Part shown: positions 1 through 64,000 of the stretch, in pieces
Layout: each line of letters opens with the position of its first letter
Position numbering within the stretch: position 1 is the stretch's first letter
Source of the DNA: Fibrobacter succinogenes
GTDB taxonomy: Bacteria; Fibrobacterota; Fibrobacteria; Fibrobacterales; Fibrobacteraceae
Direction of reading: 5' to 3'
Assembly (NCBI GenBank): GCA_902800815.1
Contig: CADCGB010000004.1
Span: forward strand, 62,001 to 126,000
DNA length: 64,000 nucleotides
Made by a program: the position numbers and the translations under genes
Notes under the pieces: generated by a model
What the model saw: the letters and a program-made list of their open reading frames with translations, nothing else
What the model was told of the DNA's origin: nothing
Databases searched by the model: none

Positions 1-279
1 TTGCAGGTGGAAAAGGTCTTCCGCCGTATAGAGCTTGGAGGTCGTGTGCCTCAGGTAGCACAGGTCCAAATCCTTTTTGCCCATGCCCTTTCCGTTGTCT
101 ATAACGAGAATCTTCTTTTTACCGCCTTCTTCGATTTGCACCTGTATACGGGTGGCCCCTGCGTCGATGGAATTCTCTATAAGTTCCTTTACAGCCGACG
201 CCGGACGCTCAATAACTTCGCCCGCAGCGATTTTATTGATTATTTCATCCGGTAAAAGGTGTATTTCAGCGGTTTTCAT
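1..279 (-). CDS. mutL: DNA mismatch repair protein MutL, N-terminal part (cut by window edge)
   Basis: MutL couples mismatch recognition by MutS to strand incision. Only the first 93 codons are present, running off the left edge of the window. The translation carries the GHKL ATPase signatures: [20 protein letters not shown], the N-box residues E..N..D in [11 protein letters not shown], and the DNGKGM ATP-lid motif, followed by LRHTTSKL. These are diagnostic for the MutL/HexB/PMS family. The ATG at 279 immediately precedes the conserved start of the family ([20 protein letters not shown]). The gene is divergent from the unknown gene that starts at 379; the 99-bp gap is AT-rich and must hold both promoters. 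The C-terminal endonuclease and dimerisation domain lies outside the window. Confidence 0.95.
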
Positions 280-378
280 GGCACAAATATAGCCAAAACC
301 TATATATAGTGCTTGTTTTTTTGTTAAATTAACATTGGATTCCGGTTAGGGGGTCTAACAAAAAGCGAGGTTAGAATA

Positions 379-1674
379 GTGATTTCGAATTTCTTCATGC
401 AACTGATTCATATTGAACTGTTGACTTCATATTCTGTGAAGGATTTGCTCACGCTCATGCGACGTGACCCGCGGTTCGATGTCAAGTTGGTGAACGACCT
501 GTTTTTTGAAGGCTCCCTTATCGATGAAAATTCGCACCGCTTTATTGCCGACAACATCGTTTCTTGGCTGTATGAGCGTGGCGAAAACCCGGATGAGTTT
601 ATCGAACGTATCGTAAAGCGCTGTGCTGATTTTGAGGCTGTTCCTGCCCGTAGTGTTTTGCGTACCTACCTGCCGTTCGTATCGCAGTTCTACCAGACCC
701 AGGACGTTCGTGCGCTTTGCCTGGAAACCATACCGAAACGTTACCCATTCCTTACGCACGCCTCTATTCTTAGGGATTCAACCGAAAACGACATGAGGAA
801 CATGTTCCTCGCCTTCAGGTTTGAAACTCCGGGTGCGCTTGTCTCGAACCCCATGCGCTGGATTCTTGGCATGTTCCGCGTGGGCCCGCTCCTCCTGAAC
901 ACGCCCGCATACGAATACATGGAATACGAGGCTACCCAGACTTCGTTTATCGAGGCCCTTGAAGGCCGCGTCGAAGCAGAAATGAAGGATGGCAACGTCT
1001 ACATTGGAGACAAACTTGTGGGTCGGACCGCCACCTTCGGTGAGTGCCTCGATAAGCTTGGATTTGAATGGGAAAACACCCCTGAACGCAATGTGGGCTG
1101 CGTGCTCGCCCTTGAAGACTTGCGTGACGAAAAGACGAATTCCGTACTGCTCCGTAAGGGCTGCTACTATGGAACTCCGAGCAACATCCTCGATGTGCGG
1201 TTCAAGGCTAATGTGATTACCTCGGAACCGTTCCTCAAGTTGATGAGCTCTGTGGTGAAGCAGGAATTTGATGCCTGGAAGCCGGTGCAGAAGGCCCAGG
1301 AACAGCTGCTTGGTGCCATGAACGACTCCGTGGAAGTGGTTTACTACAAGAGCGACGACTCCATCTCGGTGAACCGCAAGCACCTGATGCGCAACGTGCC
1401 CGCGAGGATCCTGCGCAACCTGCTCCGCGAATACACCGCGACCGGCCGCGAGGAATACGAGAACCGTGAATTCAAGCGTGATCCGTCGATTTGTATGGAC
1501 CCGCTCCGCCCGAACTTCGAAAGCCGCCTGAACCGCGTGATTGCGCACATCAACGGCACCGACGAGAAGGACGGCAACAGCGAGGGCGTCAAGAAGTACT
1601 TCGAAATCGAACGCCACCGCCGCGGTGGGTTCCGATTCCTCCCGAAGTGCAAGATTGTGTTCCGAGAAGAATAA
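379..1674 (+). CDS. Conserved-looking protein of unknown function, possible C-terminal winged helix
   Basis: I do not recognise this 431-aa protein. The chosen start is GTG at 379, because a purine-rich AGCGAGG lies about eight bases upstream; an in-frame ATG at 397 is the alternative. There is no signal peptide and no membrane segment, so it is probably cytoplasmic. The last 110 residues alternate predicted helices with a terminal strand-like HRRGGFRFLP segment, which loosely resembles the helix-helix-wing layout of OmpR-type winged helices. That resemblance is inference only. The gene stands alone: mutL diverges from it, and a strong terminator-like hairpin lies about 150 bp downstream. A structure prediction would be the best route to a function. 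Confidence 0.8.
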   Translation: MISNFFMQLIHIELLTSYSVKDLLTLMRRDPRFDVKLVNDLFFEGSLIDENSHRFIADNIVSWLYERGENPDEFIERIVKRCADFEAVPARSVLRTYLPFVSQFYQTQDVRALCLETIPKRYPFLTHASILRDSTENDMRNMFLAFRFETPGALVSNPMRWILGMFRVGPLLLNTPAYEYMEYEATQTSFIEALEGRVEAEMKDGNVYIGDKLVGRTATFGECLDKLGFEWENTPERNVGCVLALEDLRDEKTNSVLLRKGCYYGTPSNILDVRFKANVITSEPFLKLMSSVVKQEFDAWKPVQKAQEQLLGAMNDSVEVVYYKSDDSISVNRKHLMRNVPARILRNLLREYTATGREEYENREFKRDPSICMDPLRPNFESRLNRVIAHINGTDEKDGNSEGVKKYFEIERHRRGGFRFLPKCKIVFREE

Positions 1675-1719
1675 TTTTACAAAAATCTTTCAATAATCCG
1701 TCAAACATTTAGTTATATT

Positions 1720-1860
1720 TGTAAACGTTGGGATGGTTGAAAGGTAAATCCTATCTATTTCCATCATAGCTCCCCTCCTGATGGATCTAAGGTTCCGGAA
1801 ACCGCTCAATATTTTCTCCTTCTTAGGAAAGGGCCCCTCACGGGGCTCTTTCTTTTTTTT
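1720..1860 (+). ncRNA. Possible small RNA or structured 3' UTR
   Basis: This gene-free stretch contains several short inverted repeats: CCATCA with TGATGG around 1760-1785, and GGTT-CCGG-AACC near 1792. It ends in a strong intrinsic terminator. A TATATT hexamer at 1714-1719 could serve as a -10 box, but there is no convincing -35. It could be an independent RNA of about 135 nt or simply the 3' UTR of the upstream gene. Confidence 0.25.
1827..1860 (+). terminator. Rho-independent terminator
   Basis: An 11-bp stem (GAAAGGGCCCC with GGGGCTCTTTC, one G-U pair) encloses a TCAC loop and is followed by eight T residues. It ends transcripts coming from the 379-1674 gene or from a small RNA starting near 1720. 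Confidence 0.85.
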
Positions 1861-1867
1861 CGTGTGA

Positions 1868-1970
1868 GCACACCGAAGGTGTGCGCATGCACCTAATTGC
1901 TATGGCAATTAGGTGCGTGTCGGGAGGGTCTTAGGGAGGGGCCGTCGTACGAGCCCCTCCCTTGTCTCAT
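1868..1970. repeat. Composite stem-loop repeat, copy 1
   Basis: Three consecutive stem-loops: GCACACC-GAA-GGTGTGC, then CACCTAATTGC-TAT-GGCAATTAGGTG, then a 10-bp stem AGGGAGGGGC with GCCCCTCCCT. The outer two hairpins and the sequence between them recur nearly identically at 41167-41290, while the middle hairpin differs in sequence there but is still an inverted repeat. This is a dispersed, structure-conserved intergenic element. Confidence 0.8.
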
Positions 1971-2013
1971 GAAATACCAGAAGTTCGCCTGAAAAAATTT
2001 ATCGCATAAAGAA

Positions 2014-2037
2014 ATAGCCCGCATTGCTGCGGGCTAT
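2014..2037 (-). terminator. Terminator of the sigma factor gene
   Basis: A perfect 10-bp stem (ATAGCCCGCA with TGCGGGCTAT, loop TTGC) lies just past the stop codon of the sigma factor. On the minus strand it is followed by a T-rich run. Confidence 0.8.
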
Positions 2038-2056
2038 AAACGTTTTATACCGACAA

Positions 2057-2869
2057 TTATTTGTTGATGGCAGCCAGGAACGCGTCCTTCTTTTCTTGGA
2101 GGAATTCCTTGCTGTTGTACTTGCGGATGCGGCGCAGAGCCTGGTCACGCAGCTGGCGCACACGTTCGTGCGAGATGTTCATGGACTCGCCGACTTCACG
2201 CAACGTCTGCGGGGCTTCCTGGTTGATACCGAAGATGCCGGTGATGACCTTCGCTTCGCGTTCGGGCAACTGTTCCATCAAGTCGCGAGCGAGCATTTCG
2301 ACGCTCTGGATTTCGGAATCGGCTTCCGGGTTCGATGCGCCGGTATCGGGCAACACTTCGGCGTACGTCGCCTTGGAGTCTGCCTTCAGCGGGCTATCGA
2401 AGGAAACACCGCGCTGGCCAATCTGGATGAGCTCGCGGATTTCTTCGTTAATCTCTTTACCGCGGGACTGCTCGTGCAAAGCCTTGCGCACACGAAGGTG
2501 CTGGTTTGCCGGCAAGCGGATGAGGTTACCCTGCTCGTTAATGGCGCGGGTAATGTAAGCCTTGATCCACCACACGCCGTAACTGATGAACTTGAGACCG
2601 CGGGTGTGTTCGAACGATTCGATGGCACGCACGAGACCCATGGCGCCTTCGCTCACCAGGTCCGGGAGCGGAATGGGGCAGCCGCGGTACTGGATTGCGA
2701 CCTTCAGCACGAAACGCATGTTCGCGGAGATAAGTTTCTTACGGGCTATCTTGTCACCTTCTTTAGCTTTCTGGAAAAGGATTTGCTCTTCTTCACGGGA
2801 AAGGGGAGCGGTCCTTCTAATATCTTCAAGGTAACGCTTGAGGGTGGTATCGGTGGAATCTATATGCAT
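2057..2869 (-). CDS. RNA polymerase sigma-70 family factor (RpoD/RpoS-like, short form)
   Basis: This 270-aa sigma factor directs RNA polymerase to promoters. It lacks region 1.1, like the short primary sigma factors of Bacteroidota. Region 1.2/2.1 is seen as LKRYLEDIRRTAPLSREEE and ISANMRFVLKVAIQY. Region 2.3-2.4 is LKFISYGVWWIKAYITRAI, with the aromatic residues that melt DNA. Region 4.2 carries the helix-turn-helix TLREVGESMNISHERVRQLR, which reads the -35 box. The ATG at 2869 has an AAGGA ribosome site seven bases upstream. It may be the primary sigma factor or a group 2 paralogue; the sequence alone does not decide. The divergent 274-bp gap to the methyltransferase contains a palindrome at 3029-3043. 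Confidence 0.93.
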   Translation of the reverse strand: MHIDSTDTTLKRYLEDIRRTAPLSREEEQILFQKAKEGDKIARKKLISANMRFVLKVAIQYRGCPIPLPDLVSEGAMGLVRAIESFEHTRGLKFISYGVWWIKAYITRAINEQGNLIRLPANQHLRVRKALHEQSRGKEINEEIRELIQIGQRGVSFDSPLKADSKATYAEVLPDTGASNPEADSEIQSVEMLARDLMEQLPEREAKVITGIFGINQEAPQTLREVGESMNISHERVRQLRDQALRRIRKYNSKEFLQEKKDAFLAAINK

Positions 2870-3028
2870 TTTTTATCCTTGCCCCTTAAATATCGCTTTT
2901 TTTATTAGCAAGTTACGTGCCAAAAGTGTAAATTTTTCGTGGGTTTTTGAAAAAAGCGGTTTTTGACGCGTAAAAGGGCCTTTCATGTGCTGTTTTGTGC
3001 TTGATTTTGTCTCAATTTCTAAAATTTA

Positions 3029-3043
3029 GTTACAAAATGTAAC
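3029..3043. promoter_or_regulatory. Perfect palindrome GTTACA-AAA-TGTAAC between divergent genes
   Basis: Six-base arms around AAA, located in the divergent promoter region between the sigma factor gene (start 2869) and the methyltransferase gene (start 3144). The size and symmetry suit a dimeric regulator, but no regulator can be named. Confidence 0.4.
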
Positions 3044-3143
3044 AAATGTCACGAATTTTGTAAATACTGCATTGCCGCTATTCTTCTCCTTTTTTTACAT
3101 CTTATTGTTTGTTTCTATTCTATTTTCGTATATTTTGCCCGTT

Positions 3144-3923
3144 ATGTCAATTAAAGAACCCGATCAATCCGTATGGAACCGTTTTTGGCAGCGCAAGAAC
3201 GATATGGAGAAGGTGTACCCTTCGTCCCCGTCTGTGCTGAATGCTATTAAGAAGAATTTTAAGCTCCAGGGGCTAAAGATCCTGGAAGTGGGTGCGGGTA
3301 CGGGTCGTGATAGTGCGGAACTTGCAAAGTTGGGCGCGGATGTCTACGTTCTCGACTTTGCCGAAAATAGCCTCAAGATTGTCGATGCCCTGCGTGCAAA
3401 GGAAAACCTTTACGATAACCTGACGCTGGTGCGTGGCGATGCGTTCAAGGCTCCCTTCCCGGATTGCACTTTTGACTTGGTGTTCCATCAGGGCTTGGCG
3501 GAGCACTTCAAGGATTCGCTCCCGCTCATCAAGGAAAACTACCGCATCTTGAAGCATGGTGGTTGCTGCCTCTGCGATGTGCCGCAGACGGTTCACCCCT
3601 ACACGGTCATCAAGCATATCTTGATTGCGATGGACAAGTGGTTTGCCGGCTGGGAAAAACAGTTCACCATGGGTCAGTTGAAGAAGCTCATGGTCGATGC
3701 TGGTTTCAAGTGCGAGTACGCCTACGGCGACTGGATGCGCCCGAACCTGTTCTATCGCATGCTTCGCGAGTTCGGGTTTAAGCTCGGGGTGGAACTCCCG
3801 AAGTACCCGCTCAACGGTACGGCTTACCAGAAGGCGAAGGATGCTATCCTTGATGCGCTGAAGTCTGTGCCGGTCATGCATTACACGCAGCTCTCTATCG
3901 GAGTCATTGGCCGCAAGCCTTAA
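3144..3923 (+). CDS. Class I SAM-dependent methyltransferase
   Basis: A 259-aa Rossmann-fold methyltransferase of the UbiE/Methyltransf_11 type. Motif I is LEVGAGTGRDSAEL at about residues 47-60, and the SAM-ribose-binding acidic residue is D71 in VYVLDF. The stretch GDAFKAPFPDCTFDLVFHQG is motif II to III. The substrate cannot be told. I chose ATG 3144; an in-frame TTG at 3072 would add 24 very hydrophobic residues encoded by AT-rich promoter-like sequence and is unlikely. No clear ribosome site precedes the ATG. It is followed after six bases by the UPF0104-type membrane protein, so the two are probably cotranscribed. Confidence 0.85.
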   Translation: MSIKEPDQSVWNRFWQRKNDMEKVYPSSPSVLNAIKKNFKLQGLKILEVGAGTGRDSAELAKLGADVYVLDFAENSLKIVDALRAKENLYDNLTLVRGDAFKAPFPDCTFDLVFHQGLAEHFKDSLPLIKENYRILKHGGCCLCDVPQTVHPYTVIKHILIAMDKWFAGWEKQFTMGQLKKLMVDAGFKCEYAYGDWMRPNLFYRMLREFGFKLGVELPKYPLNGTAYQKAKDAILDALKSVPVMHYTQLSIGVIGRKP

Positions 3924-3929
3924 GTTTTT

Positions 3930-4940
3930 ATGGCGCTGAACCCTAAAATAAAGTCGACGCTCATTTTTGCGTTGAAACTCACGGTGACGCTTGTCCCGGC
4001 GTACTTTGTGTACCGGAACATCGTCGGTTCGCCGGATTGGGATGTCGGTGACTTGTACCGGCTGTTCTCGGTGGAGAGCATTCTGCCGTTCGTGATTGCG
4101 CTCGTGTGCCTTGCCATATCGAACTTTACGGCCTGCCTGCAGTGGAAACTGCTGCTCGAGCGTCAGGGCGTTCATCTGGGCTATGCCCGCCTGCTCAAAC
4201 TCTACTACGTGGGACTCTTCTTCAACAACTTTATGCCCGGTAATGTGGGTGGCGACGTGAAGAAGGTCTACGACATCCGCATGCAGGGTGGGCAAGATAC
4301 GGTAGGTGCGGGCCTTACGGCGACCTTTTTTGACAGGTTGTACGGGTTGTTCTTCGTGACGCTGTTTGCGCTTGCAATGGGGGCCCTGTTCTTTGTGCAC
4401 GACGATGCGCAGCGTGCGTTCGTGTGGCCTTCCATCTGGATTTTCCTCGGATTCTGCGCTATGTTCGCTGGCCTTTGCAGCAAGCGTCTTGGCCGCCTTG
4501 CGACAAACCTCATGTCGCGCTTTTTGCCCAAGAGTGTGGGCGATAGGCTCGTACGCATGTTCGAACGCTTCAGGCATTTCCGTTCGGTAAAGCTTTGGGT
4601 GCAGATCTCTGCCTTGTCGTTTGTGACGCAGTCGCTTCGCATTCTGGTGCATTTCTTTTGCGGTATCGCCGTGGGCGTGGAACTTTCGGTTTCGTGGTAC
4701 TTCTACTACATTCCGCTGGTTGCAATAGTGAGCGCACTCCCGATATCGATAGGCGGGTTCGGCCCGCGTGAACTCTTGGCGCAGTCCCTGTTTGCTCGTG
4801 CCGGGGTGGCAAGCCTTGAATCGGTTGTCATTCAGCTGCTCGCATATTTCGTGAGCCTGGTCTTAAGTCTATTTGGCGCGTTCGTGTTCCTGCTGGGAGG
4901 GAATGCGGATAGTGCAGGCGGTCAGGAACAGAAGTCCTGA
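3930..4940 (+). CDS. UPF0104 / lysylphosphatidylglycerol-synthase-TM family membrane protein
   Basis: A 336-aa polytopic inner-membrane protein with about eight hydrophobic segments. The signature FFNNFMPGNVGGDVKKVYDI at about residues 95-115 marks the family of the MprF flippase domain and AglD/YbhN-like proteins, which are thought to move or handle lipid-linked substrates. The stretch ISIGGFGPRELLAQ near the C-terminus is also typical. It starts six bases after the methyltransferase and is followed by the helicase-acyltransferase gene. This setting, next to an acyltransferase, points to envelope lipid or glycan metabolism, but that is inference. Confidence 0.85.
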   Translation: MALNPKIKSTLIFALKLTVTLVPAYFVYRNIVGSPDWDVGDLYRLFSVESILPFVIALVCLAISNFTACLQWKLLLERQGVHLGYARLLKLYYVGLFFNNFMPGNVGGDVKKVYDIRMQGGQDTVGAGLTATFFDRLYGLFFVTLFALAMGALFFVHDDAQRAFVWPSIWIFLGFCAMFAGLCSKRLGRLATNLMSRFLPKSVGDRLVRMFERFRHFRSVKLWVQISALSFVTQSLRILVHFFCGIAVGVELSVSWYFYYIPLVAIVSALPISIGGFGPRELLAQSLFARAGVASLESVVIQLLAYFVSLVLSLFGAFVFLLGGNADSAGGQEQKS

Positions 4941-4993
4941 TTTTATTATAGAGCGGGTGCAGGGGAAATAGCACCCATTCCATCGAGGTAAAT

Positions 4994-7153
4994 ATGGATG
5001 CCGAAGGCATCTTGCATGGTCTCAATGCAGACCAGCGTGCGGCCGTGTTGCACGACCACGAAAAAAATGCACAGCTTTTGATACTTGCGGGGGCGGGTTC
5101 GGGGAAAACTTCGGTCTTGACCAAGCGCATCCAGTACCGCATTGCGATGGGCGTGAATCCGGAGAACATCCTGGCGCTCACGTTCACTGCGAAGGCGGCA
5201 TCTGAAATGCGGGAGCGCGTGCAGAAACTTTTCCCGGGGGCGCCTGTCCGGTTGTGTACGTTCCATTCGCTGGCACTCTACATGCTCAAGCAGAAAATCG
5301 GGGAGCGTTTTGCGTACGAGATGGTCGGGTTCAAAAAGCCCCCTGTACCGCAAGATTCCCCTGCAGAGGACTTTGTAGAAAGCCTGGTGCGGCAAAAGAT
5401 TCCGGCAAAGGAACTTGACCGCGAACGCCTCTTTGACGATGCGTTCCCGGTGTCGCTCAACACGCGGCTCGAAAAACTGCGGGCCACTGTACTCGAAAGC
5501 GGGCAGGTGGTATTCGAGGACCTGATTTACCTCGCGATTCGCCTGCTCGAGAATCACGAGGAGGCGCGTGCGCATTTCCACAGGCAGTGGACGGAGATTC
5601 TGGTAGATGAATACCAGGACATCAACCCGTCGCAGTACCGCATGGTGAAGGCGCTCTTGGGGGAACGCAAAAGCCTGTTCGTGGTGGGTGATGACGACCA
5701 GGCGATATACGGGTTTCGCGGTGCGGACATTGGTAACATCAACCGATTCTGCGATGACTTCAAGGAAAGTACGCTGATTCGCCTAGAATGGAACTACCGC
5801 TCGACCTCGAGCATATTGCACCTCGCGAACACGATATTCGAGAACAAGCCACTCCGGCTGCGGAAGGTGTTGCGTGCGGGCAACCCGAACGGCTCTCACG
5901 GGAATCCGCTGTTTAGGGAAAACCGTGAACCTGAGGTGTGGGTGTCGGAGAACCCCATCGAGGAGATGATGAAGATTATCTGCAAGATCAAGGAACTGCG
6001 GCAGGCGTACGACCTTGAATGGAAAAACTTCGCAATCCTCGTGCGGTACAACCGCCAGCGTGCCTATTTCGAGGAGATGCTGCACGATGCCGAACTCCCG
6101 GTAGCGGGTGCCGAGGCGGGTGAGGGCGAACTGGTGGAAGATGGTATCCATATAGAAACAGTGCATGCCTCCAAGGGGTTGCAGTATGCGGTGGTGTTCT
6201 ATGCGGGCCTTGCCGAGGGGCTAACGCCCGGCGAATGTACCGGCAGTGCAAAACAGCGAAAAAGGCAACTGGACGAAGAACGCAGGCTCTATTATGTGGG
6301 TGTAACCCGTGCCGAGGCATACCTGATTTTGTTATATTGCAAACAGCGGTTTTGGAAGGGTAGGCTCCGCAGCTACAGAAAGTCTAGGTTCCTGCCCCGA
6401 AAGAACAGCCTTATTCCGGAATTTAAAATGCCTGTTATTTTGTTCAAAATATATGTTGTCGTTGTGGTGCTCTCGTACATGTTTATCCACATCCTGGCAC
6501 TGCCTTTTGTGCGCATTGTCCATCGGGGGCAGATTGGCCTCTGGATAGACAGAAAGATCCAGTGCTTCGGCAGGTTCTGCATGAAGGTGCTCCGCATCGA
6601 CCTTTCCATTGAGGACCAGGCAATCCTTTCGAAGGTGGATTGGACCCGCCCTGTCTTTGTGATGGGGAACCACAATTCGTATGCGGATATCCCGATAATC
6701 TTCCTCGCGATTGAACGCACCATCGGGTTTATCGCGAAGACGGAACTGCACATGATTCCCTTCCTCAACTTCTGGATGAAGGAAATCGGCTGCGTGTTCG
6801 TGAACCGCGAGAAGGGTGGTGGCGCAGCACTTATCCGCGAGGCTATGGCTCACGGTCGTGCCCCGAGGCTCTTCATTTTCCCCGAGGGGACGCGTGGCAA
6901 GGACGAAAACATGGTGCCGTTCAAGAGCGGCGGCTTCAGGCTGGCGCTCGAGGCGGAGGCGACTATATTGCCCGTGTTCATCAAGGGCTCGGGCTTTGTG
7001 TGGGAACACCGCAAGGATGCAAAGCGCAAGAAGGTCTCGGTAAAGGTCCTGGAACCGCTCGACGTGAAGGCGATGCTTGCCGAGAATGCGCACCTGGATG
7101 CCCGCAAGGACTTGATGCGCATTGTTCGCGAACGGATGGAAGCGGCGGTATGA
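4994..7153 (+). CDS. In-frame fusion: UvrD/Rep-like helicase (N) + PlsC-type acyltransferase (C)
   Basis: One uninterrupted 719-codon frame holds two unrelated enzymes. Residues 1 to about 478 are a superfamily 1 helicase: Walker A AGAGSGKT (33-40), DEYQD (205-209), GDDDQAIYGFRGA (about 232), WNYRS, VHASKGLQYAVVF (about 388) and EERRLYYVGVTRAE (about 428). It is short for UvrD, apparently with a reduced 2B domain. Residues about 479-719 form a 1-acyl-sn-glycerol-3-phosphate acyltransferase: an N-terminal hydrophobic segment, the NHNSYAD box (H-X4-D, about 560) and FPEGTRG (about 629). The acyltransferase starts exactly at an internal ATG (6428), preceded by AATTTAAA but no strong ribosome site. 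The gene has GAGG five bases before ATG 4994 and overlaps murI by ATGA. Confidence 0.9.
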   Translation: MDAEGILHGLNADQRAAVLHDHEKNAQLLILAGAGSGKTSVLTKRIQYRIAMGVNPENILALTFTAKAASEMRERVQKLFPGAPVRLCTFHSLALYMLKQKIGERFAYEMVGFKKPPVPQDSPAEDFVESLVRQKIPAKELDRERLFDDAFPVSLNTRLEKLRATVLESGQVVFEDLIYLAIRLLENHEEARAHFHRQWTEILVDEYQDINPSQYRMVKALLGERKSLFVVGDDDQAIYGFRGADIGNINRFCDDFKESTLIRLEWNYRSTSSILHLANTIFENKPLRLRKVLRAGNPNGSHGNPLFRENREPEVWVSENPIEEMMKIICKIKELRQAYDLEWKNFAILVRYNRQRAYFEEMLHDAELPVAGAEAGEGELVEDGIHIETVHASKGLQYAVVFYAGLAEGLTPGECTGSAKQRKRQLDEERRLYYVGVTRAEAYLILLYCKQRFWKGRLRSYRKSRFLPRKNSLIPEFKMPVILFKIYVVVVVLSYMFIHILALPFVRIVHRGQIGLWIDRKIQCFGRFCMKVLRIDLSIEDQAILSKVDWTRPVFVMGNHNSYADIPIIFLAIERTIGFIAKTELHMIPFLNFWMKEIGCVFVNREKGGGAALIREAMAHGRAPRLFIFPEGTRGKDENMVPFKSGGFRLALEAEATILPVFIKGSGFVWEHRKDAKRKKVSVKVLEPLDVKAMLAENAHLDARKDLMRIVRERMEAAV

Positions 7154-7959
7154 TAGGCGTTTTTGATTCCGGCTTTGGCGGGCTTACCATACTCCGCGAC
7201 CTGAAGAAGGCCTTGCCGGATTATGACTTTCTGTATCTGGGCGATAACGCGCGGGCGCCTTACGGGTCGCGCAGTTTTGAGACTATCTACCGCTATACGC
7301 TGGAATCGGTCCGCACGCTCTTTGCCCGCGGCTGCCCGCTGGTAATACTAGCCTGCAATACGGCGTCGGCGCGGGCGCTCCGGAGCATCCAGCAGCAGGT
7401 GCTGCCTTTTGAGTTCCCGGACAAGAGGGTGCTGGGCATTATCAGGCCCACGACCGAAGAGATTGGCAAGTTCAGCAAGACGGGCCACATCGGGATTTTC
7501 GCTACTGCGGGTACGGTTTCCTCGAATAGCTACGCTATCGAGATAAACCACTTTTTCCCGGAATTGAAGGTTACCCAGCACGCTTGCCCCATGTGGGTGC
7601 CGTTGGTGGAATGCGGGGAGGCGGGTACCGAAGGTGCGCGCTTCTTTGTGAAAAAGGACATTGATGCCCTGCTGGCCAAGGACCCCGAAATCGATACGGT
7701 GCTTTTGGCCTGCACGCACTACCCGCTTTTGGAACGTGAAATTCGTGCCGCACTGCCACCGCAGGTTCGGCTCGTTTTCCAGGGCGATATCGTGGCGAAA
7801 AAGACGCTCGACTACCTGAGCCGCCATCCGGAGATGGACGAGCGGCTCTCGAAGGGCGGAAAAACGAAGTATTTGACTTCGGATACTGCCGATTTTTTCG
7901 AAAAAGGGGCGTTTTTGTTCGGAATTGAGGGAATTTCGGCAGAGTCGGTGGTCTTGTAG
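7150..7959 (+). CDS. murI: Glutamate racemase
   Basis: MurI converts L-glutamate to D-glutamate for peptidoglycan. The 269-aa protein begins MIGVFDSGFGGLTIL, the family hallmark. The two catalytic cysteines are in LACNTASA and LACTHYPLL, and GDNARAPYG is the conserved substrate loop. The ATG overlaps the stop codon of the upstream fusion gene (ATGA), so translation is probably coupled. A longer in-frame extension starting near 7000 lies wholly inside the acyltransferase domain and is rejected. It is the last gene of the operon that begins at 3144. Confidence 0.95.
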   Translation: MIGVFDSGFGGLTILRDLKKALPDYDFLYLGDNARAPYGSRSFETIYRYTLESVRTLFARGCPLVILACNTASARALRSIQQQVLPFEFPDKRVLGIIRPTTEEIGKFSKTGHIGIFATAGTVSSNSYAIEINHFFPELKVTQHACPMWVPLVECGEAGTEGARFFVKKDIDALLAKDPEIDTVLLACTHYPLLEREIRAALPPQVRLVFQGDIVAKKTLDYLSRHPEMDERLSKGGKTKYLTSDTADFFEKGAFLFGIEGISAESVVL

Positions 7960-8044
7960 ACCATAAAAATGTACATTGCGAATGTAACTGACGAACCTGT
8001 TTAGGTCCGCTTGTGTTTTTTTTATCATAGTGAGTAGAAAAAAT

Positions 8045-8683
8045 ATGCCGAAGACTCAGATCAATCTCGAAGGTTGGCAGGATTACCGTGGCAATGCCGC
8101 TGGTAGCCTGCTCTACGTGGAAACAAGCCATCAGACCGAAATGCCTGTTCGCGACCAGCTGAACGAAAACGAGAAGGGCTTCCTTTACGAGCCGAACTAC
8201 GAAACCAGCACTTACGGCCTCATGAGCTGCTACAACGTGAAGAACATCAACGCCATTGTGCGTGCCAAGAGCCGCTACATCCTTTTCGGGACCCGCTATG
8301 AAGGCCTGAGCGATACCGAAATGCGCAACAAGTACCTCATCATGGGTTACATGCGCATCGACAAGATCAAGGACGTGCGTACCCGCCATATCCAGCGCTT
8401 CATGTCTAACCCGGAACTCCAGGAACCGGAATGCATGCAGATGGAACACAACTGGGCGGTCTACGGTCCGATGCACTTTGTGTCCATGGACGATTCCTTC
8501 CTCGTGACTGATGAAATCCTCAAGGAATGGGGTTACAAGGGCCACGCCAGCCGCCAGCTCAAGGCTGTGTTCCAGAAGGAACACCTGGACCAGATCCTTT
8601 CGTATCTGGATTCCAAGGAAGACAAGATTGACGAGTACATCGCCATCGTCGACGAATTCAAGGAAGCCCTCGCCGAAGGGTAA
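8045..8683 (+). CDS. Conserved-looking cytoplasmic protein of unknown function
   Basis: I do not recognise this 212-aa protein. It has no signal peptide or membrane segment. It is rich in charged and aromatic residues, with a helix-forming acidic C-terminus (DSKEDKIDEYIAIVDEFKEALAEG in part). I chose ATG 8045; a GTG at 8030 would add five residues. It stands alone on the plus strand between murI and a bidirectional terminator, and its codon use matches its housekeeping neighbours, which suggests a resident and well-expressed gene. Confidence 0.8.
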   Translation: MPKTQINLEGWQDYRGNAAGSLLYVETSHQTEMPVRDQLNENEKGFLYEPNYETSTYGLMSCYNVKNINAIVRAKSRYILFGTRYEGLSDTEMRNKYLIMGYMRIDKIKDVRTRHIQRFMSNPELQEPECMQMEHNWAVYGPMHFVSMDDSFLVTDEILKEWGYKGHASRQLKAVFQKEHLDQILSYLDSKEDKIDEYIAIVDEFKEALAEG

Positions 8684-8700
8684 TGCGTTTTTCGCGCAAC

Positions 8701-8733
8701 AAAAAAAGCGGGCTCCAGCCCGCTTTTTTTTAT
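8701..8733. terminator. Bidirectional rho-independent terminator
   Basis: A long A-run, a GCGGGCT/AGCCCGC stem with a two-base loop, then a T-run. It serves both the 8045-8683 gene (plus) and the GH30 gene that converges on it (minus). Confidence 0.9.
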
Positions 8734-8747
8734 ACCTCACTTTTATA

Positions 8748-10865
8748 TTACTTCGCGGCCTTCACTGTAGAAGACTTCGTCTTCACGATATACATGCCCT
8801 TCTTGAGGTCAAGGCGGAGCGTGCCGTCTGCATTGAGGGCCTCGCCCTTGATGCCTGTCCAGAGGAGGTTGCCGTTCAGGTCGAACACCTTGGCTTCCTT
8901 GTGCAGGTCATTTGCGGCGAAGTTCGTGCGGATGCCCTTGATGGCATCGGAGCCACCGCAGCCGGTTGCGACAATCTTTGCGATGTAGATGCCGGCGTTG
9001 TCGCTGTTGAACGAGAGCTGCGTGGAGCCGAAGGGGGCTCCGGTCGAGTCGACTTCGTTATCGAGCGGTACCGAGACCTCGGCCCAGGAGCCCGCGGGCG
9101 CAGTGTTGCCGTACTGGTAGCTGGTCCAGGTGCTGCCGCCCGCACCGCCGATGTTCACGGAGGCGTCTTCGGCGTCAATGCTCTGCATGGTGAACACGAG
9201 TTCCTTACAGACCGAGAGCGGGTCCTTGACGGCGACTTCGTCCGGGAGCGTAAAGAGGGCATGTTGGTAGCCGCATTCGTCCTGGGCGCAGCCGGCGAGC
9301 GGAACCTTTACGAATTCTCCTTCGAAAGTGACTGCGCCGAGAGTCTCGTCGCTCTTCCAGCCGGCGGCAGAAGATTCCTTGCTGTAGTCGACAATCACGA
9401 GAGAATCACCGAAGTTCTTGTTGGGGTCCACGTACGGTTCGTCGATGGGGGAGTCTTCGCACTGGAGGGCGGCGGTGTTGCTCGTGGTGAACACGACTGT
9501 GGTGATGGACTTTCCCGGGGCGTCGATGATGGTGCCTGCGGTAACGGTCTTGCTCTTTTCGCCGCTTTCGGTAGACTGCACGGCATAGACCGGATTGTAG
9601 CCGTTCACGGAGAAGACCAGGTTCTGAGACGAGCCCTTGTTGATGGCAACGACGGAGATGGAGTCGCAGTCGGCGCTACGGAAGGCTACTGCATAGACAT
9701 TGCTACCGTCGGCGGTGCTGCTCACCACGCGCCAGCCCGGGTTCACGAACTTGGAGTAGTGGCGCATGGCGTGGTATTCGGGGTTGATGTAGAGCTTGGC
9801 TTCCTTGCAGCTGCTCCAGCCTTCGCCCGGGCACACGCCAATAAGCTGGCCGTTTTCTTCGCCCCAGAAGAGCTCCCAGGCGATATAGGCGTTGAGCTTG
9901 CCGCTCGTGAAGCCGACCTGCATGATGTGGGCGAGGCCGAGCATGTCTTGCTCGCGCACGGCGCTTTCCATGGTGCAGAATTCCGTCATGATGATGGGCT
10001 TGCTGTCGCTGCCGTAGCTCTTGCCGATGGCGGTCATCGCCTTGCGGAAGTTCTCCGGATTCAGGTAGTTCGTGCCGGAGTTGTCGTTGCCGTCGCCTGC
10101 ATGGTACAGGTGGTAGGCGTAACCGTCGAGGTTCTTGTCGTCGAGCGCCTTCGCGTACTTTTCGAAGTTATTGTAACCGATGCCGAGCGGTTCGGGACCG
10201 AGAATCTTGGGCGGGTTAGCAAGCGTGCTGATGGAATCGCGAACCGCCTGGAGAGCCTGCTTGTAGCCGGCGATTTCGCTTGTCTCGGTGGGCTCGAAGA
10301 GCGTCTCTTCGTAGGTCGCTTCCATGTCGGGTTCGTTCTGCAGGCTGATGTAGTCGGGAGTGATGCCCGCGGTGGCGTATGCCTGCAGGCTCTTTTTCCA
10401 CCAGCCGGCGAACTGGCTGTAGACGAACTTGCCGTACGGGTCGTTACTCGAAGTCTTTAGCGTCTTGTCTGCCTTGGAATGTCCGTCGTTTCCGTTCACG
10501 CTGCCGCTCGGTTTGAGGTTGCCCGGAGCGGACCAGCTGGACATCTCGATTTTGAGGTGGTTGCCGAGGCGTTCCTTGCCTGCCTTGACGATGGCTGCAT
10601 CGGCGGCGATACTCGTGGTGTCTTCCTGCTTCCAGTTGCCGATGCGCAGTAGCGAGAGGTTGAGCCCGGTGAACGCGGTGTCGTAGAAGTCCTTCTGCAT
10701 CGAAGAACTCATGGCGGTAATCCAGCTCTGGTAGTAGGCGGCGCCTGCACCAAAGCCCACGACCTTCTGGGCCGTGGTGGCCGGATCTACGGTAATGTTT
10801 GCGGCTGTCACAAGCGACGCCGAAGCAAGGGCGGCTGTAGCCGCCGTCATGATTTTCCTAAACAT
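8748..10865 (-). CDS. Secreted GH30-family glycoside hydrolase (xylanase type) with C-terminal modules
   Basis: A 705-aa secreted enzyme, probably an endo-xylanase or glucuronoarabinoxylanase of family GH30. A signal peptide (about residues 1-21) is followed by the (beta/alpha)8 catalytic domain: GFGAGAAYYQSW, LRIGNW, the acid/base Glu178 in SLQNEPD and the nucleophile Glu295 in IMTEFC. The beta-sandwich typical of GH30 follows at about 360-455. Next come a carbohydrate-binding-like module (about 470-650) and a short C-terminal domain (FDLNGNLLWTG...LKKGMYIVKT) of the kind that acts as a sorting signal in type IX secretion. ATG 10865 is eight bases from a strong AAAGGA; the GTG at 10871 is less well placed. 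The role fits plant cell wall breakdown. Exact linkage specificity cannot be read here. Confidence 0.9.
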   Translation of the reverse strand: MFRKIMTAATAALASASLVTAANITVDPATTAQKVVGFGAGAAYYQSWITAMSSSMQKDFYDTAFTGLNLSLLRIGNWKQEDTTSIAADAAIVKAGKERLGNHLKIEMSSWSAPGNLKPSGSVNGNDGHSKADKTLKTSSNDPYGKFVYSQFAGWWKKSLQAYATAGITPDYISLQNEPDMEATYEETLFEPTETSEIAGYKQALQAVRDSISTLANPPKILGPEPLGIGYNNFEKYAKALDDKNLDGYAYHLYHAGDGNDNSGTNYLNPENFRKAMTAIGKSYGSDSKPIIMTEFCTMESAVREQDMLGLAHIMQVGFTSGKLNAYIAWELFWGEENGQLIGVCPGEGWSSCKEAKLYINPEYHAMRHYSKFVNPGWRVVSSTADGSNVYAVAFRSADCDSISVVAINKGSSQNLVFSVNGYNPVYAVQSTESGEKSKTVTAGTIIDAPGKSITTVVFTTSNTAALQCEDSPIDEPYVDPNKNFGDSLVIVDYSKESSAAGWKSDETLGAVTFEGEFVKVPLAGCAQDECGYQHALFTLPDEVAVKDPLSVCKELVFTMQSIDAEDASVNIGGAGGSTWTSYQYGNTAPAGSWAEVSVPLDNEVDSTGAPFGSTQLSFNSDNAGIYIAKIVATGCGGSDAIKGIRTNFAANDLHKEAKVFDLNGNLLWTGIKGEALNADGTLRLDLKKGMYIVKTKSSTVKAAK

Positions 10866-10887
10866 AAACACATCCTTTTAAAAAATT

Positions 10888-12060
10888 CTAGTAAGCGCCT
10901 TCGCCCTTGAACACGACCTTGAACGTCTTGAGGATTAACTTGAAGTCTTCTCCGAGTTTTCCGTCACGGCGTATGTAGTCGTTATCAAGGCGCATCTGGC
11001 CTTCAAAAGAAATATTGCTACGCCCGCTCACTTGCCAAATACAGGTAAGACCGGGGGTTACGGACAGGCGCATGCGGTGCCACGGTTCGTATTCCGCCAC
11101 CTCGGAAGGGATAGGCGGACGCGGACCCACGATAGACATGTCACCCTTGATAATGTTGATGAGCTGCGGGAGTTCGTCGAGACTGAACTTGCGGAGCACG
11201 TGCCCGAACGGGTAGATACGCGGGTCGTTCTTCATCTTGAATGTCTTGCCGCCCGTCTCGTTCTGGGCCATCAGTTCTTTTTTGCGTTCCTCGGCATCTA
11301 CGTACATGCTGCGGAACTTGTACATGGTAAACAGCTTGCCGTTTCGCCCCACGCGGGTCTGCTTGAATATGACCGGCCCCTTGTGGTCGCTGATCTTGAC
11401 TGCTGCGGCGCAGAACAGGAGAATTGGGGAGAGGACAATCAGGGCGAGGCTAGAGCAGGTAATGTCGACAATACGCTTGATGGCGTGGCGGTACTTGATT
11501 GTGTGCGGGTGCTGCCAGATATGGTCGAGGTTCAGGCGCTCGAGCGAGAAAAAGCTTCCGTTGGTGCTGTTGAACTTCTTGAGGGCTTCGTCCATTTCCA
11601 GGTTATCTTTTTCCTGGAGCCCGGTGTAGAGGTATGCCTGGAATATGGGGCTCTTGGGCTTGTGGCGGAGCGCCTGGATAAGGCCTGCGTCGTTCAGCTT
11701 GTGGAGGATTTCCTTACGGATGGATTCCAGCGTGTTCATGTCGGAATTGAGGAGGATAATCCCGATACCGCTCTCGTCGGTCAGGTACCCGAGCACGTCG
11801 ATGAACCGGAGGTGCGAGAACATGGTAAGTACGCTAATACGCCAGGTTTTTTCAACAATACGCGAGGGACGGCCCCAGCCGAAGAAGTCGTACTGGTGCG
11901 AATAGACTTTGATAAACAGGAATGGCCTGCGGGTGCGGTTCGCCCTCAGGAATTCCTCGTTAAGGCGCGTCCTGAAGAGACGTGCCGGGTAGACAATGTT
12001 CTTGAGCCTTTGCTCGTTTAGAATGTCGCTTATCGCCGGATTGGAGATTTGCTGTTCCAT
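10888..12060 (-). CDS. Sugar-phosphate transferase (polyprenyl glycosylphosphotransferase, bac_transf family)
   Basis: This enzyme would transfer a sugar-1-phosphate to undecaprenyl phosphate, the first step of exopolysaccharide or O-antigen synthesis. The C-terminal 190 residues are the classic PF02397 domain: KRIVDITCSSLALIVLSPIL with the reentrant membrane helix, then YKFRSMYVDA, DPRIYPFGHVLRKFSLDELP and GDMSIVGPRPP. The N-terminal 200 residues are soluble, with no multi-pass domain as in WbaP, and I do not recognise them; they may be regulatory. The gene diverges from the large surface protein at 12133, and the GH30 gene follows it after 22 bp on the same strand. Confidence 0.9.
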   Translation of the reverse strand: MEQQISNPAISDILNEQRLKNIVYPARLFRTRLNEEFLRANRTRRPFLFIKVYSHQYDFFGWGRPSRIVEKTWRISVLTMFSHLRFIDVLGYLTDESGIGIILLNSDMNTLESIRKEILHKLNDAGLIQALRHKPKSPIFQAYLYTGLQEKDNLEMDEALKKFNSTNGSFFSLERLNLDHIWQHPHTIKYRHAIKRIVDITCSSLALIVLSPILLFCAAAVKISDHKGPVIFKQTRVGRNGKLFTMYKFRSMYVDAEERKKELMAQNETGGKTFKMKNDPRIYPFGHVLRKFSLDELPQLINIIKGDMSIVGPRPPIPSEVAEYEPWHRMRLSVTPGLTCIWQVSGRSNISFEGQMRLDNDYIRRDGKLGEDFKLILKTFKVVFKGEGAY

Positions 12061-12132
12061 GTAAATAAATATAGTTATTTCTTTATATTATATTTTTTCT
12101 TCAGGTATATAGGTGGAAATAGAGGAGGCTCT

Positions 12133-15100
12133 ATGAAACGTTCTGCTTTAGCATTCGCGGCAGTCCTTTTTGCCGCATTTTCGGCAAATGCCAGCAATTC
12201 GATTACTCCGGAAGCTCCGGAAAAACTGAATGGATGCTACCAGATATCAAATGCTGAAGAACTTTACGGTTTTGCCGCTATCGTAAACGGAACCCATGGC
12301 TTTACCAAGGACAAGTCTGCCTGTGGAAAACTTACAGAGGATATCGTTGTAAACGGCGATTTCGATAATATTGAAAGTGAAGACGAGGTTGTTACTTGGA
12401 ATCCGATTGACTCCTTCGCAGGTACGTTCGATGGCAATGGCCACTCAATTTCGGGCCTTTACCAGAACGTGTCCAGAGTAGATGATGCTCCGGATGTCGG
12501 CTTTATCCGTGTGCTGGTTGCAAACCCCGAAAATCCGACAACCATAAAGAACTTGGGAATCGTTGATTCGTGGTTCTTTGCGGGGCGTTTCAACAGGGGC
12601 CCGAGACTGGGGATCTTTGCCGTAGATGTGGTTGATTCTGACCCCGAAGACGATATGGTTTCCTATGCGAAGATTACCAACTGCTTTAACCAGTCCGTTG
12701 CCTACTATATGGATGATGGCGAGTATTCATACATGGTGCGAAACATTGACCGCAATGTCGAATTGACTATAGAGAACAGTTACAACGCGAGAGCAACGAA
12801 GCTGTATGGTGGATACCCGGATACTATAGAAATCAAGAATTCCTACGTGGAGGATTCCCGTGAATCGAATGACAAGGATGGCACTAAACATGTGACTGCG
12901 ACCCAATTCAAGAACGGGACGGTGGCATTTGCCCTGCACGAGGCGAATAGCATTTGGGGACAGAACGTGGGGACGGATGTGTACCCGATTTTTTCGGGTT
13001 CTGTCAAGAATTCTACGGCGAACCGCTATAATGTGACGTTCCATACCTTTACGGGTGACACTGCCGTCTATTTCGATAGTTATATCTCTGGATTTACTTA
13101 TAACTTGCCCGATACGGTTGTCAAGGAAAACACGGTTTTCTATGGCTGGTTCAAGGACAAGGAATTCAGTGGAGAGCCTGATACGCTTATTGCCCCTAGC
13201 ACGTCGGGTAATCTTGAATATTGGGCGAAATTGAAAGATATCTATAAAATAACGTTCCATCTGAATGGGGGAAGTGTTCGTCAGGATTGGTATACCAATT
13301 ATGATGCCGTATTAAGTAATCGTTGTGAGTTTTGGCGTGATGAAGAATCTACTTCCTGCAAATATGTGGAAGGCTTTAGAGGTTATCTTCCAACTGGTAA
13401 TAGTGCCTTTAAAGAAGGCTATTTCCTTGAAGGGTGGCACGATAATGCCGAATTGACGGGAAGCCGGATTGATTCTATGAGCATTACGGATTCTGGCGAT
13501 AAGGATTTCTATGCAAAATGGTTTGAACTGAAGACGCCTGTATTAGATGCTACGGACAACTGCTATGAGATTTCGGATGTGGCAGAACTATATGGCTTTG
13601 CTCAAATGATGAATGGAATGGATAGCCTTGATCGAGTGGGTCCGCATTCTGACTTATGTGCCAAACTTACGAAAAATATCGTGGTAAACAAGAATGTCCT
13701 AAAACGTGATGGAACCCTTGATAAGTCAAGAGCGAGTGATTTCTTGCCTTGGTTGCAGATATCCAAATTTTGGGGAACATTCGATGGCCAGGGGCATAGT
13801 ATTTCGGGCCTATACATGTTTGACTCTTTCGGAATGATTGGCCGTATTTTGTCAAAGGCCAACGGAAAGCCCTCTGTTATCCGCAATCTGACGATTGTCG
13901 ATTCTTATTCTGTGGGCAGTGGCATTGTTGAATATGTGGGTAATCCGCTGATTATGGATAGTTGCTATTTCAAGGGCAATATCGATGTCGTAAAGAGTCT
14001 TTGTTTTGGCAACTCGTGCGATCTGCCTGAAATTGGAGGCAGGGGTGGGCTTGTCGGGCATTCCCAGAGCAATCTCGTAATCAAGAACAGCGGTTATGAA
14101 GGGAAGATGCATTCGGATGGCTTTGAGTATATAGGTGGCCTTGTGGGGAGCAGCTATGAAAACTTGACCCTCGTTCAGAACTTTAGCAAGGGCACGGCAT
14201 ATTTGGAATCTGACACGTCGTATTATTCGAGTTCATCAGATTATTGGGTGTCTGTTCCTAGGGCCGGGTCTCTTGTGGGTAATCTTCTCGGGAATGCCCT
14301 TGTAGTGAATAACTACAGTGTTTTTGATATGAACGGGCAGGGCAAAGGATTGCTCGGTGGCCTGGTTGGGGATTATGCCGGGGTACGCTACATGGTGTCT
14401 AGGGTAGACGTCGTAGAAGTTCGCCCATTGCAGTCCTATATATTGAACAATTACAATATGGGGTCTTTCTCGGATGAATATGAGTTTTCCGGGTTTAGTG
14501 ATAAGTGGACCGTAGAAAACAACTTCTACTTGGCAGGGAATGGTATCGAGTCCGCTGGAGCCCAGCCTGTTGCCGCGAGCGCTTTCGAAGATGGTACGCT
14601 TGCTACCGCCTTGCACGATTATGTGCAGAAGGACTCTGAAGGTAATGTGGTTGCCGGTGGCGCCAATGGCGATGTCTGGAAACAGGGTGATTACTACCCG
14701 GTGTTTGGCCAAAAGGAGGAAAGCTATGTTGCAGTTCTTCACATGGATACGACTTTATGCAAATATATTTTCTACACGCCGGGAGAGACTGTTGCTTTGC
14801 CGAAACTGGAACGTGAAGGCTATACGTTTGATGGCTGGTACACCACGGCGGATTTTTCAGATGATGAACCCGTTACCGAAATCGCAGCGACAGATTCGGG
14901 TGACTTGAACTTCTATGCAGGGTGGAGCAAGATTTTCGTCCGTATTAAGGTTACTTCGAATAACGGTTATGCAGGCAGGGTTAGGGTTGGAAATGAGTGG
15001 TCCGTCTCAACGTATAACCCATCTGCTTTTAGCTACTATAGTTATGGAAAAACGGTTTATGTGGAGGCTGTGCCTAATGAGGGATACCGATTTGTAGAAT

Positions 15101-15642
15101 GGGATAATCTGTGCGGAACAAGGGCCTACTGTTACTTTGATGCCAAGGAAGATGTTGACCTTGTTGCGACCTTTGAGAAGTTGCCGCCTTCCAGCAGTTC
15201 TGTGGCGTCCAGCTCTAGTGAGGAGTCTTCTTCGAGTGTGTCGAGTTCCTCTGTGGAACCCCCGAAGTCGAGTAGCAGTTCCGCAAAGTCCTCTTCGAGC
15301 GTATCGAGCAGTTCTTCTGCGAAGTCCTCGAGCAGCAGCGCAAAGTCCAGCTCTTCTGCAAAGAGTAGTAGTTCCTCGGCAAAATCGTCTAGTTCCAGCA
15401 GTGGCAAGGATGCCTTGCCGGCGTACGCTATGGCGCAACAGTTCAGCGTGAGCGTTATGAACCGCAACCTGCAGGTGGCGGGCGCCCGCGTTGGCGACAG
15501 GTATGTACTGTTCGATATGCAGGGCAACGTGGTGCTTCGCGGGACTGTAAACAGCGCGAATTTCAACGTGGCGGTGCCTGTTCCGGGCAATTATGTGCTC
15601 CGGATAGGGTACGGAACCCGCAAGGTGGCTGTGGGCTACTAG
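12133..15642 (+). CDS. Large secreted surface protein: GLUG-like and InlB B-repeats, poly-Ser linker, C-terminal sorting-like domain
   Basis: A 1169-aa exported protein. ATG 12133 has a perfect AGGAGG; the longer frame from 12049 is rejected. A signal peptide ends near residue 20 (SANA). Two copies of a module start at GCYQISNAEELYGFAAI and NCYEISDVAELYGFAQM, each followed by GTFDGxGHSISGLY. These and IGGLVGSS-type motifs recall GLUG repeats of beta-helical surface proteins. Between and after them lie three InlB B-repeat (Listeria-Bacteroides repeat) domains ending in YAKW or YAGW. A poly-serine linker (about 1022-1095) leads to a final 70-residue domain (YVLFDMQGNVVLRG...PGNYVLRIG) resembling a type IX secretion signal. 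The likely role is adhesion or surface binding. No catalytic motif is seen. Confidence 0.85.
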   Translation: MKRSALAFAAVLFAAFSANASNSITPEAPEKLNGCYQISNAEELYGFAAIVNGTHGFTKDKSACGKLTEDIVVNGDFDNIESEDEVVTWNPIDSFAGTFDGNGHSISGLYQNVSRVDDAPDVGFIRVLVANPENPTTIKNLGIVDSWFFAGRFNRGPRLGIFAVDVVDSDPEDDMVSYAKITNCFNQSVAYYMDDGEYSYMVRNIDRNVELTIENSYNARATKLYGGYPDTIEIKNSYVEDSRESNDKDGTKHVTATQFKNGTVAFALHEANSIWGQNVGTDVYPIFSGSVKNSTANRYNVTFHTFTGDTAVYFDSYISGFTYNLPDTVVKENTVFYGWFKDKEFSGEPDTLIAPSTSGNLEYWAKLKDIYKITFHLNGGSVRQDWYTNYDAVLSNRCEFWRDEESTSCKYVEGFRGYLPTGNSAFKEGYFLEGWHDNAELTGSRIDSMSITDSGDKDFYAKWFELKTPVLDATDNCYEISDVAELYGFAQMMNGMDSLDRVGPHSDLCAKLTKNIVVNKNVLKRDGTLDKSRASDFLPWLQISKFWGTFDGQGHSISGLYMFDSFGMIGRILSKANGKPSVIRNLTIVDSYSVGSGIVEYVGNPLIMDSCYFKGNIDVVKSLCFGNSCDLPEIGGRGGLVGHSQSNLVIKNSGYEGKMHSDGFEYIGGLVGSSYENLTLVQNFSKGTAYLESDTSYYSSSSDYWVSVPRAGSLVGNLLGNALVVNNYSVFDMNGQGKGLLGGLVGDYAGVRYMVSRVDVVEVRPLQSYILNNYNMGSFSDEYEFSGFSDKWTVENNFYLAGNGIESAGAQPVAASAFEDGTLATALHDYVQKDSEGNVVAGGANGDVWKQGDYYPVFGQKEESYVAVLHMDTTLCKYIFYTPGETVALPKLEREGYTFDGWYTTADFSDDEPVTEIAATDSGDLNFYAGWSKIFVRIKVTSNNGYAGRVRVGNEWSVSTYNPSAFSYYSYGKTVYVEAVPNEGYRFVEWDNLCGTRAYCYFDAKEDVDLVATFEKLPPSSSSVASSSSEESSSSVSSSSVEPPKSSSSSAKSSSSVSSSSSAKSSSSSAKSSSSAKSSSSSAKSSSSSSGKDALPAYAMAQQFSVSVMNRNLQVAGARVGDRYVLFDMQGNVVLRGTVNSANFNVAVPVPGNYVLRIGYGTRKVAVGY

Positions 15643-15691
15643 CGTAAAATTCTATATTGTGTCTCCGAAAAATTTAAAATGGAGACGCAAT

Positions 15692-16981
15692 ATGCTGCGT
15701 ATTGGCTTAATTGGTACTGGAACCGTCGGTGGCGGTGTCATTCAGATTCTGGAACAGAAGATTGCCGAGTATAAGGAAAAGCTCGGTGTCGAACTCGAAC
15801 TCGCCTGCATCTGCGCGAAGTCCGAAGAAGAAGTCGCCCCCTACAAGGCGAAGGGCTACAAGGTTTCGACCAACGCCGACGAGATGATCGCCGGTAACGA
15901 TATCGATGTGCTCGTGGAACTCGCCGGCGGCTACAACATGCCGCGCAAGTGGATCCTGGCTGCCCTCAATTCGGGCAAGCACGTGGTGACCGCGAACAAG
16001 GCCCTCCTTGCCAAGTATGGCCATGAAATTTTCCCGCTCGCTGCCGAAAAGGGCCTGCATGTGCTTTTCGAAGCCGCAGTTGGCGGTGGCATTCCTATAA
16101 TCCGCAGCCTCCAGGAAGGCTTGCTGGGCTCTACGGTGGAACACCTTAGCTGCATCATCAACGGTACCTGCAACTACATCCTGAGCCGCATGGCTGACGA
16201 AGGCCTCGACTTCGACGTCGTGCTGAAGGACGCCCAGAAGCTCGGCTTTGCCGAAGCCGACCCGACCTTCGATATCGAAGGTATCGACTCCGCCCACAAG
16301 ACGGCCCTGCTCGCTAGCCTCTGCAGCGGCAAGCGTGTGGATTTCGAAAAGATCCACGTGACCGGCATTTCCAAGATTACCGCTCAGGATATCGCGTTCG
16401 CCAAGGAACTTGGCTGCTGCGTGAAACTCCTCGGCATCTACCACCGCGACGGCGACCGCGTGGACGCCCGTGTCCATCCGTGCTTCGTTTCTAACGAGAA
16501 CCTGCTTTCGAACGTGAACGGCGTGATCAACGCGGTTTACCTCAAGTGCGATAACCTGGGCGAAACGGTTCAGACTGGCGCCGGTGCTGGCCGCCTCCCG
16601 ACGGCCTCTGCCGTGGTGGCTGACCTCGTTTCCCTGGCCCGCTCTACCGACATGGGCAGCCGCAAGGCGCTCCCGATGGGCTGGTTCAACGTCGACAATT
16701 CCGCGACGCTGGTGCCTATTTCCGAGACGAGTGCCCGCTACTACCTGCGCTTCACGTCCCGTGATGCATGCGGCGTGCTTGCGAAGATTACGAGTGTCCT
16801 CGCCGAGAACAACATCTCCATCGAGACGATTATCCAGAAGAACGTCAACGACCCGGGCAAGGTGTCCATCGTGGTCATTACCGAAAAGACGCTCGACTGC
16901 AAGGCCTCGAAGGCGGTGGATGCCATCGACGCCCTGCCCGAAATCGTCGAAAAGAGCCAGGTTATCCGCTTCCTCGCGTAA
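15692..16981 (+). CDS. hom: Homoserine dehydrogenase
   Basis: Reduces aspartate-4-semialdehyde to homoserine with NAD(P)H, the branch point to threonine and methionine. The 429-aa protein has the nucleotide-binding motif GLIGTGTVGGGV at the N-terminus, the catalytic core with GGGIPIIRSLQEG and FAEADPTFDIEGIDSAHK, and a C-terminal ACT domain (about 350-425) for feedback control. ATG 15692 has GGAG seven bases upstream. GTCTCC and GGAGAC form an inverted repeat over the ribosome site (15661-15686), which might affect translation. The second sugar transferase gene follows after 41 bp. Confidence 0.95.
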   Translation: MLRIGLIGTGTVGGGVIQILEQKIAEYKEKLGVELELACICAKSEEEVAPYKAKGYKVSTNADEMIAGNDIDVLVELAGGYNMPRKWILAALNSGKHVVTANKALLAKYGHEIFPLAAEKGLHVLFEAAVGGGIPIIRSLQEGLLGSTVEHLSCIINGTCNYILSRMADEGLDFDVVLKDAQKLGFAEADPTFDIEGIDSAHKTALLASLCSGKRVDFEKIHVTGISKITAQDIAFAKELGCCVKLLGIYHRDGDRVDARVHPCFVSNENLLSNVNGVINAVYLKCDNLGETVQTGAGAGRLPTASAVVADLVSLARSTDMGSRKALPMGWFNVDNSATLVPISETSARYYLRFTSRDACGVLAKITSVLAENNISIETIIQKNVNDPGKVSIVVITEKTLDCKASKAVDAIDALPEIVEKSQVIRFLA

Positions 16982-17022
16982 GGCGTGGTCTCTGAAACCG
17001 CATTTTTGTAGTTTATAGACGT

Positions 17023-18474
17023 ATGTTCCGCGCAACTACATTGGAGCGCATCCTCCTAGTCCTTTCGGACTTCGCCGCCGTCTCGATTTGTTTCTACGGC
17101 GCGTTCTGGGTGCAGTTCCATAGTGGTTGGATCGTGGACAAGTTTGACCCCACTAAGACGTTCGACCAGTACTGGAGCATGGGCGTTACCCTCGGTATCG
17201 CCTGGCTTATCCTTTTTACGTTTGCTGGCCTCTACCGTTCCTGGTTGCTCCTTTCGAGAACCCACCAGATTTTGCGTGTACTGCGTGCCGTGATTGTCGG
17301 TGTGGTGCTCATCATTGTGAGCCTCTTCGGTACGGAATTCCTTGGTAAAATCTTTTCGAACCAGCCGTTGAGCCAGGGCTACATCTATGGTTCCCGCTTC
17401 CCGTGGATCTTTATCTACGGAGGTATGGCGATGGTGCTGGTGGCCGGCTTCCGCATGCTCATCTACCTTTGCTTGCGCAGTTTCTTGCGCCTGGGCTATG
17501 GGGCAAACAACATCCTCGTGCTCGGGGCGACCGAGGCTGGCCGTAAGGTGGCCGAGGCGCTTAAGAACACTCCGGCCCGAGGCCAGCGTGTGGTGGGCTT
17601 TGTGGATGAACGCTACCAGGTGATGTCGCACGATTTTGCGGGTTTCCCGGTCTTGGGCAAGTATTCCGACCTCGCCACTCTTGTAAAGAAGTACAAGGTT
17701 ACGGGCATCGTGATTGCACACGAAAGTTCCTCCCCGCAAGAGATTATGCGCGTTCTGGTGTGGGTTTGCGAACTGCCCCTGCACATCTATATCATTCCCG
17801 AGCTTTATCCTGTGGTGAACGGTCAGTTCAAGGCGAACCTGGTTTACGGGTTTGAACTGCAGGAACTTTTCGCATTTACCATGCCCCCCTGGCAGGTGCA
17901 GATCAAGCGCTTCATTGACATTGTGTTCGGGGCATTCCTCGGGCTTTGCTCCCTGCCGGTCTGCCTGCTCGCGGCTATTGCCATCAAGCTCGAAGACCAT
18001 GGCCCGATTTTCTACTCGCAGGAACGCATTGGCCTGTACGGCAAGCCGTTTATGGTCTACAAGTTCCGCACCATGCGTACCGATGCCGAAAAGTTCGGTG
18101 CCCAGTGGGCAACGAAGGATGACCCGCGCATTACGAAGGTGGGCAAGTTCCTGCGCAAGACCCGTATTGACGAACTCCCGCAGATCCTTTGTGTATTGAA
18201 GGGCGACATGAGTATGGTGGGCCCGCGCCCCGAACGAGCCGTGTTTATTGCGCAACTCCGCGAACAGATTCCTTTCTACATTAGCCGCCTCAAGATGAAA
18301 CCGGGCCTTACGGGCTGGGCGCAGGTGCGTCACCACTACGACACAAGCATCGAGGACGTGCAGATTAAGCTACAGTACGACATGTATTACTACGAGAACA
18401 TGAGCCTGCTCTTGGATTTCCAGATTCTCGTACGGACGGTCTACGTTGTGTTGACCGGAAAAGGAGCACAGTAA
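17023..18474 (+). CDS. Undecaprenyl-phosphate sugar phosphotransferase (WbaP/WcaJ-like, full-length)
   Basis: A 483-aa inner-membrane initiating transferase for exopolysaccharide synthesis. It has four to five N-terminal transmembrane helices, a central CoA-binding_3-type Rossmann domain (GANNILVLGATEAGRKVAEAL, about 163-290) and the C-terminal PF02397 catalytic domain (KRFIDIVFGAFLGL, YKFRTMRTDAEKFG, DPRITKVGKFLRKTRIDELP, GDMSMVGPRPER). It is the second member of this family in the window; unlike the one at 10888-12060 it has the complete membrane domain. Its stop overlaps the nadC start (TAATG), an odd coupling between polysaccharide and NAD genes. Confidence 0.92.
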   Translation: MFRATTLERILLVLSDFAAVSICFYGAFWVQFHSGWIVDKFDPTKTFDQYWSMGVTLGIAWLILFTFAGLYRSWLLLSRTHQILRVLRAVIVGVVLIIVSLFGTEFLGKIFSNQPLSQGYIYGSRFPWIFIYGGMAMVLVAGFRMLIYLCLRSFLRLGYGANNILVLGATEAGRKVAEALKNTPARGQRVVGFVDERYQVMSHDFAGFPVLGKYSDLATLVKKYKVTGIVIAHESSSPQEIMRVLVWVCELPLHIYIIPELYPVVNGQFKANLVYGFELQELFAFTMPPWQVQIKRFIDIVFGAFLGLCSLPVCLLAAIAIKLEDHGPIFYSQERIGLYGKPFMVYKFRTMRTDAEKFGAQWATKDDPRITKVGKFLRKTRIDELPQILCVLKGDMSMVGPRPERAVFIAQLREQIPFYISRLKMKPGLTGWAQVRHHYDTSIEDVQIKLQYDMYYYENMSLLLDFQILVRTVYVVLTGKGAQ

Positions 18475-19337
18475 TGTACGGAGACAATTCTACTCCGGTT
18501 TTCCCGACCGAAGATGCCCTCACCATGATCCGCCTGGCGCTTGCCGAGGACGTGCGTACGGGCGATGTGACCAGCGAATGGACCATCCCTGCTGACCAGA
18601 AGCAGCATGCCCGCCTGATTGCGAAAGAAGACGGTGTGCTTGCCGGCCTCCCGGTGATTGAACTTGTGTTCCAGGAACTCAAGGCCAACGTGAAGGTAAC
18701 GCTCCACAAGAAGGACGGCGATGTCGTCAAGAAGGGTGACCTGATTGCCGAAATGGATGGCACGACGCACGAACTTTTGACGGGTGAACGTACGCTTTTG
18801 AATTTTATCCAGCAACTTTCCGGCGTGGCGACGGTCGCACATACCTTCCAGGAAGCCCTGAAGGGTGGCAAGACCAAGGTGCTCGATACCCGCAAGACGG
18901 TTCCCGGTTTCCGCACGCTGCAGAAGTATGCGGTTCGCGTGGGCGGCGGCTCCAACCACCGCATGGGACTCTTTGACATGGTGCTCGTGAAGGACAACCA
19001 CATCGCTGCTGCAGGTGGCGTGCTCCAGGCGCTCGAGGTCGTGAAGAAGAACAACAAGCAGAACTTGATGGTCGAGATGGAAGTTGAGAACTTTGACCAG
19101 CTGCGCGCGCTCCTGAACAAGGGTGTGGATGTCATCATGCTCGACAACATGAGCAACGAGATGATGGCCGAGGCTTTGAAGATTATCAAGGAAAGCGGTG
19201 ACAAGTGCCTGGTGGAAGGCTCCGGCAACATGACGCTTGAACGCGCGAAGGAAATCGCAACGCTCGGCCTTGACTACATTTCTGTCGGTGCTCTCACGCA
19301 TAGCGTGAAGGCACTCGATATCTCGATGCGCATTTAG
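18474..19337 (+). CDS. nadC: Nicotinate-nucleotide pyrophosphorylase (quinolinate phosphoribosyltransferase)
   Basis: Converts quinolinate and PRPP to nicotinate mononucleotide in de novo NAD synthesis. The 287-aa protein shows the family's characteristic RKTVPGFRTLQKYAVRVGGG, then NHRMGLFDMVLVKDNH, the strand end LDNMS and EGSGNMTLE, with the expected length. Its ATG overlaps the stop codon of the upstream sugar transferase by one base. CoaX follows after 14 bp, so two cofactor genes sit together. Confidence 0.95.
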   Translation: MYGDNSTPVFPTEDALTMIRLALAEDVRTGDVTSEWTIPADQKQHARLIAKEDGVLAGLPVIELVFQELKANVKVTLHKKDGDVVKKGDLIAEMDGTTHELLTGERTLLNFIQQLSGVATVAHTFQEALKGGKTKVLDTRKTVPGFRTLQKYAVRVGGGSNHRMGLFDMVLVKDNHIAAAGGVLQALEVVKKNNKQNLMVEMEVENFDQLRALLNKGVDVIMLDNMSNEMMAEALKIIKESGDKCLVEGSGNMTLERAKEIATLGLDYISVGALTHSVKALDISMRI

Positions 19338-19351
19338 TTTTTGATTTGCAG

Positions 19352-20179
19352 ATGAAAAAGACGGTAAAAAAGTCGAATACGTACTCTTTCGTTGTCGATG
19401 TGGGTAACTCCCACACGGTGCTTGGTATTTTCAAGGGCGACAAGGTGGTGGACCATTGGAGGCTCACGACCCGCAAGGAAACGACGAGCGACGAAGTGAT
19501 GAACCGCATTGGCGGTCTCATCCGTTTTTCCGAGATTAAGCCCGCGGCGATTACGCACGTGGGTCTTTCGACGGTGGTGCCCGCTCATGAACGCCCGTGG
19601 ATCAAGGCCTTGCAGACGCTTCTGAAGCGCCCGGTGCAGGTGGTGAGTTCCAGGAACTGCCTCGGCTGCCCGATTTCGTACCCGAACCCGGCATCGCTCG
19701 GTTCCGACCGACTCTGCAATATTATTGCGCTCCGCGATCGTGGCTACAAGGATGCCATCGTGGTGGATATGGGCACGGCGACGACGTTCGACGTGATGAA
19801 GGACGGCGGTTTTGCGGGTGGCCTCATTATTCCGGGCATCAGCGCGAGTTTGGATGTGCTGACCGAGAAGGCTGCTCGCCTGTTGCCGGTGAGCATCGAG
19901 TGGCCGGAACACGTGATTGCGAACAATACCGACGACGCCATCCGTGCGGGCCTCCTGTATGGCTTTATGGCGGAACTCGAAACGCTTGTCGAAAAGATTA
20001 AGGCCGAGATGGGCCGCAAGAAGGTTCCTGTTTTTGCGACGGGTGGCTGGGGCCGCATGGTGATGGGGCATAGCAAGGTGATAGATACTTATGACCCGTA
20101 CCTGACCCTGAACGGCGTGCGCCTGGTGGCGCTCCATGGCAATTCCGCGGCCGAACTGGAGCGAGACTCCGACGAGTAA
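19352..20179 (+). CDS. coaX: Type III pantothenate kinase
   Basis: Phosphorylates pantothenate in the first step of coenzyme A synthesis. The 275-aa protein has the acetate-kinase-fold motifs of CoaX: DVGNSHTVLGIF (phosphate 1), SLGSDRLCNIIAL, VVDMGTATTFDVM (phosphate 2) and GGLIIPGISASLD. ATG 19352 is preferred over a TTG six bases upstream. It is located between nadC and a UDP-sugar enzyme gene in a continuous plus-strand run. Confidence 0.93.
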   Translation: MKKTVKKSNTYSFVVDVGNSHTVLGIFKGDKVVDHWRLTTRKETTSDEVMNRIGGLIRFSEIKPAAITHVGLSTVVPAHERPWIKALQTLLKRPVQVVSSRNCLGCPISYPNPASLGSDRLCNIIALRDRGYKDAIVVDMGTATTFDVMKDGGFAGGLIIPGISASLDVLTEKAARLLPVSIEWPEHVIANNTDDAIRAGLLYGFMAELETLVEKIKAEMGRKKVPVFATGGWGRMVMGHSKVIDTYDPYLTLNGVRLVALHGNSAAELERDSDE

Positions 20180-20197
20180 TTTTAAAGAGAGGTCCCT

Positions 20198-21136
20198 ATG
20201 CGTTGCTTAGTTACCGGTGGTGCTGGATTCCTGGGAAGTCACTTGTGCGAACGTCTGCTGAATGACGGTCACGAGGTGATTTGCCTTGACAACTACTTTA
20301 CGGGCCGCATGGCGAATGTCGACCACTTGCGCGACAACCGTCGCTTTGAGCTAATCCGCCACGACGTGACGGAACCGATTTTGCTGGAAGTGGACCGCAT
20401 CTTTAACCTTGCATGCCCCGCAAGCCCCATCCATTACCAGTTCAACCCGGTAAAGACCATCAAGACGAGCGTGATGGGTGCAATCAATATGCTTGGCATG
20501 GCGAAGCGTGTGCATGCACGCATCTTGCAGGCATCTACGAGCGAAGTCTATGGTGACCCCGCGGTGCACCCGCAGACTGAAGACTACTGGGGAAATGTGA
20601 ACCCCATCGGTATCCGCAGCTGCTATGACGAAGGCAAGCGCGTTGCCGAAACGCTCTTTATGGATTACCACAGGCAAAACAATGTCGATATCCGCATCGT
20701 GCGCATTTTCAATACCTACGGTCCGCGCATGCTCATGAACGATGGCCGCGTGGTCAGCAACTTTATTGTGCAGGCGCTCAAGGGCGAAGACATCACGATT
20801 TACGGCGATGGCAGCCAGACGCGTAGTTTCTGCTACGTGGACGACCTCATCGAAGGGTTCGTGCGCATGATGGACCAGGACAAGATTATCGGCCCCGTGA
20901 ACATCGGCAACCCCGGTGAATTTACGATGCTCGAACTCGCGAAGGAAGTGCTTGACCTGACGGGTTCCAAGAGCAAGATCGTGTACAAGCCGCTCCCAGG
21001 TGACGACCCGAAGATGCGTCGTCCGAATATCGACTTGGCAAAGTCCGCGCTTGGCTGGGAACCGACAATCCCCCTGCGCCAGGGTCTCGAGAAGACAATT
21101 GTCTACTTCGAGGAACTACTGAAGGGCGAACACTAA
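20198..21136 (+). CDS. NAD-dependent sugar-nucleotide SDR, UDP-glucuronate decarboxylase type
   Basis: A 312-aa extended SDR enzyme. The N-terminal [11 protein letters not shown] binds NAD, and the catalytic Tyr and Lys are in SCYDEGKR. The stretches [29 protein letters not shown] and [17 protein letters not shown] match bacterial UDP-glucuronate decarboxylases (UXS), which make UDP-xylose. dTDP-glucose dehydratase or epimerase activity cannot be wholly excluded. A strong AAAGAGAGG ribosome site precedes the ATG. With the two initiating sugar transferases nearby it probably feeds surface polysaccharide synthesis. Confidence 0.9.
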
Positions 21137-21158
21137 CGGTTCTTTTCTTTCAATTGAA

Positions 21159-21782
21159 TTACTTGCTGCCCACCACTTTGCAAATGGGGCAGTTTTCGGG
21201 CTTGTGGCCCATTGCCTTGCAGTACGTGCGCCCGAAGTAGATAATCTGCAGGTGGCGCTTTTCCCACTCTTCCTTCGGGAAAATTTTCTTGAGGTCGGCC
21301 TCGGTTTGCTCGACGGAGCTGCCGTCCGATAGTCCCCAACGCTTGGCGAGGCGGTGAATGTGCGTGTCGACGGGGAAGGCGGGCGTCTTGAAGGCGTGAA
21401 TCATCATGACGCTTGCCGTCTTGTGGCCCACGCCGGGGAGTGCCTCCAGTTCCTCGAAGGTGCGGGGGACTTCTCCACCGTATTTCTTGACGAGCGTTTT
21501 CGACAGGTTATAGATGTTCTTGCTCTTTGTGTTGAAGAACCCGCAGGGCTTGATAATCTCGGCGATTTTTTCGACCCCAAGCTTGACCATCGCGGCGGGC
21601 GTTTTCGCCTTCTTGTACAGGATCTTCGTGACCTGGTTTACGCGGATGTCGGTGCATTGTGCGCTCAACACTACTGCTACGAGCAGCGTGAAGGGGCTCG
21701 TGTAGTCAAGCGGAATAGGCGGGTTAGGGAGCAACTCGTCGAGGGTATTGCTGATGAACTTTATTTTGTCGGCGCGTTTCAA
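21159..21782 (-). CDS. nth: Endonuclease III (DNA glycosylase/AP lyase)
   Basis: Removes oxidised pyrimidines in base excision repair. The 207-aa protein has the helix-hairpin-helix LPGVGHKTASVM with catalytic Lys, and the catalytic Asp in PVDTHIHRLAKR. The iron-sulfur loop at the C-terminus is abnormal: it reads C-X9-C-X2-C and stops, so only three of the usual four ligands (C-X6-C-X2-C-X5-C) are visible. The cluster may be absent or may use another ligand. The gene converges on the UXS-like gene and overlaps cysE by four bases. Confidence 0.92.
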   Translation of the reverse strand: MKRADKIKFISNTLDELLPNPPIPLDYTSPFTLLVAVVLSAQCTDIRVNQVTKILYKKAKTPAAMVKLGVEKIAEIIKPCGFFNTKSKNIYNLSKTLVKKYGGEVPRTFEELEALPGVGHKTASVMMIHAFKTPAFPVDTHIHRLAKRWGLSDGSSVEQTEADLKKIFPKEEWEKRHLQIIYFGRTYCKAMGHKPENCPICKVVGSK

Positions 21783-22567
21783 TCGCAGTCTCGTGTGAAG
21801 TCCTGCTGCATGTTGAAACTGGGCATGTCGTCGGTCGGGTGGCCCACTTCGACGGCGGGGACTCCCGCGTAGGTCGTATGCGGCGGCACATCGCAGAGCA
21901 CCACGGCACCCGCGCCAATCTTTGCGCAGTCTCCGATGTGGATGTTGCCGAGCAACTGGGCATGCGCACCGAGCATCACTCCGTTACCGATTTTCGGGTG
22001 ACGGTCGCCGGTCTCGTTTCCGGTACCGCCGAGTGTTACGCCGTGCAAGAAGCTCACGTTGTTCCCGACAATTGCCGTTTCGCCAATGACGATGTTCGTC
22101 GCATGGTCAATCAGCAGGCCATGCCCGATTTTTGCAGCCGGGTGGATGTCCATGCCGAACTTGCGGCTCACGATGTTCTGGAGCATCTTGGCCGGGAAGG
22201 AACGGTTTTCGGTCCAGAGGGCGTGCGCCACGCGGTAGGCCTGCAAGCCCTGGAAACCCTTGAACAGCAGGAGCGGCTCGAGGTAGCTGGTGCAGGCGGG
22301 GTCGCGCAATACGGTTGCGTTCAAATCCTTGCAGGCGGAAACGAGTAATTCGGGATGCTTGACATAGAGGACCCCGAACATCTTCTCGAGCTCCGCACGG
22401 TCGATGACTTCACCTGCGAGCTGGCAGGCGAGCGTTACGGAAAGCATGTCGGCAAAGTTCTTGCGGTTCAAAACCTGCTCCTCGAGCATGAGCCTAGAGA
22501 GCGGTTCCTTGGCGGCCAGTTCCGTTGCCTCGTCGCGGAGGCGCTTTTCCATTTCTTCGACTGTCAT
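21779..22567 (-). CDS. cysE: Serine O-acetyltransferase
   Basis: Makes O-acetylserine for cysteine synthesis. The 262-aa protein has an N-terminal helical part and a C-terminal left-handed beta-helix of hexapeptide repeats. Diagnostic motifs are MDIHPAAKIGHGLLIDHATNIVIGE in part, SFLHGVTLGGTG with the catalytic His, and RHPKIGNGVMLGA. It overlaps nth by ATGA and lies upstream of it in the same transcript. The coupling of cysteine synthesis to an Fe-S repair enzyme is probably only genomic convenience. Confidence 0.95.
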   Translation of the reverse strand: MTVEEMEKRLRDEATELAAKEPLSRLMLEEQVLNRKNFADMLSVTLACQLAGEVIDRAELEKMFGVLYVKHPELLVSACKDLNATVLRDPACTSYLEPLLLFKGFQGLQAYRVAHALWTENRSFPAKMLQNIVSRKFGMDIHPAAKIGHGLLIDHATNIVIGETAIVGNNVSFLHGVTLGGTGNETGDRHPKIGNGVMLGAHAQLLGNIHIGDCAKIGAGAVVLCDVPPHTTYAGVPAVEVGHPTDDMPSFNMQQDFTRDCD

Positions 22568-22624
22568 AGCGAGCGTAAATATAGAAATTTGCTAGCCGTA
22601 TTATGTTAAATCCGGTTTAAAATG

Positions 22625-22745
22625 ATGCGGGAGGGGCCCCAGCAATCACCCCATCCTGGCGCAAGCGCCAACCTTACGGCTCAGCCATGGCCATACAAGT
22701 ATGGCCGCGGCACTCGCCTTGATCGGTTGTGGCCGACGCCTTCCA
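22625..22745. repeat. Palindrome-rich intergenic element
   Basis: The 297-bp gap between cysE and the maltokinase gene has a GC-rich block unlike the AT-rich remainder. It carries two perfect palindromes with the same two-base AA loop, TGGCGC-AA-GCGCCA at 22657-22670 and GGCCATAC-AA-GTATGGCC at 22689-22706, plus a GGGGCCCC box. It looks like a dispersed REP-like element, but no second copy is visible in this window. The remainder (22746-22864) is AT-rich and featureless. Confidence 0.5.
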
Positions 22746-22864
22746 TTTATAAGACTGTTTATTTCTTATAAAGAATTTCTAAAAGCAGGAAAAATTTATA
22801 TCTGCTAAAGATACTTATCTGCAATTGTTTTTGTGGGAAAGAACATTTAAAACGGGAAGGCGGG

Positions 22865-24157
22865 CTAGTCGGCGAGTTCCAGGAGCGCGCGGGCCGGGAT
22901 GTGGAACCATCCGGGCCTGAACTCGAGTTCGTAGCAGGCCTCGTAAACGGCCTTCGCGAGCACGTAGGGGGCACAGGCGGTTTCGAGGGCTGTGGCATCT
23001 ATGTGGGCGGTTTGCGCGTAACCTTCGAGGAAGGCGCGTTCGCAGGTGGCGCTGTCGTAATTGGCAGTGGCGCCTGCGTACTGGAAACTGCGCAACATGC
23101 CTGCGATGTCGACGGCGGGGGAGTGCAGTGCCCTGCGGTACTCGAGACTGCGGGAAGGTTCGCCCTCGAAGTCGAGAATCTTGAAGTCCGGCGCAGTTCT
23201 TGCCGCTGAAGGTTGTGTGTTAGTAAACGGCGCGCCTGACGCCTGCTTAGTAAAAGATTGCGCGGCAACAAGAACCTGCCCCAGGTGGTAATCCCCGTGG
23301 ACGCGCTGCGGTGCAAACGGCTCGCTACCGGTTGATGCTTCGAATGCATCTGCTGCCATGTGCCTGAGTTTCGGCAATACGGCTTTCACTTTTTCGGCGA
23401 GTTCGTACATTTCATTGCCCGCGGGGTTTGCCGCATCTGCTGCGCCCGTCGCGCTGTTCAAAAGATGTTCCAACTTGTCGAAGGGAATTTCGGGACTCTG
23501 CGCGGCGGTACCCGGGAGCCCCCTGAGGGCGCGGTGCATCTTCGCGGTCGCTATCCCGAGCGCCTCGGCGCACGGCGCATCCATCACGCTGTTGAAATAC
23601 GCCCACGCATCCTGCATGCCGGTTGCTCGTTCCTCGAGAATCCCGAGGGTGTAACGCTTTCCTGTGGCATCTGCGTAGTAACAGGTGCCGTAGAGCCGTG
23701 GGCTCACGCCGGAGCGCTTGTGGTCAAGATGCTCCATGATTTCTACTTCGGGGTGGATGCCCGGCAAAAGCCTGCGGTACAGCTTGAAGAAAAAGTGCCT
23801 GGATGCGAATGCGGAATTGCTCTGCTCGGCATTGAGCGGGGCGACATTGAAAAGCTCGTGCAGGGAGACGTCTGCGGGGAAATGCTCGGTCTGCATGAAC
23901 ATGAATTCGCCGGACGTTGCGCCGTATCTTGCCTTCTCGCAAGAAAACACGTCATAGAAAAAGTCGGCAGTGCGGGTTTCGTCTTCGATGACGGCGTAGA
24001 GGTCGGACTCGCAGTTTTCGCTCGCGGCAAAAGTCACGCGGACGATGGAAAGAAACGTTTCCCCGATGGCGACGCGGTCCACGGTCTCGATGGAATCGAT
24101 CTTGCGTCCCTTTCCCATGAACCAGCGCTTGCTTGCGATATCTTGCATGCTATCCAT
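22865..24157 (-). CDS. Maltokinase-like protein (trehalose synthase-associated kinase family)
   Basis: A 430-aa aminoglycoside-phosphotransferase-fold kinase. It starts with [17 protein letters not shown], typical of maltokinase (Mak/Pep2) N-caps. The catalytic loop is [12 protein letters not shown] and the metal-binding motif is [12 protein letters not shown], both close to the maltokinase consensus. Maltokinase makes maltose-1-phosphate, the substrate of GlgE for alpha-glucan synthesis; no treS or glgE is in this window. The gene is isolated. Its start at 24157 lies just beyond a terminator-like hairpin (24195-24222) and the dyad array, so its expression may be conditional. No strong ribosome site is seen upstream of the ATG. 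Confidence 0.85.
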
Positions 24158-24194
24158 GTGCTTGAAAATAGCAATAATCGCGAAACTGCGCCTG

Positions 24195-24222
24195 AAAAAA
24201 GCCCCGAATTCGACCGCGGGGC
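24195..24222 (-). terminator. Intrinsic terminator just upstream of the maltokinase gene; overlaps the last half-site of the array
   Basis: Read on the minus strand, GCCCCG and CGGGGC form a six-base GC stem with a ten-base loop, followed by TTTTTT. It ends 37 bases before the maltokinase ATG. The first five bases of its 5' arm (GCCCC) are also the 3' end of the half-site at 24218-24229, so this terminator and the neighbouring dyad hairpin cannot form together. Confidence 0.6.
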
Positions 24223-24512
24223 ATATAAATGCGCTTGAATCTTTTGTTTTATACGCCCCTTCAGTTGCTATTTAAGAGCAAAGAGGCTTCATCTGGATTG
24301 TTTTTGCATTCGGGGGCATATAAGAAGGGGATAATCCTTGTTATTATATGCCCCAAAATCACATCCTGTGTCAAAAACGAATTAGTTTGTATGCAAAATC
24401 GCAAAAAGGGGCGTATAAAAGGCGCGTATTTGTTCCTTTTATATGCCCCGTGCTTTTTTCTTCAGCCAACAGGGGCGTATAAATGCACTTTTTTTTGCGA
24501 TTTATATGCCCG
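24218..24512. repeat. Array of four regular dyads of GGGGCRTATAAA
   Basis: Eight copies of GGGGCRTATAAA alternate in orientation: 24218-24229 (+), 24248-24259 (-), 24313-24323 (+), 24344-24354 (-), 24408-24420 (+), 24437-24449 (-), 24472-24483 (+) and 24501-24512 (-, last base differs). Each pair spans 42 bp (last one 41). Successive dyads start 95, 95 and 64 bp apart. The loops and spacers are unrelated in sequence, so this is neither CRISPR nor a simple tandem duplication. The whole 360-bp gene-free gap is occupied by it and the terminator. Confidence 0.92.
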
Positions 24513-24517
24513 TCAGC

Positions 24518-24877
24518 CTATTTTCGTGCAGTCAGCGCGCTGAAGTATCCCTGCGAGCGGAGTGTCGCGAGGACCTTCAGTTTATTTGCGGTCGGTTCCG
24601 CGGGCAGTCCGTCAATAACGTACTGCGGAATCCTTTTGAGGGGCTTGAATTGCGGAGGCACATCGCTATAGTCACTCAGTTGCCATGCGCAAAGTAGCTT
24701 GCCGATGAATTCGTCCCACGGGAATGTATCTGCTGAGGTCAGGTAGAACTGTGCGGGCTTCTCGCAGTCGCGTGCATCAAGCAGCAGCGAACCGTCCTTG
24801 TAACATGCAAGAAGCGCAGCCTGCCTCTCTTTCATCTGAGTGGCGGGCTGCGCAGGAATAGCCAGAATAAGCTGCAT
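24518..24877 (-). CDS. Small protein of unknown function (119 aa), second gene of a two-gene unit
   Basis: I do not recognise this protein. It has no signal peptide; it contains an aromatic and acidic middle part (DTFPWDEFIGKLLCAWQLSDYSD) and a basic C-terminus. Its ribosome site AAGG overlaps the stop codon of the 46-aa gene upstream, seven bases before the ATG at 24877, so translation is probably coupled. Six bases beyond its stop the dyad array begins. Small size, tight pairing with a possible helix-turn-helix protein and isolation are compatible with a regulatory or toxin-antitoxin pair, but nothing in the sequence proves it. Confidence 0.65.
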   Translation of the reverse strand: MQLILAIPAQPATQMKERQAALLACYKDGSLLLDARDCEKPAQFYLTSADTFPWDEFIGKLLCAWQLSDYSDVPPQFKPLKRIPQYVIDGLPAEPTANKLKVLATLRSQGYFSALTARK

Positions 24878-24886
24878 GCCTAGGCC

Positions 24887-25027
24887 TTAGGCAGCGAGGA
24901 CTTCACGTTGAATCTGGGAATACTGGTATCCAGAAATGCTTGTGATCTTGAGGATAAGGTCACGCGTGAGGCCTGCACGGATGAGGGCCCTAGCATAATT
25001 CAGCTTGTTCATATCGGGAGAAGTCAT
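24887..25027 (-). CDS. Very small protein (46 aa), possible helix-turn-helix
   Basis: A short frame with good signals: ATG 25027 has GAGG five bases upstream, and the stop is coupled to the next gene. The peptide, beginning MTSPDMNKLNYARALIRAG, can be drawn as three helices split at AGLT and ISGY, a helix-turn-helix-like layout. No homologue can be named. A search for this 46-aa sequence next to a roughly 120-aa partner in other Fibrobacter genomes would show whether the pair is conserved. Confidence 0.6.
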   Translation of the reverse strand: MTSPDMNKLNYARALIRAGLTRDLILKITSISGYQYSQIQREVLAA

Positions 25028-25270
25028 AGGAACCTCGAAATAGATTGTGGAACTTATTTTCTACTCAGAAAATAGTTTATTTTTGCAAAAAAGGAAGAGT
25101 GTTTTGAGCAGGTTTTTTGTGAGTGTATGTTTGCTCACATTACACTTTTTTGTAGCATTTTTGTAATTAATTGTGCGGTAAAGAGTTACAAAAAAACTGC
25201 GTTTTTAGTGTAAAATCGCCATATTCAAAGTTACGTGATTTTTGTCACGCCGATTTGTTTTGAACGAGTG
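25028..25270. promoter_or_regulatory. AT-rich intergenic region, probable promoter of the 46-aa/119-aa unit
   Basis: A 243-bp gap between the converging ends of the nitrilase gene and the start of the two-gene unit. It contains CGTGA-TTTTTG-TCACG at 25234-25249, an inverted repeat that could be an operator or a weak terminator of the nitrilase gene, and a 15-mer TTTTTGTAGCATTTT (25147-25161) also found 107 bases upstream of the porin gene start. No clear -35/-10 pair is seen. Confidence 0.4.
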
Positions 25271-26101
25271 CTAGATGTCTTTGAGCACTGGAAAAACCTT
25301 GCGATATTTTAGCAAGGAATCCATGTCAAGCGACGCCGAAATTACACATTCTTTACCCGCTTCTGCCTGCGCGATGACCTCGCCGAGCGGGTTGATTATT
25401 TGTGAATTTCCTGTGTACTTTCCATCTGGCGAAACGCAGTTCACTGCGGCGACATACGCCTGGTTCTCGATGGCGCGAGCCTTGAGCAAAGTGTTCCAGT
25501 GGAGTATCCTTTCTTGCGGCCATGCGGCTTGCACCGTAAAGAGGTTTGCCCCCGCCTTTACGGCGTCGCGATAGAGTTCCGGGAAACGCAAGTCAAAGCA
25601 AATTGTCGGCGCGACTATCCATTCGTCTATTCTGAATAAATTAACATCCGCACCCGCGCGGAATTTCCCCTGCTCCATAAAGAAGGGACGGCGCTTGTCG
25701 TAGCCTGCGTATTCTGCAGTGTTGCCGGGCATATATACACTCGCGTGATTCGTGAGCGGTGCCGTCCTAACATCGCAATGCGGCACCGTACTAACATCAG
25801 AAGCGGCTTCCATACCAGATATCCCTGCGCCCATCACGACACATCCTGTCCGGTTTGCTAGTTTGTATAAAAATTGTGCGGTTTCGCCCGCACTCTCGTG
25901 GGTAAAGTCCTCGGCAGCGCTTTCCGGGTGCAGCGGAAGATAGCCCGTAGCGAACATCTCGGGCAGCACGATGAGCCCCGCGTTGGCGGTGCCTGCCTGG
26001 GCCTCCTTGCGGATTCCCTGCGTGAGCGCCTCGACCTTGGCGAAGTTTTTTGCCTTGTCGTTCGGCGCGACTTCCATTTGCACTAGAAAAATCTCAAGCA
26101 T
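25271..26101 (-). CDS. Carbon-nitrogen hydrolase (nitrilase superfamily, omega-amidase type)
   Basis: A 276-aa amidase with the Glu-Lys-Cys triad of the superfamily: Glu in LPEMFATGY, Lys in YDKRRPFFMEQG and Cys in TICFDLRFPELYR. The CFDLRFPELYR signature and the length fit omega-amidase (NIT2/YafV), which hydrolyses alpha-ketoglutaramate or alpha-ketosuccinamate left by glutamine transaminases. Cytoplasmic. It diverges from the receptor-like gene at 26183. Confidence 0.9.
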   Translation of the reverse strand: MLEIFLVQMEVAPNDKAKNFAKVEALTQGIRKEAQAGTANAGLIVLPEMFATGYLPLHPESAAEDFTHESAGETAQFLYKLANRTGCVVMGAGISGMEAASDVSTVPHCDVRTAPLTNHASVYMPGNTAEYAGYDKRRPFFMEQGKFRAGADVNLFRIDEWIVAPTICFDLRFPELYRDAVKAGANLFTVQAAWPQERILHWNTLLKARAIENQAYVAAVNCVSPDGKYTGNSQIINPLGEVIAQAEAGKECVISASLDMDSLLKYRKVFPVLKDI

Positions 26102-26182
26102 ACCGCGAGAAATATAAAATTTACCGAACTGGAGCGTGCTTCCGGTGGTCGGGCAATCCTATAAAATTCTAATTTAGTACAT

Positions 26183-28531
26183 ATGAGATTTCGCTCCCTG
26201 CTCCTTATTGCGCTGTTCCTGGTGACATCCCTTTTTGCGGCGACTCCTACGCCTGTCGTGGGTGTGGTGCTTGAGATGGGCTCCGACCTCCCGCTTGATG
26301 GCGTGCAGATTACCTACCGCTCGGGCAAGAAACTTGCCAAGACTTCTTCGGATGGTCGTTTCGAGTTTACCGTGGATTCCAAGAACGCTTCCCTCGTGTT
26401 CCAGAAGGATGGCTACGATAGCGTGTATGTGGACCTGCAGGATTATGCGGACCTGCTCGATATGGTCGTGACACTTTCTACCGACCTGCGCGACTTGGGC
26501 TCGAGTACGATCGTGGGTGGTGGCGAACCTGTAAAGTGGGAACCGGAACGCAAGGTGTCGGTCGACAAGCTCGAGGATGCTGCGGGCATGCGTTTCGACA
26601 TTACGGAGCACTTGAGCCAGATGCCCGGCATTTCGGGACAGAAGGATTTTAGCAGCGCTCTCTATTACGAGGGTTCCCGCGCGGGTGACGTGGCCTACCA
26701 CCTCGGGCGACTCCGCATCCCGAACATGCGCCATCTGGATATCGGCTTCCCGGGAAACCTTTCGGTTGTGAACCCGCACATACTGAGCGGCATCGAGATT
26801 CACGACCACTACGGTAGCGGCCCGATTGGCCAGGGCCTTGCGACCTCGGTGCAGTACATTCCCGAGCAGACAAAGGGCGAGTGGGGGCTCAAGGGCTCCG
26901 CGGGCCTTACGCTCCAGGATATCCAGTTTGATTCCCCGTTCCTGTTCTGGGACAGTTTCCGCTTTGCATTCCGCAGGCTCGATGGCGACATGCTCAAGAA
27001 CCTGGGCGAGAAGTTCTTTACCGAGTTCAAGAAGCGTGACGGTGATTGCGCGAGCGATTGCCGCGTGAAGTCGTCTGACCCGTTCGACCTTTCGGCGATG
27101 GATTTCTACACGCAGTTGAACGGCTCTGATTCCATGGGCAACACGTGGGCGCTGCGTGCCTTGTACAGCACGGACGAATATTCCATTAGCCAGGATACTT
27201 CTACAGCCTATGACGAGGTAAACTCGGTCGATATTATCAGGGGCGAGCAGACCTACCTTGTCGTGGGTGCGGAATACGCCTCCAAGTTCGGTACGAGCGT
27301 TCATGCGGGCGTTGTGCGTGAATACCTGAGCGACACGCTTCAAGATACTACGGGCTTCAGAAGCAATGCTTCGACGAAGGAGATGGCGGCGTTCATCGAC
27401 GCCTACGAGCAGACGCACACGACCTTGAGCGCGGGTGCGGATAAGCAGTTCAAGACGAAGTTGCTCGGCTCTGCCGTGAGCGGTGCGCTCCTTTATGAAC
27501 ATCACTTCTTGGACCGCAGCTACATTGACTTTGGCGGGTCGCAGCCCGATGACTACCAGACGGGCGTTCTTTCGGGCGTGAGCCGTTTTGACTGGAAGGG
27601 CGATTACTCGCAGACGATATTCTCGCTTGGCGCAGTTGCCGATGCCATGGACCACAACGCACGCCCCACGGCGTCTGTCGATTTCGAGAAGAACCTTACC
27701 GAAAAAGATACCACGTACTGGCGCGTGTTCGGTAACGCCGCATACCGTAGCGACTGGAAGCACCTTTACGATGACGGAGACCTTACGGGGCGCCTTGAAA
27801 CGGGAGCATCTGCAAAGCTCGGAATGGGCTACAACTCCAAGTATTTGATTGCACAGGCGAGCGGCTTTGGCCGTTACTACTTTGACCCGGTGATGCCGCT
27901 GCCCAAGGCTTACGCGCAGTATAAGGACATTACGCCGGTAGATTATGCCTGGGTGCTCGGCGCGAATGCGCGTATGGAATGGAAAACCTCGCACCACTTC
28001 TCGATGGCGACGAACGTGAGTTCCGTCTACGGCGAATACGAACTGGACGAGGGCTCGCTCCCGTGGGAGGCAAACTCCAGGCTGGATATCATTTCGCATT
28101 TCAGGTTCTACCCGCGCAAGGATTCGCTGTTCTCGATTATCCTCACGCACCATGCCGCATTGCACCGCCCGCTGTACTATTACCGGATAACGCCGTCAGA
28201 CCCGATGACGCGTGAGAACGGAACCCGCATGCTTCGTGACCTGAATGAATTTACGGACATGTTCAGGACGGATGTTCGCGTGAACCTCGACATTATTCGC
28301 GAGAAGGGATTCTTCCGCAAGTCTCGCTTCTACTTGGAACTGGATAACCTGTTCTCGAAGCTCGATGTGGATGCACTCAAGTTCCTTGGTTCCGAGAATG
28401 CGCGTGAACGCTCGTGGGTCACGCAGGATAACGACAAGAACTCGGAGAACGGCTTCAGGCTGGAACCCTTCATGGCGAAGGGCATGGGACTCTACTTCCA
28501 GTTCGGCGTCGAAGTCCAGCTGGGAATTTAA
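26183..28531 (+). CDS. TonB-dependent receptor-like outer-membrane protein
   Basis: A 782-aa exported protein. A signal peptide (about 1-20) is followed by a carboxypeptidase-regulatory-like domain (VVGVVLEMGSDLPLDGVQITYRSG in part, about 21-95), then a plug-like region with ITEHLSQMPGISG, and a long C-terminal region of alternating amphipathic strands ending in an aromatic-poor strand (GVEVQLGI). This layout matches TonB-dependent or SusC-like receptors without a recognisable TonB box. The ligand cannot be told; no SusD gene is adjacent. It may be cotranscribed with the dipeptidase that follows after 68 bp. Confidence 0.8.
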   Translation: MRFRSLLLIALFLVTSLFAATPTPVVGVVLEMGSDLPLDGVQITYRSGKKLAKTSSDGRFEFTVDSKNASLVFQKDGYDSVYVDLQDYADLLDMVVTLSTDLRDLGSSTIVGGGEPVKWEPERKVSVDKLEDAAGMRFDITEHLSQMPGISGQKDFSSALYYEGSRAGDVAYHLGRLRIPNMRHLDIGFPGNLSVVNPHILSGIEIHDHYGSGPIGQGLATSVQYIPEQTKGEWGLKGSAGLTLQDIQFDSPFLFWDSFRFAFRRLDGDMLKNLGEKFFTEFKKRDGDCASDCRVKSSDPFDLSAMDFYTQLNGSDSMGNTWALRALYSTDEYSISQDTSTAYDEVNSVDIIRGEQTYLVVGAEYASKFGTSVHAGVVREYLSDTLQDTTGFRSNASTKEMAAFIDAYEQTHTTLSAGADKQFKTKLLGSAVSGALLYEHHFLDRSYIDFGGSQPDDYQTGVLSGVSRFDWKGDYSQTIFSLGAVADAMDHNARPTASVDFEKNLTEKDTTYWRVFGNAAYRSDWKHLYDDGDLTGRLETGASAKLGMGYNSKYLIAQASGFGRYYFDPVMPLPKAYAQYKDITPVDYAWVLGANARMEWKTSHHFSMATNVSSVYGEYELDEGSLPWEANSRLDIISHFRFYPRKDSLFSIILTHHAALHRPLYYYRITPSDPMTRENGTRMLRDLNEFTDMFRTDVRVNLDIIREKGFFRKSRFYLELDNLFSKLDVDALKFLGSENARERSWVTQDNDKNSENGFRLEPFMAKGMGLYFQFGVEVQLGI

Positions 28532-28538
28532 TTAAACG

Positions 28539-28590
28539 GGATGTGTCATTCTGAGCGCAGCATCGAAGATGCGTAGTCGAAGAATCTAGG
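28539..28590. repeat. Dispersed intergenic repeat of the TCATTCTGAGCG type
   Basis: The gap between the receptor gene and the dipeptidase gene contains TGTCATTCTGAGCGCAGC and GTAGTCGAAGAATCTAG. This motif pair is a very common dispersed intergenic repeat in several bacterial phyla. Only one copy is present in this window. Confidence 0.5.
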
Positions 28591-28599
28591 ACAGAAAAA

Positions 28600-29325
28600 A
28601 TGACAAAAAGAATTTTTTTAATATTGACTTTTTTTGTCGTAACGCTGTTCGCACACGAAACGGACATCCCCTTTGAACCCAAGAAACCCGAGAAACCCTT
28701 GCGGTTCTGCACTGCGGCCAAGCAGTGGGTGGAATACGCAAGTAAGGATTCTAACCTGGTTGAAATCACGAACATGAAGGGAATCCGCATGGACTTGCGG
28801 TACGGAACTTTTAACAACGTAACAGGGCATGACTTGTATTGCGGAATTCAGCGGGCGTTCGTGCATCGCGATGCCTTGCCGAAACTGAAGCGCTCGCTTT
28901 CACTTATCGCGAAGGAACTGCCTGGTTACATGCTCGTGATATTCGATGCGGCGCGCCCGATGTATGCGCAATCCGTGCTCAAGCAGGCGGTTGTCGGCAC
29001 GCCGTACACCAACTATGTATCGTCGGGCAAGACCGGCGGACTCCACAATTACGGGCTCGCGCTCGACCTCACTCTTGCCGACAGCACGGGTACACCTCTC
29101 GACATGGGGACAGACTTCGATTCGTTCGAGCGCTGTGCGGGCGAGGTAGGCGAGGCCGATGCCCTTGCAAGTGGACGGCTCACGCAGCAGCAGATCGATA
29201 ACCGCAAGTTGCTGCGCAACATCATGAAGCGTGCCGGTTGGGTTTCTCTTCCGAGTGAATGGTGGCATTTTAACGCCTATACCCGCGCCTATACCAAGGA
29301 ACACTACCCGCTGTTCCCGATCTAA
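28600..29325 (+). CDS. D-alanyl-D-alanine dipeptidase (VanX/DdpX family, M15D)
   Basis: A 241-aa exported zinc dipeptidase. A signal peptide (about 1-18) precedes the catalytic domain, with the zinc ligands of family M15D: His and Asp in GGLHNYGLALDLTL and His in EWWHFN, the latter with the catalytic Glu. FDAARPMYAQ is also conserved. A periplasmic enzyme of this type would salvage D-Ala-D-Ala from peptidoglycan turnover. There is no van regulator or ligase nearby, so vancomycin resistance is not implied. Confidence 0.9.
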   Translation: MTKRIFLILTFFVVTLFAHETDIPFEPKKPEKPLRFCTAAKQWVEYASKDSNLVEITNMKGIRMDLRYGTFNNVTGHDLYCGIQRAFVHRDALPKLKRSLSLIAKELPGYMLVIFDAARPMYAQSVLKQAVVGTPYTNYVSSGKTGGLHNYGLALDLTLADSTGTPLDMGTDFDSFERCAGEVGEADALASGRLTQQQIDNRKLLRNIMKRAGWVSLPSEWWHFNAYTRAYTKEHYPLFPI

Positions 29326-29370
29326 AAATAATGATGTATTTTGACTCGCGGACTAGTCCCGCGTCAGGTA

Positions 29371-30336
29371 TTACGGCAATGTCTTGATGCTGGCGCGCTT
29401 CAGGCGGTCGTTCAGGGCGATGCCGATTCCCTTGTTGGGTATCGGGTCCACGAGAATCAGATCGTAGTCGGGAGTATCCAGGTCGTGCATGTAGGCGTAT
29501 AGCCTTGCGGTCGCCTCGGTCATATCACCCGTTACAGACAAGTTCACTGTGGCCGGAATCGCTCCGGCCTGGTTCCCGAACGCGATGCGCGCAGTATGCT
29601 CCGGCAGTTTGTAACCTGCGGGCACCTCTCCGAAATATAACGGCACCTGCGGGCGGTAATGCGTATCGCACTGGCCCGGTGCCTGCATTGCCTGCCCGGG
29701 CTTGCTGGTGGATTCCTTGAGCGCCACCTGGCCAATGACCTTCGAGAACATCTCGGGCGTAATCGCACCCGGGCGGAGCACTGTCGGTGCATCCCCAGCG
29801 AGCGAGATGATGGAACTTTCGACCCCTACGGAGCACGGCCCGCCATCGACGATTCCCGCGATGCGGTCCGCAAGCTGTGCGGCCACGTGCTCTGCGGTGG
29901 TGGGGCTCACGTGCTTGAACAGGTTTGCGCTCGGGGCTGCAAGCGGGAGTCCCGATTCCTTGATAATCGCCTGCGCTACGGGGTGGCTCGGGAACCTTAC
30001 CGCCACCGAGGGCAGCCCGCTCGTGCACAGGTCGGGGATGCAGTCCTTCTTGGGGAGAATCATCGTCATCGGGCCGGGCCAGAACGCTTCTGCAAGTCGG
30101 TATGCGCTTTCGGGAATGTCGCGGGCGACATTCTCCAGTTCCGCGATGTCTGCGATGTGCACGATAAGCGGGTCGAATGTCGGGCGTTCCTTTGCGGCGA
30201 AAATCTTCGCGAGTGCATCGGGGTTGTACGCGTTCCCCGCAAGCCCATAGACGGTCTCTGTCGGGATGGCGACTACTTCGCCTTCCTTGAGGAGCTTGGC
30301 GGCTTCAGAAACGCTTGTCCAAGGGGGAAACTTCAT
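29371..30336 (-). CDS. Threonylcarbamoyl-AMP synthase, Sua5 type
   Basis: Makes L-threonylcarbamoyladenylate for the t6A37 modification of ANN-decoding tRNAs. The 321-aa protein has the YrdC domain (VVAIPTETVYGLAGNA, KIFAAKERPTFDPLIVHI, FWPGPMTMILPKK, SVAVRFPSHP) and the additional C-terminal Sua5 domain, so it is the long form. Its stop is 45 bp from the converging dipeptidase gene. Confidence 0.95.
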   Translation of the reverse strand: MKFPPWTSVSEAAKLLKEGEVVAIPTETVYGLAGNAYNPDALAKIFAAKERPTFDPLIVHIADIAELENVARDIPESAYRLAEAFWPGPMTMILPKKDCIPDLCTSGLPSVAVRFPSHPVAQAIIKESGLPLAAPSANLFKHVSPTTAEHVAAQLADRIAGIVDGGPCSVGVESSIISLAGDAPTVLRPGAITPEMFSKVIGQVALKESTSKPGQAMQAPGQCDTHYRPQVPLYFGEVPAGYKLPEHTARIAFGNQAGAIPATVNLSVTGDMTEATARLYAYMHDLDTPDYDLILVDPIPNKGIGIALNDRLKRASIKTLP

Positions 30337-30407
30337 TACAAGCCCAAAAATAGAAAAGGGATGGTTGAGTTGCCATCCCTAAAATATGTTTTGTTGCTTA
30401 CCGCGGT

Positions 30408-33299
30408 TTACGCCGGGTTGTTCGGTGCTGCGGGTTCGTCCTTGCGGCCAAACGCGAACACCTTGTCGCATGCCCCGTTAAAGCGCTTCCAGATCTTGTC
30501 GGACTGTTCGCGGGGGACAGCACCGACTTCCTTCCACAGCCTGCGCAGGTGCTTCACCTTGTTCATCGCGGCGGCGACGGTAGCCTCGCTCAGGTCGGTG
30601 AGCAGGTCTTCGGCCTGTTCGCACAGGAGCTGCTTCTTCTGCAGGTTGTTCTCGCGGGCCTGCTCCTGGATGTCGAGCTGGTCGCGACGGCGGGTAAAGA
30701 AGTCGTCGCAGGCGCTGCGGAATTCCTTGTGGATTTCGGAATCCTCGACACCGCAAGATCCGAGTTCGCGCCATTCCTTCTGAATGTCGCGGACGGCATC
30801 GGCGAGCTGGTTGGAACCGGCGCTCTCGGCGAACTGCTTCACCTTGCTAATCAGTTCCAGCTTGCGGGCCTTGACCTTTTCGAGTTGCTTCTTGAGGCCT
30901 TCGTCGCTTGCCGCCATGGCGGTAATGAACAGGTTCATCTTGGAGTTGTAGCGCTCGTTGATGGCCTCTACAGATTCCTTCGGCACCATACCGATGGCCT
31001 TCCATTCTTCGCGGATGGCGTTGATGGCCTCGGCGGTCTCTGCCGTTACGTTGTTCGAGTCCATCGCATCGAGCTTGTCGCAGATGGCAACCTTCTTTGC
31101 GAGGTTGGCCTGCTTCTCGTTGTCCATCTCCTCGAAGTGACTGCGCTTCTTGTCGAAGAATGCGTCGCACGCACTGCGGAAGCGGGTCCAGATTTCCTCG
31201 GACTTGCTCTTGGGGACGGGGCCGGTGGACTTCCAGGCATCCTGCAACTGTTTGAGTTTGTTGGAGGTCGCATTCCAGTCGGTAGATTCCTTGAGGGCCT
31301 CGGCTTCCTCGATGAGTTTCAGTTTCTTCTCGAGGTTTGCCTCGCGGTTCTGGTCTTCTTTCTTGATGCTTTCCTTGTACTGGGCAAAGAATGCGTTCGA
31401 AGCGGCCTTGAACCTTTCGATAAGCGCGTTCAGGCTTTCCTTGGGCACCATACCGATGTTCTTCCAGTTTTCCTGGATTTCCTGCATGGCCTTGTACTTG
31501 TCCTTCCAGAAGATTGTGGTGTCGGCGACCAGATCCTCGATCTTCTTGCAGAGATCCTGCTTGCTTTCGAGGTTCTTCTGGCGTTCGACTTCACGTTCTT
31601 CGATAAACTGCGAGCAGTTGTCGCGAATCTGTGTGAACAGCGCCTGGAACTTGTCGCGGAATTCGACGAACTTCGTGGGGGAGACAGGGCCGATGTTCTT
31701 CCACTTGTTGCTGAATTCGCGCAACTTGTTGAGCACGTCCTGGCTACCGGGTTCCTTGGCGAGCATTTCCATCTCTTCGAGGATGCTTGCGCGGTCCTTC
31801 TCGTTGTGCCAGGATTCCCACTGGCGCATTTCCTGGAAGCGTTCGGTGGCGCTCTTGTACTCGAGCCACAGGTCGTGGTACTTGAACTTCTGTTCGCCCA
31901 CGATGTTCTTCCACTCGGCGAACGTGTCGCGGAGTTTCTGGCTCAGGTTCTTGAAATCCTCGTTCTCGTCGAAAGCCTTCACACGGTCGATAAGCTTGCG
32001 GAGCTTGGCCGCGTTTTCTTCGTAGCGCTTCTGGGCGGTCTCTTCGAAGGCGGTAATCTTTTCCTTGAGCTTGTTGCGCAAGGCGTTGTAGCTCTGGAGG
32101 TTCGTGTCGGAACCTTCGAGGAGCGGGAGTTTTTCCCATTCGCGTACAATGGCGTGTACGTGCTTCTGAGTCGTTTCAGAAACTTCGGAATCGGCGATGG
32201 CCTGCAGCATATCGAGCAGCTGCTTGCGAGCCTTGCCCTCGTCTGCCACGTCGACCGGTTCTTCGGCGGCTTCGGCATCGACCTTCTTGAGTTCCTGACT
32301 CTTGAGGTAGGCGAGGCTAAAGCGCTTGACGGCTTCGGCATCCATGATGGACTTCTTCTCGTTCCACTCGGCGACAATCTCGGCGATGCGGTCGGCCTTT
32401 TCGGCGGCGTTGTCAGAAGCGAGGATGCCTTCGAGTTCCTCGAGGGTGGTCATCAGTTGCTGCTTGCTCGCTTCCTTCTCGGCATTGGCCTTTTCGGCGG
32501 CAGCGCGTTCGGCATCGGCTTCGGCGAGGAACTTCTTGTAGCTTTCGTAAATCTGGTCGAGGGTGGCCTGCTTGTCGCCCATGCCGAGGGTCTTGGCCTC
32601 GCTCATCAGCGCTTCAAACTGGTCCTTGACCTCTTGCGGATTCTTTTTGCCGGCGAGCGAGTGCGCCTGCTGGATCAGCGCGTTCCTCTTGCCGTTGAGC
32701 AGGGCTTCGGCCCTCTTGCCGCCGTCTTCGACTTCCTTCTTGGCGCGGATCTTTTCGATGGCGATTTTCCTTACGGAGGGGTGCTTCGAACTCTTCGAAA
32801 TATCCGTGAGCGAGGATTCCGATTCAATACGGTCTACGGCAGCCTTTGCAATTTCTTCCTTGGCATCCTTATTGGCGGCGTACGTGAGCACATTGGCCTT
32901 GCCCGTCTTCTTGATGAGTTCCAGACGGAGCTCGGAGTTGGGCATGGATTTTGCAAGTTCTTCGGCATAGCGGGTGTCCTTGATGTCGTCTACGTACTTG
33001 AGCACTTCCTCGTTTGCCGGTTCACGATAGTCCTTGAGCATCTTGGTGACTTCTTCAAAATAACGCGATTCAGCCAAGCGACGTACACCTGCCTCGCTGT
33101 CCTTCTTCGAAATTGCCGAAAGGGACTGGATCAGGGTAAGTTTTTTAACGGCTGCGGTTCTAACGCTACTATCTTCATCCGAAAGGGCTATGCGTTCCAA
33201 GGTGCTCTGTTCGCGAGCATCCATGCCTTCGACGGCTTCGAGTCGCTTTTCAGGGTTGGAATTTTGCCATTTCGGTCTCAATGCATCCAATAAGCTCAT
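30408..33299 (-). CDS. DUF349-repeat protein, long alpha-helical
   Basis: A 963-aa, almost wholly helical, highly charged protein. The N-terminal 210 residues look like HEAT-type repeats (EDSSVRTAAVKKL, HPSVRKIAIEKI). From about residue 330 onwards the DUF349 motif recurs about seven times, for example WKNIGMVPKESLNALIERFK and WKSTGPVPKSKSEEIWTRFR followed by ACDAFF. The molecular function of DUF349 proteins is not established. No signal peptide. It diverges from priA, with 147 bp between the starts. Confidence 0.88.
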   Translation of the reverse strand: MSLLDALRPKWQNSNPEKRLEAVEGMDAREQSTLERIALSDEDSSVRTAAVKKLTLIQSLSAISKKDSEAGVRRLAESRYFEEVTKMLKDYREPANEEVLKYVDDIKDTRYAEELAKSMPNSELRLELIKKTGKANVLTYAANKDAKEEIAKAAVDRIESESSLTDISKSSKHPSVRKIAIEKIRAKKEVEDGGKRAEALLNGKRNALIQQAHSLAGKKNPQEVKDQFEALMSEAKTLGMGDKQATLDQIYESYKKFLAEADAERAAAEKANAEKEASKQQLMTTLEELEGILASDNAAEKADRIAEIVAEWNEKKSIMDAEAVKRFSLAYLKSQELKKVDAEAAEEPVDVADEGKARKQLLDMLQAIADSEVSETTQKHVHAIVREWEKLPLLEGSDTNLQSYNALRNKLKEKITAFEETAQKRYEENAAKLRKLIDRVKAFDENEDFKNLSQKLRDTFAEWKNIVGEQKFKYHDLWLEYKSATERFQEMRQWESWHNEKDRASILEEMEMLAKEPGSQDVLNKLREFSNKWKNIGPVSPTKFVEFRDKFQALFTQIRDNCSQFIEEREVERQKNLESKQDLCKKIEDLVADTTIFWKDKYKAMQEIQENWKNIGMVPKESLNALIERFKAASNAFFAQYKESIKKEDQNREANLEKKLKLIEEAEALKESTDWNATSNKLKQLQDAWKSTGPVPKSKSEEIWTRFRSACDAFFDKKRSHFEEMDNEKQANLAKKVAICDKLDAMDSNNVTAETAEAINAIREEWKAIGMVPKESVEAINERYNSKMNLFITAMAASDEGLKKQLEKVKARKLELISKVKQFAESAGSNQLADAVRDIQKEWRELGSCGVEDSEIHKEFRSACDDFFTRRRDQLDIQEQARENNLQKKQLLCEQAEDLLTDLSEATVAAAMNKVKHLRRLWKEVGAVPREQSDKIWKRFNGACDKVFAFGRKDEPAAPNNPA

Positions 33300-33446
33300 A
33301 AGAATCTCCAGTAAGTTGGCGGGCCTTGATAAGGTCCGTGTATCATAATCTAAATAAAAAGATTACAAGTGGTTTAGGAAAATATTGTTTTTTTGGCAAA
33401 TATGAGGGTAGAAATGCGGTCCAGATTACCTATCTTTGGGGGAGAA

Positions 33447-35528
33447 ATGGCAAAACGCATACCCAAAACGCAGGCTCCCGAGCAAATTCGGGTCAAATGC
33501 GCCCCAGAGGCCCTGGAGCGGTTCTGCGAGGTGTATATCCCGCAGGCGCCCGCCGTCTATACCTACGGGGTGCCCGCTGGCTTGCCCGAGGGGGCTAGTA
33601 TCCGTCGCGGGAGCGTGGTCTGGGTGCAGTTCGCCACCCGCAAAACGCCTTCGCTTGCGGTAGTCTCGAAGGTGCATACGGAACGCCCTGCATTCAACGT
33701 GCGGTGTGCCTACCCGCATGCGTCGGGCTACGTTTTTAACGAGCGGTACATGGAATCGCTCGAGTGGGTGGCACGTTACTATATAAGCACACCGATGAAG
33801 GCACTGGATGTGTTTTGGCCTGCGAGTTTCGAGAACTACCTGGATGCGCTTGCGGCAAGGCAGGCGGAGGTGGGTGCTTCGGATAATGCTGATTCGGATA
33901 AGGACTGTGCAGAACTTCCGCCGAAACCTGATGTACCGCCCTTGACAGACGAGCAGCGGGTGGCCCTCGATTCGTTGATAGGCGACCTTTCGGGTACGGG
34001 GTTCCGCGGTTCGCTCTTGCATGGCGTGACCGGTTCCGGCAAGACACGCGTATACCAGGAACTTGCCTACGAGGCATTGCGTCAAGGCAAGAAGGTTTTG
34101 ATTCTTGTTCCCGAAATTGGGCTTACCCCGCAGACGGCGAGCCGGTTTGAAGATTTTTTGCAGGTGCCCGTGCGGGTGCTGCATTCTGCGCTCTCGGCCC
34201 CGAAGAAGCGCGAAGCCTACGTCTCGGTACTTTCGGGGGATGCTCGCGTGGTTCTCGGAACCCGCAGCGCCATACTTGCCCCGTTCGATTTTGACGTGGT
34301 GATCCTTGACGAGGAACACGATTCCTCGTTCAAGCAGCAGGACCCGGCCCCGCGCTACCATACCCGCGAACTCGCTTTCCACCTGGCGTACAAGTACGGG
34401 GCGCTTGTGGTACTCGGGAGTGCGACCCCCTGCATCGAGACGTTCTATAACGCGAGTACAGATAAATTAAAATACCTCAGGTTGCAGAAGCGCGCGACTT
34501 CCGCAAGCCTGCCCGAGGTAGGCATTGTCGATATGGGGAAGGTACGCCAGCAGAAGGGTATCCTCATGTCGCCCGACCTGCGCGATGCCCTGGTGAAGTG
34601 CGTTACGGAAGGCGACCAGGCGATTGTGCTCATGAACCGTCGCGGCTATTCCAAGGTGCGCGTGTGCAGCGAGTGCGGCGAGACGCTCTACTGCAAGAAC
34701 TGTCACGTGCCGCTCGTTTTTCATAGGCAGTACAATTCACTGCTGTGTCACTACTGCGGGCTGCTTTACCCGGTGAACACGCCGTGCCGTTCCTGCGGGG
34801 CCGATACATACGAGTTCGTTGGTGGCGCCATCGAAAAGCTCGAGGAAGAAATCCTCGAGTGGGTTCCGGGTGCAAGAATTGTACGCATGGACCGCGATAC
34901 CACGCAGAACGTGGGCTCGGTCGAGAAGATTCTGGAATCGTTCCGCAAGTGCGAATACAACATACTGCTCGGTACGCAGATGGTCGCGAAGGGGCACGAC
35001 TTTCCGGGAGTGCGCCTTGTGGGCATCGTGGGTGCCGATAGCGGTTTCGGGATGCCCGACTTCCGCAGTACGGAGAGGCTATTCCAGTTGCTTAGCCAGA
35101 CGGCGGGGCGTGCGGGCCGTGCCGGGGGTACGGGCCGCGTGCTAATCCAGACGCAGAACCCGAACGAGCCCGTGATGCAGTTTGCGCTCCGGCATAATTT
35201 TGCGGGCTTTGCCGAGATGGAGACCCGCGACCGCAAGGATGCGTTCTACCCGCCATTCTGCAAGATGGTTGAGGTATCCTTCGGGGGCAAGGACGAGGGC
35301 GCATTGCGCGATGCCGTTGCCCGTGTGGAAAAACTTTGCCGCGTCGAAAAGTCGCTCATGGTGATGGGGCCGGTGGATGCATTCATCCCGGTGGTGCAGA
35401 ACGTGCGCTGGGTAAAGCTCTACCTCAAGACAAACGATCTCCCGGCGGTACGCCGCATACTTTCACCTATCGTAAACAGCGCGAAACCCGCCTTCCCGGG
35501 CGTAGAAATCAAAGTAGAGATTGAATAA
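33447..35528 (+). CDS. priA: Primosomal protein N' (replication restart helicase)
   Basis: PriA reloads the replisome at stalled forks. The 693-aa protein starts at ATG 33447, which has GGGGGAG just upstream; the frame extends to 33393 but that start is poorer. It has the N-terminal 3'-DNA-binding domain (VYIPQAPAVYTYGVP), Walker A GVTGSGKTRVY, the DEEH box in LDEEHDSSFKQQD, the zinc-binding cysteines (CSECGETLYCKNC and CHYCG...CRSCG) and helicase motifs QMVAKGHDFPGV and QTAGRAGRAG. Complete and normal. Confidence 0.95.
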   Translation: MAKRIPKTQAPEQIRVKCAPEALERFCEVYIPQAPAVYTYGVPAGLPEGASIRRGSVVWVQFATRKTPSLAVVSKVHTERPAFNVRCAYPHASGYVFNERYMESLEWVARYYISTPMKALDVFWPASFENYLDALAARQAEVGASDNADSDKDCAELPPKPDVPPLTDEQRVALDSLIGDLSGTGFRGSLLHGVTGSGKTRVYQELAYEALRQGKKVLILVPEIGLTPQTASRFEDFLQVPVRVLHSALSAPKKREAYVSVLSGDARVVLGTRSAILAPFDFDVVILDEEHDSSFKQQDPAPRYHTRELAFHLAYKYGALVVLGSATPCIETFYNASTDKLKYLRLQKRATSASLPEVGIVDMGKVRQQKGILMSPDLRDALVKCVTEGDQAIVLMNRRGYSKVRVCSECGETLYCKNCHVPLVFHRQYNSLLCHYCGLLYPVNTPCRSCGADTYEFVGGAIEKLEEEILEWVPGARIVRMDRDTTQNVGSVEKILESFRKCEYNILLGTQMVAKGHDFPGVRLVGIVGADSGFGMPDFRSTERLFQLLSQTAGRAGRAGGTGRVLIQTQNPNEPVMQFALRHNFAGFAEMETRDRKDAFYPPFCKMVEVSFGGKDEGALRDAVARVEKLCRVEKSLMVMGPVDAFIPVVQNVRWVKLYLKTNDLPAVRRILSPIVNSAKPAFPGVEIKVEIE

Positions 35529-35552
35529 CTCCGTAAGGAGCGCGCGAAGAAT

Positions 35553-36911
35553 TTACTTGCGCTTTTTCTTGACCTTGGGCGGCGTGTAGTTGCTGCCAAT
35601 CTGCCCGCCGTTGTTCTGCTTGCGGGCCATGTCGCCCACCTTCTTGAACATTTCCTTCATGTCGTCGTACTGCTTGAGTACTGCGTTCACGCGGGAAATC
35701 TCGGTGCCCGAACCCTTTGCAATGCGGTTCTTGCGGCTACCGTCCAGAATCTGTGGCTTCTTCCTTTCCTTCGGTGTCATGGAACTGAGGATAGCTTCCA
35801 CGTACACGAGCTGCTTCTCGTCAATCTGGTCAAGCGGGAGCTTGTTCAGGCCCGGGATAAGTCCGAGGATATCCTTGATGCGGCCGAGTTTCTTGATGGT
35901 GCGGAGCTGGTTCAAGAAGTCGTTCAGGTCGAAGGTGTTGTTGAGGATTTTCTTCTTCAAATCCTTCGCATCCTTCTCGTCAATAACCTGCTGCGCCTTT
36001 TCCACAAGGCTCACCACGTCGCCCATGCCGAGGATTCTGCTCGCCATGCGGTCGGGGTGGAACAGGTCGATGTCCGGGAGCTTTTCGCCTACGCCGATAA
36101 AGCATATGGGCACGCCCGTCATCTTCTTGATGCTGAGGGCTGCACCGCCGCGGGTGTCACCGTCCATCTTGGAGAGGCACACGCCGGTAAACGAGAGGCG
36201 CTGCCAGAAGGTCTCGGCCACGTTCACCGCTTCCTGACCAATCATCGCGTCGGCCACGAACAGGATTTCGTCCGGGTGTACGGCGTCGCGGGCCTTCTCG
36301 AGTTCCTGCATCAGTTCTTCGTCAATCTGCAGGCGGCCTGCGGTATCGTAGATTACCAGGTCAAAGCCGTTATCCTTCGCGTACTGGTAACCGTGCTTGA
36401 TGATTTCGACCGGATTGCCCTGGCCCTCGTCGTACACCGGAATGCCGATGGACTTGCCGAGCACCTGCAACTGCTTGATAGCGGCGGGGCGGTACACATC
36501 GGCTGCCACCAGGAGAGGCTTCCTCTTCTTCTTGCTGCGCATCCAGAGCGCAATCTTGCCGGCGAAGGTCGTCTTACCGGAACCCTGCAGGCCGACCATC
36601 ATGATGCCGACCGGAGCGGGTGCGGAAAGGTTTATTTCCTTGGTCTCGCCACCCATCACGGCGACGAGTTCGTCGTGGATAATCTTCACGATTTGCTGAC
36701 CGGGGGTCACCGAGTTCAGGACTTCGGAACCCAGGGCCTTTTCCTTGACGGCTTTCACGAAGTCGCGGGTCACGTTGAAGTTCACGTCGGCTTCGAGGAA
36801 CGCACGGCGCACTTCGCGCAGCGATTCGGCGACGTTTTCTTCGGTGAGCTTGCCCTGCCCGCGCAGGTTCTTGAGGGTAGATTCTAGAGAGTCGGTCAGC
36901 TGTGAAAACAT
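35553..36911 (-). CDS. ffh: Signal recognition particle protein Ffh
   Basis: The SRP54 GTPase that targets nascent membrane proteins to SecYEG. The 452-aa protein has the N domain, then the G domain (GLQGSGKTTFAGKIA, DVYRPAAIKQL, DTAGRLQID, SKMDGDTRGGAALS) and the methionine-rich M domain with the RNA-binding GSRKNRIAKGSGTEISRVN. It ends in a basic tail (PPKVKKKRK). It converges with priA (24 bp) and diverges from the aminotransferase gene (51 bp), so both promoters are squeezed into that gap. Confidence 0.97.
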   Translation of the reverse strand: MFSQLTDSLESTLKNLRGQGKLTEENVAESLREVRRAFLEADVNFNVTRDFVKAVKEKALGSEVLNSVTPGQQIVKIIHDELVAVMGGETKEINLSAPAPVGIMMVGLQGSGKTTFAGKIALWMRSKKKRKPLLVAADVYRPAAIKQLQVLGKSIGIPVYDEGQGNPVEIIKHGYQYAKDNGFDLVIYDTAGRLQIDEELMQELEKARDAVHPDEILFVADAMIGQEAVNVAETFWQRLSFTGVCLSKMDGDTRGGAALSIKKMTGVPICFIGVGEKLPDIDLFHPDRMASRILGMGDVVSLVEKAQQVIDEKDAKDLKKKILNNTFDLNDFLNQLRTIKKLGRIKDILGLIPGLNKLPLDQIDEKQLVYVEAILSSMTPKERKKPQILDGSRKNRIAKGSGTEISRVNAVLKQYDDMKEMFKKVGDMARKQNNGGQIGSNYTPPKVKKKRK

Positions 36912-36962
36912 AGTGAGCGCAAATATAGAAAATCGGTAGAAAAAATTTTAAATTTGCTTGCC

Positions 36963-38156
36963 ATGAAGCCGTTAAGTGAACGTACAGAGACCTTTACCGA
37001 TTCCGTTATCCGTAGGATGACCCGCATCGCGAATGCCTGCGGGGCGATAAACCTTTCGCAGGGGTTCCCGGATTTCGACCCTCCGGAGGCGCTGACAAAA
37101 CGGCTGGCAGAAATTGCCCCCGTGGGCCCGCACCAGTATGCGATTACGTTCGGTGCGCAGAATTTCCGCGAGGCGCTGAGCGACAAGCAGTTCCGTTTTA
37201 GCGGGCTGCGCTATGACCCGCAAAAAGAGATCGTCATTACGTGTGGCAGTACCGAGGCGATGATGGCCTCGATGATGTCGGTATGCAATCCCGGCGACAG
37301 GGTCGTGCTGTTTTCGCCCTTCTATGAGAACTATTCCGCCGATACGATTCTCTGCGGGGCGACGCCTGTTTACGTGCCGCTTTCTCCCGTGGACCTGAGC
37401 TTTGATGCCGACGTTCTGGAAAGCGCCATGAAGCAGCCGGGCGTGAAGGCGCTCGTGCTTTGCAATCCGGCGAACCCGAGTGGGAAGGTCTTTACCCGCG
37501 AGGAACTTTCGGTGATTGCCTCCTTGGCGGTAAAGTACGACCTGTACGTGATTACGGACGAAGTTTACGAGCATATCATTTACGCGCCTCACCGTCACAC
37601 GTATATCTCGACGCTCCCGGGGATGTTCGAACGCACCATTGAATGCAGCAGCCTGAGCAAGACTTACTCGGTAACCGGCTGGCGTCTCGGATACGTGCTT
37701 GCCGCGGAACCCATCATGGACCGCGTCAAGAAAGTCCATGACTTTCTGACGGTCGGCGCCGCTGCCCCGTTGATGGAGGCTGCCGTGACGGCGCTCCGTT
37801 TTGACGATTCGTACTACGTAGGCTTGCAATCGCACTACACGCACATGCGGCAGTTGTTTACAGATGGCTTGCGGAACTTGGGCCTGCGTTTCTCGGAACC
37901 GCAGGGTGCTTACTTTGTCCTAATTGACATTTCTGAATTCGGATACGGCTCGCGCAATTCCCGTGGGGGTGACAAGTTGCCCGATGAACAGTTCTGCATC
38001 GACATGGCGCAGAAGGTGGGTGTTGCCGCGGTGCCGGGCTCTAGTTTCTTCCGTGAACCGGTGGACCACCTGGTGCGCCTCCATTTCGCCAAGAAGGACG
38101 AGACCCTTTACGAGGCGCTGAACCGTCTTGAAAATCTTAAAAATCTGAAGCGATAA
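36963..38156 (+). CDS. PLP-dependent aminotransferase, class I/II
   Basis: A 397-aa fold-type I aminotransferase. The PLP lysine is in SSLSKTYSVTGWRLGY, preceded by the conserved NPANPSGKVF and VITDEVYEHIIY, and NLSQGFPDFDPPE lies at the N-terminus. This resembles the methionine/kynurenine aminotransferase group (YbdL-like). Together with the omega-amidase at 25271 it could run the glutamine transamination pathway, but they are 10 kb apart. ATG 36963 was chosen over an in-frame TTG nine bases upstream. Confidence 0.9.
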   Translation: MKPLSERTETFTDSVIRRMTRIANACGAINLSQGFPDFDPPEALTKRLAEIAPVGPHQYAITFGAQNFREALSDKQFRFSGLRYDPQKEIVITCGSTEAMMASMMSVCNPGDRVVLFSPFYENYSADTILCGATPVYVPLSPVDLSFDADVLESAMKQPGVKALVLCNPANPSGKVFTREELSVIASLAVKYDLYVITDEVYEHIIYAPHRHTYISTLPGMFERTIECSSLSKTYSVTGWRLGYVLAAEPIMDRVKKVHDFLTVGAAAPLMEAAVTALRFDDSYYVGLQSHYTHMRQLFTDGLRNLGLRFSEPQGAYFVLIDISEFGYGSRNSRGGDKLPDEQFCIDMAQKVGVAAVPGSSFFREPVDHLVRLHFAKKDETLYEALNRLENLKNLKR

Positions 38157-38253
38157 TAGAAAATAATCCGTATACATAAACTTTCAAGGGGCGCCGGAAT
38201 ATCTTCTATTGCCATTTTGTGTATGAAAAATGTAGTAAAATAAACAGAATGAA

Positions 38254-38279
38254 AACATATGATTGTGCAATCTTATGTT
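38254..38279. promoter_or_regulatory. Near-perfect 26-bp dyad upstream of the XRE gene (probable operator)
   Basis: Arms AACATATGATTG and CAATCTTATGTT around TG, with one mismatch. It ends 19 bases before the XRE start codon, where an autoregulatory operator would be expected. Cro/C1-type proteins bind such dyads as dimers. Confidence 0.55.
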
Positions 38280-38298
38280 AAATTCCTAACTTTGGGTC

Positions 38299-38640
38299 AT
38301 GAACTACAAGGACGAAGATACTTTCAATCGGTCGTTTCGGAAATTGCTCCTGGAATTGCGCAAGAACATGGCTTGCTCGCAGACGGCTCTTTCGAAATGC
38401 GTGGGCATTACGCGACAGGCGGTTTCGCAGATGGAGTGTGGCAAGCGCATGCCCTCGCTCCAGAAATTTTGTGAGTTGGCACAGGGGGTGGGGCTTACGC
38501 CGGCGCAGTTCATGGATAGTTTGGAACGTTTTTGCGAGATGGAGTCCAGGGCCGCCTCGCCAGATGTCGAGAATGTGAACATGGCGCTGGAATATATCAG
38601 GAACGCGAAACGGTCGTCCGACACAAACAACATTGTTTAA
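38299..38640 (+). CDS. XRE-family (Cro/C1-type) transcriptional regulator
   Basis: A 113-aa regulator with one N-terminal helix-turn-helix of the HTH_3 type (about residues 13-70): LLLELRKNMACSQTALSKCVGITRQAVSQMECGKRMPSLQKFCELAQ. The C-terminal 40 residues are unrecognised and may mediate dimers or ligand sensing. It lies alone between the aminotransferase and groES, with a dyad before it and another after it. Its targets may be itself or groESL; the sequence does not decide. Confidence 0.9.
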   Translation: MNYKDEDTFNRSFRKLLLELRKNMACSQTALSKCVGITRQAVSQMECGKRMPSLQKFCELAQGVGLTPAQFMDSLERFCEMESRAASPDVENVNMALEYIRNAKRSSDTNNIV

Positions 38641-38645
38641 TTTTG

Positions 38646-38666
38646 AAACGTTTTTGCAAAACGTTT
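38646..38666 (+). terminator. Perfect inverted repeat after the XRE gene (terminator or operator)
   Basis: Nine-base arms AAACGTTTT and AAAACGTTT around TGC, five bases after the stop codon and followed by TATTTTT. The stem is AT-rich, so it is a weak terminator at best. It also lies about 90 bp upstream of the groES promoter candidate and could be a protein-binding site. Confidence 0.5.
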
Positions 38667-38753
38667 TATTTTTAAACATCTTTGCTGAAATATTTTGCCT
38701 GTTTGGGGAGCCTTTTTTACCATATAAATGCAAACTTCGTGCCTAAATGGGTT

Positions 38754-38769
38754 TGGCATACCTTTTGCT
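38754..38769 (+). promoter_or_regulatory. Sigma-54-type -24/-12 promoter candidate for groESL
   Basis: TGGCAT, then five bases, then TTGCT. The invariant GG (38755-38756) and GC (38767-38768) are separated by exactly ten bases, as in sigma-54 promoters (consensus TGGCAC-N5-TTGCW). The predicted start would be near 38780, leaving a leader of about 84 nt before groES. No CIRCE element (TTAGCACTC) is present. Confidence 0.45.
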
Positions 38770-38863
38770 AATAATAGGGCGAACAAAAATAGTCCAGTTT
38801 GGACCAAGGTTTAAACAAAGGATCCCGCGAAAGCGGCTGTCCGCAAAAAAGAGGAAAAGCAAA

Positions 38864-39145
38864 ATGATCAAGCCTTTAGCAGATCGAATCGTTGTCAAGC
38901 CGGCCGAAGCCGAACAGAAGACCTCCTCGGGTCTCTTCATTCCGGATAACGCCAAGGAAAAGCCCATGCAGGGCAAGGTCGTGGCCGTGGGCCCGGGCCG
39001 CAAGAACGACAAGGGCGAAATCGTCCCGATGGAAGTCAAGGTTGGCGACGTGGTGCTCTACGGCAAGTACAGCGGCACCGAAGTCACCGTTGACGGTGAA
39101 AACTACCTCATCGTGAAGGAACCGGACGTCATCGCGACGCTCTAA
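38864..39145 (+). CDS. groES: Co-chaperonin GroES (Hsp10)
   Basis: The lid of the GroEL folding chamber. The 93-aa protein has the usual [13 protein letters not shown] start, the mobile loop [20 protein letters not shown], and [16 protein letters not shown]. The start at 38864 has GAGGAAAAG upstream; the frame open to 38747 runs through promoter sequence and is not coding. groEL follows after 34 bp. Confidence 0.97.
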
Positions 39146-39161
39146 TCACAAAAAGTTTTAA

Positions 39162-40856
<1,695 letters not shown>

Positions 40857-40890
40857 TCTAGCGTCTTGCTAACAAGATTCTCCTCCTAAC

Positions 40891-40930
40891 AAAAAAACAC
40901 TCGATTCAGCAATGAATCGGGTGTTTTTTT
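40891..40930 (+). terminator. groESL terminator
   Basis: An 18-bp stem (one G-U pair) with loop GCAA and a run of T residues, 35 bp after the groEL stop codon. Confidence 0.92.
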
Positions 40931-40972
40931 TGTTGCGTAATATGCGAATCCTTTATATATAGTTGGCTTCGG

Positions 40973-41148
40973 ATATGGCTTGCACGCTCACACGATCACT
41001 TCGTTTAAGTGTTCGCTTAGCAAGTCATATTCCTCCGCCAAGAATATGCGAAGGCTCCGGTAGGAATTTGTTTGTTGCTTTGTCGCACAAAACGGGATGT
41101 GTATTCCGGGAGGAAAACCTAGTGACTGTTAGTCCCTGCGGTTTTCCT
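40973..41148. repeat. Nested stem-loops in the groEL-tgt gap
   Basis: ATATGGCTTG (40973) pairs with CAAGTCATAT (ending 41030), 9 of 10 bases, enclosing CACTT-CGTTT-AAGTG. Further on AGGAAAACC (41111) pairs with GGTTTTCCT (ending 41148), enclosing GACT-GTT-AGTC. With the composite repeat that follows, most of the 430-bp gap can fold. No gene is seen in it. Confidence 0.55.
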
Positions 41149-41166
41149 TTAAACTGCGAGCCTTAT

Positions 41167-42453
<1,287 letters not shown>

Positions 42454-42474
42454 TTATTAAACCCCCAAATAAAA

Positions 42475-42503
42475 GAAACCGCCGGGATAAACCCGACGGT
42501 TTC
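42475..42503 (-). terminator. Terminator of the porin-like gene
   Basis: A 12-bp stem (GAAACCGCCGGG with CCCGACGGTTTC, one G-U pair) with a five-base loop, followed by TTTTATTT on the minus strand. Confidence 0.85.
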
Positions 42504-42525
42504 AAAAGATTCTGAATCTAAGCGA

Positions 42526-44016
42526 TTAGAAGTTGAACACGGTCTCAACACCGAAGCGGAGAGCAGTATCGCCTTCGTTGTCGCCTATAGGAATGTCAAC
42601 CATGCCGAAGGCGGTGATGTCGAGGTTCTCGACCGGAGTCAGGTAGAGACGGCCACCGACGTCGATGGTCTTGGTGTCGTCGCGATCGTCGTCGAGGGTG
42701 TTGGTGTGGAATTCAACCGGGATACCGAACTTCATGAAGCCACCGACCTTGAGGGCGGGTTCAGCGTAGATGAAGAAGTATTCAGGAATTTCGGTAGACC
42801 AGGCGTCGCTAGCCGGAGCGTCGGTGTCGCTGATGAATGCGTAGAAGAAGGTGGTCTTGATCTGGAACATGGCCACGTCGAAGCTGGGTTCAGCCAAGAT
42901 AGCGTGGGCGGTAGAGGTCCAGTCCTGACCGTCGACGATGTCTTCGTCATCCAGGAGGTAGTCAGCATGGAAGCCGTACACAGCGCGGAAGCTGAAGCCA
43001 CCGATGTTGATGCCAGCGTCGATACCGGCATGCAGTTCGTTGTGCTGTTCTTCCTGGTAGCTCTTGTAGTCGAAGAACGGACGCAGGTGCTGACCGGCGT
43101 AGTCGAATTCGTAAGCGACGTGAGCGTCGTAGACCTTGCAACCGTCATCTTCGGCCGGGTCGCCCCAAGCGCAGCGGTCGTTCGCACCACGGCCAAAGCC
43201 GAAGCCGAGTTCAAGACCGGCGAGGTCAATCTGCAGACCGCGAATGTCGTGTTCCCTCATGCCGGCGGCATTGTACTGCGGATCATCGTAGCCGTAGTAG
43301 GCCTTGAATGCGCCTTCCACGAAGGTGAGGTCACCGAACTTCACAGCAAAGAAGTCGGCGGGCTTGTACTGGACGAATGCGCCGTTGTAGCCGACACCCG
43401 GATTGTCGATCGGGCCGTCAGCTTCGAGACCGACGTGTGCAGACCACTTGTCGTTGAACTTCACGTCGATATTGAAGTCGAAGGTGGTCCAGTAATTGTG
43501 GTTGAAGTCGTCGTCGTTGAAGACGTCGCCAGAGTAAATATCGAATTCGGCAGAACCGGAGAACTTCACTTCCATCTGGGCAGCGGAGGTTTCTTCGTTC
43601 ATGCTGGCCTTGAGCATCGCGAAAGCGTTGCCGGCAGCGTTAGCAACTTCACCCGGATTGGTGTTTTCGGCCGGCTTGCCTTCTTCAGCCTTGGCTTCTT
43701 CGGCAGCCTTGGCTTCTTCAGCCTTCTTGGCCTCTTCGGCAGCCTTAGCTTCTTCGGCCTTCTTGGCTTCTTCAGCAGCCTTAGCTTCTTCGGCCTTCTT
43801 GGCTTCTTCGGCGGCCTTAGCTTCTTCAGCCTTCTTGGCTTCTTCGGCAGCCTTGGCCTCTTCGGCCTTCTTGGCCTCTTCGGCGGCCTTTACGGAGTCT
43901 GCCGGAGCGGCAGCCTGTTCTGCGGGAGCCGCAGCCGGAGCAGCGGCAGGAGCCTGGGCAAACGCACCAGCGGCGGCGAGGCCGAGCACGATTGCAGAGA
44001 GCGTCATCTTTTTCAT
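42526..44016 (-). CDS. Abundant-type outer-membrane beta-barrel protein with N-terminal EAK helix
   Basis: A 496-aa exported protein. ATG 44016 has AAGGAGA eight bases upstream. A signal peptide ends at AFAQ (about residue 20). An Ala/Pro stretch leads into about 5.5 copies of a 12-residue repeat AAEEAKKAEEAK (about 43-112), which should form one long, rigid, charged helix like the middle domain of TolA. The remaining 370 residues are aromatic-rich alternating strands ending in Phe (VETVFNF), the standard end of an outer-membrane barrel. It is probably a porin with a periplasm-spanning or peptidoglycan-contacting arm. That role is inference; no pore substrate is evident. Confidence 0.85.
   Translation of the reverse strand: MKKMTLSAIVLGLAAAGAFAQAPAAAPAAAPAEQAAAPADSVKAAEEAKKAEEAKAAEEAKKAEEAKAAEEAKKAEEAKAAEEAKKAEEAKAAEEAKKAEEAKAAEEAKAEEGKPAENTNPGEVANAAGNAFAMLKASMNEETSAAQMEVKFSGSAEFDIYSGDVFNDDDFNHNYWTTFDFNIDVKFNDKWSAHVGLEADGPIDNPGVGYNGAFVQYKPADFFAVKFGDLTFVEGAFKAYYGYDDPQYNAAGMREHDIRGLQIDLAGLELGFGFGRGANDRCAWGDPAEDDGCKVYDAHVAYEFDYAGQHLRPFFDYKSYQEEQHNELHAGIDAGINIGGFSFRAVYGFHADYLLDDEDIVDGQDWTSTAHAILAEPSFDVAMFQIKTTFFYAFISDTDAPASDAWSTEIPEYFFIYAEPALKVGGFMKFGIPVEFHTNTLDDDRDDTKTIDVGGRLYLTPVENLDITAFGMVDIPIGDNEGDTALRFGVETVFNF
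43690..43890 (-). repeat. 36-bp tandem repeats encoding AAEEAKKAEEAK
   Basis: About 5.5 units, differing mainly at silent third positions (TTC/CTC, GGC/AGC codons on the plus strand). The silent differences show the array is old enough to have diverged while the peptide was held constant. Confidence 0.85.
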
Positions 44017-44273
44017 TTGTGTCTCCTTGGAAGAGATTGGTTTTGTGTTAACGGGTGTAAATTTAGTTAGGTTTACCCCCCTTTGGCACAATTTTTCTCA
44101 AAAAAAATGAAGAAATGTATCATTTTTGTAGCATTTTGACGTTATGGCGTGTTTTAAGTCACGAAAAGCCGCAATAAACGCGTAACTCGTTGAATGTGAA
44201 CGGGATAGCAAAATCCTCTGACCTGGGGTCGAGGACGGGAAAAAATGTGCGGAAGTGAATTTTTGGAAAAAGA

Positions 44274-44297
44274 AAACCCGGCGGTTAAGCCGGGTTT
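44274..44297 (-). terminator. Terminator of the tRNA-Leu gene
   Basis: A nine-base stem AAACCCGGC/GCCGGGTTT with a six-base loop and a T-rich tail on the minus strand, five bases after the tRNA 3' end. The rest of the 44017-44302 gap is AT-rich and holds the porin promoter; nothing else is recognised. Confidence 0.85.
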
Positions 44298-44302
44298 CTT
44301 TC

Positions 44303-44386
44303 TGCGGTCGGACAGACTTGAACTGTCATGGGATCGCTCCCACTAGCACCTCAAGCTAGCGTGTCTACCAATTCCACCACGACCGC
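44303..44386 (-). tRNA. tRNA-Leu (anticodon GAG)
   Basis: An 84-nt cloverleaf on the minus strand. The acceptor stem pairs GCGGTCG with CGACCGC, followed by discriminator A. The anticodon arm CTAGC-TTGAGGT-GCTAG places GAG at 34-36. A long variable arm (TGGGAGCGATCCCA) marks class II, and the T arm contains GTTCAAGTC. The 3' CCA is not encoded. Confidence 0.95.
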
Positions 44387-44442
44387 GTGGTCCTTAGCGA
44401 AATAATTGAAAAAATTTCATTATTGTCGCCCGAAAAAGGCAA

Positions 44443-45804
44443 TTAAACCTCCGCGACCAGCTTGTCGAACACCTGACCGCGCACCTTGTAGTTCTTGAAC
44501 AGGCCAAAGCTTGCGCAGGCGGGGCTCATGATGACGGTCCCGCCCTTGCCGATGGCAAGGCTGTCGGCGAAGGCTTCCTCGAGGGTGGGGAAGATCTTCG
44601 CCGTGATGCCCGCGGAATCAAGCCCGGCCTGCTGCAGGGATTCGAGCATGCGTTCTGCCGTCGCGCCGATGAGGGCAATGCGCTTGAGGTTCGGACGTTC
44701 CTTCACGAGGATGTTCGAGAGTTCGGTGAAGTCCGCGTTCTTCTCGGAGCCGCCGAGAATGAGCGCGAAGGGGCGGTTCATGCTGGCAGTTGCGGCGATC
44801 GTCGCGTCGGGGCGGGTGGCGTAACTATCGTTGAAGAACTCTATCCCGTTCTTCTCGCCTTTGAATTCCATGCGGAAGGGGAGGGTTTCGTAGGTCTTGA
44901 GCGCCTGGAACGCGTCGGCCACCCGAATCCCGAGTGCCTTGCAGGCGAGGGTCGCCGCCGCCATGTTTTCCAGCTGGTAGATGCCGCGCACCTTGCAATC
45001 CGCAAGGTACAGCTTTTCGCTGTCGATGGCGAGGGTGGCGCCTTCAATTACGGCATCCCCGTTGCCGGCACCGTCGCCATCGGCGTGGCATACGGCATAC
45101 TTTGTCCCGGCAGGGCTTTCCGCTGCAATCTTTGCCGAGGGTTCGGCATCCTTGAGGTACACGCAGGTCCCGGCACGCTTCTGCCAACGCACCAGGTTGG
45201 CCTTCGCGTCCCGGTATTCCTCGACGCTCTTGTGCCAGTCCAGGTGTTCGGTCGAAACGCGCAGTACTACGCCCACGTCGGGCGAAATCGAAAGGGTCAT
45301 CAGCTGGAAGCTTGAAAGTTCCAGAATGCTGATGCGGTCGGGCGTCTCGTCTTCGAGCAGGTCGAGCGCGGGCACGCCGAAGTTCCCGCCGATTTCGTTC
45401 TTGACACCGGCAGCCGTCAAAATGTGGCTTATCATGCTAACGGTAGAGCCCTTCCCGAGTGTTCCCGTTACACCTACGACCTTCTTGGATTTAGTTTGTT
45501 CCAAAAACAGCTGGATCTGGCTCGTCATGATTCCGCCGTTCATCTGGAACTTGAACAGGTCCTGACTCATCGGGTACACGCCTGCCGAACGCACGACTGT
45601 CACGCAGTCCTTGAGCCCGTCCAGGTAGCCTTCGCCACTGAATGTCTTTACGTTTACGCCCGCGGGAACTTCTGGTAGGTTCACCGGGTTCTTGTCCATC
45701 ACGACGATTTCCTTGATGCCGTTACGTACAAGGTAATTAAATGTGCTCTGGCCTTCAACGCCAAAACCTAGGACTCCAACCGGTGCGACTAATTTGCTTT
45801 GCAT
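44443..45804 (-). CDS. murD: UDP-N-acetylmuramoylalanine--D-glutamate ligase
   Basis: Adds D-glutamate to UDP-MurNAc-L-Ala in the cytoplasm. The 453-aa protein has the N-terminal UDP-binding domain (GVLGFGVEGQSTFNYL), the ATP loop VTGTLGKGSTVSMI, ELSSFQL and FNDSYATRPDA. The loop is unusual for MurD: GKGS instead of GKS/GKT, like the loop of FolC. ATG 45804 has GAGG six bases upstream and fits better than the frame's first start at 45831. With murI (7150) it forms the D-glutamate branch of peptidoglycan synthesis. Confidence 0.95.
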   Translation of the reverse strand: MQSKLVAPVGVLGFGVEGQSTFNYLVRNGIKEIVVMDKNPVNLPEVPAGVNVKTFSGEGYLDGLKDCVTVVRSAGVYPMSQDLFKFQMNGGIMTSQIQLFLEQTKSKKVVGVTGTLGKGSTVSMISHILTAAGVKNEIGGNFGVPALDLLEDETPDRISILELSSFQLMTLSISPDVGVVLRVSTEHLDWHKSVEEYRDAKANLVRWQKRAGTCVYLKDAEPSAKIAAESPAGTKYAVCHADGDGAGNGDAVIEGATLAIDSEKLYLADCKVRGIYQLENMAAATLACKALGIRVADAFQALKTYETLPFRMEFKGEKNGIEFFNDSYATRPDATIAATASMNRPFALILGGSEKNADFTELSNILVKERPNLKRIALIGATAERMLESLQQAGLDSAGITAKIFPTLEEAFADSLAIGKGGTVIMSPACASFGLFKNYKVRGQVFDKLVAEV

Positions 45805-45857
45805 ATAAAACCTCGTAAAATTTCTTGTCAAAATCTAGTTTTTCGAAATACAAAAAA

Positions 45858-45892
45858 CGAAGCCCGTTTCCTCAAAAAGAAAACGGACTTCG
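45858..45892 (-). terminator. Terminator of the tpiA-secG operon
   Basis: A 12-bp stem (CGAAGCCCGTTT with AAACGGACTTCG, one G-U pair) followed by TTTTTTG on the minus strand, 45 bp after the secG stop. Confidence 0.85.
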
Positions 45893-45937
45893 ATATGTCG
45901 TCAAACTGGCTAGACCCGAAGGGCCTGCCGGTCAAAC

Positions 45938-46357
45938 TTATTTAGCAGCCGGAGCCGGGACTTCGGTAGCCGGTGCGGCCGGAGCGTCTGCAGCGGGGGC
46001 TGCCGGAGCATCAACTGCCGGAGCGGCGAAGTCACCCGGGAGAGCCGGGACCGGAGCCTGCTGTTGGGCAGCATTCTCGCGGGTTGCCTTCTGCATGGCA
46101 GATTCTTCGACCGTAACGTTCTTCTTGGCGGTAATGAGGCCGAGAGCGAACACGACGATGAAGAAGATGACTGCCACGACACGGGTCAGCTTCTGGATGA
46201 AGGTTGCAGCACCTGCTGTAGAGAATGCCGACTGGGAGGTCATGCCGCCGAGCCCTGCGAGGCCGCCCATCTTGTCGTTCTGCACGAGAACGAGGAGGGA
46301 GAGGAACAGGCAGAGGAACACGTGGATGACGATGAGAACCCAAAAGAGTGTTGTCAT
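45938..46357 (-). CDS. secG: Preprotein translocase subunit SecG
   Basis: A 139-aa inner-membrane protein with two transmembrane helices (about 5-25 and 58-76) around the conserved cytoplasmic loop LVLVQNDKMGGLAGLGG and the SAFSTAGAATFIQKLTR segment, as in SecG. The C-terminal 55 residues are an Ala/Pro-rich tail (APAVDAPAAPAADAPAAP) longer than in most SecG proteins. It lies 27 bp after tpiA, the same tpiA-secG order that occurs in many bacteria. Confidence 0.93.
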   Translation of the reverse strand: MTTLFWVLIVIHVFLCLFLSLLVLVQNDKMGGLAGLGGMTSQSAFSTAGAATFIQKLTRVVAVIFFIVVFALGLITAKKNVTVEESAMQKATRENAAQQQAPVPALPGDFAAPAVDAPAAPAADAPAAPATEVPAPAAK

Positions 46358-46384
46358 GGTGACGATTCCTTGGTTAGTTGAAAA

Positions 46385-47113
46385 TTACTTGGCTTCGGCA
46401 GCGGCGATGATTTCCATGAAGGTGTTAGCCTTGAGGCCTGCACCACCAATGAGACCGCCGTCGATGTCCTTCTGAGCGAGGAGGCCGGCAGCGTTGGCGC
46501 CCTTCATGGAGCCACCGTACTGAATGCGCATGCCTTCAGCAACAGCTTCGCCGTAGATTTCCTTCACAACGGAGCGAGCGTAGGCCTGGGTGTCCTGAGC
46601 CTGTTCGTCGGTAGCGGTAACGCCGGTGCCGATTGCCCAAACCGGTTCGTAAGCGAGAACGCACTTGGCGGCGTCTTCGGCAGAAACGTCCTTGAAGGCG
46701 CCCTTGATCTGGAGGCCGAGGACTTCCTTCAGGATGCCGCCGTTGCGCTGGTCGAGGGTTTCGCCAATGCAGATAATCGGCTTCAGACCGGCTTCGAGGG
46801 TCTTCTTGACCTTGAGGTTCACGGTTTCTTCAGTTTCGTGGAAGTACTGGCGCTGTTCGGAGTGGCCGATGATGATGTATTCGGCGCCGATTTCCTTGAC
46901 CATGTCAACGGAGACCTTACCGGTGAATGCGCCCTGGTCCTTCCAGTGGATGTCCTGGATGGCGAGCTTCACGTTGGTACCCTTGATGACGTCGGCGACC
47001 TTGGCGGCGGCGAGGTAAGTCGGGGCGATGACCACTTCGGTCTTCTTCACGTCCTTGACGGCTTCCACGATATCCTTAGCGAGCTGAATGGATTCGCTAA
47101 CGGTCTTGTTCAT
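46385..47113 (-). CDS. tpiA: Triosephosphate isomerase, apparent 5' truncation
   Basis: Interconverts glyceraldehyde-3-phosphate and dihydroxyacetone phosphate. The 242-aa frame has the catalytic His in IIIGHSEQR, the catalytic Glu in YEPVWAIGTG, and the phosphate loop YGGSMKGANA and GGAGL. The first usable start gives MNKTVSES, but family members begin with a strand ending GNWKMNKT, whose Asn and Lys are catalytic. The six codons just before the ATG read N-T-V-N-W-K, in frame, and are preceded by TAA with no ATG, GTG or TTG. The sequence therefore either lost its start or carries an error. The upstream gene's terminator ends only about 37 bp before this ATG. Confidence 0.88.
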   Translation of the reverse strand: MNKTVSESIQLAKDIVEAVKDVKKTEVVIAPTYLAAAKVADVIKGTNVKLAIQDIHWKDQGAFTGKVSVDMVKEIGAEYIIIGHSEQRQYFHETEETVNLKVKKTLEAGLKPIICIGETLDQRNGGILKEVLGLQIKGAFKDVSAEDAAKCVLAYEPVWAIGTGVTATDEQAQDTQAYARSVVKEIYGEAVAEGMRIQYGGSMKGANAAGLLAQKDIDGGLIGGAGLKANTFMEIIAAAEAK

Positions 47114-47150
47114 CTTCCAGTTAACAGTGTTTTAGGCTCCGGATAGACAA

Positions 47151-47187
47151 AAAAAGACCGTCAGATGTTTATTCTGGAGGTCTTTTT
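47151..47187 (-). terminator. Terminator of the large lipoprotein gene
   Basis: Outer stem AAAAAGACC with GGTCTTTTT, inner pairing TCAGA with TTCTGGA, followed by a T-run on the minus strand. It ends the 47226-50369 transcript immediately before tpiA. Confidence 0.85.
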
Positions 47188-47225
47188 GCTTTTTTACGGC
47201 CTAGAAATGGATTATTAGGGATTTG

Positions 47226-50200
47226 CTACCTGTTGTCAAGTTCTAGTAAAAGGGAATCCAGACGCTGAGTGTAGATCTCGGCACCCTTATCGCAAAGGTG
47301 CTGCGAGTCTTCGTTCATTCCACCGGCGTAGTCGTGGTCGCCCCCCTTGTTTTCGTCGAACAGAACAAAATTCGAATACGTACTTTCCATCTGAACGAAT
47401 TCGTTGATTAGAGAATCAGCTATACTGCGCTTCATACCCAAGTAACCAAACATCGTGGAAGTCTTGTATGCAGGAGACTGGGGGAGGATTGTCCCGATGA
47501 CGGTTACACCTCGTTTGGCTGACTCTTCAATGATGGTCTTTAGGGAATTCATAGAGCCGGCGAGGATTTCTTGTCCAGGGTCGCTAACGGCCGCTCCATA
47601 GTTTGCTCCTGGCCACGATTTGGAGCATGACGTTTGCAATTGACCTCTGTATTCGATAATGTTGTCGCAACGACTTGGCGACGGATAGAGTATACCTTCT
47701 TTCGCTGCCTCGTATAAAGGTGTAATATCTTCTTCACCTGCCCAGTAATTGTGATTCTTGTCGTATACAAATCCGGGGTACAACAGGTATTTTGCATTGG
47801 CGTCGTTGTCAGCGAACCAGTTGTCATCTTTGGCAGACGGTGTCTTCCACCAAAAATCCAAATCGAGAGAAACAACCAAGTACTTCATTTTCTTGTAGTG
47901 GGGCATTATGTACTTCATCAAGATGTCCTTTGACATATGGATTGTGCATGATGCAAGACCTAAGTTCACCCCTATGAATTTGCTGTTAAGTTTTGTTGGG
48001 TAAACCGCGTTTAGAGGGCGAGAAGACCCTATGACAACCACGTTGGCGGAATCGGCAAACTGCCACAAGAGCTCCATCTTGTACCGTATAATGAAGTCTT
48101 TGAACTGCGTGTAGCTTTTTACGTATATTCCTGCGCTGTCGGGGTCCAGGACCAGGCCGTATTCGTTAGAAGAACTTACTGGGTTGATCTCGCCAGAGGA
48201 ACTTATGGGAATAATCTCACTTGAAGAACTTGTCGAGACTATCTCGCTTGAAGAACTTATGAGGTCTATCGCGCTTGAAGAACTGGTTCCAATAGATTCG
48301 CTCGAAGAACTAGATTCAATATTCTCGCTTGAAGAACTCGTTTGGACGCTTACGCTGGATGAGGTTGCTATGGGCGTTTCGCTTGATGAACTGGATTCAA
48401 TAGAATCACTGGAAGATAGAATGCTACTGGAAGAACTGCTTTTTGCGACAGCAGGCGTAGAAGGCTCTACCCAAAGAACCGGATGCCATAATTCATCGCT
48501 TTCTACAAGTTCAACAATCTTTTTCGATTCCATGTCTATTAGGACGATCTTTTTGTGGGTCCCGTTTTGGTCCGTAAGTGTTGCCACCGCCGCATTCTTG
48601 CCGGCCACCCATTCCGTATGATCATAGGAATAGCCTGTCGGAGAAGCGACTGCGTCCACTAAATTTCCGTTGCTATCCATTACAAGGATTTGTTCATGAG
48701 TCCTGTATTTTTGGCCGACAAACTTTTGGCCTGTAGAACTTCCGAAATCAAGGAATAAAGTCCGGTTTGAACCATCGCTGGCAAGGGAAACGTTGCAGGC
48801 CTGCTCGTTATTGTACCATACGTCGTATTTCACCTTGTCAATGTCGTTCCAGGTGGCAACGCGCAAAAGCTTTGAGCCGGTTACAGCAAGCCCATCTGTT
48901 ACGCCTCCGTTAAAACTTCCCTTTAGCAATAGCCGGGGCGTGCCGAACCTCCCGCCTGCGAAAGGTACAATCCAAGTGCTGTATCCTGCCCAGGTCAAGG
49001 AATCCTTGTTGCTTCCTGCGTCAGATACATACACTAAGACGGTGTCGCCGGTTTCCAATACCCTAAATCGCGGTATGGCGGCATTTTCTACGGGGAGTTC
49101 CACCTTTTCGGAACATGCGGAATCCAAGCGGCAAACATAAACTTTTGATTCTCCGGATAGGCCTTCAATTTTGGTGCTGAACGCGACATAATTGCCATCG
49201 GGCGATATGTCTGGGTGGAATGCGCTTACATCGTCTTCAATTTCAATTGCCCTAGAAGCATTCCTGGCGTAATCTATAAACGTCAGTTTCCCGGAAACAT
49301 CGTTTCTAAATACGAGTTTCGCCTTTGCTCTTCTGGCGTTTAAAGTCCCTAAAATAGATTCTATGGTAGCCACGATGTTTATCTTGACCGTATTCACATG
49401 TCCGGATGGATCCAGCCAAATTGGTTTGTCGATGGCTCCAAGCACTAATCTGAAGCCTACATAATCGGCGCTAGAATTCATCGCAATGGGGTACACATCC
49501 CGACGAGTGTTGATGTTGATGTCGTTGGGGGACAATCGACAGTTTCCGCCCTTTATCATGTTTTCTTTTAAACTGTTGGGAGCGGAGGCGCCAACATAGT
49601 TTGTCAGTGTGGTATCTTTAAAGTCTGCAAGCCATCCATCTACCCATTCAGCAACATTTCCGGTCATATTGCAGACGATATCTGGATCTTCTTCAAGTTT
49701 GACGTGCGAACTGTCTGATCCGGGGGTGGAACAAACCTCGTGAGGCTCTGATGATGAATTGTCTGCATTCCAGGAATTGTCGACATCCCAGAATTTTTTT
49801 GCGACATACACCCATTCGGCCTCTGTTGGTAATCGGTAGCCAGGCACTTCGTAGTGAGTGGCCAATCCTTCAAGAAATGCGCAACTTCCCGAGGGGGTGA
49901 AGCTGGAACTTACATAGGTATATACGGTGTCGCGCCCTTCGCTTTTACTTAATGCGTTTGCGTACAAAACGGCATCGTAGAAATTAACATTGACTTGGGG
50001 GAGTTTCTTTTCGTTTTCCGGAACATCGCCACCCATGAGTGCGGCGTACTGTTCCCTAGTCACTTCGGTGCGGCTAATGTAGAAGTCGTAATCCAGTTGG
50101 ACCGTCATCGTAACGTTAGACTCGTCTGAGGCGTCTGTCAAAGATACCGTTTTTGGACCTTTCTGCTTTACAAAACCTTCTATGGAGTATTCTATTTCTT

Positions 50201-50369
50201 CGGAGGAACTGGATGATTCGGGCTCTGTTACAGCATTCTCGGAGGAACTGGAGAATTCCGGTTCTTCTTCGAAATCGATATCGCTTTCACTAGATTCGCT
50301 ATTGGAACAACTCGTCCAGAGACCGAATGCCAGCAACCAGATAATACAGAAAAAAAGTTTCTTTTTCAT
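47226..50369 (-). CDS. Large lipoprotein resembling the Fibrobacter paralogous family TIGR02171: FGE-like domain, beta-propeller, poly-Ser linker, SGNH-like domain
   Basis: A 1047-aa lipoprotein. The signal peptide ends in the lipobox LWTSC (Cys about 21), followed by an acidic Ser-rich spacer. Residues about 70-330 form a formylglycine-generating-enzyme/sulfatase-modifying-like domain (YRLPTEAEWVYVAKK, CNMTGNVAEWVDGW, IKGGNCRL, YVGFRLVLG). About 340-640 resembles a TolB/WD40-type propeller (HPDISPDGNYVAFST). A linker of SSSSE-type repeats follows (about 648-735). The last 300 residues contain VVVIGSSRPLNAV and EDSQHLCDKGAEIY, reminiscent of SGNH hydrolase blocks I and V. Family assignment is from memory of the architecture. 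Probably surface-exposed; the substrate is unknown. Confidence 0.8.
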   Translation of the reverse strand: MKKKLFFCIIWLLAFGLWTSCSNSESSESDIDFEEEPEFSSSSENAVTEPESSSSSEEIEYSIEGFVKQKGPKTVSLTDASDESNVTMTVQLDYDFYISRTEVTREQYAALMGGDVPENEKKLPQVNVNFYDAVLYANALSKSEGRDTVYTYVSSSFTPSGSCAFLEGLATHYEVPGYRLPTEAEWVYVAKKFWDVDNSWNADNSSSEPHEVCSTPGSDSSHVKLEEDPDIVCNMTGNVAEWVDGWLADFKDTTLTNYVGASAPNSLKENMIKGGNCRLSPNDININTRRDVYPIAMNSSADYVGFRLVLGAIDKPIWLDPSGHVNTVKINIVATIESILGTLNARRAKAKLVFRNDVSGKLTFIDYARNASRAIEIEDDVSAFHPDISPDGNYVAFSTKIEGLSGESKVYVCRLDSACSEKVELPVENAAIPRFRVLETGDTVLVYVSDAGSNKDSLTWAGYSTWIVPFAGGRFGTPRLLLKGSFNGGVTDGLAVTGSKLLRVATWNDIDKVKYDVWYNNEQACNVSLASDGSNRTLFLDFGSSTGQKFVGQKYRTHEQILVMDSNGNLVDAVASPTGYSYDHTEWVAGKNAAVATLTDQNGTHKKIVLIDMESKKIVELVESDELWHPVLWVEPSTPAVAKSSSSSSILSSSDSIESSSSSETPIATSSSVSVQTSSSSENIESSSSSESIGTSSSSAIDLISSSSEIVSTSSSSEIIPISSSGEINPVSSSNEYGLVLDPDSAGIYVKSYTQFKDFIIRYKMELLWQFADSANVVVIGSSRPLNAVYPTKLNSKFIGVNLGLASCTIHMSKDILMKYIMPHYKKMKYLVVSLDLDFWWKTPSAKDDNWFADNDANAKYLLYPGFVYDKNHNYWAGEEDITPLYEAAKEGILYPSPSRCDNIIEYRGQLQTSCSKSWPGANYGAAVSDPGQEILAGSMNSLKTIIEESAKRGVTVIGTILPQSPAYKTSTMFGYLGMKRSIADSLINEFVQMESTYSNFVLFDENKGGDHDYAGGMNEDSQHLCDKGAEIYTQRLDSLLLELDNR

Positions 50370-50403
50370 CTCTTGAAATTGCGTAAAATGAGCCCAAAAT
50401 ATA

Positions 50404-50437
50404 AAAAAAGAGATTGATTGTTATCAATCTCTTTTTT
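50404..50437 (-). terminator. Terminator of the BamE-like gene
   Basis: A perfect 14-bp stem AAAAAAGAGATTGA/TCAATCTCTTTTTT with a six-base loop. It lies between the BamE-like gene and the large lipoprotein gene downstream of it. Confidence 0.9.
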
Positions 50438-50461
50438 ACAGAATAGCGTTGTTTAAAAACG

Positions 50462-50905
50462 TTAGTTGTAGTTGCTGGAACGGCTGGAAGTCGGAGCCGG
50501 AGAACCACCGTAGCGGTCGCCTTCGATCTTTTCGAGGATCCATTCGTTCTCGTAGCCCTTCAGGCGTGCCTGGTCGGGGTGCTTCCAGATAAGGCGCGTG
50601 ATGAGCTTGCCTTCGGCGGTGTAGTATTCCCACACGCTGCTGGTGTCGGTCTCGACTTCGTGGTCAGGAGGGCCCCAGAGCAGGTTCACCATGTCGTTGG
50701 TCATGCCTTCTTCGATATAGCCCTGCTTGAACACGTCCTTGAGGCGCTTGTCGATGCCCATGCTTTCCTTCGTGACGAAGTATTCGCGTTCGTATTCGTT
50801 CTGGCCTACGCCACGTTCGATGAGGATGGGGGACGAAGTCTTGTTTGCGCAACCCCAGAACAGCAAGCCGCAGAGGGCGAGTGCACACAGATGAGAAAGT
50901 TTCAT
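50462..50905 (-). CDS. Small lipoprotein, BamE/SmpA-like
   Basis: A 147-aa lipoprotein with lipobox LLFWGC (Cys about 19). The central GMTNDMVNLLWGPPDHEVETD resembles the helix-turn and GxP motif of the BamE/OmlA fold, followed by strands (SVWEYYTAEGKLITRLIW). BamE supports outer-membrane protein assembly; this assignment is tentative, and other lipoproteins share the fold. ATG 50905 has AGGAG six bases upstream, better than the first frame start at 50935. Confidence 0.75.
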   Translation of the reverse strand: MKLSHLCALALCGLLFWGCANKTSSPILIERGVGQNEYEREYFVTKESMGIDKRLKDVFKQGYIEEGMTNDMVNLLWGPPDHEVETDTSSVWEYYTAEGKLITRLIWKHPDQARLKGYENEWILEKIEGDRYGGSPAPTSSRSSNYN

Positions 50906-50988
50906 AGGGACTCCTATAAGAATTTGTGTCCACAAAATAAGAATTTATTGGGCAAATAGATGAAATATTTTTTAGATTTTACAATGAA

Positions 50989-51966
50989 ATGAAGATTTTT
51001 GGCCGCCATACGAGGATTTTTGCCATTTTGCTGCTTTCAGCGTTCTCGTTTTCGTTCTCTCTCGGGTTCGATGCGAGCGTCAAGCAGGGCTTCCGCTATG
51101 GCCCGAACCTTTCGTGGAGCGTTATGGGGAACGCCCCCTTCGTGTGGGGGCAGTGGCTCCCGCAGCTGGAGGGTACGGTCCGCTACACGTGGCTGGAGCC
51201 TATCGGGCTGCTCGACTACGGTGCGCCGATGGATAAGTCGCCTACATTCCTCAGGATGGAAGGTGCTGTTGAACTTTCCCCGTTCTTTGCGGGTTACGAG
51301 GCCGGTCTCGGGCTGCGCCCCTTCAAGACCAACCCGCAGGTGGAGGTCGGGGCAATCTACCGCAGCTACCTTTACCTGCTGAGCAACCAGGAAATGGTGA
51401 CGGTCGATGCCCTAGAGGGCGGGCGAATCGCCGAGACCTGGAATGCGGACTACATCGTGGACAACGTATGGGGTGACGATGACGAGTTCGACTATGCGCA
51501 GTTGTTTGACTTCTACGTAAAGATTGAGTACTTCTTGCCGCGCTACTCGTTTATCGGGTTCAATATGCACTATATCCTCTCCGATATCAGCACGGACTTC
51601 GATGGCAAGAGTTACGACTACAAGATTAACATGCCGATTTTCAGCCGCGACTTTGTGCTGGATTTCGAACTATACGGGATGTTCTCTATCAACAAGAACA
51701 TTGCTGCCTTGTTCGAGACATCGTACTACCGCACCGGTACGCTCCGGAACGGCAACACGGTGGAAAAGGAATCGCTCAGTTACATGATGGCGAAGGTAGG
51801 CCCGCACTTTACGTGGGCCGACGGCATGCAGAGTCTGACGTTTGAGATAGGATTCTGGAAGCGTAGGGAAGACAGCTTCTACGATGGCAGCCTTGCCCAG
51901 GAATTCATTGCCCAGCTTAAGTACCAGGGCTACTTCTCGTTCCCGATCCACCAGAAGGCCTTGTAG
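50989..51966 (+). CDS. Exported outer-membrane beta-barrel-like protein
   Basis: A 325-aa protein with a signal peptide (about 1-26, ending FSFSLG) and about a dozen alternating amphipathic strands rich in Tyr, Phe and Trp, typical of an outer-membrane barrel. I know no family for it. It overlaps the 3' end of the converging gene at 51930-52670 by 37 bp. Confidence 0.75.
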   Translation: MKIFGRHTRIFAILLLSAFSFSFSLGFDASVKQGFRYGPNLSWSVMGNAPFVWGQWLPQLEGTVRYTWLEPIGLLDYGAPMDKSPTFLRMEGAVELSPFFAGYEAGLGLRPFKTNPQVEVGAIYRSYLYLLSNQEMVTVDALEGGRIAETWNADYIVDNVWGDDDEFDYAQLFDFYVKIEYFLPRYSFIGFNMHYILSDISTDFDGKSYDYKINMPIFSRDFVLDFELYGMFSINKNIAALFETSYYRTGTLRNGNTVEKESLSYMMAKVGPHFTWADGMQSLTFEIGFWKRREDSFYDGSLAQEFIAQLKYQGYFSFPIHQKAL

Positions 51967-52670
51967 TCGTGGCCTGATTTCAGGATATTTTCGCGCAGGG
52001 GGTCCGTGTCGATTTCTTCGACGGGGTAGACCGAGCGCACCCAGATTTTTCCGCGGTAGTTGAGACCCGCGACCGTGATGAGCGAGGGTAGCTTGATTCC
52101 CGAGAAATCCTTCCAGTCGTCTATGCGCAGTTCGCGTTTCTCTTTTGCGGCACCCCGCATGGTAATCAGGTGCGGGTTGGTAAGCGAGTCCAGCGTGACG
52201 CTCCACCACATATTGGAGTATGCGGGCGAAAGGATGTTCGGCTTCTGCACGCTCGAGTCCTTGCACATGAAGTACCCGTGGGCGAGGAGCTCGAGATCGT
52301 CGTACTTGACGGGCGTGTTCGCGATGTCCTCTTTCAGGTGGTGCATCGCCATCTGCCGTTTAATCTTGGGCTCGGAAAATTCGAGGTACCTGCCGGTCTT
52401 GCTCGTGATGTACTTGAAGGAGGGCTTGTTCGGGATATGGACAAAGAAGGTGTCCAGTTCCTTGAATTCGTGATGGCGCCACTCCAGGTCTATCCTTGCG
52501 CGGGAATGTTCCGGGTTGATGAACCACCCTTCCAGGTTCACGATCATGTCACGGTCGAGCAGCTTGTGTGGGCACAGGTCCTGCGCGTATGCCGCGGTGG
52601 CAAACGAGGCCAGCAATACGGCGGTGCAGGTGCACTTGGCTACATGGAAAGCTTTTTCGAACATGGTCAT
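51930..52670 (-). CDS. Periplasmic or secreted protein of unknown function
   Basis: A 246-aa protein with a signal peptide (about 1-29, AAYAQ). Four cysteines and several His residues are visible but no known motif. The codons ATG ACC ATG give two possible starts, 52670 or 52664. Its 3' end overlaps the barrel gene on the other strand, so both transcripts must run into each other unless terminated inside coding sequence. Confidence 0.7.
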   Translation of the reverse strand: MTMFEKAFHVAKCTCTAVLLASFATAAYAQDLCPHKLLDRDMIVNLEGWFINPEHSRARIDLEWRHHEFKELDTFFVHIPNKPSFKYITSKTGRYLEFSEPKIKRQMAMHHLKEDIANTPVKYDDLELLAHGYFMCKDSSVQKPNILSPAYSNMWWSVTLDSLTNPHLITMRGAAKEKRELRIDDWKDFSGIKLPSLITVAGLNYRGKIWVRSVYPVEEIDTDPLRENILKSGHDYKAFWWIGNEK

Positions 52671-52869
52671 AAGATAGTAAATGAGGTTCTTCTGCCGTGT
52701 GTTTCAAAAATGCCCTTTATGGTTAAAATAGGCCAAAATATCGCCGGCTTTTTTGGCCGAATGTGCGTTTTTATACATTGAGCGTTTCCGCCGTTGCGGA
52801 GCGTGTAAGAAAAAGATATATTTAGGACAAGGTATTTTTTTTGCCCGTTATGTTACATAAGGAGCCTGT

Positions 52870-55800
52870 ATGAAAAAGATCTTCGCCCCGCTTGCCATTG
52901 CTGCCGTGTTCTTTGCGGCCTGTGGCGATACGGTCGAAAATGTGAGCCAAATAAACCATATGGGCATGGATATTGTCGATTCCGAAGACGAACTCCCGGA
53001 ATGTACCGACGAAAACGAGGGCGACCAGGCCTACGTGAAGGGCGAAACCTATGCACGGCTTTGCGTGGATGGGAAGTGGCTTGCTATAGAGGGCGGTAAA
53101 GACACCATTGTGGTCGCGGGCGATACGGTTTTCCTGGGCGGCGGTGATTTCTCGTGCAAAACGGAGGAACTTGCCGACAAGAGCGGGCTCAAGATTGTCT
53201 GCAATGGCGACAGCATTGGCGTGGTGCTTAATGGGACGAATGGCGAAGACGGCAAAAAGGGCGAGGAAGGCGACGGCTGCACCATTACGCAGAACGACAC
53301 CGCGGTGACGGTTACCTGTGGCGACAAGACCTCGACCATCAAGCTGGGCGCCGAAACGCCCGCCGATACTTCGGTAACGGACACGAGCGATTCCGAGGTG
53401 TCGCTCGATTCGCTGGCCGGTTACTCGCAAAAGGGCCCGTTCCTCAAGGGCTCGAGAGTGTTCTTGTACGAACTGGACAACGGCCGTACGTTAAAGCAGA
53501 CCAACGGCAACTTTACCAGCTACATTACAAGCGATAACGGCCGCTACAAGTTCACGTCGCGCAACGTGAGGCCGTATGCGATTATCATTGTCGACGGTAA
53601 CTACCGCAACGAGGTCACGGGCGCGGTCTCGGACCAGTCCATAAGGCTCCAGGCCCTGTGCGATGTGCGCAAACACCGCAGCGATGGCGCAAACGTGAAC
53701 ATTCTCACGCACATGGAATACGAGCGCGTGTATTACCTGGTGACCCAGAAGGGCTACGACTTTGAAGAGGCCAAGCAGACTGCGCAGGCAGATGTGCTGA
53801 AGGCGTTCCACATTGAACTCGATGCCACAAAAGATGCAGAGTCGCTCAATATTTTTGGCAAGACCGATGCCGATGCGGCGCTGCTCGCCATTTCTGTGCT
53901 GCTGCAGGGCGACCTCAGCGTGCCCGACATGATGGTGCTGCTGACCGAAATTTCGAACGAGCTGGCCGAGGACGGCGAGTGGAGCGACACGACGGGCAGG
54001 GCCGCCACCCTCAAGGCAAGCATTGCCGACTGGGTACTGTCCGCGGATTCCGCCGGCCGACTAGCCCAGATTGGCCCGAATGTGACGGCGTGGGGCTTTG
54101 GCGAGGCTCCCGATTTTGAAAAGTTTGTGCACAAGTTTGCAAAAATCGAAAGCGGCCTTGGGGACTGCGACAAGGATAGCGTAGGGCGCGTAAAGGCCGT
54201 GCCGAACCCGAAGTCGAACGCTTTCTATGCAAAGACCTATACCGACACCTCCCGTAATGTTCCTACCCGTAAGGTCCGCTTTATTTGCAAGGATCTTGCT
54301 GGCGAATATAAGTGGCAGGTCGCCTCGAACATCGAAAAAGACACGCTTACCTGGGGCCATACGGCTACGAAAGGCTCCGTGCGCAGGGGGCAGATCAATG
54401 CAGACCTGGTCTACGTTTATGAGGATGACAACTGGCGCCACGGAACTGTTTTGGACGACACTGCCGGCGTAGGCTGTATCCTGACCAGCGCAGATACCGT
54501 GGTGAAGGGCTCCAACAACGTCTGGTACAAGTGCATTGGCGATACTACAATGCAGTATGCCGCAAATGGCCTGACTGAATCGGCATGGAAAAGTTCCTGG
54601 CGCAAGGCGAACAATATCGAAAGAGATACCGTGGGCTTTGGGCATACTGCCAAAAATGGCGATGTAAGGAAGGGCGCGGACAATACGGACTTGGTCTACG
54701 TTTATGAAGAAGGCAACTGGCGTCACGGAACTGTCTTGGACGACACTGCTGGCGTAGGCTGTATCCTGGCCAGCGCAGATACCGTGGTGAAGGGCTCCAA
54801 CAACGTCTGGTACAAGTGCATTGGCGATACTACAATGCAGTATGCCGCAAATGGCCTGACCGAATCGGCATGGCGCAGCGCATGGCGCACGGCGAGCGAA
54901 ATCGAAAGAGATACCGTGGGCTTTGGGCATACCGCCAAAGAAGGCGACGTAAGGGTGGGCGCGGACAATACGGACTTGGTCTACGTTTATGAAAACGGCA
55001 ACTGGCGCCACGGGGACGTAATGGATGGTTTAATCGGTAAAGGCTGTTTCGAGGGCCGCAAAGATACCCTGGTGCAATTTGAAGAAAATAAGTGGTTCAA
55101 ATGCATTGGCGATACCCCAATGCAGTATGTCGCGAATGGCCAGATCGAATCGACATGGGAACACGCATGGCGCAGTATAGACGGCGATGAACTGGACTTG
55201 AGTTTCTGGATGTATTACAAGAATGAACGAGGTGAGTTCGTGGTCGGGCCCTATAGCGGGGGAATTCGGGTGTGGGATAACGGCCAATTCCGCGAACCCA
55301 ACGAACATGAAATCGAACTGGGCAGGGCTTGCGTAAGCTACATACTTCACGCATCGTATGAATTGTCTGACGGGTTGTCTCACTCTTGCGTTTCCAGCGG
55401 GGCCTGGTCCAGAGAAGGCACGTTCCAGGATGACCGGTACCCGTACGACTTCTACTGGGCGGTGCATATCGGAGATCAGATTTGGATGGCCGAAAACCTG
55501 AAATACGTTACGGAAAATAGTGTGTGTCTTGGTGGTGCTTCTCCAGATTGTGCAACGCATGGTCGAGGCTATACGATTGCGGAAGCTCGGAAAAACTGCC
55601 CCACGGGTTGGCACCTGCCCGATACCACGGAATGGAATGAACTGTTTGATTTCGTGGACAAAGAAGGTCGCAGACCGATTGTTGCTCTTAGGGCAACCTG
55701 GGGTTGGGAAGGTAGCGCCGGTAACGAAGGTACCGATGATTACGGTTTCTCGGCGCTTCCCAGCGTAAGTGGAACCAGTTATACATATTTCTGGACCGAT

Positions 55801-55938
55801 ACATTTGCTTCAAACGGTGTATTTGCTGTGTATATGACTACATATGGTGGCGGGGTGTCTTTTGGCCAATATGCTTCGTCATCTAAAATGGCGGTCCGTT
55901 GCCTAAAGGACCGTGCTCCCACATCAGGAAATAATTGA
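52870..55938 (+). CDS. FISUMP-domain lipoprotein 1, with three 95-aa modules
   Basis: A 1022-aa lipoprotein (lipobox FFAAC). A shared N-terminal domain has Cys-rich ELADKSGLKIVCNGDSIGVVL and a short collagen-like Gly stretch (NGTNGEDGKKGEEGDG). Next is a domain with YSQKGPFLKGSRVFLYELDNG at about 184-204 and a helical region with the NILTHMEYERVYYLVTQKGY motif. Three tandem 95-aa modules (about 491-585, 586-680, 681-775), each containing LVYVYE-xxNWRHG and KCIGDT, precede the C-terminal FISUMP domain (IGDQIWMAENLKY, CPTGWHLPDTTEWNELF, YGFSALP, MAVRCLKD). An AAGGAG ribosome site lies before ATG 52870. First of four tandem paralogues; function unknown, probably cell-surface binding. Confidence 0.88.
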   Translation: MKKIFAPLAIAAVFFAACGDTVENVSQINHMGMDIVDSEDELPECTDENEGDQAYVKGETYARLCVDGKWLAIEGGKDTIVVAGDTVFLGGGDFSCKTEELADKSGLKIVCNGDSIGVVLNGTNGEDGKKGEEGDGCTITQNDTAVTVTCGDKTSTIKLGAETPADTSVTDTSDSEVSLDSLAGYSQKGPFLKGSRVFLYELDNGRTLKQTNGNFTSYITSDNGRYKFTSRNVRPYAIIIVDGNYRNEVTGAVSDQSIRLQALCDVRKHRSDGANVNILTHMEYERVYYLVTQKGYDFEEAKQTAQADVLKAFHIELDATKDAESLNIFGKTDADAALLAISVLLQGDLSVPDMMVLLTEISNELAEDGEWSDTTGRAATLKASIADWVLSADSAGRLAQIGPNVTAWGFGEAPDFEKFVHKFAKIESGLGDCDKDSVGRVKAVPNPKSNAFYAKTYTDTSRNVPTRKVRFICKDLAGEYKWQVASNIEKDTLTWGHTATKGSVRRGQINADLVYVYEDDNWRHGTVLDDTAGVGCILTSADTVVKGSNNVWYKCIGDTTMQYAANGLTESAWKSSWRKANNIERDTVGFGHTAKNGDVRKGADNTDLVYVYEEGNWRHGTVLDDTAGVGCILASADTVVKGSNNVWYKCIGDTTMQYAANGLTESAWRSAWRTASEIERDTVGFGHTAKEGDVRVGADNTDLVYVYENGNWRHGDVMDGLIGKGCFEGRKDTLVQFEENKWFKCIGDTPMQYVANGQIESTWEHAWRSIDGDELDLSFWMYYKNERGEFVVGPYSGGIRVWDNGQFREPNEHEIELGRACVSYILHASYELSDGLSHSCVSSGAWSREGTFQDDRYPYDFYWAVHIGDQIWMAENLKYVTENSVCLGGASPDCATHGRGYTIAEARKNCPTGWHLPDTTEWNELFDFVDKEGRRPIVALRATWGWEGSAGNEGTDDYGFSALPSVSGTSYTYFWTDTFASNGVFAVYMTTYGGGVSFGQYASSSKMAVRCLKDRAPTSGNN
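54340..55194 (+). repeat. Three tandem 285-bp units inside lipoprotein 1
   Basis: Units begin at 54340, 54625 and 54910, exactly 285 bp apart. Units 1 and 2 are nearly identical in their second halves (for instance the block around GGCGTAGGCTGTATCCTG), while unit 3 diverges after RHG. The pattern shows recent duplication within an older module array. Confidence 0.88.
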
Positions 55939-55959
55939 TTTTAGAATTTTGAGGTTGAA

Positions 55960-58900
55960 ATGAAACGTTTTGCGTATCTTCTGACTGCTGTTCCCGTAAT
56001 GATGGCCCTTGAGGCCTGCAGTAATATTACAGAAGACTTGTCCATAAACCAGGCGGGCGTGGAAGTTGTCGCCTTTGAAGACGAACTCCCGGAATGCACC
56101 GACGAAAACGAGGACCGCCAAGTTCTTGTGCTGGGTGAATCTTTTGCGCGCATCTGCGTAGATGGCGAGTGGCTTGCCGTAGAGGATGACGGTGATTTTT
56201 CTTGCGAAATGGTGGAACTTGCCGACAAGAGCGGTCTCAAGATAGTCTGTAACGGCGATAGCATTGGCGTGGCGCTGAACGACGTAATCGGCTCTGGCTG
56301 CACCTTGGCACAGTATGCTTCTTCCGCCGTGGCGGTCACCTGCGGTGACAGCACGGCGGTATACAAACTAGGTACCGATGGGTCTTCCGCCGACGCTTCG
56401 GTAACGGACTTGGACGAATCTGAGGTCTCGCTCGACTCGTTGACGGGTTACTCGCAAAAAGGGCCGTTCCTCAAGGGCTCTAGAGTGTTCTTGTACGAAC
56501 TGGACAACGGCAAAACGCTGAAGCAGACCAACGGTAACTTTACCAGCTACATTACAACCGATAACGGCCGCTACAAGTTCACGTCGCGTAACGTGAGGCC
56601 GTATGCGATTATCATTGTCGACGGCTTCTACCGCAACGAGGTTACGGGCACGGCCTCGGACCAGTCCATAAGACTCCAGGCCCTGTGCGATGTGCGCAAG
56701 CACCGCAGCGACGGCGCGAACGTGAACATTCTCACGCACATGGAATACGAACGCGTGTATTACCTGGTGACTCAGAAAGGCTACAACTTTGATGATGCTA
56801 AGAAGACCGCGCAAAAGGAAGTGTTCAAGGCATTCGGGATTGAACTCAGTGAAACTAAAGATGCTGAATCGCTCAATGTTTTTGGTACGTCGGAAGGCGA
56901 TGCAGCACTGCTTGCCATTTCGGTGCTGGTGCAGAGCAACCTCAGCGTGCCCGACATGATGGTGTTGCTGACCGAAATCTCGAATGAAATGGCCGAAGAC
57001 GGCGAATGGAGCGACACGATGGGCAATGCGGAGTCACTCAAGGCTCGCATTGCTGACTGGGCGATGGAAACAGATAATTCGGGTGAACTTGATGATATTT
57101 ATAACCATGTGGCGGCCTGGAATCTGGGCCCGGTACCCTATTTCCAAGATTATGTGCGCGATTATTGGCGCAAAATCTATGGTCTTGAAGTATGCACGGA
57201 CGATCTTGAGGGGGTTGTCGTTGGGACGGAGAATTATGCGAGCAGTTATAGCATGCTCAGTCCAACCCGTTTTATCTGTGAATCGGGTAGGTGGCGAGTC
57301 GCTTCGGACTTACAAAAGGATACTTACAAATGGGGCAGATGTGATGAAGGCGAAATTCGTGATGGCTCTATTACCGGGGAAAAATACATTTGCGTTGAAA
57401 AGGAAGGCTCTTGGAGGGGTGCCTACGATGTGGAAATAGCCTTAGGAGGTTGTACCGCGGCTATCGAAAAAGACGATTCCAAGAATGCGGGTTATTTTGA
57501 TGAAAATTGGTATATATGCAAAAACCGCATTTGGGAAATTTCGGACGATGTGACTGTCGATACGCGTGCATTCCCCGCGGGCAGTGATGGCGCTATTGCA
57601 GAAGGGGCCATCACCCATGCAAAATACAAGTATGACGAAGTTTTGGGTGCTTGGACGCATATTTCTGAGGCCGATACGTCCACGGCTATTGGCCTGTTTG
57701 TCTGTACAAATAAACATGTTGGAGAATATCATTGGGGCAAGGATGATGTGTACTACATGTGCGATAATAGCCCTGATGTGGTCCAATGGCGAATCACCAC
57801 CGATTTTGAGCGCGATACCGAAGGTGCCGTATGCGATGCTGCAAATGTTGGCAAGGTCATTCACGGGGTTGTGCAGGCGACAAACATGTATTATTGTACC
57901 GAATCGGGCTGGAAAAGTATGATGGATGATGAATGGAATTGGAGTATCCCGAAAGAGGCTCGCCTGAATCCGGACTTTACCGGTTACGATACGATAATCG
58001 ATGGCCGTGATGGGCAAAGTTACAAGATAGTGACTATTGGCGAACAAGTTTGGATGGCCGAAAACTTGAATTACCAGGTAAGCGGCAGCAGGTGCTACGA
58101 CGATGTTGCCGAGCATTGCAATGTGGCGGGACGCCTTTATACCTGGGCCATAGCGGTTGGTAAGTCGGAAAAAGAATGCGGTCAATCTCGTACCTGTAAC
58201 TTGACCCTTCCGGTGCAGGGCGTGTGCCCCGATGGTTGGCACCTGCCGAGTGCGGATGAGTGGCAAACCCTTGTTGATTATGTCGGAACTAGAGTTATTG
58301 CTGGTTTCGGTCTTAAATCCTTGTCTGGTTGGATTCAGAATGGGAATGGAATTGATTCCGTCGGGTTTAGTGCGTTACCTGCAGGCAACATGAACACTGC
58401 TGGGGAGTTTGATTATGATGGACACGCCGCTTTCTTCTGGACTAGTACGGAAAGTGCAATTGGTGCGCTAGAATATGCAATGGAATTTTCACACAAGGAG
58501 GTGGTAAGCAATCATTACTCCAAGATTAACGCGATGTCTGTCCGTTGTGTAAAGAACAGCAAAACCTCTTCTAACCCAGAAGGAAATGGTGGTTCTGACC
58601 CAGAAGGCAACGGCGGCTCCGACCCAGAAGGAAATGGTGGTTCTGACCCAGAAGGCAACGGCGGCTCTGACCCTGAAGGAAATGGTGGTTCTGACCCAGA
58701 AGGCAACGGTGGCTCCGACCCAGAAGGCAACGGCGGCTCTGATCCTGAAGGAAATGGTGGTTCTGACCCTGAAGGTAACGGCGGCTCTGATCCTGAAGGA
58801 AATGGTGGTTCTGACCCAGAAGGCAACGGTGGTTCCGACCCAGAAGGCAACGGTGGTTCCGATCCTGAGGGAAACGGTGGTTCTGACCCAGAAGGCAACG

Positions 58901-59406
58901 GTGGTTCCGACCCAGAAGGCAACGGTGGTTCCGATCCTGAGGGAAACGGTAGCTCTGATCCCGGCGAGAACGGCGGGTCTGATCCTGAAGGCAACGGCGG
59001 TTCCGACCCTGAAGGAAATGGTGGATCCGATCCTGAAGGCAACGGTGGCTCCGACCCAGAAGGCAACGGCGGCTCTGATCCTGAAGGAAATGGTGGTTCT
59101 GACCCAGAAGGCAACGGTGGTTCCGATCCTGAAGGCAACGGCGGCTCTGATCCCGGCGAGAACGGCGGGTCTGATCCTGAAGGAAATGGTGGTTCTGACC
59201 CAGAAGGCAACGGTGGTTCCGACCCAGAAGGCAACGGCGGCTCTGACCCTGAAGGAAATGGTGGTTCTGACCCAGAAGGCAACGGTGGCTCTGACCCTGA
59301 AGGCAACGGCGGTTCCGACCCAGAAGGAAATGGCGGTTCCGATCCTGAGGGAAACGGTAGCTCTGATCCCGGCGAGAACGGCGGGTCCGATTCTGAAGGC
59401 AACTGA
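55960..59406 (+). CDS. FISUMP-domain lipoprotein 2, with a 278-residue octapeptide-repeat tail
   Basis: A 1148-aa lipoprotein (lipobox ALEAC). Its N-terminal 370 residues match lipoprotein 1, including YSQKGPFLKGSRVFLYELDNG and NILTHMEYERVYYLV. The middle part is divergent. The FISUMP domain occupies about 677-868 (IGEQVWMAENLNY, CPDGWHLPSADEWQTLV, FWTSTES, MSVRCVKN). From residue 871 to the end there are 34 octapeptides SDPEGNGG, with variants SDPGENGG and GSSDPGEN, then SDSEGN. The tail is acidic, Gly-rich and flexible, and has no aromatic or basic residues. Ca binding or a brush-like spacer is a guess. It follows lipoprotein 1 after 21 bp. Confidence 0.88.
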   Translation: MKRFAYLLTAVPVMMALEACSNITEDLSINQAGVEVVAFEDELPECTDENEDRQVLVLGESFARICVDGEWLAVEDDGDFSCEMVELADKSGLKIVCNGDSIGVALNDVIGSGCTLAQYASSAVAVTCGDSTAVYKLGTDGSSADASVTDLDESEVSLDSLTGYSQKGPFLKGSRVFLYELDNGKTLKQTNGNFTSYITTDNGRYKFTSRNVRPYAIIIVDGFYRNEVTGTASDQSIRLQALCDVRKHRSDGANVNILTHMEYERVYYLVTQKGYNFDDAKKTAQKEVFKAFGIELSETKDAESLNVFGTSEGDAALLAISVLVQSNLSVPDMMVLLTEISNEMAEDGEWSDTMGNAESLKARIADWAMETDNSGELDDIYNHVAAWNLGPVPYFQDYVRDYWRKIYGLEVCTDDLEGVVVGTENYASSYSMLSPTRFICESGRWRVASDLQKDTYKWGRCDEGEIRDGSITGEKYICVEKEGSWRGAYDVEIALGGCTAAIEKDDSKNAGYFDENWYICKNRIWEISDDVTVDTRAFPAGSDGAIAEGAITHAKYKYDEVLGAWTHISEADTSTAIGLFVCTNKHVGEYHWGKDDVYYMCDNSPDVVQWRITTDFERDTEGAVCDAANVGKVIHGVVQATNMYYCTESGWKSMMDDEWNWSIPKEARLNPDFTGYDTIIDGRDGQSYKIVTIGEQVWMAENLNYQVSGSRCYDDVAEHCNVAGRLYTWAIAVGKSEKECGQSRTCNLTLPVQGVCPDGWHLPSADEWQTLVDYVGTRVIAGFGLKSLSGWIQNGNGIDSVGFSALPAGNMNTAGEFDYDGHAAFFWTSTESAIGALEYAMEFSHKEVVSNHYSKINAMSVRCVKNSKTSSNPEGNGGSDPEGNGGSDPEGNGGSDPEGNGGSDPEGNGGSDPEGNGGSDPEGNGGSDPEGNGGSDPEGNGGSDPEGNGGSDPEGNGGSDPEGNGGSDPEGNGGSDPEGNGGSDPEGNGGSDPEGNGSSDPGENGGSDPEGNGGSDPEGNGGSDPEGNGGSDPEGNGGSDPEGNGGSDPEGNGGSDPEGNGGSDPGENGGSDPEGNGGSDPEGNGGSDPEGNGGSDPEGNGGSDPEGNGGSDPEGNGGSDPEGNGGSDPEGNGSSDPGENGGSDSEGN
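58570..59403 (+). repeat. 24-bp tandem repeat encoding SDPEGNGG, 34 units
   Basis: 834 bp of 24-base units. Third positions vary (GAC/GAT, CCA/CCT, GGT/GGC) in patterns that recur over longer distances. The block encoding GNGSSDPGENGG, for instance, appears at about 58935-58980 and 59345-59390, which suggests duplication of multi-unit blocks. Because the period is a multiple of three and stop-free, other frames also stay open here. Confidence 0.97.
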
Positions 59407-59427
59407 TTGTATAAATAGGAGAACGTT

Positions 59428-60015
59428 ATGAATCGCTTTGCATGTCTTCTGGCTGCCGCTACTGCATTGTTTTTCCTTGCGGCTTGCGGTGATACGGAAA
59501 ACTTCACGCAGATAAACCAGACTGGCGTGGATGTCTATGCCTCTGCAGACGACCTCCCGGAATGCACCGACGAGAACGAGGGCGACCAGGCGTTTGTGAA
59601 AGGGGAGGCGTCTGCGCGGCTTTGCGTGGACGGCGAGTGGTTTGTAACTGACCGCAGCTCGGCAAAAGATACGATTGTGCTTGCCGGCGACACCATTTAC
59701 TTGGGTGGCGGGGATTTTTCGTGCAAGACGGAGGAACTTGCCGACAAGAGTGGCCTCAAGATAGTCTGTAACGGCGATAGCATCGGCGTGGTGCTGAACG
59801 GTGCAAAGGGCGAAGACGGCAAAAAAGGCGATGCGGGCTGCACTATTTCGCAGAACGACACCGCGTTGACCGTTACCTGTGGCGACAGCACGACGACAGT
59901 TAAGCTGGGCACCGGTAAGCCGGCCGCCGACACTACGGTAAATGATACTAGCGACGCCGCCGCGATAACGGCAAGTCCCTCAAGCAGACCAACGGCAACT
60001 TTACGAGTTACATAA
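59428..60015 (+). pseudogene. FISUMP lipoprotein 3, 5' fragment before a frameshift
   Basis: A 195-codon frame with lipobox FLAAC and the shared N-terminal domain (DDLPECTDENEGDQAF, ELADKSGLKIVCNGDSIGVVL, a short collagen-like NGAKGEDGKKGDAG). It reads in register to DTSDAA at 59961, then shifts. The correct continuation, GAT AAC GGC AAG..., lies in the frame of the next feature. The domain QKGPFLKGSRVFLYEL seen in lipoproteins 1 and 2 is missing at the junction. The frame ends in TAATG, overlapping the start of the second part by one base. TAGGAG lies upstream of the ATG. Confidence 0.85.
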
Positions 60016-61877
60016 TGAATGATAAAGGCTATTACAAGTTCACGACGCGTAAGGTAAACCCGTATGCACTTGTTATTGTGGACGGTAACTACCGCAACGA
60101 GGTGACGGGCGCGGTATCGGCCCAAACCATTAGGCTCAAGGCACTGAGCGACGTGCGCAAGCACCACAAGGGCGCGAATGTGAATATCCTCACGCACCTG
60201 GAATACGAACGCGTGTATTACCTGGTGACAAAGATGGACTACGACTTTGATGAGGCCAAGCAGAAAGCGCAAGAAGAAGTATTCCGTGCTTTCAATATCG
60301 TTCTCGAGTCGAGTGAAGATGCCGAAACACTCGATATATTTGGCAAGACCGAAGCCGATGCTGCACTCCTTGCGCTCTCTATCATGTTGCAGGGTGACCG
60401 CAGCGAAGCTGAAATGATGGCGCTCCTGACTGAAATCTCGAACGCCCTTGCCGAAGAGGGCGTGTGGAATGATTCTTCTGCCAGGGCGCAGGTCGCCCTC
60501 TGGGCTGCAGTTGCCGATGGCCAGGGCCGTCTGGATACGTTTGCCAATCACGTAAAGGGCTGGGGCCTGGGCGACGGGACGGTTCCTCCGTTCGAAAAAT
60601 ACGTCCGTAATTTCTATGCCCAAGAAACAGGATTGGGTGCATGTGGCGCCGACGGAGCCTCCCAGGGCACAAAGAAAACGCTAAAGGCGGGTTCGGATAC
60701 GTTTAATTTTGTCTGTGAAGATGTCGAGAAGGGCTGGTGGCGCTTGCTGACCAAACTTGACCTCGATACTGCGGGTTGGGGACATGATTTTGAAGAGGGC
60801 GCTGTCCGCAATGGCCAGGTGAATACTGACCTGGTTTACGTATACGAGAATAACAACTGGCGCCATGGAACATCGCTCGACAGTATCCTCGGTTTGAGTT
60901 GCATCCAAGCACGTAAAGATACCTTGGTGCAGGTATCTGTTCTAGATTGGTACAAGTGCGTTGGTGATACCGCTGTGTCGTTCGAGGAATCGAATTGGAA
61001 TAGTGTTTGGCGCAGGGCGACAGACATGGAACTTGATTCGAATTATTGGCTGAGCAACAAATTGGGCAACGAGGAAGGCGCGCTATTGAAAGGTCCCTAT
61101 ACTGGAAAGATTTTGGTATGGGATAACGATAAACTTAGGGAACCGACAGAAACCGAAATCGGATGGAACAAGGCTTGCGTAAAGTCTGCGTATGGCAAGG
61201 TCGACACTTTGTCAAATGGGCTGGGGTACACTTGCAGTGCTGCCGGATGGTCGGCAACGGGGAAGTTCAAAGACAATCGGGACTATCCAGCTCAAATCTA
61301 TAAAGGCGTGAAGATTGGATCGCAAACTTGGATGGCCGAAAACCTGAACGTTGCATATAAAGTGAAAAGCGGATTTTACCGCACTGATACCAGCGGATTC
61401 TGCTATAAAAACATATGGACCAACTGTCAGAAGTACGGCCGTCTTTATCCATGGAGCGCCGCTATGGATTCTGCGGGCATTTATACTACGGCGAATAATT
61501 GTGGTGATGGTACTTTTTGTAAGGCGTCTACTCCTGTGCGAGGCATATGCCCCTATGGGTGGCACTTGCCCTCTACCGAGGAATGGAGAGAACTTTTTGT
61601 GACTGTGGGCGGGAAGAAAAAAGCCGCGAAACTTCTCAAATCTCAGACGGATGGTTGGGGAGGACTAGATGAATATTCCTTTTCTGCGTTACCGGCCGGT
61701 ATCAGAGATGATGCAGGTTACGAATTGGAGGGCACATTGACTAGTTTCTGGACCTCTACCGAAGAGGATATGGAAAATGCTGTTAGTGTGGATATGAGTG
61801 ATGAGAGAGATAGCGTACTTTTTGATTATGTCTCTGATAAGTTCGCGGCGTACTCCATCCGCTGCGTCAAGGACTAA
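60015..61877 (+). CDS. FISUMP lipoprotein 3, 3' part, startable at ATG 60015
   Basis: A 620-aa frame that continues the broken gene. It contains KGYYKFTTRKVNPYALVIVDGNYRN, the NILTHLEYERVYYLVTKMDY helical region, one 95-aa-type module (LVYVYENNNWRHG) and a C-terminal FISUMP domain (IGSQTWMAENLNV, CPYGWHLPSTEEWRELF, YSFSALPAG, YSIRCVKD). Translated from ATG 60015 it would have no signal peptide and stay in the cytoplasm. The TAATG junction could allow coupled reinitiation, or ribosomal or polymerase slippage could restore a full-length lipoprotein. Otherwise the gene is inactive. Confidence 0.8.
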   Translation: MNDKGYYKFTTRKVNPYALVIVDGNYRNEVTGAVSAQTIRLKALSDVRKHHKGANVNILTHLEYERVYYLVTKMDYDFDEAKQKAQEEVFRAFNIVLESSEDAETLDIFGKTEADAALLALSIMLQGDRSEAEMMALLTEISNALAEEGVWNDSSARAQVALWAAVADGQGRLDTFANHVKGWGLGDGTVPPFEKYVRNFYAQETGLGACGADGASQGTKKTLKAGSDTFNFVCEDVEKGWWRLLTKLDLDTAGWGHDFEEGAVRNGQVNTDLVYVYENNNWRHGTSLDSILGLSCIQARKDTLVQVSVLDWYKCVGDTAVSFEESNWNSVWRRATDMELDSNYWLSNKLGNEEGALLKGPYTGKILVWDNDKLREPTETEIGWNKACVKSAYGKVDTLSNGLGYTCSAAGWSATGKFKDNRDYPAQIYKGVKIGSQTWMAENLNVAYKVKSGFYRTDTSGFCYKNIWTNCQKYGRLYPWSAAMDSAGIYTTANNCGDGTFCKASTPVRGICPYGWHLPSTEEWRELFVTVGGKKKAAKLLKSQTDGWGGLDEYSFSALPAGIRDDAGYELEGTLTSFWTSTEEDMENAVSVDMSDERDSVLFDYVSDKFAAYSIRCVKD

Positions 61878-61887
61878 GTGAGGTAAC

Positions 61888-64000
61888 ATGAAACACCTTT
61901 CTTTAAATATTATCTCCGCGTTTGTGGCGGCATTCCTCCTCACTGCTTGCGGTGATACGGAAAACTTCACGCAGATAAACCAGACTGGTGTGGATGTCTA
62001 TGCCTCTGCAGACGACCTCCCGGAATGTACCGACGAGAACGAGGGCGACCAGGCCTATGTGAAGGGCGAAACCTCCGCGCGGCTTTGCGTGGATGGCGAG
62101 TGGTTTGTAACTGACCGCAGTTCGGCAAAAGATACGGTTTATGTGGGTGGCGACAAGCTCAACTGCACCACCGAGGAACTTGCCGACAAGAGCGGTCTCA
62201 AGATAGTCTGTAACGGCGACAGCATCGGCGTGGTGCTGAATGGCGCGAAGGGCGAAGACGGCAAAAAGGGCGATGATGGCGATAATGGCTCCGGTTGCAC
62301 TATTTCGCAGAACGACACCACGTTGACCGTTACCTGTGGCGACAGCACGACGACAGTTAAGCTGGGCACCGGTAAGCCGGCCGCCGACACTACGGTAAAT
62401 GATACTAGCGACGCCGCCGACGGCAAGTCCCTCAAGCAGACAAACGGCAATTTTACAAGCTACATAACAAATGATGAAGGCTACTACAAGTTCACGTCGC
62501 GTAAGGTAAACCCGTATGCACTTGTTATTGTGGACGGCAATTACCGTAACGAGGTGACGGGCGTGGTGTCTGCGCAGTCTATTAAACTTAAGGCGTTGAG
62601 CGACGTGCGCAAGCACCATACGGGTGCGAACGTGAATATCCTCACGCATCTGGAATACGAACGCGTGTATTACCTGGTGACAAAGATGGACTACGGCTTT
62701 GACGAGGCCAAGCAGAAAGCGCAAGAAGAAATTTTCCGGGCTTTCAACATGGTCATTGAATCGGATAAAGATGCCGAAACGCTCAATATATTTGGCAAGA
62801 CCGATGCCGATGCTGCGCTCCTTGCGCTCTCTATCTTGTTGCAGGGCGACCGCAATGAAGCTGATATGATGGCGCTGCTGACCGAAATCTCGAATGATTT
62901 GGCTCAAGACGGATCGTGGGACGACTCGGTGACGAGAACTAAGCTTGCGGACTGGGCTTTGCAGGCGGATAGCGATAAAATGCTAGAAAAGTTCCGCGAG
63001 AATGTGAAAAAATGGCGCTTGGGCGGCGACTCGACGGTGCCCAACTTCGAGAAGTTCATTCGCAATTATGTGAATGCCGAAACTCACCTTGGTGCTTGTG
63101 CCGAGGGCAACAAGAAAGCGTTCGCGCATGTGCCCAATCCAAGGTCCAAGTACTATGCCGAAAATTACGATAGTATTGACGTTTCTTCGAATAGCCTTGC
63201 TCGCGTTATTTGCGATTCCGTGGGGGACTACCATTGGCGTTTTGCGACGGCGTTGGAAAGGGATACGAAGGATTTCGATGCAGATGAAGATGGAACCTGG
63301 AAAAAGGGAAAAATTGACACGAGTTTGGTTTATGTTTACGATGCCGGTTGGCGCCATGGAACAGAACTGGATTTGTTCCTTGATTTGGGCTGTACGGAAA
63401 ACCGTAAGGGAAACATGGTATTAGGCGGAGATAATGTTTGGTATATATGCACGGATGTCCCTAAAATGACGTATGAAAACACAAGCTGGACTGTCGGGTG
63501 GCGCGTTGCCACTGGTGCCGAAAGGGATTATACCTATCTGGAAACGGAAAAGGATGAAGATGGAACCCTTTTGACCGGGCCTGTTACCGGAAAAGTGATG
63601 GTGTGGGATGCCGACGCGTTTAGAGAAGCGAGCGAGAATGAAATTGAGTTCGGCAGGGGTTGCGTGAGTTACATTCTTGGCAGTAGCGATACCTTGGGGC
63701 TACACTCCTCTTACACTTGCTGGGCGGATGGGTGGTCTTTTGACTCGGCGAATGTGATAACAGATCCGCGTGATGGCCATGTCTACAAAACTGTTAAAAT
63801 AGGGAATCTGTATTGGATGGCCCAAAATCTTAATTTCACTTATGATATCGTTACTGCAGACGTGTTTAGTGGTATGGATAGGCATAATGTTTTGAGCAAA
63901 TGCTATTATAAGGGATCTACAAATAACGATACCTGTGCTAAATATGGACAGTTTTATCCGTGGTCTGCTGCTATGGATAGCGCAGCCTTGTTCTCGGATG
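61888..64000 (+). CDS. FISUMP-domain lipoprotein 4 (cut by window edge)
   Basis: At least 704 codons, running off the right edge. AGTGAGG precedes ATG 61888. Lipobox LLTAC; N-terminal domain nearly identical to lipoprotein 3, with a short collagen-like NGAKGEDGKKGDDGDNGSG. At 62410-62420 it joins DTSDAA directly to DGKSLKQTNGNF in frame, where lipoprotein 3 has five extra bases. It then has NILTHLEYERVYYLVTKMDY, 95-aa-type modules (LVYVYDAGWRHG) and the beginning of a FISUMP domain (IGNLYWMAQNLNF, KYGQFYPWSAAMDS). It starts 10 bp after lipoprotein 3, so all four are probably one transcript. Confidence 0.88.
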   Translation, partial: MKHLSLNIISAFVAAFLLTACGDTENFTQINQTGVDVYASADDLPECTDENEGDQAYVKGETSARLCVDGEWFVTDRSSAKDTVYVGGDKLNCTTEELADKSGLKIVCNGDSIGVVLNGAKGEDGKKGDDGDNGSGCTISQNDTTLTVTCGDSTTTVKLGTGKPAADTTVNDTSDAADGKSLKQTNGNFTSYITNDEGYYKFTSRKVNPYALVIVDGNYRNEVTGVVSAQSIKLKALSDVRKHHTGANVNILTHLEYERVYYLVTKMDYGFDEAKQKAQEEIFRAFNMVIESDKDAETLNIFGKTDADAALLALSILLQGDRNEADMMALLTEISNDLAQDGSWDDSVTRTKLADWALQADSDKMLEKFRENVKKWRLGGDSTVPNFEKFIRNYVNAETHLGACAEGNKKAFAHVPNPRSKYYAENYDSIDVSSNSLARVICDSVGDYHWRFATALERDTKDFDADEDGTWKKGKIDTSLVYVYDAGWRHGTELDLFLDLGCTENRKGNMVLGGDNVWYICTDVPKMTYENTSWTVGWRVATGAERDYTYLETEKDEDGTLLTGPVTGKVMVWDADAFREASENEIEFGRGCVSYILGSSDTLGLHSSYTCWADGWSFDSANVITDPRDGHVYKTVKIGNLYWMAQNLNFTYDIVTADVFSGMDRHNVLSKCYYKGSTNNDTCAKYGQFYPWSAAMDSAALFSD

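Follow-up and report, generated by a model that had tools for sequence, protein, structure and literature searches.

Does a tandem cluster of large lipoprotein genes in Fibrobacter succinogenes diversify surface proteins, and by what means? The cluster lies at the end of a 64,000-nucleotide stretch (contig CADCGB010000004.1 of assembly GCA_902800815.1, positions 62,001 to 126,000), hereafter the window. A preliminary description of these letters had taken it for a diversifying locus, perhaps for substrate binding or for interaction with phage or host. Our analysis favors, with a probability of roughly two in three, a reading in which a surface recognition module recurs in Fibrobacter and the cluster is an instance of it, the module being shaped here by duplication and recombination and elsewhere also by diversity-generating retroelements (DGRs). 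The genome of the window (G000; the window's locus is L009) is 92.9% complete, and the assemblies used throughout are drafts in which chimeric joins are possible.

Four tandem genes combine a shared platform with a FISUMP head

Four paralogous genes, G1 to G4, follow each other on the + strand with spacers of 21, 21 and 10 bp, as the ORF coordinates confirm. All carry a lipobox-like signal at their start (by eye), and profile matches support the preliminary description in giving them a common N-terminal platform (domains NLP and GPF) and a C-terminal FISUMP domain, the head, with spacer modules (MOD) in between. All features of these genes given below are on the + strand.

G1 (52870..55938; 1022 aa) is a lipoprotein of the order NLP-GPF-4x MOD-FISUMP that contains a duplicated 285-bp module (54396..55013; TRF period 285, 2.2 copies, 90% matches). 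Its head spans 55462..55908 (PF09603 at residues 865-1013), and the part at 55744..55911 matches, by motif position, the variable region (VR) of the DGR-bearing homologues described below; the alignment of one of them, the L121 target, with G1 runs through to this end. G2 (55960..59406; 1148 aa) is a lipoprotein with three MOD spacers, a head at 58030..58554 (PF09603 at residues 691-865; VR-equivalent 58363-58557) and, behind it, an acidic GSDPEGNG repeat tail (58570..59366) in which TRF finds 24-bp-based units. MSCRAMM models matched this tail far under their cut-offs in the profile search.

The other two genes bear the deletion and the frameshift noticed earlier, which the comparison of their junctions bears out. 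G3 is split into a first frame (59428..60015) with the signal peptide and NLP domain, which stops at the frameshift, and a second frame (60015..61877) with a GPF domain missing its N-terminal part, two MOD spacers and a head (61308..61871; VR-equivalent 61677-61874). G4 (61888..64000, open at the window end) reads NLP-GPF-2x MOD-FISUMP with an in-frame deletion in GPF; its stop lies at window-equivalent 64395, 395 bp beyond the window, for a full length of 835 aa. Both genes lack a stretch that includes a QKGP motif, invariant across the 30 rows of alignment A1, which contains neither G3 nor G4. Their deletion junctions differ by 5 bp, with the frame kept in G4 and lost in G3, and the two genes share 86% DNA identity across 984 bp in the 5' half of G3.

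All four heads match TIGR02145 (E = 1.4e-35 for G1, 1.5e-56 for G2, 3.4e-45 for G3 and 2.4e-16 for the window-cut G4). G1 to G3 exceed the curated cut-offs of both TIGR02145 and PF09603, and the window-cut G4 that of TIGR02145 only. A Pfam profile search found no catalytic domain in G1-G4, and searching solved structures with the G1 sequence gave no match at E <= 1. In the G1 model, the GPF domain resembles the PgcA non-heme domain (Z 11.0). The window cluster is one of several platform/FISUMP arrays in G000, where a genome-wide profile search gave 37 platform matches and 147 FISUMP matches, a single gene being able to contribute several of the latter.

The cluster lies in an inserted block that belongs to a recurrent module

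The four genes are part of a block of ~14.5 kb that runs past the window, through the end of G4, to an OmpA-like barrel gene, barrel546 (window-equivalent 64554-66194), and a short FISUMP lipoprotein gene, FIS284 (66207-67061), both outside the window. The interval between G4 and the barrel gene contains an apparent remnant of a fifth copy, with a signal-peptide start and an acidic tail. At the left edge of the block stands flank246 (51930..52670, - strand), a conserved backbone gene without a Pfam match that is present in 58/61 genomes of the genus. In the sibling genome G033 the alignment runs to near the 5' end of flank246 and picks up again beyond the block, so that ~144 bp separate the two alignments, compared with 14,491 bp in G000. 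The block is missing from 43 of the 45 genomes that have both flanks on one contig; in these 43 the gap from the flank to x358 measures 1,971-2,888 bp, against 5,926 bp in G048, which carries other genes, and 16,415 bp in G000. The distant G020 has an array of the same family that sits at the same left edge and is likewise divergent in layout; its other edge falls on a different contig. We also considered an integrative island with a tRNA or direct-repeat attachment site and rejected it: no tRNA was found in L009, and the sole word common to both edges is 9 bp long and in inverted orientation.

The block follows a pattern. Three gene types, barrel, short FISUMP lipoprotein and platform lipoproteins, recur together around 25 of 29 distinct barrels, these being the barrels among the fetched loci, a subset of all barrel matches. 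Those 25 have a platform lipoprotein within 10 kb on the same strand (0 on the other strand), 26/29 are followed by a FISUMP lipoprotein within 1.2 kb, and 4/29 are without a nearby platform gene. In a predicted model built on a 78%-identical homologue (whole-model pLDDT 64), residues 442-589 of barrel546 form an 8-strand barrel that matches OprF (Z 13.7) and OmpA (Z 13.1), with OprF, NspA and OmpA all at Z 13-14. We found in barrel546 no OmpA-type peptidoglycan-binding domain and no Pfam family at E <= 1.

The modeled head has a C-type-lectin-like fold

We examined the head in the AlphaFold model of G1 (mean pLDDT 74). Over residues 847-1017 almost every fold match is to a C-type lectin or a related fold, the best being the tip of Bdellovibrio Bd2740 (Z 8.2, 98 residues, 3.0 A); Mtd follows the same fold at Z 8.0 (128 residues, 3.5 A). 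A Z near 8 is middling by itself, and we call the predicted fold C-type-lectin-like because the rows agree. With Foldseek alone, neither the head nor the barrel model had a match under 1e-3; the VIA second look is what supports both fold calls.

DGRs rewrite the heads of homologous modules in related species

Homologues with the architecture of the window proteins are DGR targets in related species, at loci L120, L121, L176, L177 and L192. We examined 22 RT loci among 28 RT matches; at 18 of them a template repeat (TR) pairs with a VR from which it differs at TR adenines, 13 of these 18 being in FISUMP proteins. L178, L181 and L190 gave no TR/VR pair, and an apparent pair at L183 was an artefact of masked bases and was excluded from the count. 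All eight RT frames that were read contain the motif IGNLTSQ, which would point to a DGR-type RT; library models name only generic RTs, under NCBIfam cut-offs.

At four loci the target is a platform-FISUMP lipoprotein inside a barrel module, the VR falls within the FISUMP head, and the DGR sits just downstream of the target gene. Mismatches fall at template adenines in 28/28 cases at L120, 27/27 at L177, 18/18 at L121 and 21/22 at L176. The L121 count spans a clean 144 bp, and another 20 mismatches, 10 of which are at TR adenines, lie in a second stretch that aligns in a different register. At L192 the target is also a platform lipoprotein (30/30 at TR adenines), with no barrel in the 15-kb stretch. 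L177 and L120 have 0 TR differences and 23 VR differences, 23/23 at TR adenines; L121 and L176 likewise have 0 TR differences and 21 VR differences, 20/21 at TR adenines. Along its full length the L121 target is homologous to G1 (36% over 867 aa), and two of the DGR homologues have weak matches to collagen-like adhesin models, under the curated cut-offs. The rewritten tips of these relatives suggest that the FISUMP domain is a variable recognition head.

No DGR is detected at the window locus

The 92.9% complete genome of the window gave no RVT_1 match for a DGR-type RT, and RT matches are absent from G033, G064 and G020 as well. A template-repeat scan of 50 G000 loci stayed at background (A 3, T 2, C 4 and G 1 loci, the A-bias control scan being run with a reduced maximal distance). 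At L009 its three hits fall between the platforms of G3 and G4 and within the repeat tail, with 0 at the 3' end of a head, and a template-translation query in G000 returned only ordinary FISUMP frames.

NNY codons show no excess in the VR-equivalent loops of the window heads (58/105 v 171/298) or over the G000 heads (610/1046 v 1516/2631). This test is weak, as real DGR targets reach only 148/203 v 340/523, and it counted motif-fitting heads only: 38 in G000, the four window heads and 7/12 DGR targets. With no NNY excess in this weak test, we see no trace of past DGR action in the window heads; a fossil DGR in the window was set aside, neither codon bias nor the template search supporting it. 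Six named-locus heads, a set that includes possible DGR targets, do show an NNY excess (131/177 v 230/404).

Platforms stay alike while heads differ

Among pairs within one locus whose GPF domains are at least 84% identical, 7/8 have FISUMP domains at 40-62%. Cross-genome pairs with GPF at 94% or more keep FISUMP at 93% or more in 4/5 cases; at GPF 80-91% the picture is mixed, with some heads at 66-98% and more at 40-48%. Near-identical platforms with 40-51% heads occur in arrays n099, n095, n104, n106, n097 and one of G020, a pattern consistent with recombination in these other arrays. In the window itself the decoupling is only moderate (GPF 77-78%, FISUMP 40-43%). Single-breakpoint shuffles gave 0 of 500 for the window pairs, yet 2/3 orthologue controls also fire, so we do not rely on this test.

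Not every array evolves fast, since the contig 1 array of G000 is conserved: its gene order and 1:1 orthologues are kept in G064 (four genes) and in the distant G050 (three genes). The window array lacks such an identical, slowly evolving organisation in distant strains, the pattern that the preliminary description had set against diversification. Its idea of a surface-protein-diversifying locus thus survives in part: the absence of the block from G033 and from 43/45 genomes, platform/head decoupling in many arrays and DGR-targeted homologues in the same kind of module all speak for it, in every case as differences between genes or genomes.

A probable recognition module and its alternatives

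In this reading the module combines an outer-membrane protein, whose 8-strand barrel is OmpA-like, with a short FISUMP lipoprotein and a set of long lipoproteins, each built from a lipid-anchored platform (NLP and GPF), MOD spacers and a C-terminal FISUMP head. The platform would keep the head on the cell surface, the barrel would be its partner in the membrane, and the heads would bind ligands such as plant or host glycans, other cells or phage. The repertoire of this strain would have arisen by tandem duplication, deletion and recombination, with platforms staying alike and heads differing. The sequence shows the order and architecture of the genes, how the module recurs, the lack of the block in the sibling at this site and DGR rewriting of homologous heads; the folds of head and barrel come from predicted models, and surface location, expression, ligands and the role of the barrel are inferred.

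The four genes could instead be an ordinary paralogue expansion in which tandem duplicates accumulate and FISUMP simply evolves faster than the platform, with no need for recombination or a diversification system. An AU test on a reduced 36-row set did not reject one common origin for the heads of G1 to G4 (p 0.204; 13 rows of long or remote heads removed by name pattern, then the named-locus, G033 and G050 rows), and starred branches of a larger head tree force at most one origin. Head swapping within the window finds no support in this AU test. Orthologous heads do evolve somewhat faster (GPF 83/76/71 and FISUMP 66/61/51 for G000 v G050). Such a rate difference fits poorly with near-identical platforms bearing 40-51% heads when three 1:1 orthologues of G000 and G064 keep 93-97% heads on 94-98% platforms. 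Moreover, the DNA identity of G3 and G4 falls within the GPF domain and their upstream DNA has diverged too, and L101 and L106 share a 940-column tract with 14 mismatches, spanning a head and the start of the next gene, in more diverged surroundings (72-83% before the tract; the DNA of these genomes is at 82% in the region of flank246 and at about 88-91% next to the array). We consider plain expansion unlikely, at somewhat better than one chance in five.

A cellulosome-like scaffold, in which FISUMP would be a cohesin analogue or cellulose-binding module that gathers or anchors plant-polymer enzymes, is improbable. It draws on the cohesin-analogue suggestion of PMC4704652, and on one FISUMP protein that, according to PMC4619616, was detected in the cell-envelope proteome on both cellulose substrates but not on glucose. 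Against it stand G1-G4 without a catalytic domain, the lectin-like fold of the modeled head, and hypermutated heads in homologues, more in keeping with variable ligands than with an unchanging docking surface. Even less credence goes to a degenerating DGR locus, whose RT and template would have been present in an ancestor of G000 and whose former targets would be G1-G4. Homologous modules do carry a DGR just downstream of the target, and the frameshift, shared deletion and fifth-copy remnant are signs of decay; G000 shows no template trace, the window heads no NNY excess, and G033, G064 and G020 no RT match.

The recognition-module reading extends to the family at about even odds: the long-unexplained FISUMP expansion of Fibrobacter would be a recognition repertoire of C-type-lectin heads on lipid-anchored stalks with an OmpA-like partner, renewed by recombination between paralogues that share a platform (also across species) and by DGR hypermutation on the same head. 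Should FISUMP prove to be such a variable lectin-like head, a major gut plant-fibre degrader would have its surface moulded by an arms race or by ligand tracking, as in phage and predator tips, and Fibrobacter fibre adhesion and phage resistance become testable at named residues.

Comparison with known systems

The window heads belong to FISUMP/Fib_succ_major (TIGR02145, PF09603), whereas the platform and the linked barrel reach no Pfam family above cut-off. We found no tested function for this family in the literature; PMC4704652 guesses at cellulose-binding or cohesin-like roles and counts 17-119 copies, dozens to more than 100, in Fibrobacteres genomes except C. alkaliphilus. The Lcl_C model (PF07603; DUF1566) of the Legionella collagen-like adhesin Lcl weakly matches the heads of G2 and G3 (E 5e-5 and 0.003; 23.9 and 18.3 bits, under the cut-off of 34.9), but the window proteins have only a short Gly-x-y stretch (by eye).

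The DGR lipoprotein of Legionella is a variable lipoprotein with a C-type-lectin head. A human-gut counterpart pairs Mfa2 with Fib_succ_major (PMC4159848), and the term Fib_succ_major also occurs in papers on Bacteroides phages with a DGR (PMC8143477) and on bacterial RTs (PMC8934634). Like these proteins, those of the window appear to have a lipid anchor and a C-terminal lectin-fold head (modeled), and their Fibrobacter homologues have VR, TR and RT with adenine-specific mismatches; unlike them, the window genome is without a detected RT or template, and diversity is spread over a tandem array. Our literature searches turned up no account of Fibrobacter lipoproteins as DGR targets, including in the available portions of PMC8144416, PMC11080232, PMC7495880 and PMC4159848.

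The chimeric fibre (MAT) proteins of Bdellovibrio, such as Bd2740 (PMC10769870), differ from the window proteins, which look like lipoproteins and confine their tips to one domain family. Both combine a common stalk with varied C-terminal tips, and the C-type-lectin tip of Bd2740 is, by fold, the closest match of the modeled window head.

Architecture of the lipoprotein array

The four tandem FISUMP lipoprotein genes, G1–G4 (plus strand, from 52870, G4 running 395 bp beyond the window), lie on contig 4 of G000, a draft genome of 3.15 Mb in 64 contigs that is 92.9% complete. Gene calls, tandem-repeat and profile searches and a comparison of the G3/G4 junction bear out the preliminary description of these genes, which reported shared ends, changing middle modules, a deletion and a frameshift. 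Profiles built on the window copies resolve an N-terminal platform, composed of NLP (lipobox, Cys-rich stretches and a short Gly-x-y stretch) and GPF (the domain bearing a QKGP motif), then zero to six MOD spacer repeats and a C-terminal FISUMP head (TIGR02145/PF09603). A deletion common to G3 and G4, with junctions differing by 5 bp, takes out the QKGP strand; G3 loses its reading frame there, and is probably not made as a single protein. Just beyond the window, 3' of G4 (13395–13554 of L009, the window locus as fetched), a signal-peptide start followed by an out-of-frame acidic C-terminal tail probably represents what is left of a fifth array gene.

In the G1 model (mean pLDDT 74), the head falls among C-type-lectin folds. 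Its best matches are the Bd2740 tip (Z 8.2), Mtd (Z 8.0) and formylglycine-generating enzyme (Z 7.5), and it also matches many C-type lectins (Z 5–8). Fib_succ_major is listed among the target domains of diversity-generating retroelements (DGRs) in human microbiomes, with 9 proteins (PMC4159848), and annotatable DGR target regions are reported to be C-type-lectin folds (PMC8144416). The same list of DGR target domains includes FGE-sulfatase (PMC4159848); at 47226–50369 the window encodes a 1047-aa protein that, by eye, resembles FGE-sulfatase at its start and a beta-propeller in its middle and has Ser-rich linkers.

The array belongs to a recurrent module and is present or absent at a fixed site

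The probable gene remnant 3' of G4 is followed by barrel546 (an outer-membrane protein with a modelled OmpA-like barrel), FIS284 (a short FISUMP lipoprotein), recA-like and cinA-like genes (assigned by eye) and the backbone gene x358 (DUF5683). The loci analysed, most of which were chosen for their barrel (L009, L012, L070 and L082 for other reasons), hold 29 distinct barrel546 homologues (>45% identity). Of these, 25 have a same-strand platform lipoprotein no more than 10 kb away, and none has one on the opposite strand. A FISUMP lipoprotein lies within 1.2 kb downstream in 26 of the 29, and a platform gene accompanies 25 of the 26 barrels above 55% identity. The barrel is presumably a partner of the lipoproteins. 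The 18 named loci with barrel homologues all derive from Fibrobacter MAGs, whose sources include sheep and water-buffalo fore-stomach and horse faeces; these relatives place the window in Fibrobacter.

The block is absent from the sibling genome G033. Its alignment to G000 (87–93% DNA identity) ends near the 5' end of flank246, the backbone gene at the block's left edge, and restarts just past the 3' end of the recA-like gene; between these points G033 has ~144 bp versus 14,491 bp in G000. Here as in the rest of the analysis, the use of draft assemblies is a caveat. flank246 is present in 58 of 61 genomes and shares a contig with x358 in 45, with a gap of 1,971–2,888 bp in 43, 16,415 bp in G000 and 5,926 bp, with three other frames inside, in G048; in the remainder x358 is on a different contig (9) or has no match (4). 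Since the G048 slot beside the recA-like gene (L125, 2434–8286) is filled by other frames (512, 330 and 388 aa), it may be a general insertion site. G020, a distant backbone (flank246 50% identical), carries an array of this family at the corresponding left edge, likewise arranged divergently and with barrel and FIS284, and has x358 on another contig. G064, the closest relative by x358 (96%), is unusable for presence or absence because its contig begins ~1 kb before x358; searches of G064 gave no flank246 and no closely similar G1 DNA.

Platforms and heads are decoupled in many arrays

We compared platforms in an 88-row GPF tree, built by a quick method with SH-aLRT as the only support measure and containing several long branches. 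The window's four platforms form one clade (SH-aLRT 95), as do 20 of 22 rows from G020 (SH-aLRT 83). The contig-1 array of G000 is orthologous, in order, to a G064 array over four genes and to a G050 array over three, and such a stable array in the same genome counts against general fast turnover. In the first gene of that array (L012/L092 versus L081; G000 versus G050), the last ~58 head residues, equivalent to a DGR variable region, are only 38% identical versus 73% in the remainder of that head. G020 (L070–L077, L084) has 91 platform matches, with more than one per gene possible, the highest of 25 genomes searched and mostly in one lineage-specific clade. A lone platform gene (G000:C2:188693–190141, L085) has an in-frame stop, apparently a pseudogene, and falls near the window array on a long branch.

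The heads show a different pattern. In a 103-row FISUMP tree, the window's four heads require four label changes and have their nearest rows elsewhere; its few well-supported branches force one origin only, and an AU test on a reduced set did not reject a single clade for the four heads (p 0.204). Among 75 genes having both domains, the eight within-locus pairs with GPF identity of at least 84% have heads only 40–62% identical in seven cases and 83% in the eighth. For the five cross-genome pairs with GPF at least 94%, heads are at least 93% identical in four and 41% in one; at GPF 80–91%, head identities are mixed. The contrast is milder in the window, where the two closest pairs have GPF at 77–78% and heads at 40–43%.

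In pairs from n099, n095 and G033, DNA identity falls from ~80–98% to ~40–50% across one or two 90-bp bins, and upstream DNA is only 28–40% identical in these pairs and in G3/G4, a combination that would fit internal conversion tracts. The G3/G4 drop lies inside the GPF domain, and a single-breakpoint test was unspecific. L101/L106 is a reverse mosaic, in which a 940-column tract with 14 mismatches spans a head and continues 0.3 kb into the gene that follows. Alignment segments 5' of it are 72–83% identical; 3' of it come one 72% segment, ~0.24 kb at 97–100% and then 73–90%, in genomes whose DNA is 82% identical around flank246 and ~88–91% beside the array.

DGRs rewrite homologous heads in relatives

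Given the lectin-like head fold and the published DGR target domains, we searched the genus for reverse transcriptases (RTs) and found 28 RVT_1 matches in 18 of 80 genomes. IGNLTSQ and YVDDM occur in each of the eight RT frames inspected. Template/variable repeats with mismatches at template adenines are present at 18 of the 22 RT loci examined, without exception in 14 and with one exception each in L176, L184, L194 and L195. As a control, one-letter-biased pairs numbered 12 for A, 12 for T, 4 for C and 3 for G at the 22 RT loci, against 3, 2, 4 and 1 at 50 G000 loci and 3, 4, 2 and 4 at 32 other loci without RT.

The targets are FISUMP proteins in 13 cases, 12 by a tblastn match within the target frame and L176 by TIGR02145, which also confirms L120, L121, L177 and L192, with E values no higher than 5.4e-45 in all five. 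At L120, L121, L176 and L177, the targeted gene encodes a platform-FISUMP lipoprotein and follows barrel546 and FIS284, a module of the type found in the window. Mismatches fall at template adenines in 28/28 (L120), 18/18 (L121, counted over 144 bp; outside this stretch the repeat runs in a different register and carries 20 mismatches, 10 of them at template adenines), 21/22 (L176) and 27/27 (L177) positions. L192 is a fifth platform-lipoprotein target (30/30).

L120/L177 and L121/L176 are pairs of close relatives and so count as two cases, not four. In both pairs the two templates are identical over the bases compared (180 and 140, respectively). The variable regions differ at 23 sites, 23 at template adenines, and at 21 sites, 20 at template adenines; DNA identity over the remainder of the target gene is 84–90%. 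Identical templates beside variable regions differing at template adenines argue that these DGRs are, or recently were, active.

At L187 (G011:C36), tandem FISUMP stretches contain three sites with A-biased matches to a single template region, so several variable regions may be served by one DGR. L189, L191, L193, L194 and L195 (G039, G028, G019, G075 and G047) have DGR variable regions in proteins with other C-terminal ends, such as ...AVALLTL, and no FISUMP match within the fetched stretch, which makes them a second DGR target class within the genus. G000 itself has no RVT_1 match in its 92.9% complete genome, a scan of 50 of its loci and a template-translation query found no DGR template, and a codon test, a weak one, found no DGR trace in its heads.

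Discussion

The array products are most likely recognition proteins with varying tips, which would be displayed at the cell surface and bind ligands there. In G000, tips vary between array members, probably through duplication and recombination, the latter also proposed within the window array itself; in some relatives, the same tip is additionally rewritten by a DGR. The sequences themselves establish the architecture, the module, the lack of the block in the sibling and the action of DGRs on homologues. The abundance of FISUMP domains in Fibrobacteres has been published, with a guessed cellulose-binding or cohesin-like role (PMC4704652). As far as we searched the literature, the barrel-lipoprotein module, its variable presence at a fixed site, the decoupling of platforms from heads and the action of DGRs on platform-FISUMP lipoproteins in Fibrobacter are new.
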